The notes under the pieces: model-generated | The model's database searches: none | What the model was told of the DNA's origin: nothing | What the model saw: the letters and a program-made list of their open reading frames with translations, nothing else | Made by a program: the position numbers and the translations under genes | NCBI RefSeq assembly: GCF_017352135.1 | Contig: NZ_CP071454.1 | Coordinates: forward strand, 744,001-808,000 | Origin: Rhizobium lentis | GTDB taxonomy: Bacteria; Pseudomonadota; Alphaproteobacteria; Rhizobiales; Rhizobiaceae | DNA length: 64,000 bases | Direction of reading: 5' to 3' | Shown here: positions 1 to 64,000 of the stretch, one piece after another | Position numbering within the stretch: the first letter of the stretch is position 1 | How the letters are laid out: each line of letters starts with the position of its first letter

Positions 1-1500
1 CTCGAAGGTCGTCTAAGCCCGCGGCTTGCCAAACCCTCCGGCGCGGGGCCGGAGAAGGGAGCAGAAACGACCACCCCTAAGTCCGAACAAGAGTATTGGG
101 AACAGATATTTGAGCATCCGGACCCCTGGAACTACGTTTCGGTCTATGAGCAGGTCAAATATGAGCAGACATTGAACCTGATCCCGCAGGGGATCGAAAA
201 GGCCCTGGAACTTGCCTGCGCCGAAGGGATCTTCACCGAGAAGCTGGCGAAAAAAGTCGGCCGGTTGACGGCGACGGACATTTCCCAGCGAGCGATCGAC
301 AGGGCGACCGAGCGGTGCCGCGGTCATGACAATGTCGAGCTGCGTGTTCTCGACTTCGTCAGGAGCGATTTGCCGCCCGAGCAAGATCTCGTCGTCTGCT
401 CCGAAGTCCTCTATTACATGAAGGATGAGCAGATGCTGGCTGCCGTCTGCCGGAAGATGGCGGCGGCGGTGAAGCCGGGCGGCTGTTTGATTACAGCCCA
501 TGCGCATCTCCGCCGGGACGAGCCTCGCCGGACGGGCTTCGATTGGGGCCATCCTTTCGGGGTGGAGACGATCAGGCAGGTCCTCGCGGCCCAACCTGGG
601 CTCGCCCTGGAAGAGACTGTTGATACCGAGCTTTACGCCATCCACCGGTTCAGGAAGGGCGCCGTGACCGATACCGTGCTGCGGGTCGAGCCGCATGGAA
701 CGCCAATGGATGTCGATGTGGCAAAACATATCATCCGCGGACCGGAAGGCGTCGCGCGCGAGACCGCCTGGGAAACCGAGACCACGACCTCGATCCCGAT
801 TTTGATGTATCATCGGATCGCAGACGAAGGCCCCGCCGCGCTCCGACGCTTCCGCACGCCGCCGGAGATTTTCCGCAAGCAGATGCAGTTCCTGCGCCGA
901 CAGGGCTATTACGCCGTGACGACACCGACCTTGGTCGATCTTTTGCGCAGCGGCAGGCCGATACAGGGTCGGCCCGTGATGCTGACCTTCGACGACGCCT
1001 ATCTGGATTTTCGAACGAGCGCTTTCCCGATCCTGGCCGAGAATGATTTGAGTGCCGACGTGTTCGTCGTCACCGATAAAGTGGGCGGCCGCTCGGATTG
1101 GGATTCGGCCCATGGTGAAGCGGCGGCGCTGATGTCGTGGCCGGATATTCACGACTTGCACCAGCAAGGCATCAGCTTCGGCTCCCATCTCGCCTCCCAC
1201 GCACCGGCAAGCGCGATGGAAAACGATGCCTTGCTCGTCGAGGCTACGCTGTCGCGCAACGCGCTGGAGAGCCGGCTGGGCGGCCGAGTCCAATCTATCG
1301 CGCTGCCCTATGGTGCCACCGACTTCAGGGTGCCGGGCATTCTGGCGCTTGCCGGCTACGCGATCGGCTTCACCACACGACCGGCAACAGCCACCATCGA
1401 CGATAATGTCTTCAGCTTGCCGCGCCTCGAAGTCCGCGGCGACCGGCCGCTTGAAGCCTTCCCCGAACTGATGGGTATGCCGGGAGCCTTTATCGGATGA
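1..1500 (+). CDS. SAM methyltransferase / polysaccharide deacetylase fusion (5' end outside window)
   Basis: The frame is open from base 1, so the true start lies left of the window; the first internal start is a TTG at 172, too late because the NodS-like segment EYWEQIFEHPDPWNY lies upstream of it. The N-terminal half is a class I SAM-dependent methyltransferase with the glycine-motif variant LELACAEGIFT and a VVCSEVLYY motif. The C-terminal half is a NodB-homology deacetylase: metal motif TFDDAYLDF and HxxxH in SHLASHAP. Similar fusions in rhizobia can carry a GT2 domain further upstream, which may be what is cut off (inference). It would methylate and de-N-acetylate (or deacetylate) a glycan. 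It ends 7 bp before the next glycosyltransferase gene, so it probably belongs to the same operon. Confidence 0.8.
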   Translation, partial: LEGRLSPRLAKPSGAGPEKGAETTTPKSEQEYWEQIFEHPDPWNYVSVYEQVKYEQTLNLIPQGIEKALELACAEGIFTEKLAKKVGRLTATDISQRAIDRATERCRGHDNVELRVLDFVRSDLPPEQDLVVCSEVLYYMKDEQMLAAVCRKMAAAVKPGGCLITAHAHLRRDEPRRTGFDWGHPFGVETIRQVLAAQPGLALEETVDTELYAIHRFRKGAVTDTVLRVEPHGTPMDVDVAKHIIRGPEGVARETAWETETTTSIPILMYHRIADEGPAALRRFRTPPEIFRKQMQFLRRQGYYAVTTPTLVDLLRSGRPIQGRPVMLTFDDAYLDFRTSAFPILAENDLSADVFVVTDKVGGRSDWDSAHGEAAALMSWPDIHDLHQQGISFGSHLASHAPASAMENDALLVEATLSRNALESRLGGRVQSIALPYGATDFRVPGILALAGYAIGFTTRPATATIDDNVFSLPRLEVRGDRPLEAFPELMGMPGAFIG

Positions 1501-1507
1501 CGACGCC

Positions 1508-2584
1508 ATGACTGCTACTGCGTCCCCTTTGGTCACTGTCGTCATCCCGGCTTACAATGCCGAGAAGACGCTTGTCGAAACATTGAGAAGCGTTTCTGAC
1601 CAGTCCTACGACAAGCTTGAAATCCTGGTGGTCGACGACGGATCGCGGGATCGCACCTTCGATCTTGCGCGCGACTATGGCCTGAGCGACGCCCGTGTCC
1701 GTGTTCTCACCCAGCACAATGGCGGCGTTGCGCGGGCGCGCAACCACGGCGTCAGGGAGGCGCGCGGCCTCTACATAGCTCCTGTCGATGCCGATGATGT
1801 GTGGCACCCCAGCAAGATCGAGCGCCAGCTCGAGGCGGTGCTGAAATTCCCCGGCGGAAACGGAGTTGCCTATAACTGGTACGCAGCGATCGACGAAAAC
1901 GGCATCATTTTCGGCCATTCACGCCCGGTCATGCATCAGGGAAACATCTTCGAACCGCTGCTGAGGGAAAACTTCATCGGCAATGGCAGCACGCCGCTGA
2001 TGCCGCGGGCGGAGATCCTTCGCTGCGGCGGCTACGACGCCGGCCTGCGTGACAGCGGCGCCGAGGGCTGCGAGGATCTCAAGCTTTATCTGGCGCTTGC
2101 CGAGACGCTGCCCTTCGCTTTGATCCCTGATTTCCTAACCGGCTATCGGTTCACCAGGGGAAACATGTCCAGCAATGCCCATAGGATGCTGAAATCCTAC
2201 GCCCTGGTGATGGCGCCGATCGCCGGCCGCTACCCGCATCTCGCGCGCGATATAGAGGCATCACAGTTCAACACGGCCTGCTGGTATTTCAAGAAGGCAT
2301 TTCACGACGACGACTATGCCCAGCTCAAAAAGCTGGCGCCGATGATGGCGAGAAAATACCCTTCGCGGCTGATCGTCCATGGACTACGACAGGGCTGGCG
2401 CCAGGTGAAACGCCAGGGCATCAAGATCGCAAAGCGCGTCCTGGGCAAGCCACCACGCAGCCCCAAAGCTCGCTTCACCGCGGCCATTCCGCAAGCCGGA
2501 ACGGCTTTTAGCGATCGCTTCGGGGGCCTGTCGGCCAGGGCAGCGACCGGCCCGAACTCAGCACGGGTGGCCGAGAATGAATAG
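1508..2584 (+). CDS. GT2 family glycosyltransferase
   Basis: A 358-residue GT-A fold enzyme. The N-terminus has the family hallmark VVIPAYNAEKTL, then LVVDDGSRDRT and the DxD-type metal and nucleotide-sugar site in PVDADDVWHPSKIE. A second motif, GCEDLKLYLALAE, fits the catalytic-base region. No membrane segment is evident, so it is probably a cytoplasmic or membrane-associated enzyme that adds one sugar to a lipid-linked glycan. The C-terminal 60 residues are basic and Pro/Ala rich. Its stop overlaps the start of the ABC exporter gene by 8 bp, which points to translational coupling and joint function in making and exporting one glycoconjugate. Donor and linkage cannot be read from sequence. 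Confidence 0.85.
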   Translation: MTATASPLVTVVIPAYNAEKTLVETLRSVSDQSYDKLEILVVDDGSRDRTFDLARDYGLSDARVRVLTQHNGGVARARNHGVREARGLYIAPVDADDVWHPSKIERQLEAVLKFPGGNGVAYNWYAAIDENGIIFGHSRPVMHQGNIFEPLLRENFIGNGSTPLMPRAEILRCGGYDAGLRDSGAEGCEDLKLYLALAETLPFALIPDFLTGYRFTRGNMSSNAHRMLKSYALVMAPIAGRYPHLARDIEASQFNTACWYFKKAFHDDDYAQLKKLAPMMARKYPSRLIVHGLRQGWRQVKRQGIKIAKRVLGKPPRSPKARFTAAIPQAGTAFSDRFGGLSARAATGPNSARVAENE

Positions 2585-4337
2585 GTTTCGAAAGCCCTCT
2601 TCCGCCAAGCCGGCCACCGCCTACAATTTGATCGTGGCAGCGCGGTACCGCGAGCTTCTGCAGCTCGTGCCGGCGCTGCGGCTGAAGATGACGGTGATGA
2701 TCATCCTCGGCATTCTCACCGGATTCTCGGAGATGGTCGGCATTACCTTTCTGGTGAGTCTCGTCTTTCTTCTCGGGCAGCCGGGGCCGGTTTCCGGCTC
2801 TGCCGTTGCAGGGCTTCCGGCTTTCTTCGGCGGCATCGACCTCAGTCTTTCGAAGCCGACGCTGATCGGCATCCTCATCGCCTCCATTCTCCTGCGGATT
2901 CTTCTGGGATGCGCCAATTCGCTGATATCAAGCGCGGTCAACCATAAGATCAGCGATCGCATGCGCGACCGCCTCTACGCCAAGGTCCTGACCATGCCCT
3001 TCCAGCGCTTTCAGGATTATGAGCGCAGCGATCTCATCAATGTGATCGCCACCGAAGCCTATGCGGTATCCTCGGCGCATGCGAGCCTCGTGCGTCTGGG
3101 TGTCAACTTCGGGACAATTGTCATCTTCGGCGTCGGCATGCTTGTCATGGCCTGGCCGATCGCCCTTCTCGGCCTCGCCTTCGGCTTCATCCATAATTTC
3201 GCATTGGGTCTCTTCGCCGGCGCCTACCGCCGTCTCGGCGCTTCGGCGCTGGCTGCCGTGGAAGCGTTGACGCAGCTGAGCTGGACAACGCTACAGACGT
3301 TGAAGGCCGTCAAAAGCTTCGGTCTCGAGGAGCGCCACCAGCAGCTCTTCGAGACACTTTCCAGCGAAGTCGGTCGGACCTGGCGCCGGTCGGACTGGAT
3401 GGGGGCAGCGACCTCGTTGCTAAGCGAAATCCTGACCTTCGGAGTCATCCTGACGATCATTCTGTCTTCGGAATTCCTGCCGGTGGATTTCAAGGCAGCG
3501 CTCTCGGCCACCATCCTTCTTTACAGGCTTCAGCCGCATATCAAGGGGTTCGACTCCCAGATTCTGCGCCTCTACGAGATGGAAGCATCCGTGCAGAACG
3601 TCCTGGCGCTGCTGTCGGAAAAGGATGACGTCAAGCAGGCCTCACAAGGGGCGCCGGTCACTCGCCTGGCGGAAGCCATCGTCTTCCACGATGTTTCGTT
3701 TACCTATGAGCACGCGACCGCGCCGGCGGTTCACAACCTCAACTTCTCGATCAAAGCGGGCGAAACAACGGCTCTGACCGGACCGAGCGGCTCCGGCAAA
3801 ACGACAATTCTGAACATGATACTCGACCTCAATCGACCGACGCGAGGTGCGATCACGATCGACGGCCGGGACCTGGAAACCGTTGACCGGTCCAGCTGGC
3901 TGCAACTGCTCTCGGTCTCGGGCCAGGACGTCGAGCTGATGGAAGGCACGGTCTTCGACAACATCCGCTTCCGTCGCGATATCTCCGAGCAGGACGTCCG
4001 TTGGGCCGCCGATGTGGCCTGCGCCACGGAATTCATCGAAAATCTGCCGGAAGGCTTCGACGAATGGCTGGGCGACGAGGCGGTGCGACTTTCAGGCGGA
4101 CAGCGGCAACGCATCGGCCTGGCGCGCGCGCTCGCCGGCAAACCTCAAATTCTGCTGTTGGACGAGGCCACGAGCGCGCTGGATGAAGATACCGAGATGC
4201 GGGTGTTCTCGGCGATAAGGGAAGATGCCGACAGAACACTGATCGTGGTCAGCCACCGGCCCGCGGTCGCCCGGCTGATGAGGAACCAGATCGATCTTCG
4301 CCCGCCAATGCTCGCCTCCACATCGAAGCTCGGGTGA
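2577..4337 (+). CDS. ABC exporter, fused permease/ATPase (MsbA/HlyB type)
   Basis: A 586-residue half-transporter. Residues about 35-320 form the six-helix transmembrane domain, with hydrophobic runs such as MTVMIILGILTGF and TLIGILIASILLRILL. The nucleotide-binding domain has Walker A GPSGSGKTT near residue 402, signature LSGGQRQRIGLARAL near 505, Walker B ILLLDEATSALDE near 525 and the H-loop VSHRPA. It probably works as a homodimer moving a lipid-linked glycan or glycolipid across the inner membrane. It is sandwiched between two GT2 genes with overlaps at both ends (8 bp and 4 bp), so its substrate is most likely the product of those enzymes and of the methyltransferase/deacetylase. Exact substrate unknown. 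Confidence 0.85.
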   Translation: MNRFRKPSSAKPATAYNLIVAARYRELLQLVPALRLKMTVMIILGILTGFSEMVGITFLVSLVFLLGQPGPVSGSAVAGLPAFFGGIDLSLSKPTLIGILIASILLRILLGCANSLISSAVNHKISDRMRDRLYAKVLTMPFQRFQDYERSDLINVIATEAYAVSSAHASLVRLGVNFGTIVIFGVGMLVMAWPIALLGLAFGFIHNFALGLFAGAYRRLGASALAAVEALTQLSWTTLQTLKAVKSFGLEERHQQLFETLSSEVGRTWRRSDWMGAATSLLSEILTFGVILTIILSSEFLPVDFKAALSATILLYRLQPHIKGFDSQILRLYEMEASVQNVLALLSEKDDVKQASQGAPVTRLAEAIVFHDVSFTYEHATAPAVHNLNFSIKAGETTALTGPSGSGKTTILNMILDLNRPTRGAITIDGRDLETVDRSSWLQLLSVSGQDVELMEGTVFDNIRFRRDISEQDVRWAADVACATEFIENLPEGFDEWLGDEAVRLSGGQRQRIGLARALAGKPQILLLDEATSALDEDTEMRVFSAIREDADRTLIVVSHRPAVARLMRNQIDLRPPMLASTSKLG

Positions 4338-5449
4338 CAACGATGGAGATGTCGCCCATGTCAGGAATTCCGGTGGCGGTCGTGATCCCCGCTTACAATG
4401 CCGGAGACTTCGTTGCCCAGACGCTTCAGTCCGTCATCGATCAGACCCACAAGGCGCTGGAGATCATTGTCGTCGATGACGGCTCGACGGACGAGACGGC
4501 GTCCATCTGTCGCCGCTTCGCCGCGGCCGATCCGAGGATCCAGATTCTGTCGACGGAAAACCGCGGCGTCGCGGCAGCGCGCAATACCGGGATCGAAGCA
4601 TCGAAGGCCGACTATATCGCCTTCCTGGACGCGGACGACCTGTGGCATCCCACTTATGTCGAAAGAATGCTGTCAGCGCTCCATCCCCTGCCCGCCAGCT
4701 GGGGAGCGGTATACGCCCTTCACCGTTTCGTCGATTCCGAGGGATATTGCACGAAGTCCGGCTCGTCGATCAACGCCCGGGAATCCATTCTCATTCGCCA
4801 TCTCGTCTTCCGCTTCGTCGGTAATGGCAGCGGCTTCATGGTGCGCCGCGCCGTGATAGACAAGATCGGCGGTTACGATCCGAGCTATGCCAATCGGGGA
4901 ATCGGAGGATGCGAAGACTTCGATTTCGAACTGCGCACCGCCGAGCATTTCAAGATCGAGGCGGTGCCGCTCGGGCTGGTGGGCTATCGCGTCCATTCCG
5001 CCGCCATGTCTGCCGACAGATCCCGAATGGCGCGATCGCTTCTGGCCGTGAATGAGCAATGTGTCGCCCGCAATCCGCAGCTTCCCGCTTTCGTTGTCAG
5101 CTGCGCCCGCGCCTCGGCTCACCTTTATGCATTCTCAAAATTTGCAGCTTTGAAAGATTGGGACAGCGCCGCTGCCTCGCTCAAGCAAATCTATCATCAT
5201 AGCCCGCTGCTTGCTGCCGGCGTCGTAACCAAACTGATGCTTTCAAAAGCCTTCAGAGGCGCAAACAGAGCGTGGTCAAGGGCCCGCCCGATCAGGCAAC
5301 AAAAGCAAAAGAAACTCAAGAAATTCGAGGAGATAAACCCGCTTATGCCGCTGGTCGGCGGATGGTCAGTTTTCCGCACGAAGGCGTTGTTCAGGCGCTT
5401 GTCGAAGATCGACCGGTGTGACGGGGACACCGCGACTGCGAAAAGATAA
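4334..5449 (+). CDS. GT2 family glycosyltransferase
   Basis: A 371-residue GT-A enzyme paralogous in layout to the one at 1508: VVIPAYNAGDFVAQTLQSV, IIVVDDGSTDETAS and the metal site FLDADDLWHPTYVE, followed by GGCEDFDFELRTAE. The longest frame starts at a GTG (4334) overlapping the stop of the ABC exporter; ATG codons at 4343 and 4361 are possible alternatives and would shorten the protein by only a few residues. The C-terminus is strongly basic (RQQKQKKLKKFEE), consistent with membrane association. Last gene of the first plus-strand operon; a strong terminator hairpin lies about 230 bp downstream. Confidence 0.84.
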   Translation: MTTMEMSPMSGIPVAVVIPAYNAGDFVAQTLQSVIDQTHKALEIIVVDDGSTDETASICRRFAAADPRIQILSTENRGVAAARNTGIEASKADYIAFLDADDLWHPTYVERMLSALHPLPASWGAVYALHRFVDSEGYCTKSGSSINARESILIRHLVFRFVGNGSGFMVRRAVIDKIGGYDPSYANRGIGGCEDFDFELRTAEHFKIEAVPLGLVGYRVHSAAMSADRSRMARSLLAVNEQCVARNPQLPAFVVSCARASAHLYAFSKFAALKDWDSAAASLKQIYHHSPLLAAGVVTKLMLSKAFRGANRAWSRARPIRQQKQKKLKKFEEINPLMPLVGGWSVFRTKALFRRLSKIDRCDGDTATAKR

Positions 5450-6349
5450 GAATCTCGGCAACGCGGAAAAACGAAGACTGCCCTGGAAGACCGAATTTTC
5501 CACTCCCATGGGCATTTACCTCACTGTTCTTCAGTACAAATTGAACACAGAGGGGAAATATTAATACGAATAATACGATTAAATTGTGGAAAAAATATAA
5601 TATCCAGCCAATAGCGCGTGACAATATCTGCTTTTACTGTAAATATGACTTCGTACTGTACACGTAATTTCACCAGAGGACCCGCCACCACCCCGGCGGG
5701 TCCTCAACTTTACCAGGCACAGTTGCCGCAGAGGCGACAGCTATGATCACTGCATCACATTATAATTCTGCGTCGCACGACAATATTGCTTGTTGAAGAC
5801 GAGTTTGGCGACAGAACCTTATTACCGGGAAGCAACAACCAGGACGCCTCGGTCGACGTTGGTCTGCCTTCTCGGCAGCGCCATAACCGGACAGCCACGA
5901 TCAAGAGGCTGCCACAACCAACGACCGGCAACCCTTGAACGGACAGGCATCGAAGCCTGGTAAGGCAATTCGATATCAACGAGTGATGATGAAGCAGACG
6001 GATGAAACCTCAATAGGCCACCAAATCAAGGGATTATGCCCATTCATCGCGCCGCCGATCAGACCGTAGAAGGACCGGTCATCGCGCGCGCAAGAGAGTC
6101 CGAGACCCTCCAAGCGAAGGCCCACAGCGTAGCGATACCCAACCTCCTCGAGTGACCCCACGAGACGAAATAATCAAGCCGCTTGCGCGAATGACGCGGT
6201 TTCAATTCAAAACGCCGGCATGTTCTCAAACGACCAAACCTGTGTCGAAATGGTCGCACCTCGTCATCGAATTAACCGTTCATAAAGCATTTGCTTGCTC
6301 AACTTATAATTTGTGTCATGGTCACTGGAAGTAGTGAGGAGCCGCTCTG
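5450..6349. other. Long non-coding gap with one terminator-like hairpin
   Basis: No convincing reading frame is present in these 900 bases; the short frames of 60-77 codons on both strands lack family features and good ribosome binding sites. The stretch 5540-5620 is unusually A+T rich for this genome. A strong hairpin lies at 5678-5703. A TATAAT hexamer occurs at 6305-6310, 40 bp before the small gene at 6350, but no good -35 partner was found. Confidence 0.6.
5678..5703 (+). terminator. Perfect 9-bp hairpin, probable terminator
   Basis: GGACCCGCC pairs with GGCGGGTCC across an 8-base loop, followed by a short pyrimidine-rich tail (TCAACTTT). It sits about 230 bp after the glycosyltransferase stop at 5449, so it either ends that operon with a long 3' UTR or ends a separate small transcript. 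Confidence 0.6.
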
Positions 6350-6556
6350 ATGAGTGATATGGCATCGCAGATTCCGGAATTTGGTTATGATGAACGCGTG
6401 ATGATCTGCCGCAAACAGATCGAGAAGGCGGTTTATCAGTTCATTGCAAACACGAAGGTCGAGGGGTGCGATCCGGCGGAAGTCGCAATGGCCATCGCGG
6501 ACATTGCCGACGACTACATTTTACTCCTGGCCCAGAAGCGCAATTTGACCCATTGA
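6350..6556 (+). CDS. Small hypothetical protein, 68 aa
   Basis: A short, soluble, mostly helical and acidic protein with no motif I recognise. The ATG at 6350 follows a GAGGAG-type ribosome binding site (GTGAGGAGCCGCTCTG). It contains two cysteines (MICRKQ and EGCDP). It stands alone: 900 bp of non-coding sequence lies upstream and about 360 bp downstream before the next, opposite-strand gene. Codon use (GCG, ATC, GCC rich) fits a real gene. Function unknown. Confidence 0.6.
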   Translation: MSDMASQIPEFGYDERVMICRKQIEKAVYQFIANTKVEGCDPAEVAMAIADIADDYILLLAQKRNLTH

Positions 6557-6919
6557 GACCATCGATCGGCCGATCGTCGGGCGACCGCTAAAACCGATAT
6601 CGCCGCCGCCTCCCTGCCCGGAGACAACGTCAACCAAACCTCTTACCGTTCGTTTGAAGCTAGCTTTGTGCTATCGAATGAGCTCTGATTAAGCGGCGAT
6701 CGTCCAGCCCGCGACAAGCCGAGACTTCTCCTAACCCACAATTAAGATGGATTGTCGACAGGAAGGCCTGCAGGGCACTCGTTTCGGCCCGACAGCCCGT
6801 TGCCGTGCACCGACCGGCCCCCGTTCGTCTGCGGCCCTCCCATAGGCGCGGGACGCACATAGCCCCGAAAATCGATAGGATTTTCGAGGCTATCCGACTT
6901 CGAAGCAGGAAAGCGGGCA
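6557..6919. other. Intergenic stretch, no gene seen
   Basis: 363 bases between two small genes facing each other. Frames of 82-86 codons cross it on both strands but are rich in Arg and Cys and lack initiation signals. No clear terminator, repeat or RNA was identified. Confidence 0.5.
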
Positions 6920-7168
6920 CTAATGTCTTTTTACGCTTACCTGGGGAACGGGGGAACTCAATTCAGCCAGTTCCCTGGTCAGCCCCTCCCCGACTTCCTG
7001 CTTTACCGCCTCAAGAGCAAGATCGAGGCAATTCGTCGCGAATTGCAGTTTGACGTCCTGAGCGACCTGCCGCGCATAGGCGATCATCCGCGCCAGCGCG
7101 ACCAATTCGTCCAGACCTTCTTCCGCCCCTGGATCCAAACTTATTTTAGCAACCGATGTCACGCCCAT
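6920..7168 (-). CDS. Small hypothetical helical protein, 82 aa
   Basis: The frame runs from 7243, but the ATG at 7168 (MGVTSVAKISLDPG) is preferred because GGAGAA lies 8 bases before it. The product is soluble, rich in Ala, Leu, Val and Glu, with a long predicted amphipathic helix (about residues 18-65). No family recognised. It lies 102 bp downstream of tfuA on the same strand, so it could be the last member of the YcaO-TfuA operon or an independent gene. An overlapping plus-strand frame of 91 codons looks less gene-like. Confidence 0.5.
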   Translation of the reverse strand: MGVTSVAKISLDPGAEEGLDELVALARMIAYARQVAQDVKLQFATNCLDLALEAVKQEVGEGLTRELAELSSPVPQVSVKRH

Positions 7169-7270
7169 GGCCATTTCTCCAACGAATTGAAGAAATGATA
7201 CGCGGACCGACATGGACGAGCCCGTGAAAAAAGCGTGACACAACTTTCGGTGACCGTCGCCGTTCTCGAT

Positions 7271-7972
7271 TCACAATGCAGACCGTGTGGAGAACGAGGT
7301 TTCATGCAAATGCCAGGTCAAATCGGCATTCACGCGAACATCGTCGGCTGACTGTACCGCTTTCAGCAATTCCAAAGCATCGATGCGTTTCTGATCGACG
7401 GAATGCGAGACAAGCGCGGCCAGAAGGTGCGGGCGATCCTCTTCGGCTGTGCATTGCTCGACAATTGCCCGCCATGTCCGCCTCTTGAAGAATATTGCGT
7501 TGGCGGCATCTTCGATGACCTGGCGCAATCCTCCTGGGAGCAATTCATTCCTTTCCATTGCATCGAGCGTGGCGCTGACATTGACGAGCGGTATTGTCAG
7601 CGGCTTGCCGCCGAGCGCGATCGGCGCGTGCACGAGCGCGACGGCAGCATCATCGACCAGCCGGCCTGTGCGGTAGTCTTCGAAAATGCGGCCGATCCCG
7701 ATCATACCGAACGAATGACATTCCGCAGCGCGCAACGCGCCCATACTTGCCGCCCCGAGGACCGTGACGCCAAGCGAAAGAGCATACAGAATTTCCTTAT
7801 GCCAGACCGGCGCAGCATATTCAAAGCCGCCGTCGATCAGGCCGATGACATTGGCACCCTGTTCCACAGCAGCCAGAACATCGCCCTGCGTGGCTGGCGG
7901 CAAGACGCGTATAGCCCCGCCGGCAAGTGAAGCCGCATCGGGAAGACTGGGACCTGCGAAAATGATCTTCAA
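7271..7972 (-). CDS. tfuA: TfuA-like protein
   Basis: A 233-residue protein with the TfuA core: KIIFAGPSLPDA at the N-terminus, RVLPPATQGDVLAAVEQGA, IGLIDGGFEYAAPVWHKEIL, and GASMGALRAAECHSFGMIG(I)G. TfuA proteins partner YcaO enzymes; the family is named from the trifolitoxin locus of R. leguminosarum, and in characterised pairs TfuA helps install backbone thioamides. The start is a TTG overlapping the YcaO stop (TTGA), indicating translational coupling; the frame extends far upstream, but that part is a shadow of YcaO. The partner YcaO, a candidate peptide substrate and two regulators precede it in one compact operon. Confidence 0.85.
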   Translation of the reverse strand: MKIIFAGPSLPDAASLAGGAIRVLPPATQGDVLAAVEQGANVIGLIDGGFEYAAPVWHKEILYALSLGVTVLGAASMGALRAAECHSFGMIGIGRIFEDYRTGRLVDDAAVALVHAPIALGGKPLTIPLVNVSATLDAMERNELLPGGLRQVIEDAANAIFFKRRTWRAIVEQCTAEEDRPHLLAALVSHSVDQKRIDALELLKAVQSADDVRVNADLTWHLHETSFSTRSAL

Positions 7973-9192
7973 AACCCTATCGCTCTCGCAAGAGCCCTCG
8001 TTCCAAACCGGCGTGCACGCGGCCCTTCCGGATTTTCGAGCTGAGGGATAACGACCTTGACGACGCCAAAGGGAAGCGTGTCGTCGCTGAGACGTACCGC
8101 GATCACCGAACTGATCCCTTTGTTTCGCAAAGCGTCCAGCACATGCCGGAGCAAATGCGCCAGGTCCCCACGTTCCGGCGTTCGCTCGCGGAGAGGACGG
8201 GCGGCCGGCGATGCGGGAGCGGCGTCGAAGGCTCGCCGCATCAGTGGCGGCAAGGATCTTGAGAAGGTGGCGGGAGAAATATCGTCCCTGGCGCCGCTGA
8301 TATAAGTGAGCCGCGATTGCGCGGCTTCCGTTACCGCCCGAATAGCCGCGCGCACGGGAGCCGGATGGGCTCCCGTGCCGCCGGTCACCTCGACAAGGCG
8401 AATATCCCTGCCGCCATGGCGATCCCAAGGGCCGGGAACGGAATCCGTGGGACCCAGCATGGCGGTAAAACAAGGAATGGCGATGTCGCTGGTGATATCG
8501 AAGAGCCTAAGTGTCAATCCCGCCGCTTCGATCTTATCGATCAACCCGTTCAGGGCGCCGTCCTGAAAGCCGCGCGGTTCGACGCAGCCGGCATAACGAT
8601 CCGCTTCCCCGCCAACCTGCCACAGCACATGCGCATCCCGCTCGATCCGCTCGAGCACACCATGGAAAACGGCCTCCTCGACATTGTTTCCCGATGCCAG
8701 GCCGTCCGATGACATCCAGTATCGCGCATCGCGTGTGCGGTCGAGCAGCACCGCTTCAAAAGGGACATAAATCTTCTCACCGCTGAGAATATTGATGCCG
8801 GCCACCCATTCGGTCTCCTCGTCTGGTCCAAGATCGGGTTTGTGGACGGCGATCAGGCAGTTCAGCGTGTCGATCTTTTGCCCCATCCCCTGCAGACCGG
8901 ATGAGGTGCTACGGACGAGATCGACGAATGGTTCGCCGGCAACTGCCCGCTCCAGGGCCTCCATGACGGTCGACACTTTGGCATCGACATCGGTCAGGCC
9001 CTTCCCTTGAGCGATCACGATTGAGCGCGAATTCGGAGTGTAGGCGCACCAGACAGGAATTCCGACCTCATCAAGCCCGGTATGTCGCGCAACCCTGGTA
9101 ATGCCGAATCGAGCTAAAAAAGGCTCGACGCGGGAAAGCGTTTCCCGCGGCGATATGATCCTGTCGGTATATATGGACTGGTCCGCCAGAAT
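7969..9192 (-). CDS. YcaO family protein (ATP-dependent peptide backbone-modifying enzyme)
   Basis: YcaO enzymes phosphorylate backbone amides to form azolines, or thioamides when paired with TfuA. Family landmarks: SPRETLSRVEPFLARFGITR near the N-terminus, TGLDEVGIPVWCA, NSRSIVIAQGKG, KVSTVMEALERAV, and the ATP-site motif SGNNVEEAVFHGVLERIERD. No proline-rich C-terminus is seen (it ends ARAIGF). The start is anomalous. The conserved N-terminus reads back in frame to the TGA stop of the 70-aa gene (9201-9199), with no ATG, GTG or TTG between. The first conventional start, GTG 9018, would remove about 60 conserved residues. An ATT at 9192 or CTG at 9189 is the nearest near-cognate start; stop-codon readthrough or a broken N-terminus are alternatives. 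tfuA overlaps the stop. Confidence 0.8.
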   Translation of the reverse strand: MLADQSIYTDRIISPRETLSRVEPFLARFGITRVARHTGLDEVGIPVWCAYTPNSRSIVIAQGKGLTDVDAKVSTVMEALERAVAGEPFVDLVRSTSSGLQGMGQKIDTLNCLIAVHKPDLGPDEETEWVAGINILSGEKIYVPFEAVLLDRTRDARYWMSSDGLASGNNVEEAVFHGVLERIERDAHVLWQVGGEADRYAGCVEPRGFQDGALNGLIDKIEAAGLTLRLFDITSDIAIPCFTAMLGPTDSVPGPWDRHGGRDIRLVEVTGGTGAHPAPVRAAIRAVTEAAQSRLTYISGARDDISPATFSRSLPPLMRRAFDAAPASPAARPLRERTPERGDLAHLLRHVLDALRNKGISSVIAVRLSDDTLPFGVVKVVIPQLENPEGPRARRFGTRALARAIGF

Positions 9193-9198
9193 GCCGGT

Positions 9199-9411
9199 TC
9201 AGCCGTCGACGTGACCGGACAGCGCCACCTGCGCCGACGAAACGGCGACGGCCAAATCCACGCCCTTCACGAATGTGCCGCCAGTTTTGCGCAGATCGCT
9301 GACAGTCGCCAGTTCTGCCGTCGGATTGAGCGGCTTGACCGTGCCCGCGTCGAGATCGGCGAGCCAAAGACCTGCCTCGCCCGGTATTCCTATAATGACA
9401 GCTTTCGCCAT
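9199..9411 (-). CDS. 70-residue peptide, candidate RiPP precursor
   Basis: Starts at ATG 9411 behind a good ribosome binding site (GAGGGG, five bases upstream) and ends with TGA at 9201-9199. The N-terminal part (MAKAVIIGIPGEAGLWLADL) is hydrophobic and ordered-looking; the C-terminal part is Ser/Val/Ala/Gly rich and ends ALSGHVDG. It has no cysteine. Its place, 19 bp after the SARP-like gene and immediately before ycaO, is where precursor genes commonly sit, so I infer it is the substrate of YcaO-TfuA, with an N-terminal leader and a C-terminal core. No similarity to trifolitoxin's TfxA was recognised. It could instead be a small leader-binding or structural protein, or a domain once fused to YcaO, since both share one frame. 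Confidence 0.65.
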   Translation of the reverse strand: MAKAVIIGIPGEAGLWLADLDAGTVKPLNPTAELATVSDLRKTGGTFVKGVDLAVAVSSAQVALSGHVDG

Positions 9412-9430
9412 GTATGCCCCTCAGCTATTG

Positions 9431-11266
9431 TTAAAAACCGGCCTTCAACAGGCCCTCCCGATATAGCTCCTTTTGCCAATGCTCCTTGAAGGGAACGATG
9501 GCGAGCCACTTCTCGACGTCGAACACCGGGTTGATGCTTTCGGCGCGCTGCCGATGAGAGAGTGCCCGTTTCCGATCGCCGATCATTGCGCAACTGGCCG
9601 CGGCGATACGATGGGCCGGCGCTTTGTCTTTCATCGCCTCGACATATGCGATGGCCTCCTCATACTGTTCCAGGAAGAAACTTGCTCCCGCAGCACACCA
9701 GAGATAGGCATCAGGTGCGATCGGATTGAGCGAAATTGCCTTTCTGATCTTGGCAAGCGCGTCGCCGGGGCGAGATGCATGCACGAGCGTGTCGGCATGG
9801 CTATAGATGACATCGGCAAAATGCGGGCTGAGCTCTTCCGCCAGATCAAGTGCCGCAACACTGGCATCGACATCGCCGAGATAAAGTTTGGTGACGCCGA
9901 GCTCGCGATGCCCTGCCGCCGATGACGGATCCCGCTCGATGGCGCGAAGCGCATGCTGCTCGGCCAGATGCAGCAGTTCGTTGTTTCCCTGCGCCGTCAC
10001 GAGCCATTCGCTGGTGAAGGTTCTCGCCAGCCCGGTGAAGGAAGGAGAAAAATCCGGCTTGTGCGAGAGCGACTGCTTGAATGCCTTTCTTGCCCGGCGG
10101 ATATGCGGCAAGGTCAGCTTGCTCATCAGGCTCGAGCCGACGAGATAAGAATGATAGGCTTGCGGGTTAGCTTCGAAACGCAGCCGCTCTTCCTCGTTTT
10201 CAGCCAGTTCGTTCGCCACCGACAAGGTCAACTGCTGCGCGATCAGGCGTCTCTGCCGCGGCAACGTATCACGCGTCATCGCAAAGCGATTGGCCCAGAT
10301 GATCTCGTCCGTGGGGAAGTAGATCAGCTGGGCGAACAAACCTTCTTCGGAAAGTCGGGTATCCAGGAGATAGGCGATCGAGTGCCGGGCGACGACCGCC
10401 GCCTTTTCGGAATCGCGCCGGATCTGTCCCGCCGTATGCGGCGCAACGATGGAAATGTTTCTGAGCGCGCAGAGTTCGATCGTGACGTCTTCGATGAGCG
10501 CGTTGGCAAGAGCAAGCCCGGCATCGGCATGCTTCGATGTCGGGGGGAGCAGCACCAAGCGAGGCAGGATCAGCGGCGCCGGACGTTCGATCTCGGTTGA
10601 TTGACCGGGCTCGGGACGCTTCACCTCCACCCGCGTCTGGCCGTCGTCATTTGGCAATCTTTCGCCGATTAATGAGCCGCCGGATAGCTGATGCAGCAAT
10701 GCCCTGACCTGCTCATCCTTTGGATTCCGCTCGAGGATTTGCAGGGCGGCGCTGGAAATGATGCGCGCCGCGCCGGGCCTTTGCACATCGGGCAACACTT
10801 CCAGCAATGCTTGACGCAATTGCAGCGCATGGGCGTCCCGCTGCGTCCTGATCCACGCATCGATCGGCTTTGTCGCCGGCTTAATGTTTCCGATGAAACC
10901 GCGCTGTGTCAACTCGGCGATCGCGTGCAGCCGATCCAGCGGCGAAGCAGCGGCCTTAAAGACATCCAAATCACAGGAAACCACCTGCCTGTTGAGGCGA
11001 ACTGTCGTGGCAGTGAAATCGAAGACTATTTCGGCGCGTCCGCCATCCATCTCGCGGATGCGGGACAGCATTTTGCGCAAATTGAGCCGCCCCAACTCCG
11101 GCTCGACGTCGCTCCATAGAAACTGGGCCAGTTCGTGACGACTGATCTCATGGCTCGCACCGGCATAGATGTGGGCCATCATTAACAGACCCTTGATCGG
11201 ATAGCGAACCGGCTCGCCATTCGTCTCGGTCAGCCGCAGATCGCCGAATGTCTGCAGATGAAACAC
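9431..11266 (-). CDS. SARP-like transcriptional regulator with bacterial transcriptional activator and TPR-like regions
   Basis: A 611-residue protein. Residues 1-95 resemble an OmpR/SARP winged-helix DNA-binding domain (FHLQTFGDLRLTETNGEP, then YPIKGLLMMAHI, LNLRKMLSRIRE). Residues about 95-205 fit the bacterial transcriptional activator domain that follows in SARPs. A middle segment (about 225-350; LPRLVLLPPTSK, IAYLLDTRLSEEGLFAQLIY) resembles the TolB/cyclase-associated domain of CadC-like regulators. The C-terminal 250 residues hold TPR-like helical repeats. The start is GTG 11266 with GAGG seven bases upstream, and the XRE gene ends 9 bp before it. It most likely activates the peptide-ycaO-tfuA genes that follow (inference from position). 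No membrane segment seen. Confidence 0.75.
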   Translation of the reverse strand: MFHLQTFGDLRLTETNGEPVRYPIKGLLMMAHIYAGASHEISRHELAQFLWSDVEPELGRLNLRKMLSRIREMDGGRAEIVFDFTATTVRLNRQVVSCDLDVFKAAASPLDRLHAIAELTQRGFIGNIKPATKPIDAWIRTQRDAHALQLRQALLEVLPDVQRPGAARIISSAALQILERNPKDEQVRALLHQLSGGSLIGERLPNDDGQTRVEVKRPEPGQSTEIERPAPLILPRLVLLPPTSKHADAGLALANALIEDVTIELCALRNISIVAPHTAGQIRRDSEKAAVVARHSIAYLLDTRLSEEGLFAQLIYFPTDEIIWANRFAMTRDTLPRQRRLIAQQLTLSVANELAENEEERLRFEANPQAYHSYLVGSSLMSKLTLPHIRRARKAFKQSLSHKPDFSPSFTGLARTFTSEWLVTAQGNNELLHLAEQHALRAIERDPSSAAGHRELGVTKLYLGDVDASVAALDLAEELSPHFADVIYSHADTLVHASRPGDALAKIRKAISLNPIAPDAYLWCAAGASFFLEQYEEAIAYVEAMKDKAPAHRIAAASCAMIGDRKRALSHRQRAESINPVFDVEKWLAIVPFKEHWQKELYREGLLKAGF

Positions 11267-11275
11267 GATCCATCC

Positions 11276-11701
11276 TCAGCCGTTTAAAACCGGATCTTGC
11301 AACTCATTGTCGACATCAGGCAACCCTGCAACCGCGAGGCTTTTGGCCAATGCCACCAGTTTTTGCCTGATATTCGGATCCTCGATGGCGATGAACGCCT
11401 TGTTGAGCGCCAGCCCCTCCTTCGATGACAAAAACTTGTTCAATTCGCTCGTCTCGCCTTCGATCGGCCCGGAACCGCCGTTCTCGAAGAAAAAGCCGAC
11501 CGGCACGCGAAGAATCTCGGAAATGCGCTGAAGACGGCTGGCGCCAATCCGGTTCGTCCCTTTTTCGTATTTCTGAATCTGCTGGAAGGTAATGCCCAGA
11601 AGTTCGGCCAAACCATGCTGGGTCATCCCGAGCGTCTTTCGCCGAACTCTCACGCGGTTGCCAACATAGACGTCGATTGAATTCGGCGATTTGGCCTTCA
11701 T
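11276..11701 (-). CDS. XRE family HTH transcriptional regulator
   Basis: A 141-residue cytoplasmic regulator. Residues 10-66 form a Cro/CI-type helix-turn-helix (RVRRKTLGMTQHGLAELLGI, FQQIQKYEKGTNRIGASRL), followed by a C-terminal helical region common in rhizobial proteins of this group. First gene of the minus-strand operon leading through the SARP-like regulator to the YcaO-TfuA genes. A role as repressor or phase/density-linked controller of that operon is inference. Its upstream region is A+T rich and shared divergently with the gene at 12047. Confidence 0.85.
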   Translation of the reverse strand: MKAKSPNSIDVYVGNRVRVRRKTLGMTQHGLAELLGITFQQIQKYEKGTNRIGASRLQRISEILRVPVGFFFENGGSGPIEGETSELNKFLSSKEGLALNKAFIAIEDPNIRQKLVALAKSLAVAGLPDVDNELQDPVLNG

Positions 11702-12046
11702 GTGAATAAGTCTCCCGCTTGATCAGCACGCGCCGCTGTATAATGGAGAGTTTAACCAAGAATGCAACTAAAAGTAAATATTTTATAAGGATTTTTTTCC
11801 GCACCGCAGACAGTAGAAAACACCCCTGTGGACTACACTAGAAAACAACCCGTGTCGTGGCACCGGCGATTATCGAAGTCGAAGCCCCAGGCGTTTCGCC
11901 GAAATCTATGGCGCGCGCTCGTCGCTGGCGACGGGCCCAAGGCGCCATGTTGTCGACGCCAAACCAAAGATATTTAACGGATGGATGTATACTGCTGCAT
12001 TAAGACAGCGCGATCGAAACCCTTCTCGCGTACCGGAGAAGATAAG
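11702..12046. other. Divergent intergenic region
   Basis: About 345 bases between the XRE gene and the hypothetical membrane protein, if the TTG at 12047 is the latter's start. The part near the XRE gene (11745-11800) is A+T rich and would hold its promoter. No clear operator palindrome or RNA was identified. Confidence 0.45.
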
Positions 12047-12892
12047 TTGCCTGAGAATTCGTCGCCCGCATATGCGAAACAGCCAGTGGGAAAACCGCGG
12101 ATTCCCGCGGTTTTCTGGTTGTTGTTGACGATCTCCCTGTCGCTCATCATGGGAACCGTGCTTCTTTCGAACGACATGAAGCACTTGAAGACCATCGGCC
12201 GTTATTTCGGCTACGAACTCTTTCCTCATGAGGTCAAGCTGCCGCCGCCCACGGCGCTTCCGCGCCCGATGCCTCCTGCCTCCGTCACGCTTCCCTTGCA
12301 TGCCATCGAGCCGCCTGTCGCGCAGACCGCATCGATTTTTCTACGCACGTGGCGCATATCGGGAGCCGCAATGTGTGCAGCACTGCGCGATGCCGGCGTC
12401 CAAACCAGCGAATGGGCGGCGGCAAGCTTCAACGCCGAGACCTTCGAATGCTTTTTCGAGCACAGCGGCAAGCGCGAAAAAGATCAGCTTCCCAGCTCCA
12501 TTTTCGTCATCGTTCGCGGCGAAGCCGCCGGCACGATCAACAACATGCGCGTGAAGATCGTTAATCCTCAGACCGACCAAAATGGCCAGCTTGACCCGAA
12601 CATCCTGCGAATTTTCGAAATCATGCTGCAGCAACCGCAGTGGCTCGATTTTCATGAGGCGTTGAACGCAATCAAGAATTTAAGGGACATCAAGGAAGAC
12701 GGCTTCGGCGCCAGCATCAGCTTCAGTCGCGAGGTACTCAATCCCGGGCGTTACAATTTTACACTCTCCCTGGATGCGAGCTCGGGACCCCAGAAAAGAA
12801 CGAGAAGCTATTTTTCCGACAGAACATGGCTTCCATCGCCGGAGCCGAGCGGCAAGACCGCGCCACCGCCGGCGCCGGCCCCAAGGCAATGA
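12047..12892 (+). CDS. Membrane-anchored hypothetical protein (possibly DUF6030-like)
   Basis: A 281-residue protein with a single N-terminal membrane anchor (IPAVFWLLLTISLSLIMG) followed by a Pro-rich linker (PPPTALPRPMPPASV) and a periplasmic domain beginning near FLRTWRISGAAMCAAL. The C-terminus is also Pro/Ala rich. TTG 12047 is chosen because GGAGAAG lies six bases upstream; an ATG at 11981 in the same frame would add 22 residues. I think it belongs to a rhizobial family of unknown function, DUF6030 being a guess. It is divergent from the XRE-SARP-YcaO operon, and nothing ties it functionally to that operon. Confidence 0.65.
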   Translation: MPENSSPAYAKQPVGKPRIPAVFWLLLTISLSLIMGTVLLSNDMKHLKTIGRYFGYELFPHEVKLPPPTALPRPMPPASVTLPLHAIEPPVAQTASIFLRTWRISGAAMCAALRDAGVQTSEWAAASFNAETFECFFEHSGKREKDQLPSSIFVIVRGEAAGTINNMRVKIVNPQTDQNGQLDPNILRIFEIMLQQPQWLDFHEALNAIKNLRDIKEDGFGASISFSREVLNPGRYNFTLSLDASSGPQKRTRSYFSDRTWLPSPEPSGKTAPPPAPAPRQ

Positions 12893-12934
12893 CACCCCAA
12901 CAAGCAGCGGGGCCGCATGCGATAAACCGGCCTG

Positions 12935-13309
12935 TCAAGCCATACGGCTTGCATCGTCGTGATGCCTTGCCAGAATTTTGTAGAGTTCTTTCAGACTGTC
13001 CCCGCTCGGTCGCTCGCTGCTCTCTCCACCTGCCAGACGCCAGACGCGCTCGACATTAAGATCCTGCTTAACCTGCGCGAGGTCTTCGTTCAATGCGCGG
13101 ATGGCCATCGCTGATCGACGCAGGCGCCAGGAAGCTCTGGCGAGCGCTGCCAGAAGGGTGAGTACGATGCCGACGGCCCCGAATGCAATGGCGGCGAACT
13201 GCCGGTCATCGAGAAGAGAAAGATCGTTTCGAACAGTCGTCATAAAAAAAGCGGCATTTTGAAATGCCATATGAAAATAGCTCATCGGATAGCTAAACCA
13301 ATCGTCCAT
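12935..13309 (-). CDS. Hypothetical membrane protein with cytoplasmic coiled coil, 124 aa
   Basis: Contains one clear membrane segment (AAIAFGAVGIVLTLLAALA) followed by a basic stretch (RASWRLRRSAM) and a helical, probably coiled-coil region (IRALNEDLAQVKQDLNVERVW). By the positive-inside rule the C-terminus would be cytoplasmic. The start ATG 13309 is preferred to the GTG one codon earlier because GGAGG lies seven bases before it. It is convergent with the upstream hypothetical gene and divergent from the GH10 gene. No family recognised. Confidence 0.6.
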   Translation of the reverse strand: MDDWFSYPMSYFHMAFQNAAFFMTTVRNDLSLLDDRQFAAIAFGAVGIVLTLLAALARASWRLRRSAMAIRALNEDLAQVKQDLNVERVWRLAGGESSERPSGDSLKELYKILARHHDDASRMA

Positions 13310-13516
13310 CACGGGCCTCCCCCCGAGCAGTTTATAGGTTTGAATAGGGCGCGAAGTCTAGCTGATGCTGACAATATCCCCATGGGCGAAAGTATATTTG
13401 AGGTTGCAATACTCTTTCGAAGCGAACTCAAATCTCATGATGGAATGGCCGCCGACGAAGCAGGCTTCCGCAAATTTCATGGCGGACATGAAAAAAGCCA
13501 ACAGCGAGGGAATTGA

Positions 13517-14590
13517 ATGAACAGAAGACGTTTCCTCGCCGCGACTCCGCTCGCGCTGTTGTATGTCAGTGCGGAGACGGTGCTGGCCAAACTGCCTTCG
13601 GAAGCGAGGCTGCGCGCCCTTGCCGACAGCAAGTCGTTTCGATTCGGATCGGCGATCGATCCGCAAACTATCAGCGATCCGGTCGCGTCCGAACTCTATG
13701 TCGAGAACGTCAATTCGATAACGCCGCGCAACGACCTGAAGTGGAGCGCGACGGAAAAGAGCCCCGGCGTTTTCTCGTTCGCGAGCGCCGACAGATTGGT
13801 TGCATTCGCCCAAAAAAACAACATGAGGGTTTATGGGCATACACTGATCTGGTATCGCGTCCCGGACTGGGTGTCTGAGATCGCCGATGCGAAGGCCCTT
13901 CGGACGGCCATGGACCGTCATATAAAACAGGTTGTCACTCGCTATAAGAGGTCGATCGATGCTTGGGATGTGGTGAATGAACCGTTGGAATATGATGCAC
14001 CGGACCTGCGGGATTGTATTTTCCGACGCCATCTTGGCGACGATTACATTCGCATGAGCTTCGATATGGCGCATGAGGCCGATCCGGATGCGACGCTGGT
14101 TCTCAACGAAACGCATCTTGAGAAAAAATCTAATGTTTTCGAACAAAAACGCGCGCACATCCTGAAAATCGTCGAAGATCTCGTCGCCAGGGAGACACCA
14201 ATCCATGCGGTGGGGTTGCAGGCGCATTTCCGCCCGGGCCTCGACCGGATAGATCCGGAGGGAATGGGACGATTCTGTGCGGCTCTAAAGGAGATGGGAA
14301 TCGGTGTCTACATCACCGAACTCGACGCATCCTGCCACTTTCTGAAACGCGACCAAGGCTTCAGGCAGGCCGCCTACGCCGATATTTTCCGCGAGGTGAT
14401 TACGGTGGCGGCCGAGCATGGCGACTTGAAAGGTGTCACCGTATGGGGCATGTCGGAAAAATACGGCGTTCCTGATGAAAAAGAGGCCGACGCCAATGGA
14501 GCCTGCACTAAGCGCGTTAATCTTTACGATGAAAACAATGCGCCGCGAAGTTCAGTTGACGGCATCAGGCGAGCAATAGAGGCGATGTGA
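13517..14590 (+). CDS. GH10 endo-1,4-beta-xylanase-like glycanase, exported
   Basis: A 357-residue protein with a twin-arginine-like signal sequence (MNRRRFLAATPLALLYVSAE) and a GH10 TIM barrel. Family signatures: ITPRNDLKW, HTLIWYRVPDW, the acid/base Glu155 in DAWDVVNEPLEYDAP, and the nucleophile Glu268 in GVYITELDASCH; also VTVWGMSEKYG near the C-terminus. Length fits a single catalytic domain with no binding module. It opens a long polysaccharide operon, so its role is more likely trimming or releasing the strain's own polymer in the periplasm than plant xylan degradation (inference). It is followed after 31 bp by a GT4 gene. Confidence 0.85.
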   Translation: MNRRRFLAATPLALLYVSAETVLAKLPSEARLRALADSKSFRFGSAIDPQTISDPVASELYVENVNSITPRNDLKWSATEKSPGVFSFASADRLVAFAQKNNMRVYGHTLIWYRVPDWVSEIADAKALRTAMDRHIKQVVTRYKRSIDAWDVVNEPLEYDAPDLRDCIFRRHLGDDYIRMSFDMAHEADPDATLVLNETHLEKKSNVFEQKRAHILKIVEDLVARETPIHAVGLQAHFRPGLDRIDPEGMGRFCAALKEMGIGVYITELDASCHFLKRDQGFRQAAYADIFREVITVAAEHGDLKGVTVWGMSEKYGVPDEKEADANGACTKRVNLYDENNAPRSSVDGIRRAIEAM

Positions 14591-14621
14591 TGCGCAAGAC
14601 AACGGAGACGTCGATAGATTC

Positions 14622-15773
14622 ATGAAAAAGGCGGTTATCTATGTGGAAAAATTTCTGCCTGCCAGCCAGGCATTTGTTCTCAATCAGGCGGAAGCGTTTC
14701 GTTCGTTCGAAGCTGAAATTCTAGCCGGCACGCGGATTTCTTCGGCCCATACAAAAAAGTCTACTGTTCCGGTTCACGACATCCGTCGGTCTCCGATCGC
14801 CCGTGCCGGCGAACTGATTTTGAAAATTCCACAGATCGGCCTGCCTTTCCTCTTTCCCGCGATCGGTGAAGCCGATCTCGTTCACGCGCATTTCGGCAAG
14901 AACGGCTATGTCATCGGTCCCTTGGCTCGGGCCGCCGGCAAGCCGCTCGTCACGACGTTTCACGGCTTCGACGCAACCTATCGCGGCGATCCGAAAAAGC
15001 CGGGCGGCTTCAATCAGGTGCGCTTCTTCGCCAAGGGCCGGAGCGAGATGGCAGGCTGGAACAGCTGGAACATCGCCGTTTCCGATTTCATCCGAGACCG
15101 GCTGCTAGCGCTCGGTTTTCGCGCCGACCGCGTCTTTCGCCATCATATCGGCATTGATCTCGATCTGTTCAAAATGGAACCCCGTCCTCGAAAAAAAGGG
15201 CTGGTGGTTTCCATCGCCCGCTTTGTCGACTATAAGGGCCATCGCTTCATGATCGACGCGCTTTCGCGCGTGGCGGCAGCGGGCACGCCCGTCGAATTCA
15301 TCATGGTCGGACAGGGACCATTGAAGGAGGAAATCGAAGCCTTGGCGCGTCGTTCCTTGCCAAGCGTCACGATCCATGAAAATCTGTCGCAGACGGAGAT
15401 AAGGGATCTGCTCGCCAGCGCGCAGCTCTATCTTCATGGCAGCGTGACCCTCGACAATGGTCACGCGGAAGCATTCGGGCTCGCCAATCTCGAGGCCGAG
15501 GCTGTTGGTACTCCGGTCGTCGCATTTCGCTCGGGAGGCGTGGGCGAAGCGATCGAAGAGGGGAAAACTGGTTATCTCGTGGAGGAGCGGGATGTCGCAG
15601 GCATGGCGGAAGCGGTCGGCAGGCTGCTCAACGACCAGGGTCTGTGGACGTCCTTCAGCGCCCGGGCACCGCTTCTGGTGGCCGAGCGTTTCGACATACG
15701 TCGCCAAACGGAGATGCTCGAGGACTATTACAGTTCCGTGCTAGACGAATATGCCAGCCGGGGTCGGACTTGA
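14622..15773 (+). CDS. GT4 family glycosyltransferase
   Basis: A 383-residue GT-B enzyme. The C-terminal domain carries the GT4 pattern: VVSIARFVDYKGH, FIMVGQGPLKEEIEAL, and the E-x7-E donor-site region EAFGLANLEAEAVGTPVVA. The N-terminal acceptor domain has VHAHFGKNGYVIGPLA and TTFHGFDATYRGD. It probably transfers a sugar from an NDP donor to the lipid-linked repeat unit in the cytoplasm. Its stop overlaps the start of the acetyltransferase (TGATG), so the two are coupled. Confidence 0.87.
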   Translation: MKKAVIYVEKFLPASQAFVLNQAEAFRSFEAEILAGTRISSAHTKKSTVPVHDIRRSPIARAGELILKIPQIGLPFLFPAIGEADLVHAHFGKNGYVIGPLARAAGKPLVTTFHGFDATYRGDPKKPGGFNQVRFFAKGRSEMAGWNSWNIAVSDFIRDRLLALGFRADRVFRHHIGIDLDLFKMEPRPRKKGLVVSIARFVDYKGHRFMIDALSRVAAAGTPVEFIMVGQGPLKEEIEALARRSLPSVTIHENLSQTEIRDLLASAQLYLHGSVTLDNGHAEAFGLANLEAEAVGTPVVAFRSGGVGEAIEEGKTGYLVEERDVAGMAEAVGRLLNDQGLWTSFSARAPLLVAERFDIRRQTEMLEDYYSSVLDEYASRGRT

Positions 15774-16279
15774 TGGTGCAGACAGGAAAGAAGCCGAAGT
15801 GGGGACTGAACGTATTTCGGCCCCTGCGGAACGGAATCGTGAAGGCCAAGTGGCTTTATTATACGAAATTCTGGGGAATGGACATCGATCCCACAGCCAG
15901 CTTTTCGCTCAGCGTGCGGTTCGACAAGACCAACCCGAAGGGTTTGCACATCGGCGCCGAAACCTATGTCGCCTTTGAAGCCGCCATCTTGACCCACGAC
16001 CTCACACGCGGGCTCTACCTTCACACAAGAATCGGCAAGCGCTGCTTCATCGGAGCCCGCAGCATCATCCTGCCCGGTGTCGAAATCGGCGACGAATGCG
16101 TCATCGGCTCCGGTTCGGTGGTGACCAAGAGCGTGCCCCCGCGTTCGCTTGTGGCCGGCAATCCCGCAAAGATAATCCGCAGCGACATCACGATCATTTC
16201 GCGTTACGGACGCATGGCCCGCGAGGACGATACGGTCACGCAGATCGTAGCGCAAAGGCCGACTGGAGAAGCACGATGA
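15773..16279 (+). CDS. Hexapeptide-repeat acyltransferase (WbbJ/serine acetyltransferase type)
   Basis: A 168-residue left-handed beta-helix acyltransferase. Hexapeptide repeats are visible around [37 protein letters not shown] and [17 protein letters not shown], ending in the typical [10 protein letters not shown]. It most likely O-acetylates a sugar of the repeat unit using acetyl-CoA. The ATG at 15773 overlaps the GT4 stop; the open frame continues upstream but only as a shadow. The stop overlaps the next gene (ATGA). Confidence 0.85.
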
Positions 16280-17178
16280 AGATGTTTGCCTATCGTGGGA
16301 AACACGAAAATTTTGGCGACGAACTGAACCACTGGCTCTGGGAGCGTCTGCTGCCCGGCTTCTTCGACGAGGACGAAGGTCAGCTCTTTCTCGGCATCGG
16401 CTCGATCCTTTACGACAATTTCGACCCCAAAATGCAGAAGATCGTCTTCGGCTCGGGTTATGGCGGCTACACCAATCCGCCGAAAGTCGACGACAACTGG
16501 ACCTTCTATTTCGTGCGCGGAAAGAAGACCGCAGAAATCCTCGGCATCGATCCGAGCTATGCGATCGGCGATTCGGGCATCCTGACGCGCAGCTGCTGGG
16601 ACGCCAAAAGCGTCGAGAAGCGTTATCCCGTCTCCTTCATGCCGCACTACGAAAGCGCGATGTACGGCAGCTGGGACAAGGTCTGCGATCTCGCCGGGAT
16701 CCACTATATCGATCCCCGCTGGTCTGTGGAAAAGGTGCTGACCGAAATCAGCGCGTCGCAGAAGGTTGTCTCTGAGGCGATGCACGGCTGCATTATCTCC
16801 GATGCGCTGCGCGTTCCGTGGCGGGCGATCCGGCCGATCGCGCCGGGCAACCGAGCCAAGTGGTATGACTGGGCGAGCGCGCTCGATCTGGAGATCGATT
16901 TCGATCCGATCGGTCCGTCGAACCTCGTCGAGGTCGGCGCGTCGCTGGTGCGGAAAAACACATACCTGTTGAAGAACATAACGTTCCGTCATCGCCGCAT
17001 CCGGCAGTTGACCGGCAACTATGTTCTCGGCTCGACGGTCAAGACGCTGCAGCGGGTAGCCGAAAAGCCGGGGCAGCTCAGCTCCGACGAGGCTATCGTA
17101 AGAGCGCACGAGAAAATGCTGGTCGAGCTCGATCGGCTGAAGCAAGATTTTTCCAAGAAGGCGGTAAGCGCGCTTTGA
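16276..17178 (+). CDS. ExoV-like polysaccharide pyruvyl transferase
   Basis: A 300-residue protein resembling ExoV-type ketal pyruvate transferases: N-terminal [49 protein letters not shown], and the late conserved segment [19 protein letters not shown] with the family's Ser-x-x-His pattern. These enzymes move pyruvate from PEP to a sugar, giving acidic ketals. The start is ATG 16276, overlapping the acetyltransferase stop by four bases. A second pyruvyl transferase follows 1.7 kb downstream, so the polymer may carry two pyruvate groups. Confidence 0.82.
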
Positions 17179-17329
17179 TGTCGCAAACCGGATTCCTGAC
17201 GAGGCAAGAAGGCATGACGCTTTCCGACGCTATGAACACTCCATGCTCGCGCAAGGGCAACAAGCACTCTGGGTGGGCCTGCAGCCCGCATAAATGGTCA
17301 ATCTCGCGGACCTCAGGAGCCGTTCGCCC

Positions 17330-18832
17330 ATGAGCAGTGTTACCGACCGACTGATTCAGGGCAGCATGTGGCTGAGCCTGTCCCGCGCCATCGTCAACGG
17401 GCTCTCGGCACTCAGCACCTTTGTGCTCGCCTGGTATCTCGTGCCGGCCGATTTCGGTCTCGTCGCCATAGCGACGACGATTCAGGTCATTTTGAGTTCG
17501 GTCACCGAACTCTCGCTCAATCAGGCGCTCATCCGCCACGAATCTCCCAGCGAAACGCACTTCAGCGCGGTCTGGACACTGAGCGTAACAAGAAGCGCCA
17601 TATTGGCGCTGCTGTTTGCCGCCGCGTCGTATCCGATTGCCGAATTTTACAACGAGCCGCGGCTGACGAGCGTGATGCTTGCGCTGAGCTTCGGCCTGCT
17701 CCTTAGCGGCCTCGCCAACCCGCGCCGCGTCATGCTCCAGCGCGATCTGATCTTCTGGCAGGAGTTCGTGCTCAACGTCTCGCAAAAGCTGGTCGGATTT
17801 ATCGTCACGGTAGGAATTGCCGCCATCTATCACAGTTATTGGGCGCTCGTGATCGGCACCCTCGCCTATCAGGTGACCAATATCATCGTTTCCTACACCG
17901 TCCTGCCGTTCTGGCCGCGCGTCACCTTTCGGCATGCGCGCGAATTGTTTTCGTTCTCGGTGTGGCTGACGGCCGGACAGATCGTCAACACGCTGAACTG
18001 GCGGATCGAATATCTGCTGATCGGCAAGATGCTGGGCGCTACGCAGCTTGGGCATTATACGGTCGGCAACACCCTTTCGACGCTGCCGACACGCGAAGCG
18101 ACGGCCCCATTGAACCAGACGATCTATCCCGGCTTTTCCAAGGTCCGCAACGACCCTGTCCGGCTGATTGCAGCCTATCAGCGTGCGCAGGCGCTCTTGG
18201 CGGCAGTCGCGCTCCCGGCGGGGATCGGCATGGCCGTCGTGGCTGATCCGATGATGAGGCTTGCCCTCGGAGAGAAGTGGGTCCCCGCCATCTTCATCGT
18301 CCAGGCGCTCGCATCGGTCTTTGCCCTGCAGACCCTCGGCTCGCTCGTCCAGCCGCTCGGCATGGCAAAGGGCCATACCAAGATGCTGTTCATCCGCGAC
18401 ACCCAGATGCTGGTGGTCCGCATTCCGATCATCATCACCGGTCTCGTGATGGCCGGACTTCCGGGCGTGGTTTATGCTCGCGTCCTGACGGGCCTGATTT
18501 CCACCGTGGTCAACATGCTTCTCGTCAAGCGCTTGATCAATCTGCCGTTCTTCCAGCAGCTTGCCGCCAATTTCCGCGCGCTTGCCAGCGTCGCATTGAT
18601 GGCCGCCGGCGTCTGGGGATTGTCGCATATTGTCAGCATGCCCACCGACAAGCTGCACCTGGCCATGTATCTCGCGATCCTGGTCATCACGGGCGGCATC
18701 ATCTATGTCGGATCGAGTTTCGTTCTTTGGCTTGCGATGAGAAAGCCAATTGGCCCGGAAACCGAAGTTCAGCGTATCGTTGTCAAGTTCTTGTCAAAAG
18801 CCAAACGTATTGCCGTACCCAAATCGGCCTGA
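17330..18832 (+). CDS. Wzx-type flippase (MOP/polysaccharide transporter superfamily)
   Basis: A 500-residue integral membrane protein with about 12-14 hydrophobic segments and the PST-family start DRLIQGSMWLSLSRAIVNGL. It would flip the undecaprenyl-linked repeat unit to the periplasmic face. ATG 17330 is preferred (AGGAG about ten bases upstream) over an ATG at 17294 that has no ribosome binding site and would add 12 residues. A 521-codon antisense frame across this gene is a composition artefact. The neighbouring pyruvyl transferases, glycosyltransferases and Wzy polymerase make this a complete Wzx/Wzy pathway. Confidence 0.87.
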   Translation: MSSVTDRLIQGSMWLSLSRAIVNGLSALSTFVLAWYLVPADFGLVAIATTIQVILSSVTELSLNQALIRHESPSETHFSAVWTLSVTRSAILALLFAAASYPIAEFYNEPRLTSVMLALSFGLLLSGLANPRRVMLQRDLIFWQEFVLNVSQKLVGFIVTVGIAAIYHSYWALVIGTLAYQVTNIIVSYTVLPFWPRVTFRHARELFSFSVWLTAGQIVNTLNWRIEYLLIGKMLGATQLGHYTVGNTLSTLPTREATAPLNQTIYPGFSKVRNDPVRLIAAYQRAQALLAAVALPAGIGMAVVADPMMRLALGEKWVPAIFIVQALASVFALQTLGSLVQPLGMAKGHTKMLFIRDTQMLVVRIPIIITGLVMAGLPGVVYARVLTGLISTVVNMLLVKRLINLPFFQQLAANFRALASVALMAAGVWGLSHIVSMPTDKLHLAMYLAILVITGGIIYVGSSFVLWLAMRKPIGPETEVQRIVVKFLSKAKRIAVPKSA

Positions 18833-18862
18833 AGCTAAACGCACATCAACAAGAGAGGCAGA

Positions 18863-19894
18863 ATGACCAGCCAATCCAGATCGGAGCTGATCGCAAAACT
18901 CAACGGCATGATCCATGATTGCCTGAAGGACTATGTCTCGCGCGAGGAACCGCTCGCGATCCTCGACTTCCCCGATATCCGCAATTGCGGCGACTCGGCG
19001 ATCTGGCTGGGAGAGATGGCCTATCTCAAGGATCGCTTCGGAAAACGCCCGGACTATGTTTCCAGGCTTCACGACTTCTCCGCCGACGATCTGAAACGGC
19101 GGGTGCCGACCGGCCCGATCTTCATCCACGGCGGCGGCAATTTCGGCGATATCTGGGTCGCCCACCAGGATTTCCGCGAAATGATCATGGAACGCTTTCC
19201 CGATCGGCAGATCATCCAGTTCCCGCAGTCGATCCACTACAGTTCGGCTGATCGCATCGAGCAGTCCAAGCGGGCCATCGGACGCCACAAGAATTTCGTA
19301 CTGCTCGTGCGGGATGAAGAATCGAAGGAGTTTTCCGAGAAACACTTCGACTGCACCGTGCGGCTGTGCCCGGACATGGCTTTCGCCATCGGTCCGCTCT
19401 CCGAACGGACGACGCAGATTCCCGTCCTCGCCATGTTGCGCGAGGATGCAGAACGGGTTGGCGGCACCGATCGCAAAATCCCTTCCGATATTCCTGTGGA
19501 AGACTGGATCACTGAATCGAAACGGAAGGTGGACATCGCCAAGAAATTGGGCGTGGCCTCGGCTTATCTCGCATTAAAGCCGAGTGAAGTTGCCTTGCGC
19601 AGGCTGGACGCTGCGGCTCATAACCGCTTCGAGCGTGGCATCAGCCAGATTTCGCGTGCCCGCGCGATCGTGACCGACCGCCTGCACGTCCACATCTGCT
19701 CGCTGCTGCTCGGCCGCCCGCATGCGGTGCTGGACAACAGCTACGGAAAGATTCGCCGCTTCATGAACGCATTCTCTGGCGGAACCGACCTTTCCTACAA
19801 GGCGACTTCGCTCGAAGACGGCATCGCGTGGGCGCGTCAGCAGGCCGCCAAGGGGCGCGTCACCGAGAAAGAAACTGTGGGCCTGCGGGCTTAA
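18863..19894 (+). CDS. Polysaccharide pyruvyl transferase family protein
   Basis: A 343-residue PS_pyruv_trans enzyme with DFPDIRNCGDSAIWLGEM at the N-terminus, FIHGGGNFGDIW, QIIQFPQSIHY, LCPDMAFAIGPL and late TDRLHVHICSLLLGRPH. It resembles the PssM/PssK type of ketal pyruvate transferases of R. leguminosarum more than the ExoV type upstream. It would add pyruvate ketals to a Gal or Glc of the repeat unit. ATG 18863 follows a purine-rich AAGAGAGGCAGA. The following glycosyltransferase starts 11 bp after its stop. Confidence 0.82.
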   Translation: MTSQSRSELIAKLNGMIHDCLKDYVSREEPLAILDFPDIRNCGDSAIWLGEMAYLKDRFGKRPDYVSRLHDFSADDLKRRVPTGPIFIHGGGNFGDIWVAHQDFREMIMERFPDRQIIQFPQSIHYSSADRIEQSKRAIGRHKNFVLLVRDEESKEFSEKHFDCTVRLCPDMAFAIGPLSERTTQIPVLAMLREDAERVGGTDRKIPSDIPVEDWITESKRKVDIAKKLGVASAYLALKPSEVALRRLDAAAHNRFERGISQISRARAIVTDRLHVHICSLLLGRPHAVLDNSYGKIRRFMNAFSGGTDLSYKATSLEDGIAWARQQAAKGRVTEKETVGLRA

Positions 19895-19905
19895 GGGGGA
19901 ATTCG

Positions 19906-20727
19906 ATGCCACTTGTCACCTTCATCATCCCCGTCCGGCATCAGGAAAACGCCCGCGATTGGAGCAAGCTGAAGGCAAATCTCAGCCAGACCGTGGCCTC
20001 CATCTCCAACCAGACCAATGGCGATTGGCGCGGCATCATCGTGGCCAATGAAGGGGCCGATCTGCCTGATCTGCCGGAGAAATTCTCCGCCGTGCGCGTG
20101 ACCTTTCCGCCGAACGACATGCACGAGCTTGGCAAAGGCAGCAAGGAAGACTTCCTCGACGCCTTCCGCGCCGACAAAGGCCGGCGCGTTCTGAGCGGCA
20201 TGCTGGCCGCGGCCGACAGCCGCTTCTTCATGATTGTCGACGACGATGATTTCGTCAGCTCCCGTATCGTCCAGCATGTTTCGGAAAATCAGAACGCCAA
20301 CGGCTGGACGATCGACCACGGCTACATCTGGGACGATGGCGGTAATTTCCTGCTTGGTCACGATGACTTCAGCCATCTTTGCGGCACTTCGCTGATCATT
20401 CGCGCCGACCTCTATGAACTGCCGCAGCGGTTCGAGGACGCCTCGCTCGACTGGATAAAGTCGATGCTGGGCAGCCACGTCCGCATTGCCGATATCCTTT
20501 CCCAGCGCGGAGCCCCGCTGACAAAACTCCCCTTCCGGGGAGCGGTCTACCGGGTCGCCCACGGCGGATCACATAGCCGGGCACCGAGCCTGATGCGGCA
20601 GTATTTTCTCAATCGCGGCGTGCTTCTGAAGCCGCGACGCTTGTTGCGCAATTTTCGCAGGCTGAGGGTTCTCGGCCAGGGTTATCGGCGAGAATTCTTC
20701 GGCGGGCCGCGGTCGAATCCTGCATAG
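19906..20727 (+). CDS. GT2-like glycosyltransferase
   Basis: A 273-residue protein with a GT-A style start (LVTFIIPVRHQENARDW) and a strongly acidic metal motif MIVDDDDFVSSRI near residue 112. The later portion, WTIDHGYIWDDGGNFLLG, is not typical of the commonest GT2 groups, so the assignment is to the superfamily only. ATG 19906 follows AAGGGGGAATTCG; the longer frame upstream overlaps the pyruvyl transferase and is not used. It probably adds one sugar of the repeat unit. Confidence 0.75.
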   Translation: MPLVTFIIPVRHQENARDWSKLKANLSQTVASISNQTNGDWRGIIVANEGADLPDLPEKFSAVRVTFPPNDMHELGKGSKEDFLDAFRADKGRRVLSGMLAAADSRFFMIVDDDDFVSSRIVQHVSENQNANGWTIDHGYIWDDGGNFLLGHDDFSHLCGTSLIIRADLYELPQRFEDASLDWIKSMLGSHVRIADILSQRGAPLTKLPFRGAVYRVAHGGSHSRAPSLMRQYFLNRGVLLKPRRLLRNFRRLRVLGQGYRREFFGGPRSNPA

Positions 20728-20810
20728 GAAACCGATCCGTCCAGTATTTGCATAGGCAGTTAAATCATGAGGCTTTTCTCTTTCGACTCCACCAAGAGGG
20801 TTGGTAACTG

Positions 20811-21749
20811 ATGTCGGATCTATTCGTCAGCGTGCTCTTTTCATCCTATAATGGCGCCAGCCGCCGGCTGCGCCATACTTTGGAATCCTTGGTGAGCCAG
20901 GAGCTTCCCCATGACAGATGGGAATTGATCGCTATCGACAACAATAGCAATGACGACACGTTCAATCTTCTGAAGTCGTATAGCGAGAAGCTTCCGATCA
21001 CCATCCTGCAGCAGCACAAGCCGGGAAAGTCCGGCGCGCTGAATATGGCTTTGGATCGGGTAAAGGGTGATCTCGTCGTCTTCACCGACGACGATATTCG
21101 TGCCGAACCGAATTGGCTGAACGCGATCGTCGACTGCGCCGTCGCCCATCCCGGTTATGGTGTCTTCGGCGGCAGGATCGTCCCTGATTGGGAAAAGGAG
21201 CCGAAGGACCGCTTTATCGATTGGATCCCGATGGGATCCACCTTTGCAATCGTGGATGAAACACAAAGCGGGCCGTGCGATCCGACGAAGGTCTGGGGCC
21301 CGAACACGATCATCCGGCGGGAGCTGCTTGGAACGAGCGTGCGCTACCGGGAGGATATCGGCCCCCTCCCCGGAAAGATATTCGCCATGGGTGAAGACGC
21401 TGAGATCATCATCCGCCTGGCAGCGAGCGGCGCCAAATCCTATCGATGCGCCGAGGCGGTGGTTCACCACTGGATCCCGGCTGCGAGCGTGACCGAGGAT
21501 TGGGTGCAGAAACGCGGCGAGCGGCTTGGCTATGGCATGCCGGCACTCTTTCCGGATGAGGTGCCGGAAGGAGTGAGGATCAGCGGCGTTCCGTTGCCGA
21601 CCTGGATCGAAAGCGCACAATGGGCTTTCCGTGCAGCCATCCTCTATCTCCTGCCGCAATCGAAGACGCGTTTCTGGGCGATTTGGAAATACTACTATAT
21701 GCGCGGCTATCGGGCCGGGATTCGCCGATACGCGCCGCTCGCACGATGA
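20811..21749 (+). CDS. GT2 family glycosyltransferase
   Basis: A 312-residue GT-A enzyme: VSVLFSSYNGASRRLRHTL, LIAIDNNSNDDT, KSGALNMALDRVKGDLVVFTDDDI with the metal-binding TDDD, and MGEDAEIIIRLAASG near the catalytic base. ATG 20811 comes after GTTGGTAACTG and an 83-bp spacer, the longest gap within this part of the operon. Probably cytoplasmic, acting on the lipid-linked oligosaccharide. Specificity cannot be read. Confidence 0.85.
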   Translation: MSDLFVSVLFSSYNGASRRLRHTLESLVSQELPHDRWELIAIDNNSNDDTFNLLKSYSEKLPITILQQHKPGKSGALNMALDRVKGDLVVFTDDDIRAEPNWLNAIVDCAVAHPGYGVFGGRIVPDWEKEPKDRFIDWIPMGSTFAIVDETQSGPCDPTKVWGPNTIIRRELLGTSVRYREDIGPLPGKIFAMGEDAEIIIRLAASGAKSYRCAEAVVHHWIPAASVTEDWVQKRGERLGYGMPALFPDEVPEGVRISGVPLPTWIESAQWAFRAAILYLLPQSKTRFWAIWKYYYMRGYRAGIRRYAPLAR

Positions 21750-21773
21750 TCGATTGGCCCAGGAGGCGGTAAT

Positions 21774-22658
21774 TTGAAACTCTCGGTGCTAATCAACAAT
21801 TTCAATTATGGGCAGTTCTTGCGCCCATGCATCGACAGTGTTCTGTCGCAGACCTATCCCGACTTCGAAGTGATCGTCGTCGACGACGGCTCCACGGATG
21901 ATTCCAGGGAAATCCTTGCTTCCTACGGCGATGCGATCCGATCCGTACTGAAGGAAAACGGCGGCCAGGCCTCTAGCTTCAATGCCGGTTTTGCGGCCGC
22001 GAGCGGCGATATCCTCTTTCTCCTCGATGCCGATGACGCGTTCCTGCCCGGCAAACTCGAGCGCGTCGCCGAGATTTACGACCGCAACGAGATCGACTGG
22101 TGCTTCGACCGGGTGACGACCAATGAAGGCGATCAGCCTCCGGCGGCGCTGCAAGTGACGCTGTTCGACAAACGGGACACCCTGCGCAGGGGAGGCTTTC
22201 CCTCCCTGCCGGTGCCGACCTCCGGGTTGAGCTTCCGCCGCACGCTGCTGTCCCAGATCCTGCCGATGTCTGTCGCGAAAGATGTCGTCCTCAGCGACAA
22301 TTACATCAAGTTTGCAGCAGCCTATCTCGGTCGCGGCGCCATCATCGAAACGCCGCTGACCTTTCAGCGCATTCATGCCTCGAACCGGTATACGGGGACG
22401 AGCAGGGCGAAAACACTGCGCCCGCGGATCATGATCGCGACGGGATTGGAACTGGCTCGCCGCTATGATGGGCTGCATGCGCTCGGCAAGAGTCTTGTGG
22501 CCGGCGGCATTGCCGAAACGACATCGCTCTTGAAACTGAGGAGCGAAGTGCGCAACACCGTGGCCGGCGGCCCGTTCGGCGATAATGCCATAAACGAAGT
22601 GGCCTTGATGGCTGCGCGCAAGCGTTTGGGAAATATGCTGCGGAGAGGACAGTCATGA
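21774..22658 (+). CDS. GT2 family glycosyltransferase
   Basis: A 294-residue GT-A enzyme with the start LSVLINNFNYGQFLRPCID, VIVVDDGSTDDSREI, and FLLDADDAFLPGKLE as the DxD-like site. The start codon is TTG at 21774, chosen because AGGAGGCGGTAAT, a near-perfect ribosome binding site, lies directly upstream. Its stop overlaps the next glycosyltransferase start by four bases. Confidence 0.85.
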   Translation: MKLSVLINNFNYGQFLRPCIDSVLSQTYPDFEVIVVDDGSTDDSREILASYGDAIRSVLKENGGQASSFNAGFAAASGDILFLLDADDAFLPGKLERVAEIYDRNEIDWCFDRVTTNEGDQPPAALQVTLFDKRDTLRRGGFPSLPVPTSGLSFRRTLLSQILPMSVAKDVVLSDNYIKFAAAYLGRGAIIETPLTFQRIHASNRYTGTSRAKTLRPRIMIATGLELARRYDGLHALGKSLVAGGIAETTSLLKLRSEVRNTVAGGPFGDNAINEVALMAARKRLGNMLRRGQS

Positions 22659-23638
22659 ACCAGCAAGACACCTTTCCGCATCCATCCGTCGGAACTGATC
22701 AGCGGGGCATGTCACCTTTGAACATCGCCGTTGGCGTGCTGACCTATCGACGGCTGGACGGGATCGCCAAGCTGCTTGACGTGATGACACGCCAGACCAG
22801 GCATCCAGCTCGCCCCTATCATCTGACGATGGTGATCGTCGACAATGATGCCGCAGGAAGCGCTAGAGCCACCGTCGAGGGCTTTGGCCAGACCGGCGCC
22901 TATGATCTGATCTATGTCGTAGAATCGAACCAGGGCATACCCTTTGCGCGCAATCGCGCGCTGGATTCAGCACCCACCGGCACCGATCTCTTCTGCTTTC
23001 TCGACGATGACGAATGGCCGGTCGACGGCTGGCTCGATGCGATGCTGGAGACCCGGGAAAAAAACCGCGCCGATTGCGTCTACGGCCCGGTCCAGCCGGT
23101 CTATCCCGAGAACCCGCCGGAATATTTCATCAAGGCAAGGGTTTTCGAGCGCAAGAAGAACAAGGACGGTCAGCGCATTTCCTATGCGGCTTCGAACAAT
23201 GTCATGTTCGATTATCCCCTCATCCGCTCATGGAATCTGCGCTTCGAAGAGAAAATGCGCTTCACCGGCGGCACTGACTATCTCTTCTTCAACCAGGCGA
23301 TTCGACGTGGTATGCAGGTTTTCTGGGCTGACAAGGCGCTCGTCTATGATATCGTTCCCGCCAGCCGCATGACTTGGAAGTGGGTGTTGCAGCGGCAATA
23401 CCGGCTCGGCAACACTTTCGCCGTCAGTGAGGTCCTGCACGGCAATCTCAAGCGCCGGCTCTATCGCGCGGCCTATGGCGCCACCAGAGTGATGCTCGGA
23501 CTGGCCATGCTGCCGGCGATCCTGGTTTCACCCTATTGGGGCATGCGGGCGCTGATCCATGTGCTACGCGGCGCCGGCATGGTCAACGGGATCCTCGGAC
23601 ATGCATACCAGGAATATAAGCCCGGTGCCGCCGTCTGA
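22655..23638 (+). CDS. ExoM-like GT2 glycosyltransferase
   Basis: A 327-residue protein: IAVGVLTYRRLDGIAKLL, MVIVDNDAAGSA, NQGIPFARNRALD and the metal motif FCFLDDDEWPVDGW, the arrangement of ExoM-type succinoglycan glucosyltransferases. A hydrophobic C-terminal stretch (VMLGLAMLPAILVSPYW) suggests membrane attachment. ATGA overlap with the preceding gene. One of four GT2 enzymes plus one GT4 in this operon, which would suit a repeat unit of about six sugars if a separate priming enzyme outside the window starts the chain (inference). Confidence 0.84.
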   Translation: MNQQDTFPHPSVGTDQRGMSPLNIAVGVLTYRRLDGIAKLLDVMTRQTRHPARPYHLTMVIVDNDAAGSARATVEGFGQTGAYDLIYVVESNQGIPFARNRALDSAPTGTDLFCFLDDDEWPVDGWLDAMLETREKNRADCVYGPVQPVYPENPPEYFIKARVFERKKNKDGQRISYAASNNVMFDYPLIRSWNLRFEEKMRFTGGTDYLFFNQAIRRGMQVFWADKALVYDIVPASRMTWKWVLQRQYRLGNTFAVSEVLHGNLKRRLYRAAYGATRVMLGLAMLPAILVSPYWGMRALIHVLRGAGMVNGILGHAYQEYKPGAAV

Positions 23639-23662
23639 TACTGTTTGCAGGAGTACCCTCGG

Positions 23663-25003
23663 ATGAGTCTCGGCCATTCTTATCTCTCGGATCAGGACAT
23701 CAGCCTGCGGCCAGTCGCCCGGCCGCGGCCACGTCGCGGCATCAGAAAGGAAACGCTCGTCCGCGTACTCCTCACCGGAATGTTCTATCTAACACTGCTG
23801 CGAACAACCGGGATGTGGTACGGCTATCCCTCAAACTTCAATGAAGATGCATCTGTTGATCCGATTGCGCAGAAACTGATGCTGTACAGCCTCATTCCGT
23901 TGATCGGTCTTTATTTTGTTCTGGAGCCAAATCGCTTCCTTTCCTATTTTCGAAGGATACCGGTTCTGGTTCTCACTGTTATTATAATTTCAACTATTTC
24001 CCTTGGGGTTTCAATCAGCTTTGGCGCATCCATACGCGGCATTGCCGCCGTCGCCGTCCTGACCGTAGCGCCGCTGCTCTACAGGTGTCGATACGGCAGC
24101 GTTGAAACCTTCCGGCTTCTGGCGACTTTCGGCATGTTCGCGGCCTTCGCGAACATTCTGTATACTATTGCCCTTCCAAGATTTGGTGTGATGGGAGGAT
24201 CCTATGCCGGCATGGTAAAGGGTCTGTTCTACCACAAGAACGGCCTCGGTCAGTTTTGTGCCGTCAGTTTCATAACCATGATATCATTGGGGATGCCGAG
24301 GGGGCCATTACGCTATAGCCAGCTTCTGCGCTGGGCGGCGTTGCTGTGTACACTCCTGCTCATCGTTGTCTCCAAATCCTCGACGGCCGTTGTCATGGTG
24401 GCTATCGGCGTGGCCACACTGATCGGCTCGCGTATGATGCAAACCGTGAGAAACTCACTGGCGCGCTCGTTCATTGTTTTCTTCTTCTGCCTTTTCTTTG
24501 GGGCGGCGGCATCCTTCGCCTATCTTGGCGTTGCACAAATGATTGCGGACGCATTTGGAAAAGACCTGACCTTTTCGGGTCGCACCAATATTTGGGAACA
24601 GCTGATGCCACTGGTTTATGACCGTCCGCTTCTGGGCTACGGTTTCGCTGTCTTTCGTCAGCCGGAAGTTATGGAGCAATATGTCGCGTTAACCTTCGAT
24701 GCGCGCTCCACTCATAACACCTATTTGGAACTTGCCCTCAACATCGGGATTCCGGGCATGATTGCCTGGACAGCTTTTATTCTTCAGCGTTTGGGTGGCC
24801 GTCTCGTGACGATTCAACGTTCTACGGAGCTTCGCGCCACACACTCCAAAGAAGTTGCAATCATTCTTCTGATCGTGGTTGGATCAATGATGGAAGCGGG
24901 AATGATGCTGGCGCCAGTCATTCTTTGGCCTTACCTCGTTGTCTCGCTTCCGCTAAGTAGAGTGAAGAGCGGTGATTCATCGAAGAACACGCGCGGCGGA
25001 TAA
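23663..25003 (+). CDS. O-antigen/EPS polymerase (Wzy-like)
   Basis: A 446-residue polytopic inner-membrane protein with about ten to twelve hydrophobic segments and the Wzy/WaaL-type periplasmic loop region (FSGRTNIWEQLMPLVYDRPLLGYGF, then TRSTHNTYLELALNIGIPG-like text near residue 355). It would polymerise flipped repeat units. ATG 23663 is preferred since AGGAG lies nine bases upstream; the open frame begins at TTG 23645. The gene is richer in A+T than its neighbours, as wzy genes often are, and is the last intact gene of the operon. Confidence 0.84.
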   Translation: MSLGHSYLSDQDISLRPVARPRPRRGIRKETLVRVLLTGMFYLTLLRTTGMWYGYPSNFNEDASVDPIAQKLMLYSLIPLIGLYFVLEPNRFLSYFRRIPVLVLTVIIISTISLGVSISFGASIRGIAAVAVLTVAPLLYRCRYGSVETFRLLATFGMFAAFANILYTIALPRFGVMGGSYAGMVKGLFYHKNGLGQFCAVSFITMISLGMPRGPLRYSQLLRWAALLCTLLLIVVSKSSTAVVMVAIGVATLIGSRMMQTVRNSLARSFIVFFFCLFFGAAASFAYLGVAQMIADAFGKDLTFSGRTNIWEQLMPLVYDRPLLGYGFAVFRQPEVMEQYVALTFDARSTHNTYLELALNIGIPGMIAWTAFILQRLGGRLVTIQRSTELRATHSKEVAIILLIVVGSMMEAGMMLAPVILWPYLVVSLPLSRVKSGDSSKNTRGG

Positions 25004-25084
25004 AATTTATCTATTTATTTAATTGACGAACTATATCTAAAGACACAATCCAAGATGGAAGCAACAGCCGTCACGAAAGGGTAA

Positions 25085-25357
25085 TGCTGGTGTGCCGGCG
25101 GTCTGAATTATGAGATGTATTTCTATGCGGTGTTCGCTCTAATTCTCGTCGCCCCGCAATATCTCCGTCTTTGGGCGCTGGCGGCGTGTTTCGTTGTGCT
25201 GGTGACGTTGGGACGGATCGCACCGCTGCAGGGGGCGATTTTTAAAACCTATACCAACCCGCATGTCCTTGAGCTCTTTGCGGGCGCGGTTCTAGGGAGA
25301 ACCTACGGCTTAACGCTGCCTTTGCGTGCTCGTTCTTTCTGGGTCAGCTTGCATGGG
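25085..25357 (+). pseudogene. 5' remnant of an AT3-family acyltransferase, interrupted by IS66
   Basis: The translated text LNYEMYFYAVFALILVAPQY is the middle of an acyltransferase-3 membrane protein, where LNYEMYFY is typical. Everything before it is missing: an in-frame stop lies at 25082 and no start is available. The frame continues to ELFAGAVLGRTYG and then must shift (somewhere around 25290-25330) to reach FFLGQLAWGG, which continues beyond the insertion element at 28222. The gene is therefore a 5'-deleted, frameshifted remnant. It probably once acylated the polymer made by the operon upstream. Confidence 0.75.
25350..25357. repeat. Left target-site duplication of the IS66 element
   Basis: TGCATGGG directly before the left end of the element, repeated exactly at 28222-28229. 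An 8-bp duplication is the expected signature of IS66-family transposition. Confidence 0.9.
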
Positions 25358-25377
25358 GTAATCCCACGGTGAGGGCC
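25358..25377 (+). repeat. Left terminal inverted repeat of IS66 element
   Basis: Begins GTAATCCCACGGTGAGG and matches the inverted right end at 14 of 20 positions. Confidence 0.85.
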
Positions 25378-25435
25378 GTCTTGCGAGGTTGATGCGAACA
25401 TCGGAAGTCCTAGTGCAAACACTAGGAGTAGTCCT

Positions 25436-25846
25436 ATGACCAAGCATCCGATTGAAGTGATCACGTCTGTCGAGCGCCGTCGGCGCTGGTCTCGCGAGGA
25501 CAAAGAGCGACTGGTTGCAGCCTGCCTTGAGCCTGGTGCGGTTCTTTCCGAGATTGCCCGTGCGGCCGGCATCCACGTGAGCCAACTCTTTCGGTGGCGC
25601 AAGGAACTCTGCCGGATCGAGGAGCCGTCGACGCAGGTGTCGAGCACCTTGGTGCCCGTGATCGTTTCGGAGGCCGCGCCGGCAGCCCAGCCCGCTGCCT
25701 CAGAAGCGCCGGCCTCATCGCATCCCCGCCGGAAGCGCAGCGATGTGACGATTGATCTGGGCCGCGGTCGTCGTGTCCGTGTGGACAGCGACATCGACAC
25801 GGAGGCACTTGGCCGCATTCTCGATTGTGTGCTGGGTCGGCGATGA
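25436..25846 (+). CDS. tnpA: IS66 family accessory protein TnpA
   Basis: A 136-residue IS66 Orf1 protein. The helix-turn-helix region reads VERRRRWSREDKERLVAACL, EIARAAGIHVSQLFRWRKEL, followed by a Pro/Ala-rich linker and a basic C-terminal portion (RKRSDVTIDLGRGRRVRVD). ATG 25436 has GGAG seven bases upstream. It assists transposition, probably by binding element ends. The stop overlaps tnpB (ATGA). Confidence 0.9.
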   Translation: MTKHPIEVITSVERRRRWSREDKERLVAACLEPGAVLSEIARAAGIHVSQLFRWRKELCRIEEPSTQVSSTLVPVIVSEAAPAAQPAASEAPASSHPRRKRSDVTIDLGRGRRVRVDSDIDTEALGRILDCVLGRR

Positions 25847-26190
25847 TCCCGGTTCCTGCTGGTGTGAAGGTCTGGCTGGCGACCGGCCATACGGACATGC
25901 GCAAGGGCTTTCCCGGTCTGTCGCTGATGGTGCAAGAGACACTGAAGCGCGATCCGATGTGTGGGCACCTGTTCGTGTTCCGCGGGCGTGGCGGCGGCCT
26001 GATCAAGGTCATCTGGCATGATGGTCAGGGAGCCTGCCTGTTCACGAAGAAGTTGGAACGTGGACGCTTCATATGGCCGTCGGCGGCCGATGGGACGGTC
26101 GTGATTACGCCTGGGCAGCTCGGTTATTTGCTGGAAGGTATCGACTGGCGGATGCCGCAAAAGACCTGGCGACCAACCTCGGTTGGATGA
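25843..26190 (+). CDS. tnpB: IS66 family accessory protein TnpB (Orf2)
   Basis: A 115-residue IS66 Orf2 protein with the conserved start VPAGVKVWLATGHTDMRKGF, FVFRGRGGGLIKVIWHDGQG, KKLERGRFIWP and GQLGYLLEGIDWR. ATG 25843 overlaps the tnpA stop; six extra codons upstream in the same frame are not needed. Required with TnpA and TnpC for IS66 transposition. Confidence 0.92.
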   Translation: MIPVPAGVKVWLATGHTDMRKGFPGLSLMVQETLKRDPMCGHLFVFRGRGGGLIKVIWHDGQGACLFTKKLERGRFIWPSAADGTVVITPGQLGYLLEGIDWRMPQKTWRPTSVG

Positions 26191-26235
26191 GCAAAAACAC
26201 TGGAATAGCGGGGACGAATATGATTCCATCTGGCC

Positions 26236-27891
26236 GTGAACAGCCCTGTCGACCAGCTTCCAGATGACCTTGCCAGTGCGCTCGCACTGCTGGCGGAAGA
26301 GCGAGCGCTGCGTGTTGCTGCCGAGGTGGAAGCGGCGACAGCCAAGGCGGAAGCTGCCAGCGCAAAAGCGCTCGTGTCACATTCCGAGGCGCTGATCGCG
26401 CGGCTGAAGCTGGAGATCGAGAAGGTCCGCCGAGAGCTTTACGGCAGCCGCTCTGAGCGCAAGGCGCGGCTTCTCGAACAGATGGAACTGCAACTCGAAG
26501 AACTCGAAGCTGATGCCGGCGAAGACGAACTCGCGGCAGAGATGGTTGCCAAAAGCTCGACCGTCAGGGCCTTCGAGCGCAAGCGTCCGTCACGCAAGCC
26601 CTTTCCTGAACACCTGCCGCGCGAGCGCGTCGTTATTGCCGCCCCATCCAGTTGCCCATGCTGTGGATCGGCCAAGCTGTCGAAGCTCGGCGAGGATATC
26701 ACCGAGACCCTGGAGGTCATCCCGCGTCAGTGGAAGGTTATCCAGACGGTGCGGGAGAAGTTCACCTGCCGCGAGTGCGAGAAGATTACGCAGCCGCCAG
26801 CACCCTTCCATGTGACACCCCGCGGCTTTGCCGGCCCGAACCTTCTGGCGATGATCCTGTTCGAGAAGTACGCCCAGCATCAGCCGCTCAATCGCCAGAG
26901 CGAGCGCTTTGCCCGAGAGGGGATCGATCTCAGCGTGTCAACGCTTGCCGATCAGGTCGGCGCGTGTGCTGCAGCCCTGAAGCCCATCCATTCGTTGATC
27001 GAGGCCCATGTCCTAGCGGCCGAGCGGCTGCATGGCGACGACACGACTGTGCCGATCCTGGCGAAGGGAAAGACCGATACCGGCCGCATCTGGACCTACG
27101 TTCGGGACGATCGGCCGTTCGGCGGACAGTCACCGCCCGCCGCCCTCTACTATTCCTCTCGGGATCGGCGGCAGGAGCATCCAGAGCGACATCTGAAGAC
27201 CTTCACCGGCATTCTGCAGGCGGATGCCTATGGCGGCTATAACCCGCTGTTCAAAGCAGATCGCGATCCCGCGCCTCTGCGCCAAGCACTCTGCTGGGCA
27301 CATTCGCGCCGCAAGTTCTTCGTGCTGGCCGACATTGCCACGAACGCCAAACGTGGCAGCAAAGCCGCACCGATCTCACCAATGGCATTGGAGGCCGTCA
27401 AACGGATCGATGCCCTGTTCGATATCGAACGGGAGATCAACGGTCTTAGCCCCGAGCAGCGCCAGGAGCGCCGCCGCAAAGGCAGCCAGCCGCTCGTCGA
27501 AGAACTGCATGACTGGCTCCAAACCGAGCGGGCAAAGCTGTCGCGCAGTTCTCCTGTCTCTGAGCCGATCGACTACATGTTGAAGCGCTGGAACGGCTTC
27601 ACGGCCTTCCTCGAAGACGGCCGGATTTGCCTGACGAATAATGCCGCCGAACGCGCGCTCAGAGGCTTTGCTCTCGGAAGAAAGTCATGGCTCTTCGCCG
27701 GATCGGATCGTGGTGCTGATCGTGCCGCCTTCATGGCCACGCTGATCATGACCGCCAAGCTTAATGACATCGACCCACAGGCTTGGCTCGCCGACGTTCT
27801 CGCCAACATTGCCGACACGCCGATCAGCAGGCTGGAGCAATTGCTGCCGTGGAACTGGAAACCGACGCAAACAGCAGCCGTTGCGGCATAG
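26236..27891 (+). CDS. tnpC: IS66 family transposase TnpC
   Basis: A 551-residue DDE transposase. The N-terminal 90 residues form a helical, probably coiled-coil region (ALLAEERALRVAAEVEAATA) followed by a zinc-finger-like domain (CPCCGSAKLSKLGED, FTCRECEKITQPP). Catalytic-domain landmarks: LHGDDTTVPILAKGKT (first Asp), GILQADAYGGYNPLF (second Asp) and the NNAAERALRGFALGRKSWLF region (Glu), then FMATLIMTAKLNDIDPQAWL at the end. Start GTG 26236. Full length, no stop or frameshift. Confidence 0.93.
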   Translation: MNSPVDQLPDDLASALALLAEERALRVAAEVEAATAKAEAASAKALVSHSEALIARLKLEIEKVRRELYGSRSERKARLLEQMELQLEELEADAGEDELAAEMVAKSSTVRAFERKRPSRKPFPEHLPRERVVIAAPSSCPCCGSAKLSKLGEDITETLEVIPRQWKVIQTVREKFTCRECEKITQPPAPFHVTPRGFAGPNLLAMILFEKYAQHQPLNRQSERFAREGIDLSVSTLADQVGACAAALKPIHSLIEAHVLAAERLHGDDTTVPILAKGKTDTGRIWTYVRDDRPFGGQSPPAALYYSSRDRRQEHPERHLKTFTGILQADAYGGYNPLFKADRDPAPLRQALCWAHSRRKFFVLADIATNAKRGSKAAPISPMALEAVKRIDALFDIEREINGLSPEQRQERRRKGSQPLVEELHDWLQTERAKLSRSSPVSEPIDYMLKRWNGFTAFLEDGRICLTNNAAERALRGFALGRKSWLFAGSDRGADRAAFMATLIMTAKLNDIDPQAWLADVLANIADTPISRLEQLLPWNWKPTQTAAVAA

Positions 27892-27899
27892 GATCAACG

Positions 27900-28175
27900 A
27901 TGGATCGCAAAGCCAACCGAGCTATCATTCGGAAAATATTGCTCACCGAGTGGGACCCCATCGGGGTGTCGGACATTCCTGAAGCGCAAGACGAATATGA
28001 TGCCTATGCCGATACCGTCTTTGGCATGCTGGCCAACCAAACCGCCTCAGTTGATGCCATCGCCCAGTATCTCTTCAAGATCGCGACCGAGCACATGGGG
28101 CTCTCATACCCAGAACTTACAGAGCGCTGTGATAAGGCGGCAAGAGCCGTCGCGGCACTTCAGTCAGACCGCTGA
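27900..28175 (+). CDS. Small accessory protein carried by the IS66 element, 91 aa
   Basis: A soluble helical protein (MDRKANRAIIRKILLTEWDPIG start, then DEYDAYADTVFGMLANQTAS) located inside the element boundaries, 8 bp after tnpC and 46 bp before the right end. It is not one of the three canonical IS66 proteins. The motif WDPIG near the N-terminus followed by DEYD recalls small hypothetical proteins found in rhizobial chromosomes and elements, but the family has no function known to me. It may be a passenger or a regulatory gene. ATG 27900 follows TAGGATCAACG. Confidence 0.65.
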   Translation: MDRKANRAIIRKILLTEWDPIGVSDIPEAQDEYDAYADTVFGMLANQTASVDAIAQYLFKIATEHMGLSYPELTERCDKAARAVAALQSDR

Positions 28176-28201
28176 ACCTACACACCATCAGCGCCAGGTG
28201 C

Positions 28202-28221
28202 GGCAATCACCGGATGCTTAC
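28202..28221 (-). repeat. Right terminal inverted repeat of IS66 element
   Basis: On the minus strand it begins GTAAGCATCCGGTGATT, the characteristic IS66 end. Confidence 0.85.
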
Positions 28222-28229
28222 TGCATGGG
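28222..28229. repeat. Right target-site duplication of the IS66 element
   Basis: TGCATGGG, identical to 25350-25357. Confidence 0.9.
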
Positions 28230-28550
28230 GTGGCCTGGCGGTTGTGGTCGTCGTTGCGGCGCTGACGAGCGAGAGGCTTGGCTGGGTACCAAACATAACG
28301 TGGCTGAAATTTTTAGGCGCTGCGTCGTTCTCGATCTACATATTTCAGCAGCTGTTCTTCACTTTGAGTGGAACACTGTTCAGTGATCTGACCAGACTTT
28401 CAGGAATAAATTTTCGGTATCTCTGGTTTTGGCCCGATGGATGTGGCGATAGCTGCCGGTGGCGGTGCTCTGATTTACATGTCCATTGAAAAGCCCCTTG
28501 GGCATTACCTCAAATCGATCAGGCTCAGAGCTAAGATTGTTGCAGCTTAG
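28222..28550 (+). pseudogene. 3' remnant of the same AT3-family acyltransferase
   Basis: After the element the frame reads WGGLAVVVVVAALTSERL, then WLKFLGAASFSIYIFQQLFF, the typical last helices of an acyltransferase-3 protein (FSIYIFQ is a common motif). A further frameshift is needed at about 28420-28437 to reach MDVAIAAGGGALIYMSIEKP and the natural end at TAG 28548-28550. Thus this half has its own disabling shift, in addition to the insertion. Confidence 0.75.
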
Positions 28551-28582
28551 CACACTCCGAAAGTTGGCTGTTTTCTACAGAG

Positions 28583-28615
28583 ATCCAGGGCGTCGGTAAT
28601 TCGCAGGCCCTGGAT
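28583..28615. other. Perfect 9-bp inverted repeat
   Basis: ATCCAGGGC and GCCCTGGAT are separated by 15 bases in the space between the acyltransferase remnant and the convergent acyltransferase gene. It could form a weak bidirectional terminator; neither side has a clear T-tract. The rest of 28551-28763 shows no gene. Confidence 0.35.
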
Positions 28616-28763
28616 GAACAGCAGCTTTCCTCGGCACTTGGGGTGCATTCGCCTGGAGAGCCATAGCGAAGTCAGCAGGGCAGCTTTCACACAAGTTGCT
28701 CAGGAGGAACGCAGCGAGACGAAATGGACGCGTGCAGACTCCGTTTGCGCTGCACCATTCCGT

Positions 28764-30851
28764 TCAACGCACCGGCGTATCAATTGTCTTACCGGTCAGT
28801 TGAGACTGTTTGTCGGAAAAGGACGTCGTCCTCATCTTCTCATCGTCCGCCGGAAGGACCGCCCTGGCGGCAACTTCCGAGCCGACAGTCGATAGATGCT
28901 GGTTGTCTATGAACAATGGCGCGCCATCGACGGTGGAAAAACTACACCGAGCTTGCGGGCAAAGGGCGTTGAACGGATCGACCAGGACCACGCCGGGCGG
29001 TGATTTCTCTGCAACGCGCGTGACGATATCTCTGACCGGATCCTTGAAATTCGCGACAGCCTTCATCGGGGCATCGTACGGCGTCAAATCACGATCACCA
29101 TCGAGCCACCCTCCAAACGTCGACCTGAAGGGGATCGCACGCTGGAGCACGGCACGAACAGGGTTGAAGTTGAATAAGGGAACGTCTTGCAGAAGGACGA
29201 CATCCTTATCGAGTGCCCGCAACTGCGCGACCTGCGATGCGAGCGCCGATTCCAAAGTCGGCCCATTTTGGTTTTCGGCCTGCTCTGCGCCATTGGCGCC
29301 CGGACGAACATAGCGCGAGCCGGCATCTGCTTCACGCATCGGAGCAGACCAGTAACCAGCCAGGATAACTTTCTTGATCGCGTCGTTTTCACGCAGCAAA
29401 TCCATCACCTTGGCATTATACGTCGAGCATTCTGCATCATGGCGCGGATGGTTGGGCATATAGCGCGTGGCGTCTGTCAGCGGCGGGCAGGACGTCTTGG
29501 TGAAGACGTAAAGCTGGTAGCCCCGTTCTTGCGCGACGGCTCGCAATCCGGGCGCAAGTGCGGCTGCATGGCTGTCGCCAATCAAGGCTATCGCAGGCTC
29601 CGCTTTGCCTGAAACTTGGCAGTCGCCACCGGTCGCTGGGGAGGTTGCTCCATAGGATACGAGGCACGCTTCGCGATCGCCTGCGATCTCTTCAATCTTG
29701 ACGACCTGCGGACCAAATCTCTGCGGAATGCCGGCCAGGAGCGCGGTCAGCGCGAAAGGAAGCGCAAAAACTGCAAGGGCCGTTGCATAGCGCCAAAGCG
29801 TGCGGCCATCGGAAACACCCGGGCGCCGAAATGGCTTCTCCACGAGATAATACGTCAGAACTGCCAGGACAAAAGAGATCGCAACGATGAGCAAAGCCAT
29901 CGACTGCTGCAATGGCCAGACGGAGGCGACGCTGGCGAAACTTAAAAGCGGCCAATGCCATAGATACCAGGAATATGAGACAAGTCCGACAAAAACGAAC
30001 GGCCGCGAACCGAGCGCAAAAGCCACTATCGAGCCCGGGGTCGCAATCAGCAGCGCCGACCCGAGAACCGGCAAAAGCGCCGAAGCCCCGGGGAAAGGCG
30101 TGGATTCGGTGTAGACGCAGATCGGCACGACGATTAAAGCCGCGCCGATCAAGGCAATGGCGTTGACGACCGCGCTTCCCCCTCGATCGAGGCGCAAACT
30201 CTTTGTCTCCATGACCGCGAGAATGCCGCCAATCCCCAGTTCCCATGCGCGGGTCGGAAGCAGGTAGAAGGTGAAAGCCGGATTGATCTTCAACGCTGCG
30301 ACGGAAAAGATGAAGGAGAGTACGACAAGCGTTGCGATCGCGGGAAGAATGGCCCGCTTGAAGTAGCGGTTCAGGAACAAAATGATCCAGGGGAAGACCA
30401 TATAGAACTGTTCCTCGACGCCGAGACTCCAGGTCATCAGCATCGGTAGCTGATCGGAGGCCGGCGAGAAATAATTGCTGGAAAGCCAATAATAGACGTT
30501 GGAAAAGCCAAACATGGCGGCAACGGCACTCTGCGAAAACTTCCTGAATTCGCCAGGCGATAGCAGGAAAAAACCGAACAGAAACGAAACAACCAGCACG
30601 AAAAACAATGCCGGCAATATGCGCCGCGCCCGTCGGGCGTAGAATCTTGTGAATTTGAATTCAGATTTTAGAATGTCGCCATAAATATGTCCTGTAATGA
30701 GATAACCGGAGATGACGAAGAAAATATCGACACCAACGAATCCGCCCGAAAATGACCCCAGACCTGCATGAAACAGCACAACGGAAATGACGGCAACCGA
30801 ACGAAGACCATCGATATCTGGTCGGTAAGCGCGTACGGGATTGTTGTGCAT
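28764..30851 (-). CDS. AT3-SGNH O-acyltransferase (OafA/OatA type)
   Basis: A 695-residue inner-membrane enzyme. The N-terminal half is an acyltransferase-3 domain (YRPDIDGLRSVAVISVVLFH with the conserved Arg and His, GGFVGVDIFFVISGYLITGH, FYARRARRILPALF, WSLGVEEQFYMVFP) with ten or more membrane segments. The C-terminal third is a periplasmic SGNH domain: block I IALIGDSHAAALAPG (Ser), and NQHLSTVGS with the catalytic-type His. Such proteins pass acetyl groups across the membrane and onto surface polysaccharide or peptidoglycan. ATG 30851 (MHNNPVRAYRPD) has AAGGA seven bases upstream; the open frame extends 27 codons further without support. Divergent from pssD. Confidence 0.85.
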   Translation of the reverse strand: MHNNPVRAYRPDIDGLRSVAVISVVLFHAGLGSFSGGFVGVDIFFVISGYLITGHIYGDILKSEFKFTRFYARRARRILPALFFVLVVSFLFGFFLLSPGEFRKFSQSAVAAMFGFSNVYYWLSSNYFSPASDQLPMLMTWSLGVEEQFYMVFPWIILFLNRYFKRAILPAIATLVVLSFIFSVAALKINPAFTFYLLPTRAWELGIGGILAVMETKSLRLDRGGSAVVNAIALIGAALIVVPICVYTESTPFPGASALLPVLGSALLIATPGSIVAFALGSRPFVFVGLVSYSWYLWHWPLLSFASVASVWPLQQSMALLIVAISFVLAVLTYYLVEKPFRRPGVSDGRTLWRYATALAVFALPFALTALLAGIPQRFGPQVVKIEEIAGDREACLVSYGATSPATGGDCQVSGKAEPAIALIGDSHAAALAPGLRAVAQERGYQLYVFTKTSCPPLTDATRYMPNHPRHDAECSTYNAKVMDLLRENDAIKKVILAGYWSAPMREADAGSRYVRPGANGAEQAENQNGPTLESALASQVAQLRALDKDVVLLQDVPLFNFNPVRAVLQRAIPFRSTFGGWLDGDRDLTPYDAPMKAVANFKDPVRDIVTRVAEKSPPGVVLVDPFNALCPQARCSFSTVDGAPLFIDNQHLSTVGSEVAARAVLPADDEKMRTTSFSDKQSQLTGKTIDTPVR

Positions 30852-30920
30852 CCGATTGTCCTTTCGAGGCGATCCAAAGCGATACATTGCTATTCGCGAA
30901 GCCAATGCCAAACGGGCCAC

Positions 30921-30953
30921 ATTGCATTGCATTCAAAAATGATGCATTGCAAT
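30921..30953. promoter_or_regulatory. Imperfect palindrome in the divergent acyltransferase/pssD-like intergenic region
   Basis: ATTGCATTGCAT and ATGCATTGCAAT are inverted copies matching at 10 of 12 positions, separated by nine mostly A-rich bases. The position between two divergent start codons, about 70 bp from one and 125 bp from the other, suits an operator. No regulator is assigned. Confidence 0.4.
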
Positions 30954-31075
30954 AGAAAATCACGCTCTCCAACGCATGGCTCGCAAAATGTGAACAAATC
31001 GCAACGGGCTGATGTCTAAATATGCTGCGAGACCATAGCAGCGCAGATCGTAAATAGTGCGAGGGATGGACTGAG

Positions 31076-31537
31076 ATGACTGACGGGAAACCACGGAAAA
31101 TTCTGGCCGCCTCATCTGGAGGGGGCCACTGGGAACAGATGATGGCAATGCGCGCCGCCTTCGAGGGCAGCGAGGTTGTTTTCGCCACCACGATTCCCGG
31201 TCTCCTTAAAAAGTACGAGATCAGCAATGGCGTGGTTTTGCCCGACTGCAGCCGCGACTCGATCGTTATGTCGATCAAGTGTTTTTTCAGCGCATTCTAC
31301 ATTGTCTTCAAGCTGAAGCCCGACGTCATTCTGTCGACGGGAGCCGCTCCGGGTTTGTTCTGCCTGTTGGCCGGCAGGCTCATGGGCAAGCGCACGATCT
31401 GGATCGATAGTGTGGCCAATGTCGAGAAACTGTCCTTATCGGGAAAACTGGCCGGCCATATTGCGACGCTCTGGCTCACGCAATGGCAACATCTTTCGCG
31501 GCCGGATGGCCCCCATTACGCAGGAGCTGTCCTTTGA
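31076..31537 (+). CDS. pssD: PssD-like (Alg14-type) glucuronosyltransferase subunit
   Basis: A 153-residue protein of the Alg14/Cps14F type: KILAASSGGGHWEQMMAM, EVVFATTIPGL, KLKPDVILSTGAAPGLFC and GKRTIWIDSVANVEKLSLSG. In R. leguminosarum PssD acts with PssE to transfer the second glucuronic acid of the EPS repeat unit; the same two-protein split exists in pneumococcal Cps14F/G and eukaryotic Alg14/Alg13. It anchors the complex to the membrane. Start ATG 31076 follows GAGGGATGGACTGAG. The pssE-like gene overlaps its stop. Symbol is by family and partner, not a database match. Confidence 0.75.
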   Translation: MTDGKPRKILAASSGGGHWEQMMAMRAAFEGSEVVFATTIPGLLKKYEISNGVVLPDCSRDSIVMSIKCFFSAFYIVFKLKPDVILSTGAAPGLFCLLAGRLMGKRTIWIDSVANVEKLSLSGKLAGHIATLWLTQWQHLSRPDGPHYAGAVL

Positions 31538-32010
31538 TCCTTGTTACCGTCGGAACGCAGCTGCCGTTTGATCGCCTCGTCAAGGCCGTCGACACCTTCG
31601 CCAAGGACCTGACGAGACCGGTGCTGGCGCAGATTGGCAAAGGCACCTACACCCCACAGAACATGAAATGGATCAAGAATATCGAACCTGCGGACTTCGA
31701 TAGGGTCTTCCGCGATGCGAGTGTCATCGTCTCACACGCTGGAATCGGCACCGTGCTGACGGCGAAACGTTTCGGCAAGCCGATCATCCTCGTGCCCCGG
31801 AAGGCAGCCCTTGGGGAGCACCGAAACGATCACCAGCTTGCCACCGTCAGCCAGCTCGTCGGCCGGCCAGGCATTTATGTCGCGCAGAGCGATGACGAAC
31901 TCAGGGATTATCTCCTCCAGGACCTGGACAGTCCCTCCCATGAAGACCCGTCCGATATCGGCCGGACGTCGCTGGTCAATTATTTGAAGGGTTATCTCGC
32001 GGCAGGCTGA
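31534..32010 (+). CDS. pssE: PssE-like (Alg13-type) glucuronosyltransferase catalytic subunit
   Basis: A 158-residue protein of the GT28 C-terminal type: ILVTVGTQLPFDRLVKAVD, VLAQIGKGTY, and the UDP-sugar site ASVIVSHAGIGTVLTAKRF followed by KPIILVPRKAALGEHRNDHQ. The start is TTG 31534, overlapping the pssD-like stop (TTGA), with AGGAG seven bases upstream. With PssD it should add a GlcA residue from UDP-GlcA, which the dehydrogenase at 47619 would make. Confidence 0.77.
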   Translation: MILVTVGTQLPFDRLVKAVDTFAKDLTRPVLAQIGKGTYTPQNMKWIKNIEPADFDRVFRDASVIVSHAGIGTVLTAKRFGKPIILVPRKAALGEHRNDHQLATVSQLVGRPGIYVAQSDDELRDYLLQDLDSPSHEDPSDIGRTSLVNYLKGYLAAG

Positions 32011-32050
32011 ACCGGCAAACCGGCACAGACGCCTCCGAGACCAGGGAGAT

Positions 32051-32746
32051 TCAGTCCTTGCAATCGCGGCCGGCAATGTGTCCGACGAGTTCGGGCACGA
32101 TGACTTTCGAGGCACTTTCGGGCCGCGGATGCGCGCCGTCGGGAATTGCGGCGGCCAGCTCGTCCGAACTCAGGCGCTCCCAGCCGGGCCGGTAATCGAC
32201 AAACTCCAGGCCACGTTTTTGTGCCTCCGCCTGATGAGCCGAGATATAACTATCGACGAAGGGCCGGATCAGCCCCCGCAGTCCCGAAAACGGATTCATT
32301 GCCATGAGGATGATCCGCGCCCGCGGCAGGCGTTGATGAAGCCGATCGAGAATGACGCCCATATTCTTTCGACTTTGCGCCAGCGACACGAACCGGTGCA
32401 ACGTCGCGTCATTGGCGTAAAGCTCGATCAGAACGATATCCGGCTGCTCGGCAATGACGCGATCCAGCTGGGTCAAAGCCCATGTCGACGTCTCACCGCT
32501 CTTTGCGACATTCTCGACGCTTACGGGTCTCTGCAGGCAGGCCGCAAGCCTTGTCTGAAGACGGGGCTGCCATCCCCCGCGTGCCGTCAGGGATGTTCCG
32601 AAAGCCACTATTTTCACGGGCGCAAGGTTCTCGGCATTACTCTTCCCGGTCATTGAAACCATTAAGAGGCCGGCCAAAAACAGAACCGGACCCCATGCCA
32701 AACGGCTCTCAGTCGGCACGGCTCGCCAAAACTGTAAACACATCAT
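32051..32746 (-). CDS. Exported SGNH/GDSL-family hydrolase
   Basis: A serine esterase of the SGNH fold. Block I reads VAFGTSLTARGGW (GTSL replacing the usual GDSL), block III LYANDA with the Asn, and block V IPDGAHPRPES carrying the Asp/His pair. ATG 32746 or 32743 (MMCLQFWRAV) gives a hydrophobic signal or anchor (WGPVLFLAGLLMVSM) before the domain; the open frame reaches 32926 but that extra part looks non-coding. No strong ribosome binding site marks the start. A role in removing acyl groups from exported polysaccharide is plausible but inferred from the neighbourhood. Confidence 0.7.
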   Translation of the reverse strand: MMCLQFWRAVPTESRLAWGPVLFLAGLLMVSMTGKSNAENLAPVKIVAFGTSLTARGGWQPRLQTRLAACLQRPVSVENVAKSGETSTWALTQLDRVIAEQPDIVLIELYANDATLHRFVSLAQSRKNMGVILDRLHQRLPRARIILMAMNPFSGLRGLIRPFVDSYISAHQAEAQKRGLEFVDYRPGWERLSSDELAAAIPDGAHPRPESASKVIVPELVGHIAGRDCKD

Positions 32747-32944
32747 GAAGCGACCATATCTCGGCGGGAGCCATTCGTCACCCGGCAGCACATCCTTTTT
32801 GGAACGGCTCGTGAGGCTTTCGCGGAGCCAACCTGAATCAGGCTTGAGACAATCATGAAGATCTGGTCTCACGCCTGTTTCAGTGCGCAAAGTGAGCCTT
32901 GCGCTTGTTGCGACATGCGCCGCCAACAGCGCGGAAGGCCGCCA

Positions 32945-34252
32945 TCATTCCTCACGAAATACGTGCTGCATCTGATCGGTCAGCGGCTTCGTCAGGTAAG
33001 AGATAACGGTCCTATCGCCGATCTTGATAAAGACCTCGGCCGGCATGCCGGGATAGAGCTTTATCGATTTCAGTTTTGCGATACTCTGAGCCTCCGGCTT
33101 GACGCGCAGCGGATAGTAGCTGATCCCAGTGCGCTCATCCTTGACGATGTCAGGCGCGATGGAGGTGATCACCGCCTGCACGTCGGGCGTCGTGCGCTGA
33201 TCAAAGGCGCTAAAACGCACATCGACGGATTGGCCGACATGGACCTGGTCGATATCGCGCGTGGCGACCTTCGCTTCGACGGTAAGGTCGTCGTTTTCGG
33301 GGACGACGAGCCCCAGCGTCTGACCGGCTTCGATAACGCCATTGACCGTGTGCACCGACAATTCGTGAACGCGGCCGCTGAGCGGCGCGGTAATGTCGAG
33401 ACGGCGGAGTTGATCGAGCGCAGTGCCGCGGCGCTCCTCATTTTCGGCGATCTGAGCTTCGACATCGGTCAGGTCCTTTGCGATCTCCGAACGACGATCC
33501 TCATCCAGCTGAATCGACTGTCGGTCGATTTCTATCGCCTTGCCCTCAGCCTCCGCCTTTGCAGCGATTTCCTGACCGCTGTTACCTTGGAGATCGGCGC
33601 GGGCGCGCTTGAGCGTATTCAAACGCTGAAGTGTAACAAGACCCTTCTTGTAGAGAACATCGACGGCTTCGAGCTCCTGTTCTATCAAGCCGAGGGAGTC
33701 GCCGGTGGCGTTGATCTGAACGACCAAGCCTTTGATCTGCTCGCCCAGCTGGTCCTTGCGCGACGCCAGCTGACTCTTCATTCCGACCAGCGCTGACCTG
33801 CGGCTGTCGAATAACTTCCGCTCGCCGTCGAGCAGCTGCTGCGCCGCGGTGCTGGATGTCAGATCGCTGAGGTTTTCTTCGACTTCGAACGACGCGGCGC
33901 CGATCCGCTCCGCCTTCAGGCGGGCGCGGCGCGCATAAAGCTGAGCAAGCGTGCTCTCGACAATCGACAGCTGTGCTCTTGTCGCCGTTCCATCAAGCCG
34001 TATCAAAACCTGTCCGGCCGAAACATGCTGGTTTTCGGAGACCAGAAGTTCCGAGACGATACCTCCCGTCAGATGCTGGATCTTCTTGACGTCGCCGTCC
34101 ACAACAACGACGCCTTCGCCAATGACGGCGCTGGAAAGCTCCGTCGTCGCCGCCCATCCGCCGATGCCGCAAACCAGCGCAATGGACAGCGCGCCGACAA
34201 GGGCGACATGTCGGTTGAGGGACCGTTTCGATTCACTGATAACCTTATTCAC
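32945..34252 (-). CDS. prsE: Type I secretion membrane fusion protein, PrsE-like
   Basis: A 435-residue HlyD-family adaptor with a short cytoplasmic N-terminus, one membrane segment (LVGALSIALVCGIGGWAA), a biotinyl-lipoyl-like half (IQHLTGGIVSELLVSENQHV), a long coiled coil and the closing beta segment YPGMPAEVFIKIGDRTVISYL. It joins the ATPase PrsD to an outer-membrane TolC-like channel. PrsDE of R. leguminosarum secretes the PlyA/PlyB glycanases and Rap adhesins; homologues of both substrate types lie next door. Start is GTG 34252, behind GGAAGGAAGATT, 15 bp after prsD. Confidence 0.82.
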   Translation of the reverse strand: MNKVISESKRSLNRHVALVGALSIALVCGIGGWAATTELSSAVIGEGVVVVDGDVKKIQHLTGGIVSELLVSENQHVSAGQVLIRLDGTATRAQLSIVESTLAQLYARRARLKAERIGAASFEVEENLSDLTSSTAAQQLLDGERKLFDSRRSALVGMKSQLASRKDQLGEQIKGLVVQINATGDSLGLIEQELEAVDVLYKKGLVTLQRLNTLKRARADLQGNSGQEIAAKAEAEGKAIEIDRQSIQLDEDRRSEIAKDLTDVEAQIAENEERRGTALDQLRRLDITAPLSGRVHELSVHTVNGVIEAGQTLGLVVPENDDLTVEAKVATRDIDQVHVGQSVDVRFSAFDQRTTPDVQAVITSIAPDIVKDERTGISYYPLRVKPEAQSIAKLKSIKLYPGMPAEVFIKIGDRTVISYLTKPLTDQMQHVFREE

Positions 34253-34267
34253 AATCTTCCTTCCGGC

Positions 34268-36034
34268 CTATTCGGCCGCATTGATGCCGTCGACCACGAC
34301 TTTGAGCTGAGCCACGCGCTCGGCAATCGGAGCGCGCGCCGCTTCCGGTCGGCTGACCCGTGCCATAACTTCTTCCTTGGGGCCGAATGCGATCATTCTG
34401 CCGTCCTGCATCATCAGCACGAAGTCACAGACTGCCAGAACGCCGGAGCGATGAGCAATGACGACGACGATGCCGCCACGTGCACGCACGCTCATAATCG
34501 CAGCACTCAGCGCCCGTTCGCCTTCCTCATCGAGATTGGAATTCGGCTCATCGAGCACGACGAGGAATGGTTCGCCGTAAAGCGCTCGCGCAAGCGCGAT
34601 TCGCTGTCTCTGGCCAGCCGAAAGCGCAGCACCGCCTTCGCCGATTTCGGTCTCATAACCGTTCGGTAAACGCAGAATGAGATCGTGCACGCGCGCTGCC
34701 CTCGCCGCGGCAACCACCGCCTCCGGCGACATCTCTTTGGCGAAGCGGCAGATATTCTGTGCGACGGTCCCTGAGAAGAGCTCAACATCCTGCGGGAGAT
34801 AACCTATATGCCGGCCAAGCGCGTCGCCGTCCCACTGGTCGAGCGCAGCGCCATCCAAGCGAATGGATCCTCTGACCGTCGGCCAAATGCCCATCATCGC
34901 CCGCGCCAAGGACGACTTGCCCGAGGCGCTGTAGCCGATGACTCCGAGCGCGCTCCCGGCTCGCAGCCCGAAGCTGATATCGGAAATGACCAGCCGCTGG
35001 CCGGCCGGCGGCCCGCTGGCGACGCCTTCGACCGTGACCTGCTTGGAAGGGGCGGCAAGCGCGAGCGGGGCCGGAATCTCCGGAATTGTTTTCAGGAGAT
35101 TGGAAAGCCGCGCCCAGCTCTGCTGGGCGGAAACGAAGCCGCGCCAGTTTCCGATCGCCGCTTCCACGGGCGCCAAGGCGCGGGACGTCAGGATGGAACC
35201 CGCGATGATAATACCCGAAGAGGCCTGTCCTTGAATGACGAGGATTGCCCCTGTCGCCAGCGTTCCCGATTGCAGGGCAATACGGAAAATCTTCGAAAGG
35301 GTCGCATATCCGTTGCCGACATCCGATGCCTGCCGGGTAATGTTCCGGTATTCCGCATTCTTGCGGTCCCAGGTTTCAGCCATGGTGCCTGCCATGCCCA
35401 TGGCATGGATAACCTCGGAGTTGCGGATCGAGCTCTGCGCAAAGGCGTTGCGCATGTTGGCGGCTTCCGACTGCCGTTTGGACAGCGTACGCGTGCCCTG
35501 GTTGGTCAGAAACGTCAGGATGGCGAGAACCAACGCTCCGCCGATCGCGATGTATCCGATCGCCGGGTGGAACAGGAAACAGATCACGATATAAAAGGGA
35601 AGCCAGGGCAGATCGAACATCGCGGTCGGGCCCATGCCGGACAGGAAGGTTCTTATCTGGTCGAAATCACGCAGGGGCTGAAGCCCGTCGCCACCAATCT
35701 TGACCTTCAGCGGCGCTTTGACGAGCGCCCGAAAAACCCGCCCGTTCATCATCTCGTCAAGCGCACCGGCAACGCGAACGAGCATTCTGCTCCTGAGAAC
35801 TTCGAACGCCCCCTGAAAAGCGTAAAGAATTAAAGCAAGTATTGCCAAGGCGGCCAGCGTCGGTATGCTTTTGCTTGGAATAACTCGATCATATACCTCA
35901 AGCATAAAGAATGAACTTGTGAGATAAAGGATATTGACGAGCGCGCTTGCTATGCCAATGAAGATCAGCCCCCCTTTGCATTTCCGCAAGGCCTTGGACG
36001 GTTCATTGACGTCAGCTGTTGAACTCTGAAACAC
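34268..36034 (-). CDS. prsD: Type I secretion ABC transporter, PrsD-like
   Basis: A 588-residue fused permease/ATPase. The N-terminal part begins LRKCKGGLIFIGIASALVNI and has about six membrane segments; no C39 peptidase domain is present. The ATPase shows Walker A GYSASGKSSLARAM near residue 365, signature LSAGQRQRIALARAL (Ala in place of the usual second Gly position), Walker B FLVVLDEPNSNLDEEG and VIAHRSG. Start GTG 36034 with GAGGG upstream. Same operon as prsE. It powers secretion of proteins with C-terminal uncleaved signals, most likely the PlyA-like and RapA-like proteins encoded just upstream. Confidence 0.84.
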   Translation of the reverse strand: MFQSSTADVNEPSKALRKCKGGLIFIGIASALVNILYLTSSFFMLEVYDRVIPSKSIPTLAALAILALILYAFQGAFEVLRSRMLVRVAGALDEMMNGRVFRALVKAPLKVKIGGDGLQPLRDFDQIRTFLSGMGPTAMFDLPWLPFYIVICFLFHPAIGYIAIGGALVLAILTFLTNQGTRTLSKRQSEAANMRNAFAQSSIRNSEVIHAMGMAGTMAETWDRKNAEYRNITRQASDVGNGYATLSKIFRIALQSGTLATGAILVIQGQASSGIIIAGSILTSRALAPVEAAIGNWRGFVSAQQSWARLSNLLKTIPEIPAPLALAAPSKQVTVEGVASGPPAGQRLVISDISFGLRAGSALGVIGYSASGKSSLARAMMGIWPTVRGSIRLDGAALDQWDGDALGRHIGYLPQDVELFSGTVAQNICRFAKEMSPEAVVAAARAARVHDLILRLPNGYETEIGEGGAALSAGQRQRIALARALYGEPFLVVLDEPNSNLDEEGERALSAAIMSVRARGGIVVVIAHRSGVLAVCDFVLMMQDGRMIAFGPKEEVMARVSRPEAARAPIAERVAQLKVVVDGINAAE

Positions 36035-36522
36035 GTAACAATCCCTCTTTTACCGCATCGCGCACCCAGCAAATACGCGGATACACACTGCAGTTGCGGG
36101 CCCATCAAGCCCGATTATTGGCGTGACTGCCTTCGGATCTCCGGCACTTGTGCCGACCCCCGCTTGCAAGCCCATAACTTAGCCCATGAATCCCACTGAA
36201 AAGTGACCGAAAATACAAATTTATCACGAACAATTTCAGGGGCCCTAACTTTAACGCTACGATAATTATACCGGCCGAAGCAAGTGAAAATCGCAACTCG
36301 CCCAATAACGGCGCAAAACGGCGAACGTGTGGCAGGCTTAGATCGGCCGTTTACTGTGGTATTAACTATAAATACAATCTATAGTTCACGTTTCAGGGAT
36401 CGGCGGAACATTTTTCATCGGTAAGCGTGTGATTTCAGCCTCACGGTATCGACGGCCTTGGCGGACCTCTGGAATCGGAGCACTTCCGCGGCTCGCGGAA
36501 ATGCTTCAGATCCGGTTCAATT
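36035..36522. other. Intergenic region between the PlyA-like gene and prsD
   Basis: 488 bases holding the presumed prsD promoter (the part 36190-36420 is A+T rich) and a hairpin near the PlyA-like stop. A 66-codon frame on the minus strand (36105-36305) has no recognisable features and is not called. Confidence 0.5.
36479..36505 (-). terminator. Hairpin downstream of the PlyA-like gene
   Basis: AGCACTTCCGCG pairs with CGCGGAAATGCT around a 3-base loop with one mismatch, 18 bp past the stop. There is no clear T-tract, so it may be an intrinsic terminator of weak type or a 3'-protecting stem. Similar palindromes are common between rhizobial genes. Confidence 0.45.
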
Positions 36523-38136
36523 TCAAGCCAGCACTTGCGAGGCGTGGCTGCTGTGGAATGCGTCGACGTTAATGGAGACACTCAGGCTGTCGGTATCAAT
36601 ATGGGAAGCGCCATCGGAGATTTTGTATTGGAAGAATTCGCTGACCTTACCGCTGAGCCCGGCGAGTTTGGCCGCATCGACCGTGTAGCTGTAATCGCCA
36701 TCGCTTTCCACGTGGATCACGCCGTATTTCCCGGTCAGCGTTAGGCCATGCTTATCCACGGCGCTGTCACCGAAGCGGCGGAGCAGCACCGTGCCGTTGC
36801 TCGCATTGTCGTTTTCAAGAAGATTTCCATGATAGGCGCTGCCGATATCGCCCGAAATCTTCAAGCTGTCATGGACAGCCACGATCTTGGGAACGACGGC
36901 GGCAGACACGGTCGCAGCAGGCGTTACTGCCGTGGGCGCAGGGCCGTTGATCTGCGGCGCATCTACATGCTCGCCGACGGCGGTGGCGGGTGGCGGTTCG
37001 TTGCTCGCTAGCGTAACGTCGCTCGTGCTGCCGGCGGCGCTGTCGAGCTCGGCCTGGGCTTGCTCGAGCGTCTTGTTTTCGCCGATCTTGAACGTGTTCT
37101 GGATGGCGATTGCGGCGGGCATCGTCAGCGTCGACACCGAACTGTCTATGATATTGTCATAGAAAGAGCCTGATGCGGACCTGTCGACCTTCAGTGCCGA
37201 TGAGGACAGGTCGTCGAAGACATTGTCGTGGACGAGAATATTCTCGCGGACATAACCGGGATTGCCGACGGCGCTGACCAAGACGCCGTATACGCCGTCA
37301 TGCAGGTAATTTCCGCTGATATCATAGTTTTTCGCATCGCCCGAGTCGCCGAGACCGATGCCGTAGGACCAGCTATAGCCGCCATATCCTGAGATGTCAT
37401 TGTCATGGATGGCGATGTTCGTGCCTGCCTGGGCACTCAGCCCGAAGCCGCCGCCGATAAGCGTATTGCCCTCGACCACGGCATCTTGAGCCCGGATCAA
37501 CACCAGAACACCCTTGGCGCTGTTGGTTTCCGTCTGCTCAAGATGGTTGTCCTTGATCAGGATATTGCTGCTGTTGTTGAGCTGGATGGCGTCAGCCACG
37601 CTCCCCTGACTGTTGGTAATGGTATTATTGACGAGAACGATGCCCTTAACCTTATCCATCCAAATGCCATCGGCATGCACACCGGTCAGGGTACTGTTCT
37701 CGATCGTGATGTTCTGGCTGCTTTGGAAGTTGAGCGAGCCGGGCTTCCCGGCCAAACCGGTATTCGACACCTCGATGTTGCGGACGATCCAGTTCGATAC
37801 ACTCCCGGCATAGATCGCGTTGGCGCCAGTATCGGCGATCTTGATATTTTCGATGACGATATTCGAAGCCTTGGAACCGTGGATCCCGTTGTTGCTGCTG
37901 TGAATGACCGGCGCATCGCCGATGCCATAGCTGCCGATGGTGATCGGAGCGCTGACGCTGCCCGAATATTTCAAGTCGAATTGTTCGTTAAACACACTTC
38001 CGGCAGCAAGCAGCACGCTGTCGCCCGGGTTTAGTCTCAAGGATTCCACAGCAGATAATGTCGCAAAGGCTGAACTCTCGCTGGTTCCGTTATTGTAGTT
38101 GGATCCTGTTGCTGAATTCACGTAATAGACGGTCAT
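36523..38136 (-). CDS. plyA: PlyA-like secreted beta-helix glycanase with C-terminal cadherin-like domain
   Basis: A 537-residue protein without a Sec signal. Residues about 1-350 form a right-handed parallel beta-helix of the pectate-lyase type (repeats such as NIVIENIKIADTGANAIYAG, NITIENSTLTGVHADGIWMD, NILIKDNHLEQTETNSAKG). After a Pro/Ala/Thr linker, the last 100 residues match the Ra/cadherin-like domain of RapA (YGVIHVESDGDYSYTVDA; FFQYKISDGASHIDTDSLSV). R. leguminosarum PlyA and PlyB cleave its exopolysaccharide and leave by PrsDE; prsD follows here. ATG 38136 has GGGAG upstream; a TTG five codons earlier is ignored. Substrate is inferred. Confidence 0.72.
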   Translation of the reverse strand: MTVYYVNSATGSNYNNGTSESSAFATLSAVESLRLNPGDSVLLAAGSVFNEQFDLKYSGSVSAPITIGSYGIGDAPVIHSSNNGIHGSKASNIVIENIKIADTGANAIYAGSVSNWIVRNIEVSNTGLAGKPGSLNFQSSQNITIENSTLTGVHADGIWMDKVKGIVLVNNTITNSQGSVADAIQLNNSSNILIKDNHLEQTETNSAKGVLVLIRAQDAVVEGNTLIGGGFGLSAQAGTNIAIHDNDISGYGGYSWSYGIGLGDSGDAKNYDISGNYLHDGVYGVLVSAVGNPGYVRENILVHDNVFDDLSSSALKVDRSASGSFYDNIIDSSVSTLTMPAAIAIQNTFKIGENKTLEQAQAELDSAAGSTSDVTLASNEPPPATAVGEHVDAPQINGPAPTAVTPAATVSAAVVPKIVAVHDSLKISGDIGSAYHGNLLENDNASNGTVLLRRFGDSAVDKHGLTLTGKYGVIHVESDGDYSYTVDAAKLAGLSGKVSEFFQYKISDGASHIDTDSLSVSINVDAFHSSHASQVLA

Positions 38137-38827
38137 GCCGCGATCTCCCAAAGGTAATGGAAAATCTTCTAGCCGGCGACCTCTCTCTGCCTGCTAAAAT
38201 GGAACACTAAAATGCGTCATATCGTGCTATAATTCTCCGTTCAACGCTTAAACATCTTGATTTCTGCAGCATATTGCGCCGCAACAAGGTTGCAATGCGC
38301 CCGCGACTAAATTGTTTACCAAGATTACGCCGATTCCGGACCATTATTCTCAAGCCGTACATATGATTCAGCACGATCCGCGCCGGCGCCCAATGTTACC
38401 TGATAAAGCTACATTACAGTAAAATGGCAGGCATTGTTTTTGCCAATGCGCGGCTCCGACTTCGAGACCACCCTAGATGTTTGTAGATCACAACGATAAC
38501 TCAAAGTGATTACACTACTTTTTTAACCTGAAGTAGCCGAAGACTCCTGTATTCTCTTTCATTGCTTCGGAAGAAATATTCTTTCAGCCAGAAGAAGCGT
38601 TAGATGAGAACAGCCAGTCCGAGCATTCACTTATTGTTAAAGCAATAATACCCAGAACTTTCATCACGTTATGCCCATTACGCGTGTGCCAATATCACAA
38701 AATACACCGAACATATAAATCTCTTGTTAACTAGGCGCTTGACTCCATGTATTAAGGCACCCTTAATCAAGCCGCTCGCTGAAGTTCAAAAATGACCGGC
38801 GAAGATCAATCTCAAGGAGAGACGTTA
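38137..38827. other. Divergent promoter region between plyA-like and rapA-like genes
   Basis: 691 bases without a credible gene; markedly A+T rich between 38480 and 38780. It must hold both promoters. One candidate promoter for the rapA-like gene is listed separately. Confidence 0.55.
38739..38767 (+). promoter_or_regulatory. Candidate housekeeping promoter for the rapA-like gene
   Basis: TTGACT and CTTAAT are spaced by 17 bases, about 60 bp before the ATG. The -35 is good by rhizobial standards (CTTGAC); the -10 is only fair. Assignment from sequence alone. Confidence 0.4.
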
Positions 38828-39532
38828 ATGGCTATTCACGCAACCGACGATACTGCAACATTTCTGGAAACGGACGCTATCTCCGGAAATCTGCTCAGCA
38901 ACGACACCTCCGACGGCAACCTGTTCCTGCGGTTCTTCGATCAACAGAGCGTCGGCGCCAAGCAGCCCGGCCAGGTAACTGAAATCCAGGGCGACTATGG
39001 CACCTTCTATGTCAAGGCCGACGGCAGCTACACCTACGTGCTGAGCGACGCCGCCAAGATCGGCTTCACCAGCGGCGAGTTGCTTCAGGAGAGAGTTTCC
39101 TACAAGATCTCCGACGGCGCCGGTCACACAGACGTTGGCGTATTCACACTGAACATTCAGGGTGTAACCCAGGTCAAGCCGGTCGCAGTTGACGACCATT
39201 ACAGCTTCAACGAAGGTGACGCTATCGGCGGCAACGCTCTGGACAACGACATTCCCAGCGACACCGGCCAGCTCTTCCTCCGTCAATTCGCCGGCACGAA
39301 CGTAAACGGGAATCCCGGCGCCACCACCGACATCGATGGCACTTACGGCACCTTCCATGTCAAGGCGGACGGCCAGTTCACCTATGAACTGACGCAGGAT
39401 ATCGCCCCGGGCGATCATGTCACGGAAACCATCCAGTACTACAAGATCTCCGATGGTTCGGGCCACACCGACGTCGGCATTCTGACGCTCAACATTACGG
39501 GCACCGAGATCGTTTCCGGTGTCGGTGTCTGA
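38828..39532 (+). CDS. rapA: RapA-like calcium-binding adhesin with two cadherin-like (Ra) domains
   Basis: A 234-residue secreted protein, the size of RapA1, made of two homologous domains of about 110 residues. Matching pairs: LSNDTSDGNLFLRFFDQ and LDNDIPSDTGQLFLRQFA; YGTFYVKADGSYTYVLSD and YGTFHVKADGQFTYELTQ; YKISDGAGHTDVGVFTLNI and YKISDGSGHTDVGILTLNI. It has no Sec signal, as expected for a PrsDE substrate. Characterised RapA1 binds EPS/CPS in a calcium-dependent way and promotes agglutination and root attachment. ATG 38828 has AAGGAG eight bases upstream; 12 extra codons before it in frame are not used. Confidence 0.82.
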   Translation: MAIHATDDTATFLETDAISGNLLSNDTSDGNLFLRFFDQQSVGAKQPGQVTEIQGDYGTFYVKADGSYTYVLSDAAKIGFTSGELLQERVSYKISDGAGHTDVGVFTLNIQGVTQVKPVAVDDHYSFNEGDAIGGNALDNDIPSDTGQLFLRQFAGTNVNGNPGATTDIDGTYGTFHVKADGQFTYELTQDIAPGDHVTETIQYYKISDGSGHTDVGILTLNITGTEIVSGVGV

Positions 39533-39570
39533 CCATTGGCCGGACCATCGATAACCCGATCAACAAGCTA

Positions 39571-39594
39571 CGCCCGCAGCACAAGCAGCGGGCG
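39571..39594 (+). terminator. Hairpin after rapA-like gene
   Basis: CGCCCGC pairs with GCGGGCG around a 10-base loop, 39 bp past the stop, followed by TTGCCATCT. Weak tail, but well placed as a terminator for rapA. Confidence 0.5.
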
Positions 39595-39667
39595 TTGCCA
39601 TCTATAGACGCGGCTTCGGTCGATAGAAGATCGCGAATGTTGCGGCGAGCGGAAGGACGTAAAGGCT

Positions 39668-40387
39668 TTAAAGCTTCGCTGTCTGCCGGCTGCAGCGCTG
39701 TCGAAACCGCGCTGTCGCTCCCTCTCCGACACTCGCCCAGGTTCGATCGAAGACCGGGCGGAGCTGCGGACTGACCTTTTTTATCGTGGAATTGACCATA
39801 CAGCGATCGCCAAGTTTCAGCATTGTGGTGAGATCGCTATTAAGCGCACTCTTTGCCGCGGAAAGCGTTACGCTGGTGAAGTCGTTCCAGAAATAAAACC
39901 GTGTCAAAATCATTCCTTGGTCGTGGGGCGCGAGCACAACCGAACGCTTCATCATTTCCGCAATCGCGACCGGCTCCTCAGCGATTTTCGACTGCACGGC
40001 CGCAAGTCGAAGCCAAAAGTTGCTGTTCGTCGGCATGCACGACAGGGCATATCGCAAATATTGGCGCGCATTCGAGGCTGCAGCGGCCCAGGCGTCGTAA
40101 TTGACATTGACGTTCTGTCGATCAAGCTGCGTCAGAACGAGCGTGACGCCGGCGGCGACAATGTCGGATCGGCAATAGTGCCCGTCGACCACCTCGATGG
40201 TGCGCGCCGCATATCTGGCTGCGACATCGTTCGCGACAGTTTCGCCGCGCTCGATCTTCTCCGCGACGATTGAGATGCTGGCCGTTCTTATCGAAGCATA
40301 CAGTTCCCGACCGGCCACCGCAGCAAAGACTGCGGTGACGATAAGGAAAACCATCCGTGTCGCAGAAGCGAACTGACCACCAAGCAT
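39668..40387 (-). CDS. Hypothetical membrane-anchored protein coupled to the tyrosine autokinase gene
   Basis: A 239-residue protein with one N-terminal membrane segment (MVFLIVTAVFAAVAGRELY) and a helical, probably periplasmic, tetratricopeptide-like remainder (YLRYALSCMPTNSNFWLRLA, AIAEMMKRSVVLAPHDQGM). Four cysteines are scattered. The ATG overlaps the stop of the autokinase gene (TGATG), so its amount is tied to that protein and a role in the same assembly complex is likely. I recognise no named family. It is the last gene of the minus-strand assembly block. Confidence 0.72.
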   Translation of the reverse strand: MLGGQFASATRMVFLIVTAVFAAVAGRELYASIRTASISIVAEKIERGETVANDVAARYAARTIEVVDGHYCRSDIVAAGVTLVLTQLDRQNVNVNYDAWAAAASNARQYLRYALSCMPTNSNFWLRLAAVQSKIAEEPVAIAEMMKRSVVLAPHDQGMILTRFYFWNDFTSVTLSAAKSALNSDLTTMLKLGDRCMVNSTIKKVSPQLRPVFDRTWASVGEGATARFRQRCSRQTAKL

Positions 40388-42663
40388 CAGCTTTCGGTAT
40401 AATATCGCGAATAACGCTTATAGTAATATTCGCTGGAGCCGAACGTCCGGTAGAGCTTCATTTGCGCGGGATCGACCTTGGTCAATATGGCGCCAACGCA
40501 TTTCGCGTAGAGATCCGGCTCGGACAACAGGGTCGACTGGACCACTTTCCGTGACGTCTTGCCCCACTCGATCACGAACACGACCGCATCGAGCTTCGGG
40601 TTGATGGCGCGTGCGTCCACCACTGGAGCCAGAGGAGGCAAGTCTACGACAATGTAGTCGAAGCTTTGACGCGCAAATTCAAGCAGCTGATCCATGCCGC
40701 GCGATGCGAGCAGCTCCGAAGAATGCGGAACGCGATATCGTGCCACGGTCGGCAGGAATGCGAGTTTTGTCTTGGGATCGAGGAGAATGAGATCCTTCAG
40801 CGGACGGTTGTCCACGATCGCTTCAAGCAAGCCGGCTTCCGCGTGGCGGCCGATAGCCCGCGTCGCGCCTGGATTTCGCATATCGCCGTCGATGAGCAGG
40901 CAACGTGCGCCCTGCATGGCCAAAAGCTTGGCAAAATTGATGGCCGTGGTCGACTTGCCTTCGCCAGGCAAGCTCGACACCACACCAATGACCTTGCAGC
41001 GCTGATCGGACGCACTGATGTCGATAGCGATCTTCGCGCTTCGAAGCGTCTCGGCGAATGCCGACAGCGGATGCTCCTCGACATAGGTCGTGGTCTTGCC
41101 GCCCCTGGCGATGCTTCGCGGGTTGCCCGGATCGACGAGCGTCGGATCATCGACGTTGTTTTCAATCAGCGGCATGACGCCAAGAGATTCGACGTCGAGC
41201 ATATCCTTGACATCGTCACCGGTGCGGAAGAAGCGGTCGCGGAATTCACGGAAAGCTCCAATGCCGCTACCGAACGCGCATCCTAGGAACATCGCAAAAG
41301 CGATGACGAGGCTTCTTTTCGGCGCGCTCGGCTTCGTCGGCGTCTCCGCAGTCGTGATGATACGTGCGGCGGTAATCGGGAAGCTCTGTTGCTGGATCGC
41401 TTCCTGATAGCGCGCCAGGAAGCTCTGATAGAGGTTCTTATAAGTATCCCGCGTCCGCTCGAGTTCGCGGAGCTGTACCTGCGTCTCGCCCGCCGTTGCG
41501 GCCACACCCGTTGCCTTGTCAACGCTGTCGCGCAGCGATTTTTCGCGGGATTGCGCAACCGTGAGTTCGCTCTGATAGCTCTCGGCGATGCGATTCAGCT
41601 CGTCGAACATGAGCCGTTCGTATTCGGCCATCTCAGCACGGAGCCGGACTGCCTGAACGTGGTCGGGACCAAGCCGCGCCTCGATCTCGGCCTCGAGCTT
41701 CGAAGCTTCCAGATATTTCTTACGAAGGTCGTTTGAAATCGAGCTGTCGAGTACATCGGTCACGATCGCATCGGTCTGCTTGGCTTCGATGATCGACTTG
41801 ATGCGGGTATATTTCGCCTCAGCCTGCGCCGTTTCGGCCTGAGCCTTGATCAACTGGCTGTTCAGCTCAGAAAGCTGCTGCTCGCTGAGCAAGGTGCCCG
41901 ATCCTGCCTCGACAAGTCCATGCTCGCTCCGGAATTTCTGCACTGCGAGGTCGGTGTCCAGCGCCTGCTGCCGGAGTTCTTCGATACGCTCCTGTAGCCA
42001 CTCACCGGCCCGGCGTGTCGCTTCATATTTCGAATTGAGCTTATCAACCAGATAAACATCAGCGATGGCGGCGGCGATTTCTCGCGCCATATCCGGCGAC
42101 TGCGAGGTATAGCTGACGTCGAGGACGTAGGATTTGCCGACACGCTCGACATCGATATTTCCGGCGACGGTTTCCGCAGCCCATCGCCGCTTCATTTCCG
42201 CATCGGGAGCAGCGGCCCCGTCGTCGGCAAACCAGGAGCGAAAGTTGACCAGGGATTTCAGCGTTGCGACAGAAAAGAGCGAGTTCTTCTGTGCCGTAAA
42301 CACCGGATCATCGACAAGTTTCAGCTTGTCGACGACCGCATAAGCGATCGTGTCGGACTTCAGCAGCTCGACTTGGCTGAGGACCGTGCCTTCGTCATCG
42401 TCTAGCTGGCCGAAAGCCGCCAGTTGGTTAATCATCTGATTGTCGCTGCGGTCGATCAGCACTTTGGTCTCAGCCGTGTAGACCGGTACCGCAGTCAGGA
42501 CATAGACGACACCAAGAATGGCAAAGGCGAAAGCGCACACCGCTACGATCCGCCATTGCCGGCGAACGATTGCGATCAGCTTGTCGAAATCGATGAAATC
42601 AGCTTCGTTTCCTGTATCGCGGGAGGCGTCGATACGCGGCGTAAGTTTATCTGGCGACAGCAA
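40387..42663 (-). CDS. Polysaccharide co-polymerase / tyrosine autokinase (Wzc/ExoP/PssP type)
   Basis: A 758-residue inner-membrane protein, close in length to PssP. The Wzz domain starts near IDFDKLIAIVRRQWRIVAVC with a first membrane helix (FAFAILGVVYVLTAVPVY), then a long periplasmic coiled coil, a second helix (SLVIAFAMFLGCAFGSGIG) and a cytoplasmic BY-kinase. Kinase motifs: Walker A GVVSSLPGEGKSTTAINFAK near residue 560, A' ARCLLIDGDMRN, B YIVVDLPPLAPVVDA, and a terminal tyrosine cluster (SSEYYYKRYSRYYTES). It controls chain length and couples polymerase to the OPX channel. Start is TTG 42663 with GGAG seven bases before. PssP is the likely counterpart in R. leguminosarum. Confidence 0.85.
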   Translation of the reverse strand: MLSPDKLTPRIDASRDTGNEADFIDFDKLIAIVRRQWRIVAVCAFAFAILGVVYVLTAVPVYTAETKVLIDRSDNQMINQLAAFGQLDDDEGTVLSQVELLKSDTIAYAVVDKLKLVDDPVFTAQKNSLFSVATLKSLVNFRSWFADDGAAAPDAEMKRRWAAETVAGNIDVERVGKSYVLDVSYTSQSPDMAREIAAAIADVYLVDKLNSKYEATRRAGEWLQERIEELRQQALDTDLAVQKFRSEHGLVEAGSGTLLSEQQLSELNSQLIKAQAETAQAEAKYTRIKSIIEAKQTDAIVTDVLDSSISNDLRKKYLEASKLEAEIEARLGPDHVQAVRLRAEMAEYERLMFDELNRIAESYQSELTVAQSREKSLRDSVDKATGVAATAGETQVQLRELERTRDTYKNLYQSFLARYQEAIQQQSFPITAARIITTAETPTKPSAPKRSLVIAFAMFLGCAFGSGIGAFREFRDRFFRTGDDVKDMLDVESLGVMPLIENNVDDPTLVDPGNPRSIARGGKTTTYVEEHPLSAFAETLRSAKIAIDISASDQRCKVIGVVSSLPGEGKSTTAINFAKLLAMQGARCLLIDGDMRNPGATRAIGRHAEAGLLEAIVDNRPLKDLILLDPKTKLAFLPTVARYRVPHSSELLASRGMDQLLEFARQSFDYIVVDLPPLAPVVDARAINPKLDAVVFVIEWGKTSRKVVQSTLLSEPDLYAKCVGAILTKVDPAQMKLYRTFGSSEYYYKRYSRYYTES

Positions 42664-42714
42664 TTTCGATCTCCAACAAAGGCGTCAAGCGCTAAGATCT
42701 ACAGGCAATTCCAG

Positions 42715-43422
42715 CTATTGTGTGACCGGGACACTCTGGCTCGTCGACTCCGTGGTGTCAGTCGACGACTGGCCTCCCCCATTCGTGCTGACAAACGTAG
42801 TCGTGCTCGAAGACGAGTCGGAGTCGGAGCTGGCGTTCGAAACGACCAGCGTACCGGCAGTTGTCGCGGCGCCGTCAAAAGGCGTGCCATCGTCTGATCC
42901 CGGGCCGGTTTGTCCAACCTGACCGTCATTGCCGATGCCGGTTGCTGCGGCAGCAGCGCTTGCGCTGGGGCCGAGAGCCGCGGTCCCGCCTTCGGCCAGC
43001 ACCTTCGCAAAGGCCGCAAGTAGCGGCGCCAGATTCAGATCGGCGCTGGCAGCTTCAGCAACTGCCTTCTCGATCGCCAGCTTGAATTGCGGATCCGACA
43101 CCTGACAGCTGTTTGCCGCTCGCCCAAGGCCGGCACCGATCGCCGTCATCTGTGCTGCATTCGCTTTCCGGGCCTGCTCGATCACCGGCGCCAGTGCATC
43201 GTTGCTGCTACCGACCAGCGCACGAACACGCGACGACAGAACCAACGCATCGGACATATCAAGCAGAACGGCGGGATTGGCCGTAAATCCGCTTACATCG
43301 ACGGAAGTTAAGTTTGCGGGACCAAGGCAAGCTGCCGCAAGGGCGCTCGAATTCATGCCGGCAAACATCGCGACGGCAATTCCGCTATATGCAAGCTTAC
43401 GATAAACTTCCGACCTTGCCAT
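42715..43422 (-). CDS. Secreted hypothetical protein with Ser/Thr/Asp-rich tail (PssO-like position)
   Basis: A 235-residue protein with a signal peptide (KLAYSGIAVAMFAGMNSSALAA), a helical Ala-rich middle containing a conserved-looking Cys pair (ACLGPANL; NSCQVSDPQ), and a low-complexity end of Gly, Ser, Thr and Asp (SNASSDSDSSSSTTTF). It sits between the OPX lipoprotein and the co-polymerase, the place of PssO in the R. leguminosarum pssTNOP cluster, but I cannot confirm homology to PssO. ATG 43422 has AAGGA nine bases upstream; the frame opens at 43479 inside a hairpin. Confidence 0.72.
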   Translation of the reverse strand: MARSEVYRKLAYSGIAVAMFAGMNSSALAAACLGPANLTSVDVSGFTANPAVLLDMSDALVLSSRVRALVGSSNDALAPVIEQARKANAAQMTAIGAGLGRAANSCQVSDPQFKLAIEKAVAEAASADLNLAPLLAAFAKVLAEGGTAALGPSASAAAAATGIGNDGQVGQTGPGSDDGTPFDGAATTAGTLVVSNASSDSDSSSSTTTFVSTNGGGQSSTDTTESTSQSVPVTQ

Positions 43423-43464
43423 AACCACGATTTCCTTAATCAAATCCGCTATCATCATAAGGCT

Positions 43465-43496
43465 GCCGGCGTTGATCATCTGTGATCAACGCCGGC
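43465..43496 (-). promoter_or_regulatory. Perfect 14-bp intercistronic hairpin
   Basis: GCCGGCGTTGATCA pairs exactly with TGATCAACGCCGGC across a 4-base loop, starting 9 bp after the OPX stop and ending about 43 bp before the next start on the minus strand. There is no following T-tract, so it may be an RNA-stability or partial-attenuation element setting the ratio of OPX to the downstream proteins. Confidence 0.6.
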
Positions 43497-43504
43497 CATC
43501 TCAA

Positions 43505-44716
43505 TCAATTTCCAAGATCCTGTATCGCGTTACGGGTATCGTTGGCGTCGTCCGTTACTCCGGCGACAGTGGACGATACCGAGTTTACGATGTCAAGGAA
43601 CTTGACCAATTCGACAGAGTCCGAATTGGAAATATAGATAATATCCTTGTCTTCCATCTTGAATTGCTGGGCGGCAAACAGGGTTGCCGGATCACGAAGA
43701 TTGGCGCGGATAATCACCGGAACCGTATCGCCCGCAAACCGCGTTGTATCTACATGCATCGCTGCAAGCGTCTTCTTGGGGACGGGGCGATAGAGCAGGA
43801 CCTGGGCCGGATCCGCACGATCGTCGCGCAGGCCGCCCGCCTTGGCGATGGCCTCCCCGAGCGTCAGATCCGACTCTTCGAAATCGAACCGGCCGCTGAC
43901 GCCGGCGGCGCCGAGCGCCAGGAACGTACGGCGCTCATGATCGACCGAGATCGTATCATCCGGCGCGACATAGATATTCTCCGCCGGGTTTTTCAACAGC
44001 GTATTGTAGGCGACGGTCGCCGTTCTGCCGCGGCGCTGCAGCGTCACGTTGGTTTCGATGTTATTGGTCGTCAAACCACCCGCCGCGGAAATGACGTCGA
44101 GAATGCGCTCACCGGCCGGGCTGATCTGGACGCGCTGAGGATTGTTGACGTCACCGAGCACGGCCACCTGACTGGAACGGTTGGTCGTCGTGGTGATAAC
44201 CACCTGCGGCTCGATTGCGCGACTGGCCAGACGATCCTCGACGTCCTGCTCGACGGTCTCCTTCAGGCGACCGGCAGCCGGAACGCGACCCGCATAGGGG
44301 ATCGTGATCGTTCCGTTTCTATCAATGGTCTGAGCAGGCAGAGAGATATAATTGCCGGGCCGGCTACCGGCGTCGGAGGGAATGAAGAGACCGCCGGACT
44401 GAGCTTCGAAAATCGCAACCTCGACGACATCGCCATAACCGAGCGGAATTTCAGGCGCACCGCCGCGACCACCGCCAAAACCCTTGAAGGAGGTCGGCTG
44501 CGGGGTCGTGAAATAGGACAGGACGTTCTTGCTGAGATCAATCAGGGCGTAGTCGATACCGACGCGACGCTCCTTCGTTGTTACCTTTACCGCCGCCCCT
44601 CGATCGACATCTTTATGATCGGGACCGGATCTTGGCAATGACGTGCAGCTTGCCAATATACTCGTTAGCGCTACAACAATGGCGACGCGTGTACTACCGA
44701 CAGGAAAACAACCCAT
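43505..44716 (-). CDS. Outer-membrane polysaccharide export lipoprotein (Wza/OPX, PssN-like)
   Basis: A 403-residue protein with a lipoprotein signal (IVVALTSILASC; lipidated Cys24), a poly_export domain (IPLGYGDVVEVAIFEAQSGG, ISLPAQTIDRNGTITIPYAG) and SLBB-like repeats (QVAVLGDVNNPQRVQISP; FLALGAAGVSGRFDFEE). It would form the periplasmic/outer-membrane exit channel for the polymer, working with the co-polymerase downstream. In R. leguminosarum the counterpart is PssN. ATG 44716 is taken as the start; a TTG 14 codons upstream opens the frame and lacks support. Confidence 0.82.
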   Translation of the reverse strand: MGCFPVGSTRVAIVVALTSILASCTSLPRSGPDHKDVDRGAAVKVTTKERRVGIDYALIDLSKNVLSYFTTPQPTSFKGFGGGRGGAPEIPLGYGDVVEVAIFEAQSGGLFIPSDAGSRPGNYISLPAQTIDRNGTITIPYAGRVPAAGRLKETVEQDVEDRLASRAIEPQVVITTTTNRSSQVAVLGDVNNPQRVQISPAGERILDVISAAGGLTTNNIETNVTLQRRGRTATVAYNTLLKNPAENIYVAPDDTISVDHERRTFLALGAAGVSGRFDFEESDLTLGEAIAKAGGLRDDRADPAQVLLYRPVPKKTLAAMHVDTTRFAGDTVPVIIRANLRDPATLFAAQQFKMEDKDIIYISNSDSVELVKFLDIVNSVSSTVAGVTDDANDTRNAIQDLGN

Positions 44717-45016
44717 AGAATAACCCGTGTTGACGCCCTTGAAGCTACTGCTCCGCAATCGGACAAATTACAAGACAATCCCTGATCAATAATTACCGAA
44801 TGCCGTTTATGATTCTCTAACTGTGGCAGCCCGGCAACGCCGAGCCTTCAGCAAACGAACGGCCTCAGCCCGGCTCTCTGACGCCGGAAATAATCTAAAG
44901 GCTGGGTCCGCTATAAAATCTCTTGCGTTTGAGAGTCAACCCGCAGCCCCCAATCAATCCGCATTTTCGAAAAATCTTCATAAATTCCATTCATTTAATT
45001 CGTTGGGGCCTTCCGG

Positions 45017-46426
45017 TCATCCATATGGGCGGTCCGTTTCGCCACGACTGCGGCCGAGACTAATGGCAACGACGGCGCTTAGGAAGGCGGCGAAAAACAC
45101 CGCGAAACCCGGTATTTGCAGCGAGAAGTCGACCGCGGCATGGAGAGCGACCAGAACCGTCGCTGCCAGGCCGAGCAGGACATAGTGCCTCTGGCGCCGT
45201 CTCTCGGCGAGCCCGCGCCAAAAAATCTTGGCAAGTACTGCGAAAGTCAGAAGCGCCAGAACCGGAAATACTACCCCGAGTCCCAGAAATCCTTCGAGAT
45301 AAAAATTATGGGCGCGGTCAAAGATCCCGAAGATGCCGCAGGCCGGATCGCGGTAAGCAGAAAACACGGTGCGGAAGGTTCCAAGACCCGTTCCCGTCAA
45401 CCAGTGATCCGAAATGGCACGCCATATGCCGGGCAGGATGCAGAAGCGATCGTCATCCTCGAGCCGCCGTTCCTGCGCCCGCAAAATCGCCTGTCCTGCA
45501 AAGAGCATCAGCAAGACGACGACGAAGAGGACCGCCGACACAAGCTTCAACATCGAACGCCATCTCGGCGCCGGTCTGAAATAGCGCCTCGAGCTGTTCC
45601 AATTGATGACAAGCCACGGAAAATAGATGAGAGCGGCAACAAAGGTGGCGAATATCCCGGCGCGCGATCGGCTCAGCATCAACGCGGTGAAACATGCGCA
45701 CAGGAGCAGAATGTAGATCCACGTTCTCAAGAGCAGAACGTGTCTGCCCGGCTCGCCAGGCGGATGGACTGAATAGGCGCGGGAAATATCCCTCACCAGC
45801 GTTAGCATGAGCAGCGTTCCCAGCCCGAGGAAGGTCGCAGCGGTGTTGCGGTTGACGAAAACCGCCGTCAGGCTATCGAGGTAGGCGTGTTTTTCGATGA
45901 CGATCAGAACGTTGGGAAACATCGAAAATTGCAGCAGGCCGAAAACAGCCATGCTGCCTGCGGCAAGCCCGAGGCCGGCTAGCACCTTCCGCGCTCGTTG
46001 ATCGGTATCGCACAAAATCAGCCCGGTCAGGAACGTCACGAAGGGCAGCGCCACCCAGAGAATCGCGGCAAACGTGTCGGCGGGTTCGACGGAGATCGCC
46101 GCATATCGGACACCTGCCAGATCACGCGCAGCGCTCCAGGCAGGGTTTGCCAGCCAATGGGCCGGCAGTTCGATCGCCTGGATAAACGTCCAGCCCGTCA
46201 GCACGACGAGCACAGACAAGGCAATGCGGAACACCCATCTGCTTTGCCTTGGCTCCGTAAACAGCAATCCCGAAAGGATGGCGAGAGCAAACATTCCGAT
46301 CGCAGCGAATGCGAAGGGAAAGGGTGTAACGCTTCCGAACGGAATCAGCGTCAATATCACGAGCGCTATGAAAGCAACGAGGATCGCCTCCCGCAAGATC
46401 TCCCTGTTGATGAGTTTGGGCAACAT
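45017..46426 (-). CDS. O-antigen ligase/polymerase family protein (Wzy, PssT-like position)
   Basis: A 469-residue polytopic membrane protein with about 10-12 helices (ILVAFIALVILTLIPFGSV, FAAIGMFALAILSGLLF and others) and the Wzy_C loop (ALMLSRSRAGIFATFVAALI; HWLTGTGLGTFRTVFSAY; AHNFYLEGFLGLGVVF). It would polymerise or ligate repeat units at the periplasmic face. It is upstream of the OPX, secreted and co-polymerase genes in the same orientation, the arrangement described for pssT-pssN-pssO-pssP. A second polymerase-like gene at 23663 suggests two distinct polymers or a ligase/polymerase division. Confidence 0.8.
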   Translation of the reverse strand: MLPKLINREILREAILVAFIALVILTLIPFGSVTPFPFAFAAIGMFALAILSGLLFTEPRQSRWVFRIALSVLVVLTGWTFIQAIELPAHWLANPAWSAARDLAGVRYAAISVEPADTFAAILWVALPFVTFLTGLILCDTDQRARKVLAGLGLAAGSMAVFGLLQFSMFPNVLIVIEKHAYLDSLTAVFVNRNTAATFLGLGTLLMLTLVRDISRAYSVHPPGEPGRHVLLLRTWIYILLLCACFTALMLSRSRAGIFATFVAALIYFPWLVINWNSSRRYFRPAPRWRSMLKLVSAVLFVVVLLMLFAGQAILRAQERRLEDDDRFCILPGIWRAISDHWLTGTGLGTFRTVFSAYRDPACGIFGIFDRAHNFYLEGFLGLGVVFPVLALLTFAVLAKIFWRGLAERRRQRHYVLLGLAATVLVALHAAVDFSLQIPGFAVFFAAFLSAVVAISLGRSRGETDRPYG

Positions 46427-46727
46427 TAGACTTCACTCACCAGCGGCTACACGAGAAGACCACAACCATCACGGCTAATATACTCGTACTAACATAAGTT
46501 GCATATCAAGCGCTTGCGTGCTAAAGTGCAACAGAATTCCACAACGATTAAAATTGTCGCGAAAGCCTTAAGCCAATCGAGACACGGCCCGATTATGCTC
46601 CTTCAGGCAGCAGAAACGGGACAGACTTCCTGCGCCCAATACTTGGCGGATCACTAAATCGCCATGCCATTGACTGAGACAAAAGGCAAGCCTGATCTCA
46701 ATCGGTTGCCCTGAACGGGGATTAGAG
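46427..46727. other. Divergent intergenic region
   Basis: 301 bases between the polymerase gene and the transglutaminase-like gene, presumably with both promoters. No hairpin or conserved box was recognised. Confidence 0.45.
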
Positions 46728-47327
46728 ATGAAGAGAACGTTCGTTACACTTCTGGCACTGGCTTTTACAGCGGGCAATGCCTGCTCGGCATTTGCCGCCG
46801 GTCCCGGTGGTGTTGCCCGCGGTCTGACCAGCAGTCCAGCGGTTAGCTATGTCTCCGAAAAAGGAAAGATCGTTGCGCCCTTCGCCCAGGTGCTGTTCTG
46901 CGCCCAGAACCCCGCCGAATGCCGCGACAATAATGGTCTGGCGGTCATCGCACTGACGGAACAGGAAATGCTGCAGCTGAAGAATGTGAACAACAGCGTC
47001 AATCGGACGATGATCGGCAGGAACGACCCTCGCAACGAGCTCAACGGTGATGTCTGGAAGGTCAATGTTCGCAGCGGCGACTGTGAGGATTTCGCGTTGA
47101 CCAAGCGCAGCCGGCTGATGGCGATGGGCTGGTCATCGCGCGCTTTGCGGATCGCGACCGCCTATACGCCATCGGGGGAAGGACATGCCGTCCTGGTGGT
47201 CAGGACCGATAAGGGCGACCTGGTGCTCGACAACAGGAAAAGCAGCATCAAGAACTGGCGCGATACGGATCTGCGCTGGGATAAAATTCAATCGGATACA
47301 GACCCTTATGTCTGGTATCGGCTGTGA
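46728..47327 (+). CDS. Exported transglutaminase-like cysteine peptidase (BTLCP family)
   Basis: A 199-residue protein with a cleavable signal peptide (TFVTLLALAFTAGNACSAFA) and a bacterial transglutaminase-like cysteine proteinase fold. The catalytic triad is visible: Cys119 in RSGDCEDFALTK, His153 in GEGHAVLVVR and Asp168 in LVLDNRKSS. Some BTLCPs (LapG) cleave large adhesins, but this shorter Rhizobiales type is usually of unknown target. Its closeness to adhesin and secretion genes makes surface-protein processing an attractive but untested idea. Followed by about 290 bp of non-coding DNA. Confidence 0.82.
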   Translation: MKRTFVTLLALAFTAGNACSAFAAGPGGVARGLTSSPAVSYVSEKGKIVAPFAQVLFCAQNPAECRDNNGLAVIALTEQEMLQLKNVNNSVNRTMIGRNDPRNELNGDVWKVNVRSGDCEDFALTKRSRLMAMGWSSRALRIATAYTPSGEGHAVLVVRTDKGDLVLDNRKSSIKNWRDTDLRWDKIQSDTDPYVWYRL

Positions 47328-47618
47328 CGACGGGCACGGCTGCAGTCTTCGGAACGCCCACGTCTCAATAATCAATTTCACTGTTTCGGTTTGAGGTCGA
47401 GCCTGCTCCATGAGCGGCTCGACTTGTCATATCGCTCACATAAACCTATGCTTTCGCTGTCGACAGGGTAGCTGACAGCGAGTTGCAGGTGCCCTGGGTT
47501 GGATTTCCGACGTGGGCGACCAGGCGATCTTCGATATTGTCTTTTCGCTCAGATTAAGTATGACGGGACCCATGCTGCGACGCAGCATGACGTTCTACTC
47601 TAATGATTTGAGGGAAAT

Positions 47619-48938
47619 ATGCGCATCACGATGATTGGATCAGGCTATGTAGGCCTCGTTTCAGGCGTTTGCTTTGCGGATTTCGGCCACGACGTCATCT
47701 GCGTCGATAAGGATCTGAGCAAGATCGAGGCTCTTCGCGAAGGCCGCATTCCGATCTACGAGCCAGGTCTCGATCAGCTGGTCGCCGAAAACACCAGCAC
47801 CGGCCGCCTGTCCTTTTCGACGGATGTCGGCGAAAGCGTTCGTGGCGCCGATGTCGTGTTCATCGCCGTCGGCACGCCGTCCCGGCGCGGCGACGGCCAT
47901 GCCGATCTCTCCTACGTCTATGCGGCTGCACGCGAGATTGCCACCTATGTTGAAGGTTTTACCGTGATCGTCACCAAGTCGACGGTGCCGGTCGGCACGG
48001 GAGACGAGGTCGAGCGCATCGTGCGGGAAACCAATCCTTCGGCGGATGTCGCCGTCGTCTCCAATCCCGAGTTTCTGCGCGAAGGCGCGGCGATCGAGGA
48101 TTTCAAGCGTCCCGACCGCATCGTCGTCGGTCTGAACGACGACCGGGCGCGCGAGACGATGACCGAAGTCTACCGTCCGCTTTACCTGAACCAGGCTCCG
48201 CTGGTCTTCACGAGCCGCCGCACCTCCGAGCTCATCAAATATGCAGCCAACGCCTTCCTGGCCATGAAGATCACCTTCATCAACGAGATCGCCGATCTCT
48301 GCGAAAGGGTCGATGCCAACGTTCAGGACGTTTCGCGCGGCATCGGTCTCGATGGCCGTATCGGCTCGAAGTTCCTGCACGCCGGTCCCGGTTACGGCGG
48401 TTCGTGCTTCCCCAAGGATACGCTTGCCCTTGCCAAGACGGCGCAGGATTACGATGCGCCGGTCCGTCTGATCGAAACGACGATCTCGATCAACGACAAT
48501 CGCAAGCGGGCGATGGGCCGCAAGGTCATTTCGGCCGTCGGCGGAGACATTCGCGGCAAGAAAGTCGCCATCCTCGGACTGACCTTCAAGCCGAACACCG
48601 ACGACATGCGCGACAGCCCGGCCATCGCCATCATCCAGACGCTGCAGGATGCCGGTGCCCAGGTTGTCGGCTATGATCCTGAGGGTATGGAGAATGCCCG
48701 CAAGGTCATCGAGAACATCGAATATGCGAATGGCCCTTATGAAGCCGCCGCCGGCGCCGATGCCCTCGTCATCGTCACCGAATGGAACCAGTTCCGCGCG
48801 CTCGATTTCAATCGCCTGAAGCAGTCGATGCGCGCCCCGATCCTGGTCGACCTGCGCAACATCTATCGCAGTGACGAGATCCGCAAACACGGCTTTACCT
48901 ATACCGGTATCGGCACCAATCTCTACCAGGACGCCTGA
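47619..48938 (+). CDS. rkpK: UDP-glucose 6-dehydrogenase
   Basis: A 439-residue enzyme converting UDP-glucose to UDP-glucuronate with two NAD+. The N-terminal Rossmann motif is MIGSGYVGLVSGVCFADFGH; the catalytic Cys263 lies in GPGYGGSCFPKDTLALAKT; VPVGTGDEVERIV, NPEFLREGAAIEDF and GLTFKPNTDDMRDSPA are diagnostic. In rhizobia the gene is called rkpK, ugd or exo5, and its product supplies GlcA for EPS, CPS and LPS. The PssD/PssE-like transferase and the epimerase at 57939 both depend on its product. ATG 47619 follows GAGGGAAAT. A clear terminator follows the gene. Confidence 0.93.
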   Translation: MRITMIGSGYVGLVSGVCFADFGHDVICVDKDLSKIEALREGRIPIYEPGLDQLVAENTSTGRLSFSTDVGESVRGADVVFIAVGTPSRRGDGHADLSYVYAAAREIATYVEGFTVIVTKSTVPVGTGDEVERIVRETNPSADVAVVSNPEFLREGAAIEDFKRPDRIVVGLNDDRARETMTEVYRPLYLNQAPLVFTSRRTSELIKYAANAFLAMKITFINEIADLCERVDANVQDVSRGIGLDGRIGSKFLHAGPGYGGSCFPKDTLALAKTAQDYDAPVRLIETTISINDNRKRAMGRKVISAVGGDIRGKKVAILGLTFKPNTDDMRDSPAIAIIQTLQDAGAQVVGYDPEGMENARKVIENIEYANGPYEAAAGADALVIVTEWNQFRALDFNRLKQSMRAPILVDLRNIYRSDEIRKHGFTYTGIGTNLYQDA

Positions 48939-48967
48939 CGGCGCCTCGTCGATATGTGAACGTTCTG

Positions 48968-49003
48968 ACGCCGCGGGGCATAGCTCCCGCGGCGTTCGTT
49001 TTT
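48968..49003 (+). terminator. Intrinsic terminator after UDP-glucose dehydrogenase
   Basis: ACGCCGCGGG pairs with CCCGCGGCGT around an 8-base loop and is followed by TCGTTTTT, the best classical terminator in the window. Confidence 0.85.
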
Positions 49004-49059
49004 GGAGGGGGTGGCGCAAAATGGCGGCGATTTTTCCGATCGTGCCATGTTCTCTGTGT

Positions 49060-49851
49060 CTAAAGGATGCCGACCCGTGTTCCCTTGATCGTCAGCACGG
49101 TCAAACGGCCGGTTGCCGACACCGCGGTGTCGATACCGATGCGCTGCGGTCCGAATGTCGGGATTCGCGCCGGTGTGTGCCCGTGGATCACCAAGAAGGG
49201 AAGCTGCGGTCCTTCATCCAGGAAGGGCTGGCGGATCCACATGAGGTCAAGGTCCTTCTGTTTCTTGAGATCGACGCCCGGCTTGACGCCCGCATGGACA
49301 AAAAGGACCCTTCCCATCTGCAGCATGACCGGCAGTGATTCCAGAAATTGGATATGCCGCTCGGGTATCATGTTGTGAATGACGCGGGCGATCGCCTCGT
49401 TTCCGGCCGCCGACTGCAACAAATGGTCGATATCGATACCGTACGACTGCAGCGTCTCGGTTCCAGCAAAGCTCAGCCATTCGAAAATGCGCGCCGGTTT
49501 GCGATAGAGCTTCACCAGTTCCGCGTCGTGATTGCCGCATAAGACCAAACGCTGAAACCCCGGCGGCGGGCCCTTGCTGAGGAATTCCAGCACCGCGCTC
49601 GAATCCGGCCCGCGATCGACGTAATCGCCGAGCATGACGATGAGTTTCGGTCCGGCTATGCGCGCGGCATCCTCCTCGATGCGGCGATGCACCGCGACGA
49701 GCTCGTTATAACAGCCGTGAATATCGCTCATGGCGTAGACCGCAGCGAATTCTCCCTCGGCAAACGTCAGCCGAGCACGTCCTTTGCGGTTACCGGCCAG
49801 TATCGGTATCTGTTGTCGCCACGGCCCTAGATAGTTAAACATGTAACCCAT
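49060..49851 (-). CDS. PPP-family metallophosphatase (serine/threonine phosphatase type)
   Basis: A 263-residue cytoplasmic phosphatase with all PPP signature blocks: AMSDIHGCYNEL, VMLGDYVDRGPDSSAV, LVLCGNHDAELVK, then FVHAGVKPGVD and VIHGHTPARIPTF. These coordinate a dinuclear metal centre. Substrate could be phosphoprotein or a diadenosine polyphosphate. It is convergent with the dehydrogenase gene. ATG 49851 is the first start; ATG 49842 three codons on is an alternative. Confidence 0.85.
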   Translation of the reverse strand: MGYMFNYLGPWRQQIPILAGNRKGRARLTFAEGEFAAVYAMSDIHGCYNELVAVHRRIEEDAARIAGPKLIVMLGDYVDRGPDSSAVLEFLSKGPPPGFQRLVLCGNHDAELVKLYRKPARIFEWLSFAGTETLQSYGIDIDHLLQSAAGNEAIARVIHNMIPERHIQFLESLPVMLQMGRVLFVHAGVKPGVDLKKQKDLDLMWIRQPFLDEGPQLPFLVIHGHTPARIPTFGPQRIGIDTAVSATGRLTVLTIKGTRVGIL

Positions 49852-50491
49852 TTACGAGATCCGACCGAACGCGAGGTTCTTCGGAAGCGATCCATTTCTT
49901 ATCCAATCCGGCATGAGGCTCAATGTTCAAAAAGAAATTGGCTTGATCACGGCCTCGTCGACATTGTACTCGCAACGCCGCCGCATTCGAAACGACATCA
50001 TCGGAGACCAATTGCAGCACCGCCTGCGCGCCCCGATCGCCGCGTCGAGCCACCGGGTCGCAATCTTCGACCATCGCGTCGCTCCCCCGCCTGAAAGTGC
50101 CGGTCCCGCTCAGGCATTTTGCCGCGGCAGCGCAACTGCTGCCCCGAGAAACGCCCTTGTCTTCATTGATATCGGGAAGGTTTCACCGCCAATATTACGC
50201 TGCATTTTGGTATATGCTGGTTAATCCGGCGTTAAATCATCTTGTTCGTCCCGTCAGCAGCTGTACCGGTCACTCATTCTCCGGGCTACAGAATTGCCGG
50301 TAACCGGATTTCCACAGACAAGGTCTGCGAAAAAGCTGTAAAAATCAACTATAGCGAGAGCCATCACAAAAAAATGAACGTTTAAGCTTATCGCGCTTGA
50401 CGGCCCTGCGGCGGCGCATAATGATGATGCGTTGCGCGCGTGAACGACGTTCGCAATCAAGAATCTCAGATCCAAAATTGCGGGGTTCAAA
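49852..50491. other. 640-bp intergenic region, no certain gene
   Basis: Short frames exist on both strands (for example minus 49835-50074, overlapping the phosphatase start, and plus 49913-50224), but none has family features or a convincing start. A possible promoter for the KTSC gene is at 50397-50424. Confidence 0.45.
50397..50424 (+). promoter_or_regulatory. Candidate promoter for the KTSC-domain gene
   Basis: TTGACG and TAATGA, spacing 16, about 68 bp before the GTG start. Fair -35, weak -10; tentative. Confidence 0.3.
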
Positions 50492-50695
50492 GTGGAAACT
50501 GCGGTTGATTCGAAACTTATCGAGGCGATTACCTACGACGAAGACAGCCGGCATCTACGGGTCTATCTGACCAACGGTCAGAGACGAGAATATGAAGGCG
50601 TTCCCAAGGGGGTCGTCGTCGGTCTGACGATGGCGGAATCGCCGGGTAATTTTTACATGAAGGCAATCAGGGGCAAATATCCTCCTCGCCCTTAG
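50492..50695 (+). CDS. KTSC domain-containing small protein
   Basis: A 67-residue protein that is almost entirely one KTSC domain: SKLIEAITYDEDSRHLRVYL, NGQRREYEGVPKGVVVGLTM, SPGNFYMKAIRGKYP. Domain function is unsettled, often nucleic-acid or phage/lysyl-tRNA related. Start is GTG 50492 with a weak upstream purine run. Monocistronic. Confidence 0.78.
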   Translation: METAVDSKLIEAITYDEDSRHLRVYLTNGQRREYEGVPKGVVVGLTMAESPGNFYMKAIRGKYPPRP

Positions 50696-50802
50696 AGCGC
50701 CTGCGTCCTGTCGAGGACGCCGACAGGACCACCTGCTGAGCAAGGATGTGGGACCGGCGTTTGCCGGCCCCACAATCACCTCGCACGAATTGAGGCACTT
50801 CA

Positions 50803-51408
50803 TCAATAGCCACTGAAGAATTCACGCACCGCATTGATTTCGAGCGGAGCAATCTCATGGCCGCCGGGATGCCAGACCGTGCTGACGTCGGCCCCGCGCT
50901 CTTTCAGGTGTTGCGACAGTGCTTCGGTCACGGGGACGGGAGCGATGGGATCCCGCTGCCCCGCCGTCACCAGCACTTTTCTTCCCGCAAGCGTCGACCG
51001 GGCTTCCGGTCTAAACGGGATGAGCGGATGCATCAGAACCGCAGCGTCGAAGATACCCTTCTCGATCAGCACATTGGCGAGGATGTTTGCGCCGTTCGAA
51101 AAACCGAGCCCGAGAATCGCGGAAGCCCGATATTCCCCGGCAACCGCCTCGACATAGGCCGCCATTTTCTCCGTCGCGCGGGAAAGATCGGGCATATCGT
51201 AAACGCCCTCGCCGGTGCGGCGGAAGAAGCGCGCCGCGCCGTATTCTGAAACATCGCCGCGCGGCGAGAGAACAGTCGCTTCGGGCAACAGGCGCCGGCC
51301 GAATTCGAAGAACTGGTTTTCGTCGCCGCCGGTGCCGTGCAGCACGACCAGCATGGGTTTGTCAGGTGCACCGGCATGCAGCAGGTGCACATATCCGTTT
51401 TCAGTCAT
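50803..51408 (-). CDS. Phospholipase/carboxylesterase family alpha/beta hydrolase (MhqD-like)
   Basis: A 201-residue serine hydrolase: LVVLHGTGGDENQFFEFGRR, the nucleophile elbow GLGFSNGANILANVL, Asp in GQRDPIAPV and His in HPGGHEI. The ATG at 51408 follows AAGGGGAAAACG; the open frame upstream overlaps the next gene and is not used. It lies 10 bp after a ring-cleaving dioxygenase on the same strand, the pairing known from MhqD/MhqO quinone-detoxification genes, so a role in handling (hydro)quinone or related electrophiles is likely. Confidence 0.82.
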   Translation of the reverse strand: MTENGYVHLLHAGAPDKPMLVVLHGTGGDENQFFEFGRRLLPEATVLSPRGDVSEYGAARFFRRTGEGVYDMPDLSRATEKMAAYVEAVAGEYRASAILGLGFSNGANILANVLIEKGIFDAAVLMHPLIPFRPEARSTLAGRKVLVTAGQRDPIAPVPVTEALSQHLKERGADVSTVWHPGGHEIAPLEINAVREFFSGY

Positions 51409-51418
51409 CGTTTTCCCC

Positions 51419-52351
51419 TTAACCCTCGAGCGGCTGCAGATGCTGTTCGAGCAGCGCGCGAAGATGGGCATGCTGGTGCGGCAGCTTCAGGGCTTCACCG
51501 AGATGGGCCGTATCCTCGTCGCGGTCGAAGCCGGGCTCGTTCGTTGCGACCTCGAACAGCACGCCGCCCGGCGTGCGGAAATAGATCGCCCAGAAATAGT
51601 CGCGATCGATCACCGGCGTGACCTGATAGCCGGTGTCCATCAGCGCCTTGCGCACTTCGAGCTGCTTTTCGCGGTTTTCGACAGCGAAGGCGACATGGTG
51701 GACGGAGCCGGCGCCGGGAAGCGCGCGGGCAATGTTCGGCATGGTCTCAAGGTCGATGAGATGCGCGCCGTTGCCATCAGGCTTGATCAGCCGCTTGACG
51801 CCATCCCTCTCCTCGCCCACCTCATAACCCATGAACCTTAGCAGTTCGGCCGTGGCGCCCTCGTCTCTCAGCCGCATGGCAACCGAATGAAAGCCACGAA
51901 TGGCGTGATCCTCGCTGATGCCCCCATGGGTCCAGGGCTGGCGGGCGTCGTCCTTGACCTCGACGAGCGCAAAGCCGTCACCATCGGGGCCGGAGAAGTT
52001 CAGACGCTTTTCGCCGAAACTTTCCTCGGCTTTCAGGCCGCCGACACCGAGGCCAGCAAAACGATCGTTCCAGAAGCCGAGCGAGCCTTGCGGAACCGAA
52101 AATACCGTCGTGCCGACCTCGCCCGTGCCGGGACGGCCTTGCGCCATCTTCGGGAACGGAAAGTAGGTCATGATCGTGCCGGGCGCACCGGTCTCGTCGC
52201 CGTAATAGAGATGATAGACATCAGGCGCGTCGAAATTCACCGTCTTTTTTACACGGCGCAACCCGAGTGCATGGGTGAAAAACTGGTTGTTGGTGCGGGC
52301 GTCCTCCGCCATCGACGTGACGTGGTGCAGACCCTTGATCTGATCGAGCAT
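51419..52351 (-). CDS. Glyoxalase-fold ring-cleaving dioxygenase (MhqO/MhqA-like)
   Basis: A 310-residue vicinal-oxygen-chelate protein made of two paired domains. Metal-site candidates are His in IKGLHHVTSMAED, His/Glu in the second half (AGSVHHVAFAVEN; GGVLFEVATNEPGF). Also DAPDVYHLYYGDETGAPGT, typical of the family. It probably cleaves hydroquinones or catechol-like rings. First gene of a two-gene operon with the MhqD-like hydrolase. Function is by family; no regulator of the MhqR type is adjacent. Confidence 0.83.
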   Translation of the reverse strand: MLDQIKGLHHVTSMAEDARTNNQFFTHALGLRRVKKTVNFDAPDVYHLYYGDETGAPGTIMTYFPFPKMAQGRPGTGEVGTTVFSVPQGSLGFWNDRFAGLGVGGLKAEESFGEKRLNFSGPDGDGFALVEVKDDARQPWTHGGISEDHAIRGFHSVAMRLRDEGATAELLRFMGYEVGEERDGVKRLIKPDGNGAHLIDLETMPNIARALPGAGSVHHVAFAVENREKQLEVRKALMDTGYQVTPVIDRDYFWAIYFRTPGGVLFEVATNEPGFDRDEDTAHLGEALKLPHQHAHLRALLEQHLQPLEG

Positions 52352-52486
52352 TTAAGACCCCTTTCATTGCCCGCCGCTGCGGGCTTTCGATGAGGCTAAG
52401 ATGCGCGCTGAACTCCCTTCCGACCAGACCTGCGGACTAAAACGCATTGTCTTCTTTTAGTGAACGATGATCAATTTGCGTTCACT

Positions 52487-53188
52487 TCAGGCGCCATGAG
52501 GATCTGCCGGCAATTGCCAGTCGATCGGCGCCCGACCGCGGGACTGCAGAAAGGCGTTCGCCCTGGAAAAATGCTTGCAGCCAAAGAAGCCGTTATGAGC
52601 CGACAGCGGCGATGGATGCGGCGCCCTGAGCACCAAATGCCGCGCCGTATCGACAAAGGCGGCCTTGCGCTGGGCATAGGAACCCCAAAGCATGAAGACG
52701 ACGGATTCGCATTCGTCATTGACCTTGCGGATCACCGCATCGGTGAAGCGCTCCCAGCCCTTGCCCTGATGGGCTGCCGCCTGCCCTTCCTCGACGGTCA
52801 GCACGCTGTTCAGCAGGAGTACGCCCTGCCTTGCCCAATGTTCCAGAAAACCGTGGCGCGCCGGTGCTATGCCGAGATCCGTTTCCAACTCCTTATAGAT
52901 ATTGACGAGCGAGGGTGGTATGCGCACCCCGGGCCGGACACTGAAGCATAGGCCGTGAGCCTGCCCGAGCCCGTGATAGGGATCCTGGCCGAGGATGACG
53001 GCCTTGACGTTGGCGATCGGCGTCAGATCAAGAGCACGGAAATATTCGCTGCCTTTGGGGAATATCCGTTTGCCGACCTGCTTCTGTGCGACGAGGAAGG
53101 ACTTGAGTTGTTGCATATAGGGGCTGGAAAACTCCCCCGTCAACGCGGCCTTCCAGCTCTCCTCGAGACTGACGGATGTATCGCTCAT
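52487..53188 (-). CDS. ung: Uracil-DNA glycosylase, family 1
   Basis: A 233-residue base-excision repair enzyme. Catalytic Asp in [20 protein letters not shown], the loop [28 protein letters not shown] and the His-containing [15 protein letters not shown] are all intact. It removes uracil from DNA. ATG 53188 ([12 protein letters not shown]) is preferred to the upstream ATG at 53224, matching usual N-termini. Monocistronic. Confidence 0.93.
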
Positions 53189-53420
53189 CAGAAAACCTTC
53201 AGCATAGGATGAAACGGCGGACACACGGTTCTAACAAAATAGGCTGATGTCGCAATGCCTGTCGGTCCCGCGGCAGTCCCAGCCAGCGATAACTGGCGAA
53301 TGAGATGCAGAGCCTGTTCGAGACGTCATCGTCCGTGTTTAACTATATGCCCGCTTCGGTATTTACGCCGACTAGCGGGCTGAGTAGAATTTATCGTGAC
53401 AATCGGGGATATGTCTTCAT

Positions 53421-54845
53421 ATGAAATTCGGCACGAGTGGGCTTCGCGGACTTTCAGTCGAACTCAAGGGACGCGCCTCCGCCCTCTACGCCACGGCGTT
53501 CGGCAAATATCTGCTGCAGACCGGCAGGGCCCGGGCCGGCGACATTATTCTGATCGGACGCGACTTTCGCGATTCAAGTCCTGAAATCTCGGCAAATTGC
53601 GCCAGCGCGCTGACGGCACTCGGCTTTCGGATCTTCGATTGCGGCAATGTGCCGACACCGGCACTTGCCCTTTATGGCCTCGAACGCAAGGCCGCATGCC
53701 TGATGGTCACCGGCTCGCATATTCCGGCGGACCGCAACGGCATCAAATTCTATCGCCCGGACGGTGAGATCGACAAATCGGACGAGGCGGCGATTACCGC
53801 AGAGGCAGCCGAGATCGAGCGAAACGGCGAAGCGCTAGCCGAGGCGCCGGCCAAAACGGAAGAACACGAGGCGATCTGCCGGCAGCTCTTTTTCGAACGC
53901 AATGCCGCCCTGCTTCCACAAGACGCGCTGTCCGGCTTGAAGATCGGCGTCTACCAGCACAGCACCGTCGCCCGCGACCTATTGGTCGACGTTCTTGGCC
54001 ATTACGGTGCCGAGATCGTCGCTCTCGGGCGGTCGGAGAGTTTCATTCCCGTCGACACGGAAGCCGTGTCCGACGACACGATCACGCTGATGAGACGCTG
54101 GGTATCCGAGCACAAGCTCGATGCAATCGTTTCGACCGATGGCGACGGCGACCGGCCCCTTGTCGCGGATGAAACCGGCACGCCGCTGCGCGGCGACCTT
54201 CTCGGCTTGGTGGCAGCCGACTTCTTGGGAGCCCGTACGGTGGTAACCCCTGTCACCTCCAACTCCGGCATCGAGACAGCAGGGTCCTTCGCCGTCAAGC
54301 GCACCCGTGTCGGCTCTCCCTTCGTCATAACAGGCATGGAAGAGGCCGTGGCCGCAGGGCAGGATCACGTCATGGGCTTCGAAGCCAATGGCGGGCTGCT
54401 GACCGCGACCCCCTTCGACATCAACGGCCGGAGCGTTCGCGCCTTGCCGACACGCGATTGCTTCATCCCTCTGCTCGCGATCCTGTCGCTCGCCGCCATT
54501 CGCAGAGAGCCGCTCTCCGCCATTGCCGCCTCCTATCGCCTGCCTTTTGCCGCGGCCGACCGTCTGGAGAATTTTCCGGTAGAGACGAGCGCAGCGCTGA
54601 TGGCGTATCTGCGCGCTTCGGATGAAAATCTTCGCCTCTTCCTGCAGCCGATCGGCGAAGTGGCGGTAAAATCCGACATCGACGGCCTGAGAGTGACGCT
54701 GGGGGATGGCGGGATTATCCATTTCCGCCCGTCCGGCAATGCGCCGGAAATGCGCTGCTACGTGGAAGCCGGCAGCGAATCCGCAGCCCTCGACCTGCTG
54801 CATAGCGGGCTCGACAGTATAAGAAGCTGGGCAGCCGCCCGCTAA
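53421..54845 (+). CDS. noeK: Phosphomannomutase
   Basis: A 474-residue alpha-D-phosphohexomutase: KFGTSGLRGLSVEL at the N-terminus, phosphoserine loop MVTGSHIPADRNGIKFY (Ser99), metal-binding STDGDGDRPLVADE, sugar loop GFEANGGLLTATPF and phosphate loop RPSGNAPEMRCYVE. It interconverts mannose-6- and mannose-1-phosphate. The guanylyltransferase gene follows 35 bp later; together they supply GDP-mannose, the precursor of GDP-fucose and other sugars of LPS, EPS or Nod factors. noeK is the rhizobial name for this pair-member. Confidence 0.88.
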   Translation: MKFGTSGLRGLSVELKGRASALYATAFGKYLLQTGRARAGDIILIGRDFRDSSPEISANCASALTALGFRIFDCGNVPTPALALYGLERKAACLMVTGSHIPADRNGIKFYRPDGEIDKSDEAAITAEAAEIERNGEALAEAPAKTEEHEAICRQLFFERNAALLPQDALSGLKIGVYQHSTVARDLLVDVLGHYGAEIVALGRSESFIPVDTEAVSDDTITLMRRWVSEHKLDAIVSTDGDGDRPLVADETGTPLRGDLLGLVAADFLGARTVVTPVTSNSGIETAGSFAVKRTRVGSPFVITGMEEAVAAGQDHVMGFEANGGLLTATPFDINGRSVRALPTRDCFIPLLAILSLAAIRREPLSAIAASYRLPFAAADRLENFPVETSAALMAYLRASDENLRLFLQPIGEVAVKSDIDGLRVTLGDGGIIHFRPSGNAPEMRCYVEAGSESAALDLLHSGLDSIRSWAAAR

Positions 54846-54880
54846 CATGCGACGAATAATCCGTTTAAAGGAACTCGCCT

Positions 54881-56308
54881 ATGACGCAGAAAATCGTTCC
54901 CGTGATCATGGCCGGCGGCAAAGGCACGCGGCTCTGGCCGCTTTCCCGTGCCACCGCCCCGAAACAATTCATCAGATTCGTGGGCGACAAGACGCTGTTT
55001 CAGGAAACGCTCGAACGCGTGTCCGATCCCCAGATCTATGAAGCTCCGATCGTCGTCACCAATGAGGAGTTCCGCTTTCTCGTCGCCGAGCAGGCGCGCG
55101 AGCTTGCCATCCCGCTTGCCGCCGTCTTGCTCGAACCGGTCGCCCGCAATACTGCCGCGGCAGTCGCTGCCGCTGCAACGCTTGCCGCCGACCTCTTTGG
55201 CAAGGACACCATCATCCAGATGCTCGCCTCGGATCACGAGATCCTCGCCGACAAGAGCTATTTCGACTGCATCCGCCTCGCCCGCGCGGCGGCGGCAGGC
55301 GGCAGGCTCGTCACTTTCGGCATCAACCCGACCGAGCCGGCGACGGGTTATGGCTATATCGAGATCGGCGATGCGCTCGAAAATGGCGCTCACAAGGTGA
55401 GCCGCTTCGTCGAAAAGCCGGCATTGGACGAAGCCCAGCGGATGCTCGCCGATGGCGGCTTCTACTGGAACTCGGGCATCTTCATGTTCCCGGTCACGGA
55501 ACTTCTTGCCGAACTGCAGGAATACGCGCCCGAGGTGCTGAAGGCAGCAAGCAAGGCTGTTTCCAAGGCAAGCCGCGACCTCGACTTCACCCGCCTCGAC
55601 GCCGATCATTTCGCCAAGAGCCCCGATATATCGATCGATTATGCAATCATGGAAAAGACCTCGAAAGCCGCGGTTGTCCCCTCGCCATTTCGGTGGTCGG
55701 ATATGGGAAGCTGGGATGCCGTTTGGAAGTCGGGCAAACGCGACGATAGCGGCAATGTCGCCGCCGCCAATACGACCGTCGTCAATACCCGCAACTCGCT
55801 GGTCATGACGCATGGCGTGCATCTTGCCGTCCAGGGCATGGAGGATGTCGCCGTCATCGCCAGCGAGGACGCCGTCTATGTCGGTCCGCTCAAGGACAGC
55901 CAGAATGTCGGGCAACTGGTCAAGATGCTGGCCTCCTCCTCGACGACCGCGAAATTCACCGAAACGCATCCGACATCCTATCGACCCTGGGGGGGTTACA
56001 CCTCCATTTTCAACGGCGATCGGTTCCAGGTGAAGCGCATCTTCGTCACGCCGGGCAAGAAGCTTTCGCTGCAGAAACACCACCATCGCTCCGAGCACTG
56101 GGTGGTCGTGAAGGGCACCGCCGAGGTGACGGTCGGTGAGAATGTGCGGATGCTGCGTGAGAACGAAAGCGTCTATATCCCGCTCGGGGAAGTCCACCGT
56201 CTCGCCAACCCCGGCAAGATCGTCCTCGAGCTCATCGAGGTCCAGACAGGCTCCTATCTCGGCGAAGACGATATCATCCGCATTGTCGACGAGTTCGGAA
56301 GAACGTAA
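54881..56308 (+). CDS. noeJ: Mannose-1-phosphate guanylyltransferase / mannose-6-phosphate isomerase
   Basis: A 475-residue bifunctional type II enzyme. The nucleotidyltransferase domain starts VPVIMAGGKGTRLWPLSRA with the signature loop and has FVEKPALDEAQRML and NSGIFMFPV; the C-terminal cupin isomerase domain has RPWGGYTSIFNGDRFQVKRI, KKLSLQKHHHRSEHWVVVKG and VYIPLGEVHRLANPGK. It forms GDP-mannose from mannose-1-phosphate. ATG 54881 follows GGAACTCGCCT. Operon with noeK. Confidence 0.92.
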   Translation: MTQKIVPVIMAGGKGTRLWPLSRATAPKQFIRFVGDKTLFQETLERVSDPQIYEAPIVVTNEEFRFLVAEQARELAIPLAAVLLEPVARNTAAAVAAAATLAADLFGKDTIIQMLASDHEILADKSYFDCIRLARAAAAGGRLVTFGINPTEPATGYGYIEIGDALENGAHKVSRFVEKPALDEAQRMLADGGFYWNSGIFMFPVTELLAELQEYAPEVLKAASKAVSKASRDLDFTRLDADHFAKSPDISIDYAIMEKTSKAAVVPSPFRWSDMGSWDAVWKSGKRDDSGNVAAANTTVVNTRNSLVMTHGVHLAVQGMEDVAVIASEDAVYVGPLKDSQNVGQLVKMLASSSTTAKFTETHPTSYRPWGGYTSIFNGDRFQVKRIFVTPGKKLSLQKHHHRSEHWVVVKGTAEVTVGENVRMLRENESVYIPLGEVHRLANPGKIVLELIEVQTGSYLGEDDIIRIVDEFGRT

Positions 56309-56439
56309 ATAGGCGCCCGGAACGGCAGGCTAAAGTCAGTCTGCCGGCGCTCCCGGCGTGACCACCATCTCTGTTGAACTCTCTCCCGAGATTCTCGTAG
56401 AATGAACATGCCGACAGACCTGACAGGAGATGTCCTCTG

Positions 56440-56745
56440 ATGCGTACCCTGCCCGCCCTAGCCGGATTTCTTTCGATCATGCTGCCGGCGATGGCTTCTG
56501 CCCAAACGGCGAACATGCGCGCCGCAACCGAGACGGAAATCCGTCAGCATCTGCCCGGCACGTCGGAGCTGAAAGAAAGCAGCAATGGCTACGAATATCG
56601 CGAGGGCAGCAAGAATGGCTATAAGATAGACAATGGCCGGGTGTGTGTCCGGTTTCCCGACAAATCGACCGATTGCGTCAGCGTGAAGACTGACGGCAAG
56701 AATTTTCAGATGATCGATCGGAAGGGCGGCCGAACCAGATTCTGA
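56440..56745 (+). CDS. Small exported hypothetical protein, 101 aa
   Basis: Has a signal peptide (TLPALAGFLSIMLPAMASA, cut after AQ region) and a mature part of about 80 residues with a charged, probably beta-rich pattern (SNGYEYREGSKNGYKIDNGR; RVCVRFPDKSTDCVSVKTDG) and two cysteines likely forming a disulfide. ATG 56440 follows AGGAGATGTCCTCTG. Rhizobial conserved-looking periplasmic protein of unknown role. Confidence 0.72.
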   Translation: MRTLPALAGFLSIMLPAMASAQTANMRAATETEIRQHLPGTSELKESSNGYEYREGSKNGYKIDNGRVCVRFPDKSTDCVSVKTDGKNFQMIDRKGGRTRF

Positions 56746-56770
56746 TTTCGGCCTGGGATTACTTTACCGG

Positions 56771-57727
56771 TTATCGTGCCGCCGCCGTTTCGCCATCTCT
56801 TTCGAGAACGAATTCGGCGATCAGACCTGAATGGTTGGAGCCGAAATTGTCATCGAGCCGTTTCAGTGACGTCAGATGAAGCGGCGCGCGCCCGAATATA
56901 TGATCGATGGCGATCCCGAACCAGCCGGCGGCGATCGGCCATGTCGCCGGTTCAGGCGCCATCGTCTTTAGGTTCTGCTTGCGCAGGAAAGCTTGGATGC
57001 CGGGCGCGATCGAGGACGAATTGAAATCGCCGGCCAGCACCAGCGGACCTGAGATCTGACCAAGCGCCCTGTCGAGATCCTCCAGTTCTTCCACCTGGTA
57101 ATCGTCGAAATAGGGTTTGGTCAGGTGCGCCGAGACGAGATTGACGGTGTGCCCGCCGAAATCGACTCCTGCGACAACCAGCCTGTCTTTCCTGAGGCTG
57201 CCGATGCTCGTGACCTGCCGGGTCACGAAGGGGCGTTTGGACAGCACCAGCGTATCGCAGCTATCTTTGCCGTTGTCGCAGCCGATATGATAGGGATAGA
57301 CCTTGAACAATCGCTGCAGATGGAACGTCAGCGGCTTGGCTTCCAGCAGATTGACGACGTCGGCATTCGAAGCGATCACCATGTCGGCGATGGCAGTCGA
57401 GTTTTTCCAGTTGTCGATCGCGACGTTGAATGACATCAGACGGAAAAGCGGCGCCGCGCCCGTCGCCCTGCCTTCCCCGCCAAATTCGCGCAGCATGACG
57501 ACGCCGTGCGCGGTGAGAAGCAACGCAGCGAAGAGAAGGGCAAAGCCGTAGGCGTGTCTCCGGATGGCCAGGATGAGCAGACTGGCGGCGACGAATGCGA
57601 CGCCGAGGTGAATCTGAAAGCTGTAGATGAAAGACAGCAGCCAGAAGTCTGTGACATAGCGCAGCGACACGATCGCGATGGCCAAAGTCAGAAACGCCGA
57701 GAGAATCCAGTAAATTATGTTTCTCAT
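56771..57727 (-). CDS. Endonuclease/exonuclease/phosphatase (EEP) family membrane protein
   Basis: A 318-residue protein with three N-terminal membrane segments (IIYWILSAFLTLAIAIVSL, VAFVAASLLILAI, YGFALLFAALLLTAHGV) and a periplasmic EEP domain: MSFNVAIDNWKN, DVVNLLEAKPL, LAGDFNSSSI, IAIDHIFGRA and NHSGLIAEF. The group includes phosphodiesterases and phosphatases; the target here is unknown. ATG 57727 has AGGAATCG before it. Confidence 0.82.
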   Translation of the reverse strand: MRNIIYWILSAFLTLAIAIVSLRYVTDFWLLSFIYSFQIHLGVAFVAASLLILAIRRHAYGFALLFAALLLTAHGVVMLREFGGEGRATGAAPLFRLMSFNVAIDNWKNSTAIADMVIASNADVVNLLEAKPLTFHLQRLFKVYPYHIGCDNGKDSCDTLVLSKRPFVTRQVTSIGSLRKDRLVVAGVDFGGHTVNLVSAHLTKPYFDDYQVEELEDLDRALGQISGPLVLAGDFNSSSIAPGIQAFLRKQNLKTMAPEPATWPIAAGWFGIAIDHIFGRAPLHLTSLKRLDDNFGSNHSGLIAEFVLERDGETAAAR

Positions 57728-57938
57728 CGATTCCTAGTTCCGCCCGACGACCCGCCGGCCATAACATGCCGGCGACAATGCTGCAAAGCAACATCAGCTT
57801 AGGAAACGGCGTCAGCGGCGGCCCTCGGACCTTATCTTTCCGAGGCCTATCGACTCGCCCTCTTTTTATCCTGTAAGTGGGGGCCATTTTAAGCGGAATT
57901 GGCTCTTTGCCGTCGGCAGGGGTCGAGAGAAGGTGGGA

Positions 57939-58955
57939 ATGCGCTACTTCATTACAGGCACGGCCGGTTTCATCGGTTTTCATCTGGCCAGACGCCTGCT
58001 GCAGGAAGGGCACGAGGTAACGGGCTTCGACGGCCTCACCCCCTATTACAATGTCAAGCTCAAGGAGATGCGCCATGCGGCTCTCTCCCAGTTTCCGGCC
58101 TTCAAACCGGTCATCTCAATGCTCGAGGACCGGCCGGCGCTGGAGGCGGCAGTCTCCGCGGCCGAGCCCGACATCCTGATCCACCTCGCCGCGCAGGCGG
58201 GTGTGCGCTACAGCCTGGAAAATCCCGAGGCCTATATTCATTCGAACGTCGAAGGCTCCTGGAACATCATGGAGATCGCGCGGCGCGTCGAAATCCGCCA
58301 CCTGATGCTCGCCTCGACATCATCGATCTACGGCGCCAATGCGACCGTTCCCTTCCATGAGACCGACCGCGCCGACGAGCCCTTGACCATTTATGCGGCA
58401 ACGAAGAAATCGATGGAATTGATGGCGCACAGCTATGCCCATCTGCACAAGATTCCGACGACGGCCTTTCGCTTCTTCACCGTCTACGGTCCGTGGGGCC
58501 GTCCCGATATGGCGCTGTTCAAATTCGCCAAGAACATGCTCGAAGGCCAGCCGATAGAGATTTACGGCGAAGGCAATATGAGCCGTGACTTCACCTATAT
58601 CGACGATCTCATCGAAGCGATCGTCCGGTTGTCGGCGATTGCCCCGAGCGAGGAGAATCGTCTCGATAACGTCGCCGTGGAAACGCTGTCGCGCCAGGCG
58701 CCCTTCCGCGTCGTCAATATCGGCGGCGGCCAGCCGGTCAGCCTGATGGATTTCGTCGAAACGGTGGAAAAGGCGCTTGGCCGTCCTGCCATCCGCAAGA
58801 TGCTGGCGATGCAGAAGGGCGACGTGCCGCGCACCTTCGCCGCTCCCGATCTGCTCGTCGCACTGACCGGATACAAGCCGGATACGACACTGGACGTCGG
58901 CGTGAAGGCCTTCGTCGAGTGGTATGTCGACGTACAGGGCGAGCTTAACGCCTAA
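57939..58955 (+). CDS. lpsL: UDP-glucuronate 4-epimerase (NAD-dependent epimerase/dehydratase)
   Basis: A 338-residue short-chain dehydrogenase-type epimerase. Cofactor motif [36 protein letters not shown], Ser in [16 protein letters not shown] and the YxxxK pair in [37 protein letters not shown] is typical of UDP-GlcA 4-epimerases. It would convert UDP-GlcA to UDP-GalA, used in rhizobial LPS core/lipid A and acidic polysaccharides. ATG 57939 follows AAGGTGGGA; a GTG two codons earlier opens the frame. Confidence 0.87.
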
Positions 58956-58977
58956 AGCCTTTCCGGGTAGCGGAGCG

Positions 58978-59289
58978 TCAGCGGAGAAACGTGACTGCCT
59001 GCACCGCGACGACCGCCTTCGAAAGCACATAGTCGATGACAACGGTCAGGCGCTTAGAATACACATTCATCCCGCCCTCACCCTCGACCGCAGCCGGGCT
59101 GCGCAGCACTAAGGGAACGCCTGGGCGAACGAAGCCGGCGCGCGTCGTCAAGGGCACCTCGGGGGAATGGCCGATGGCGGAGGTGTACGTCAGGTCGCGG
59201 GCAAGGCTCGCCGGACCGATGGCGAAGGCCGGACCGGCAGCCGAGGTGATGCTCAAGGTCAAGGCAATGGCGGTAAGAATTTTCTGCAT
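58978..59289 (-). CDS. Small exported hypothetical protein, 103 aa
   Basis: Signal peptide KILTAIALTLSITSAAGPAFA, then a short mature chain. ATG 59289 has GGGGACTTCGAC upstream and is preferred over an upstream ATG at 59322. No family known to me; convergent with the epimerase gene. Confidence 0.6.
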   Translation of the reverse strand: MQKILTAIALTLSITSAAGPAFAIGPASLARDLTYTSAIGHSPEVPLTTRAGFVRPGVPLVLRSPAAVEGEGGMNVYSKRLTVVIDYVLSKAVVAVQAVTFLR

Positions 59290-59549
59290 GTCGAAGTCCC
59301 CGTTTCGGATCGGCGGGCACATGATTCGCCCGGCTCCAAGCGATCGACGCGTCTGTCCACGCTTCGGCCGCCTTCATGGAAACACTCTACACGTCAGTAT
59401 TTGCAGGGCTTTTAAGCAGATCGGTCAAATTTTAGGAAAGTTGACTTTCTCTCTGAGAGGGCTCGGGACGCCCATGAAAATGCCTTCGCCGCCCCGACAG
59501 CTGAACCACGCGGCATTGGCAAAACGCTCATAGCTGAACGCGAGCGCAA

Positions 59550-59702
59550 TCAGAGAATGCGATCGATCTTCTTGTTGATATGCAGGTTTGGCATCAATCC
59601 CGCGCTTTGGGCGGCATGATAGGATTCTCGCGCCGCGTCGAACGAGATCGACCACATGATGGCGCTCAAGAGAAGCGCGATAATATAGATTTGGATACGC
59701 AT
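59550..59702 (-). CDS. Very small single-pass membrane or exported protein, 50 aa
   Basis: MRIQIYIIALLLSAIMWSIS is a clear hydrophobic segment, followed by a short polar tail (FDAARESYHAAQSAGLMP; HINKKIDRIL). The ribosome binding site is weak (CGCGAG). A longer frame from 59756 is possible. Rated on hydrophobicity and codon use only. Confidence 0.45.
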   Translation of the reverse strand: MRIQIYIIALLLSAIMWSISFDAARESYHAAQSAGLMPNLHINKKIDRIL

Positions 59703-60034
59703 CGACTCGCGGATACGGAAAAAGCTAGGCGCTTTTGTGTCAAAAAATGAGCGCATAACGAGAAAAACGGCAAGCCTTCCTCAGCGATCGGCGCCAGACA
59801 TATTAGTGTCGTCAAATTAGCGATAGTGCATCGCTGCTGTTAGCAGCCACCCAAAGATCCTTAAGAGGTCCGTTCCCCGCGGGCCTCTTTGCTTTTCTCT
59901 CTCCGCGCCATCCGCCGCCGCCCTTCAGCTTGGCCGCGTGACCGATGTCACGTTACTTTAGTATCGCCAGCCCGGCGACAGCAAAAATATATCATTCGAT
60001 TGACTGATTCTGCAGTTGATGCTATAAATTCGTC
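59703..60034. other. Intergenic stretch with two adjacent hairpins
   Basis: No gene seen. GCTGCTGTTAGCAGC (59832-59846) and a second, terminator-like hairpin at 59863-59889 lie in tandem, with no plus-strand gene just upstream. The stretch before 60035 (TTGATGCTATAAATTCG) may contain the TetR gene's promoter. Confidence 0.45.
59863..59889 (+). terminator. Terminator-like hairpin without an assigned upstream gene
   Basis: AAGAGG pairs with CCTCTT at the base of a GC-rich stem-loop, followed by TGCTTTTCTCTCT. The orphan position suggests the end of an unannotated small RNA, or a leftover. Confidence 0.45.
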
Positions 60035-60739
60035 ATGACCCAAGATAACGACAACCAAAATCCGCCGGCTTCCGCCCGTGCAGAGATCGCGCGCCAGAAG
60101 ATGTTGACCGCCGCTCTCGACGTCTTCGGTCGCTACGGTTTCGATGGCGCCTCGACGCGCCAGTTGACCGAAGCCGCCGGCGTCAACCTGCAGGCCATCC
60201 CCTATTATTTCGGCAGCAAGGAAGGCCTCTACATCGCCACCGCCGAATATCTGATGATGCAGATCGATACGCATGTCAGCGGCATGAGGGCGCGCATCGG
60301 CGCGCATCTCATGGCCCTCGACGCGGCCGGCAAGCCGCTTGGCGAAGCCGACGCCCGGCGTCTCCTAACCGAAGTTCTCCAGACCATGGTGACGCTCTTC
60401 GTCGCTGAGGAATCCGAGCCCTGGGCCCGCTTCCTGATCCGCGAGCAGATGGAGCCGACCGAGGCTTTCAAGCGCGTCTATCAGGGCCTCATGCGGCCGA
60501 TGATCGAAATGGGCCGGCGCCTGGTCGGCGCCATTCTTGGCGACGACCCGGCATCCGAGCATGTACGCCTGCGCACGTTCAATCTCGTCGGCAGCATCCT
60601 CGTCTTCCGCTTTGCCCGCGCGGCCGTTCTCGCCCAGATGGAATGGGACACCTTCGGCCCGAAACAGGTGGAACTGTTGCGCGGCCTTGCCGCCGAACTG
60701 GTCGATGTCATCGGCCCATCGAAAGGAGGTGCGGCATGA
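60035..60739 (+). CDS. TetR/CecR-family transcriptional regulator
   Basis: A 234-residue regulator. [58 protein letters not shown]. The C-terminal region ([20 protein letters not shown]) matches the CecR/YbiH group (DUF1956-type ligand domain). In enterobacteria CecR controls ybhGFSR and an efflux system; here the same gene order follows with ATGA overlap into the membrane fusion gene, so it probably represses its own operon until a drug or toxic ligand binds. Confidence 0.87.
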
Positions 60740-61749
60740 AACGCATCCTTCCCCTCGCAGTTCTTCTCCTCGTGGCGGCAGGTGCCGCCGCCTGGTGGTA
60801 CGGCCTGCCCGAAAGGCTCGGCTGGCTCCCCGAGGCACGCCGCGAGTTCGTCCTTTATGGCAACGTCGATATCCGCCAGGTATCGCTCGGCTTCCGCGTC
60901 AGCGGACGCGTCTCCGAACTTCGCGTCGACGAGGGCGACCTCGTCAAGAGCGGAACGGTTCTCGCAAAACTCGACGCCGCGCCCTATGAACTTGCCGTCC
61001 GGTCGGCGGAAGCCAATGCCGCCGCCCTTCGCGCCACGCTCGACAAGCTGAAGGCAGGCCCGCGACCGACCGAGATTGCCCAGGCGCGCGCCGCCTATGA
61101 GGAGAGCCTTGCTGACCTGCAGAATGCCAACCTTGCCTACGACCGCGCCCGCCAGCTTCGCCCGCAGGGCACGATTTCCGAGGCCAGCCTCGATCAGGCG
61201 ACTGCCGCAAAGGCGATGGCCGCCGCCCGCTCCCAGTCCGCCAACGAGGCGCTGAAGCTGCTGCAGGAAGGCTCGCGGGTCGAGGATATCGCCGCAGCCG
61301 AGGCCCAGTTGAAAGCAGCCGAGGCAACACTGGCCTCGGCCCGCACCTCCTTCGCCGACACGGAACTGCGCGCGCCGAACGACGGCGTCATCCTCTCGCG
61401 TGTCCGGGAAATCGGCGCGATCGTCTCGCCGGCCGATACCGTCTTCGTGTTGTCGCTGACCGAGCCCGTCTGGGTGCGCAGCTATGTGGCAGAGCCCGAT
61501 CTAGGCCGCATCCACCCGGGCATGAAGGTTTCCGTCGCCTCCGATACGGCGCCGGACAAGCCCTATGAAGGCACGATCGGCTTCATTTCACCGGTCGCCG
61601 AGTTCACCCCGAAATCAGTGGAGACGCCGGAACTCAGGACCGATCTCGTCTATCGCCTGAGGATCGTCATCGACAGGCCCGGCCAGGATCTGCGCCAGGG
61701 CATGCCGGTTACGGTGCATCTTCCGACACCTGCGGCAGACAGACAATGA
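60736..61749 (+). CDS. HlyD-family membrane fusion/secretion protein (YbhG-like)
   Basis: A 337-residue periplasmic adaptor anchored by an N-terminal segment ([20 protein letters not shown]). It has [40 protein letters not shown], a coiled coil (about residues 85-200) and [20 protein letters not shown]. It links the ABC ATPase/permeases to an outer-membrane channel. ATG 60736 is chosen for AAAGGAGG upstream and overlap with the TetR stop; the longer frame is a shadow. Overlaps the ATPase gene. Confidence 0.86.
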
Positions 61750-63491
61750 CCGCCGGCGAAAGCGGCCGGGACGATAAGCCGCTCGTCCGGATCGACGCCG
61801 TCACTAAGCGCTTCGGCGACGCTCCTCCTGCCCTCGACGCCGTCTCCGGTATGATTGCCGGCGGCGCGATCACCGGTCTCGTCGGCCCGGACGGCGCCGG
61901 CAAGACGACGCTGATCCGACTGATGACCGGCCTGATGCTGCCAGATGCGGGAATGGTGGAGGTGCTCGGCTTCGATACAAGGAAGAACGCCGCCGGCATC
62001 CAGGCGGCAATCGGCTACATGCCGCAGCGCTTCGGCCTCTATGAAGACCTCTCGGTGCAGGAAAATCTCGATCTCTACGCCGACCTGCGCGGCCTGCCGA
62101 AGAGCGAACGTCCTGGCGCATTCGACGAACTCCTGACCTTCACCGATCTCAAGCGTTTCACCAGCCGGCTCGCTGGAAAACTTTCCGGCGGCATGAAGCA
62201 GAAGCTTGGCCTTGCCTGCGCGCTTCTGAAAAAACCGCGCCTGCTGCTGCTCGACGAGCCGGGTGTCGGCGTCGATCCGATCTCACGCCGTGACCTCTGG
62301 AAGATGGTCGAGAACCTGACAAAGGAAGGTATCGGAGTGCTCTGGTCGACCGCCTATCTGGACGAGGCAGAAGCCTGCGACCATGTGTTGCTGCTCAACC
62401 AGGGAAAGCTGCTCTTCTCGGGAAAGCCGGAGGAGATGACCGCCCGCGTTAACGACCGCGTCTTCCGGGTGTCCGGCGTCAAAGGCCGCCGCCGGCAGGT
62501 ACTTGCCGAACTCCTGCAAGCCGACGGCGTCATCGACGGCGTAATCCAGGGCGAAGCGATCCGCCTGGTCGCAGCCAGGGACAGCAAGCCCGATATCGGC
62601 AAAGGCGATGACGGCGAGTCGCTTGTCCCTGCCCCGCCGCGCTTCGAGGATGCCTTCGTCGACATGCTGGGCGGTGGCCCGGGCGGACGCTCCAGGCTGG
62701 CCGAAGCGCAAGCGCTACTGAAGGTTGAGGGCGACAGGCCGGTAATCGAAGCCACGGGCCTGTCCAAGCGCTTCGGCGATTTCACCGCCGCTGACAATAT
62801 CAGCTTCCATATCCACCGTGGCGAGATCTTCGGGCTGCTCGGGCCGAACGGCGCCGGCAAGTCCACAACCTTCAAGATGCTCTGCGGCCTGTTGAAGCCG
62901 ACCAGCGGCGAAGGCCGCGTCGCCGGTTTCGATCTTCGCCGTGATGCCGCCGAAGCACGCAATCACCTCGGCTACATGGCGCAGAAATTCTCGCTCTACG
63001 GCGATCTCACCGTCATGCAGAATCTGGAATTTTTCGCCGGGGTTTATGGTCTTCGCGGCCAGCGCCGGCGCGAGAAGATCGCGCTGATGTCCGATATTTT
63101 CGATTTCGGCCGCCACGCCCGTCAAGCTGCCAAGGATCTGCCGCTCGGCCTGAAGCAGCGCCTGGCGCTGGCCTGCGCCGTCATGCATGAGCCGCGCGCC
63201 CTCTTCCTCGATGAACCGACCTCCGGCGTCGATCCGATCACCCGCCGCGAATTCTGGACGCATATCAACGGCTTGGTTGAAAAGGGCGTCACCGTGCTCG
63301 TCACCACCCATTTCATGGACGAGGCGGAATATTGCGACCGCATCTCGCTGATCTATCGCGGTCGCTCGATCGCGCTCGGTTCTCCCGACGAATTGAAAGC
63401 CCGGGTCGTAACAAAGGATGAGCCGGATCCGACGATGGAGGACGCCTTTATCGCGCTGGTGCAGCAGTCGGAAACGGAGGATGCCGCATGA
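61746..63491 (+). CDS. ABC transporter with two fused ATPase domains (YbhF-like)
   Basis: A 581-residue cytoplasmic protein with two nucleotide-binding domains. First: Walker [18 protein letters not shown], signature [17 protein letters not shown], Walker [19 protein letters not shown]. Second: [14 protein letters not shown], a degenerate signature [16 protein letters not shown] in place of LSGGQ, and [20 protein letters not shown]. This is the YbhF pattern in ABC-2 drug exporters. Overlaps both neighbours by four bases. Confidence 0.89.
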
Positions 63492-64000
63492 TCGCTTCCC
63501 CCCTTCAATCCAAACTTGGCCGACTCAGGCGTCTTTTTGCCCTTGTACGCAAGGAAAGCTTCCAGGCGGTCCGCGATCCGAGCAGCATCCTCATCGCCTT
63601 TGTACTGCCGCTGATCCTGCTCTTTCTCTTCGGCTACGGCGTCTCCCTCGATACCGCGCGCACCCGAATCGGTCTCGTGACCGAGGAGATCACGCCGCTG
63701 ACGCAGGACCTTTCGGCCAGTTTCCGGGCCTCGCGCTATTTCGATGTGGCGATCGGCCGCGACCGGCGCCCGTTCGAGGAAGATCTCGTGCTCGGCAAGG
63801 TGCGCGGCATCGTCGTCATTCCGGCCGATTTCACGACGCGCTACACCGCCCGCAACGGTCCGGACATCCAGGTGATCGTCGACGGCTCCGACCCTAATAC
63901 CGCGAATTTCGTCCAGAACTACGCACAAGGCGCCGTTGCCAACTGGGAGCACCAGAGACAGGCGGACGTCGCCGCTTCCAGACCCGCCGTCACGGTCGAG
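63488..64000 (+). CDS. ABC-2 type permease (YbhS-like), 3' end outside window
   Basis: The first 171 codons are visible: a cytoplasmic start (RLRRLFALVRKESFQAVRDP), a membrane helix (SILIAFVLPLILLFLFGYGV) and the large periplasmic loop of ABC-2 permeases (GIVVIPADFTTRYTARNGPD; VIVDGSDPNTANFVQNYAQG). Overlaps the ATPase stop (ATGA). A second permease gene (YbhR-like) is expected beyond the edge. Confidence 0.86.
   Translation, partial: MIASPLQSKLGRLRRLFALVRKESFQAVRDPSSILIAFVLPLILLFLFGYGVSLDTARTRIGLVTEEITPLTQDLSASFRASRYFDVAIGRDRRPFEEDLVLGKVRGIVVIPADFTTRYTARNGPDIQVIVDGSDPNTANFVQNYAQGAVANWEHQRQADVAASRPAVTVE

Follow-up and report, generated by a model that had tools for sequence, protein, structure and literature searches.

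Gene content and organization of the locus

The window, a stretch of 64,000 nucleotides from Rhizobium lentis, carries a compact locus whose genes all lie on the minus strand in the order XRE-family regulator, SARP/TPR regulator, 70-residue peptide (PEP), YcaO, TfuA, and a sixth small gene (DN). The order of the first five genes, the single strand, the gaps of 9 bp between the XRE and SARP genes and of 19 bp between the SARP and PEP genes, and the 4-base overlap of ycaO and tfuA all agree with the first-pass annotation of this DNA. The XRE-family regulator (141 aa; 11276-11701) matches Pfam HTH_3, and its gene is present in 60 of the 67 fetched loci with a full YcaO. A strongly conserved stretch 5' of it (11738-11785, minus strand; comparison of 9 sequences) is a possible promoter or operator; the promoter scan listed no site there.

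The SARP-like regulator (611 aa; 9431-11266) has a TPR domain that forms a C-terminal superhelix in an AlphaFold2 model (TPR fold; mean pLDDT 74.9). Fold searches with Foldseek and VIA-align, mainly using residues 403-610, returned generic TPR matches, with no RRNPP-type peptide sensor among the matches listed. The BTAD domain (PF03704), which in SARP regulators follows a winged-helix domain, is found in 5 of 17 aligned SARP relatives and Trans_reg_C weakly in 4 of the 17, neither of them in the window's protein (E 0.1). Where the SARP gene ends, its RNA could fold into a terminator-like hairpin; this was dismissed since only the protein end, and not the RNA, is conserved there.

The PEP gene (9199-9411, including the stop codon) adjoins the gene of this TPR-containing regulator and carries a Shine-Dalgarno-like GAGGGG 5' of its ATG. 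It is followed by ycaO (7969-9189 with its inferred start CTG; PF02624, 221 bits) and tfuA (233 aa; 7271-7972; PF07812, 136 bits). DN (97-107 aa; 6920-7213/7243) is an open reading frame 3' of tfuA that we count as part of the locus and for which neither Pfam nor NCBIfam gave a match at E <= 1; it is present in 46 of the 67 fetched loci with a full YcaO.

A conserved CTG is the probable start codon of ycaO

When called mechanically, ycaO begins at GTG 9018 and loses its conserved N-terminus, since the stretch between this codon and the stop codon of PEP (TGA 9199-9201) contains no ATG, GTG, or TTG; the full frame spans 7969-9198. Nine bases past the PEP stop, a CTG (9187-9189) is conserved among relatives and, there being no canonical start, is most likely where YcaO translation would begin, so that we take the gene to be intact. 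The idea that ycaO might be a broken gene is thus not supported, given this conserved start and the relationship of the protein to MJ1094 (see below). Two other start codons are less likely: an ATT, which relatives change to GTT, GTC, CAT, or TCT while keeping the CTG, and an ATG further on, 17 codons ahead of the anchor, that is used in a database record. This ATG is present in 13 of 34 close relatives and reads ATA in the window, and the residues YSDR encoded 5' of it are retained in distant relatives via synonymous changes. PEP and YcaO share a common reading frame in the window and lie in different frames in some relatives (L126 and L129), which makes them two genes; together with the occurrence of PEP alone elsewhere, this rules out stop-codon read-through or a split YcaO. 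The corrected gene call illustrates that a search restricted to ATG, GTG, and TTG starts misses the YcaO N-terminus.

PEP forms a precursor peptide family with a conserved C-terminal core

PEP has 50 homologues at E <= 1e-3, and a profile search yielded 136 matches at E <= 0.01 when scoring the 7992 candidates with most words in common. A long, well-conserved leader makes up residues 1 to about 61 of the peptide, and the C-terminal core, LSGHVDG (residues 64-70; 9202-9222, minus strand), is the part predicted to be modified. Among 19 local copies from close relatives, both the entire peptide (omega 0.137) and the core (omega 0.049) are under purifying selection. The core motif, [S/A/G]-G-x-[V/F/L/M/Y]-[D/E], has one copy in the window (SGHVDG) and is found at least once after residue 52 in 187 of 202 distinct window-type PEPs, at least twice in 27, and 5 times at maximum, with 2-5 exact tandem copies of this C-terminal core in some distant relatives. 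Gly66 is invariant in all 39 aligned PEPs and conserved to at least 90% in an alignment of 70, and the preceding residue is Ser in 189 of 246 counted cores, with S, G, A, E, and N all seen at this position. In the deepest relatives (L160, L161, L165, L168, and L173), the SG core is absent from the C-terminus or placed elsewhere. The structure model of PEP is weak (pLDDT 57.7), and a phage origin of the peptide was rejected as phage records gave no match. Judged by its sequences, PEP is a genuine precursor family, and the homologues, the conserved core, its tandem duplication, and the co-occurrence with one YcaO clade described below bear out the earlier proposal that the 70-mer is the cognate precursor of the enzyme pair.

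YcaO and TfuA resemble thioamidating enzymes

The best-scoring named families of both enzymes belong to McrA-glycine thioamidation, as expected from the first-pass annotation of YcaO and TfuA as a thioamide-forming pair, though neither protein reaches the curated NCBIfam equivalog cut-off (TIGR03266 for YcaO, 197.4 bits with a cut-off of 365; NF033432 for TfuA, 175.3 bits with a cut-off of 235.2). YcaO is closer to thioamidating than to azoline-forming enzymes, scoring only 89 bits against SagD (cut-off 219), and its closest solved relative is the archaeal MJ1094 (6pe3; E 4e-32). The archaeal system thus shares with this locus the best-scoring families, the nearest solved structure, and glycine as target, but it acts on a large enzyme rather than a peptide, and the proteins of our locus score below its cut-offs.

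It is therefore quite likely from these family relationships that YcaO-TfuA would turn PEP into a thioamide, and the near-invariant core glycine, Gly66, is the probable site. The product might instead be of another kind, such as an azoline or an amidine, or a residue other than the core glycine might be the modified one, given that YcaO enzymes make several modifications (PMC13063428) and that Ser so often precedes the core glycine. We consider this improbable: TfuA is present, both enzymes score best against thioamidation families, and Gly66 is invariant where its preceding residue varies. Furthermore, no E1-like or dehydrogenase open reading frame was seen at the window locus or among those neighbours, annotated in part, that have at least 80 aa and turn up in three or more of 41 loci.

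PEP and YcaO co-occur even when encoded apart

Many root-nodule bacteria, and bacteria related to them, carry the gene set, among them the laboratory symbiont Rhizobium johnstonii 3841, which has a local PEP. In a sample of 120 genomes of the same genus, 112 have PEP and the identical 112 have a clade-A YcaO, with both missing from the other 8. Across the family (151 genomes), all 24 genomes with PEP have a YcaO at E < 1e-60, one more genome has a YcaO of this strength and no PEP, and the 14 genomes with a weaker YcaO (1e-20 to 1e-60) are all without PEP. At the order level (199 genomes), 11 genomes have PEP, and 8 of the 8 that fall outside the window's family have a related YcaO.

The first-pass annotation would have been contradicted by a 70-mer absent or unrelated beside other YcaO-TfuA pairs of this clade, which is not what we found. 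In the genus sample, PEP adjoins 91 of the 121 YcaO loci of clade A and is not local at the other 30. A remote PEP is present in all 26 genomes that lack a local one versus 26 of the 86 genomes that have one. When descent is allowed for, this link between a missing local and a remote PEP rests on 6 independent pairs, 5.2 of which behave as expected and 0 in the opposite way (median p 0.06, quick tree). At 10 loci without the peptide, YcaO (omega 0.23) and TfuA (omega 0.19) remain under purifying selection. Among the fetched loci, a SARP frame of more than 1.2 kb lies directly 5' of 99 of 108 PEP frames, and SARP-PEP units without a neighbouring YcaO exist. SARP and PEP thus form a unit, and with a remote PEP in every genome that lacks a local one, YcaO-TfuA may act on it in trans. 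Six YcaO loci have no SARP in front of their PEP, which is either of a second type or broken.

Such SARP-PEP units without YcaO next door, along with the long and well-conserved leader, would also suit a PEP that stays unmodified and serves as a small partner protein, for instance as antagonist or co-factor of the SARP, with shared regulation as its only tie to YcaO. Yet all PEP genomes of the genus sample have the YcaO clade (112/112), tandem duplication confined to the C-terminal motif marks a precursor, and PEP-YcaO pairs without SARP are known (L053 and L054), making this alternative very improbable.

Export and processing genes are not general partners

Across 41 diverse loci, no transporter, immunity, or protease gene was found as a general partner of the system. 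The earlier statement that a transporter, protease, or E1-like partner is lacking holds at the window locus, which has no linked exporter or immunity gene. In one clade of 6 loci (L046-L051), an AcrB-type RND pump and an HlyD/CusB-type adaptor lie directly downstream, together with a TetR regulator in 4 of the 6. An ABC-ATPase-like frame is found near 5 of the 41 loci at varying positions. In the window, the ABC transporter at 2409-4331 belongs to a polysaccharide cluster retained only in L033-L040, and a functional tie to this surrounding cluster was rejected as its genes flank only these among 25 YcaO and 13 remote loci; weak ABC-transporter similarity was seen near L046, L053, and L072 in the same scan.

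SARP-type activators commonly control antibiotic clusters. An antimicrobial against other rhizobia, as raised in the first-pass annotation, would require that PEP be thioamidated, cut, and exported mostly via unlinked machinery, with SARP and XRE controlling its production. Export would be in keeping with the pump set of L046-L051, several of the known thioamidated RiPPs have been described as bioactive, and known clusters may be without transporters (PMC8120280). One database record even calls the SARP a "peptide antibiotic resistance protein", a name that is attached to a TPR protein. However, the system is near universal in the genus sample (112/120), its core is conserved and not diversifying, genes for export, immunity, or proteolysis are not regular companions across the 41 loci (the pump set being confined to 6 loci of one clade), and PEP is coupled to a regulator with a TPR domain. 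An exported antimicrobial is thus unlikely and was not supported by our analysis.

A putative intracellular peptide signal

We instead favour, at somewhat below even chance, a locus that makes a thioamidated, non-exported peptide coupled to the SARP. As a RiPP precursor, PEP would present its C-terminal core to YcaO and TfuA, which would swap the backbone oxygen of the core glycine for sulphur to form thioglycine, and the enzyme pair could also modify a PEP encoded elsewhere. Unless a transporter encoded elsewhere exports it, the modified peptide would stay inside the cell and report the state of the system to its SARP/TPR regulator. With PEP nearly always directly behind the SARP gene and no linked exporter or protease in most lineages, an intracellular ligand fits better than a bacteriocin; we infer both chemistry and function from comparative evidence, and regard the role as a SARP ligand as tentative, not least because the adjacency could merely mean that the SARP activates PEP. 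It is more speculative still, and on balance doubtful, that the thioamidated core might sit in the TPR groove of the SARP like a second messenger, so that YcaO-TfuA activity (and with it sulphur and ATP supply) would be read out as transcription. Tandem cores may then be multivalent or multi-dose forms of the ligand.

In Firmicutes, RRNPP pairs consist of a TPR-containing DNA-binding regulator encoded beside a short peptide. Our locus shares this adjacency, but its peptide is predicted to be thioamidated, its regulator is SARP-like, its host is Gram-negative, and binding is only putative. Trifolitoxin is an anti-rhizobial azole peptide and similarly rhizobial with YcaO-type chemistry; no azole partner proteins were seen at the PEP locus or among its recurrent neighbours, and the window core has no Cys. 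For thiovarsolins (varA-varY-varT), precursor, YcaO, and TfuA are enough for the basic product, their MFS gene is dispensable, and the precursors carry one to five imperfect core repeats reminiscent of tandem PEP cores (Santos-Aberturas 2019, PMC6511847). By that description they are set apart by their actinobacterial host phylum, an APR core, and a Pro-Arg thioamide, and the available portion of the report mentions no paired TPR regulator.

An antiSMASH survey found over 500 TfuA-related clusters in Rhizobium, probably including the window locus, at a time when the known products of YcaO-TfuA pairs were all actinobacterial (Malit 2021, PMC8120280). It gives berninamycin-like and Nif11-like precursors for Rhizobium, and the words "SARP" and "repeat" are absent from its main text as available. 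In the open-licence literature, we found no description of the PEP precursor, its tandem cores, or the SARP pairing, and no match to the letters of the peptide or to the SARP's NCBI name.

Our results name a likely substrate, and a probable modified residue, for one large clade of YcaO-TfuA in rhizobia. They further indicate that the gene of the substrate can lie apart from those of the enzymes, with the substrate tied to a regulator, and they turn the question of what rhizobial YcaO-TfuA makes into a three-gene test. If the peptide is indeed the ligand of its regulator, this would be a new use for backbone thioamides and a Gram-negative pair of RiPP and TPR regulator whose peptide signal is modified and not exported.

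Layout and integrity of the YcaO-TfuA locus

All six genes of the locus are encoded on the minus strand: an XRE regulator (11276-11701), a SARP-like regulator with a TPR part (SARP; 9431-11266), a 70-residue peptide (PEP; 9199-9411), YcaO (7969-9189), TfuA (7271-7972) and a small protein called DN (6920-7213/7243). The sequence confirmed the tight packing described in the first-pass annotation, with gaps of 9 and 19 bp and a 4-base overlap of ycaO and tfuA. Pfam and NCBIfam both name YcaO and TfuA, and neither holds a family matching PEP or DN at E ≤ 1. Upstream of the XRE gene, the stretch at 11738-11785 (AAATATTTACTTTTAGTTGCATTCTT...) is nearly identical in nine relatives despite diverging flanks and possibly represents its operator and promoter. 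A polysaccharide region encloses the locus (1472-5446 and 11981-17172; glycosyltransferases, ABC transporter, GH10 glycosidase, pyruvyl transferase and a DUF6030 protein), and such genes, including the ABC transporter, flank the YcaO locus in L033-L040 only.

The window's YcaO looks intact. Its best solved relative by sequence is MJ1094, aligned over residues 11-393, and the alignment matches the stretches MEALER, ERIERDA and TEAAQSR, which we take to be part of the ATP site. In the ycaO frame, ATG, GTG and TTG are absent from the PEP stop up to GTG 9018, which falls within the conserved fold. We compared 34 close-clade sequences (the window's included, with L033-L045 and L122-L141) over the 38 codons ahead of a GITR-like anchor. 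An in-frame CTG stands 27-31 codons ahead of it in 32 of them, and a canonical start farther than 20 codons ahead is seen in only 4 (L036, L037, L040 and L045). An ATG lies 17 codons ahead in 13 of the 34, where the window has ATA; the YSDR motif N-terminal to it is retained through synonymous changes in distant relatives, so translation should begin upstream of YSDR. It most likely starts at the CTG, with the reservation that CTG is a common codon.

PEP is a precursor peptide family with a conserved core

A sequence search found 50 homologues of the window's PEP, and a profile search gave 136 matches at E ≤ 0.01 (120 of these listed). Seven residues do not vary across a set of 39 sequences, namely G8, G11, L15, G23, T24, A54 and G66; across 70, G8, G11, L15 and G23 remain invariant and G66, the glycine of the C-terminal core (SGHVDG in the window), is kept in at least 90%. 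Among 227 distinct PEPs (134 database proteins, copies from fetched loci and the window's own), 202 are of the window's type, while 25, assigned by pattern, form a second type (MSKMM...) with AFSG-x-aromatic repeats. Most window-type sequences (187/202) carry the pattern xGx[VILMFYSW][DEHN] beyond residue 52, 27 of the 202 at least twice and up to five times. The 15 outside it include L147 with three GLHE repeats, several with other ends, and a truncated database fragment that nevertheless ends in SGHVDG. The motif is repeated in more distant loci, as six RMD units (L051, glycine in five), four SGKLE (L148), four GGFFE (L162) or three GGYMD repeats (L153). For 19 local copies (those beside YcaO) from close relatives, the selection measure omega comes to 0.137, with 0.049 at residues 64-70; for 50 remote copies encoded elsewhere in the genome it is 0.222. 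The core is thus conserved rather than diversifying. Judged by its sequence, PEP is a precursor peptide.

Another contig of the window genome (C3, 98365-99537; covered by L001 and L058) holds a second YcaO-TfuA pair with 38% identity to the window's. Here, as in L059, L060 and L068, a conserved peptide of 41-47 residues ending in HALKFR or HALRFR sits between a SARP/TPR gene and ycaO. It has 18 homologues, from Rhizobium wherever named, and appears to form a second precursor family whose genes are arranged in the same way.

PEP and YcaO co-occur across genomes

PEP is present in 112 of 120 sampled genomes of the genus (E ≤ 0.001), and exactly those 112 have a YcaO of the window's clade (clade A, at least 44% identity). 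Seven of the eight others lack a YcaO match at E 1e-20, and the eighth (G213) has only a 37% relative. In the family sample, 24 of 151 genomes have PEP, each together with a YcaO match of E < 1e-60, a cut-off chosen post hoc with the table already in view. G145 also passes it (40% identity) without PEP, in a layout resembling the second locus, and 14 more genomes have a weaker YcaO and no PEP. In the order sample, 11 of 199 genomes carry PEP, eight of them outside the window's family; all eight have a related YcaO (searched in PEP-positive genomes only; loci fetched for seven of the eight). Named carriers among 68 loci include R. johnstonii 3841, R. leguminosarum, R. phaseoli, S. meliloti 4H41, R. 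tropici, Shinella and Hoeflea.

PEP can be separated from its enzymes and stays with SARP

We counted 121 clade-A YcaO loci, one of them partial; PEP lies no more than 1.2 kb away on the same strand in 91 and is missing from that range in 30. Every genome without local PEP has a remote one (26/26), compared with an additional remote copy in 26 of 86 genomes with local PEP (Fisher p 2.5e-11, a statistic that ignores descent); 54 of 57 remote matches were fetched. A quickly built tree covered 66 YcaO sequences, some of them on flagged long branches; 16 lack local PEP, implying at least six state changes whose direction is not readable from the tree itself. A remote copy accompanies the missing local PEP in 5.2 of 6 independent pairs and the reverse occurs in none (median sign-test p 0.06; two family genomes were hand-labelled "remote", a label confirmed afterwards). 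Scraps of SARP and PEP persist in several peptide-less loci, and five (L134, L135 and L137-L139) keep SGHVDG or a degenerate remnant directly before ycaO; local PEP was therefore lost there by decay in place. Purifying selection on the enzymes persists at peptide-less loci (n = 10; omega 0.23 for YcaO, 0.19 for TfuA; YcaO 0.18 across 18 loci with PEP). Substrate and enzymes can be encoded apart.

Among 118 fetched loci, selected for holding YcaO or PEP, 99 of 108 PEP ORFs have a SARP ORF longer than 1.2 kb directly upstream, whose end falls anywhere from 8 bases inside PEP to 99 bases ahead of its start; the other nine are second-type PEPs and broken copies. Where PEP occurs without a full YcaO (51 loci), such a SARP is found in 50 and TfuA in 11. 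The C-terminal part of SARP is a predicted TPR superhelix with strongly conserved C-terminal residues EGLxKAGF, and in its N-terminal part only a minority of relatives show DNA-binding-like Pfam matches. NCBI annotates one SARP/TPR gene (L242, NZ_CP022567.1, 1565-3412) as "peptide antibiotic resistance protein", a phrase that our literature search did not find together with Rhizobium.

Remote SARP-PEP units take three forms: some stand alone, others have a solo TfuA in divergent orientation, and in L107, L114 and L120 the divergent neighbour is an operon of second-type PEP, YcaO and TfuA. Solo TfuA occurs in L072, L073, L077, L084, L085, L090, L091, L101 and L109, all nine without a full YcaO in the fetched stretch, and L078 is a decayed version of this layout. 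L100 and L102 have an additional SARP-like ORF in their first 1.6-1.9 kb, upstream of the remote unit. Second-type PEPs (MSKMM.../MSRMM..., AFSG-type repeats) lie immediately before YcaO-TfuA without their own SARP in L053, L054, L107, L114 and L120.

Export or intracellular action of the product

Clustering of neighbouring ORFs of at least 80 residues in 41 diverse loci recovered YcaO in 37, SARP in 33, TfuA in 27, XRE in 15, PEP in 12 and DN in 8 (with a likely relative in 3 more); two further ORF groups, from 11 and 9 loci, consist mostly of antisense frames of TfuA/YcaO and XRE. An exported product is one possibility. In the clade L046-L051, further genes lie close by: all six loci have an HlyD/CusB-type adaptor, five an NMT1-type solute-binding protein, and four each an AcrB-type pump and a TetR regulator. 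The adaptor, pump and TetR genes sit just downstream of YcaO-TfuA-DN, and in L047 (8012-11199) adaptor and RND pump directly follow DN; they are possible export or resistance genes. ABC-ATPase-like ORFs occur in five loci at variable positions. Because these transporters are limited to one clade or scattered, we read them as neighbours by descent, though in that clade they may serve export.

TfuA clusters in Rhizobium were already known (Malit 2021, PMC8120280), from a paper whose main text lacks the terms SARP, repeat and trifolitoxin; in our searches of the open-licence literature, we found no prior description of the PEP precursor, its cores or its SARP pairing. Thioamidation is the chemistry of YcaO-TfuA pairs (PMC6511847, PMC8120280), and since the core glycine is near-invariant, YcaO-TfuA would install a thioglycine within the PEP core. 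Because no exporter or protease is a general partner, the core is conserved and PEP forms a unit with SARP, we propose that the modified peptide would act inside the cell as a ligand of the SARP/TPR regulator.
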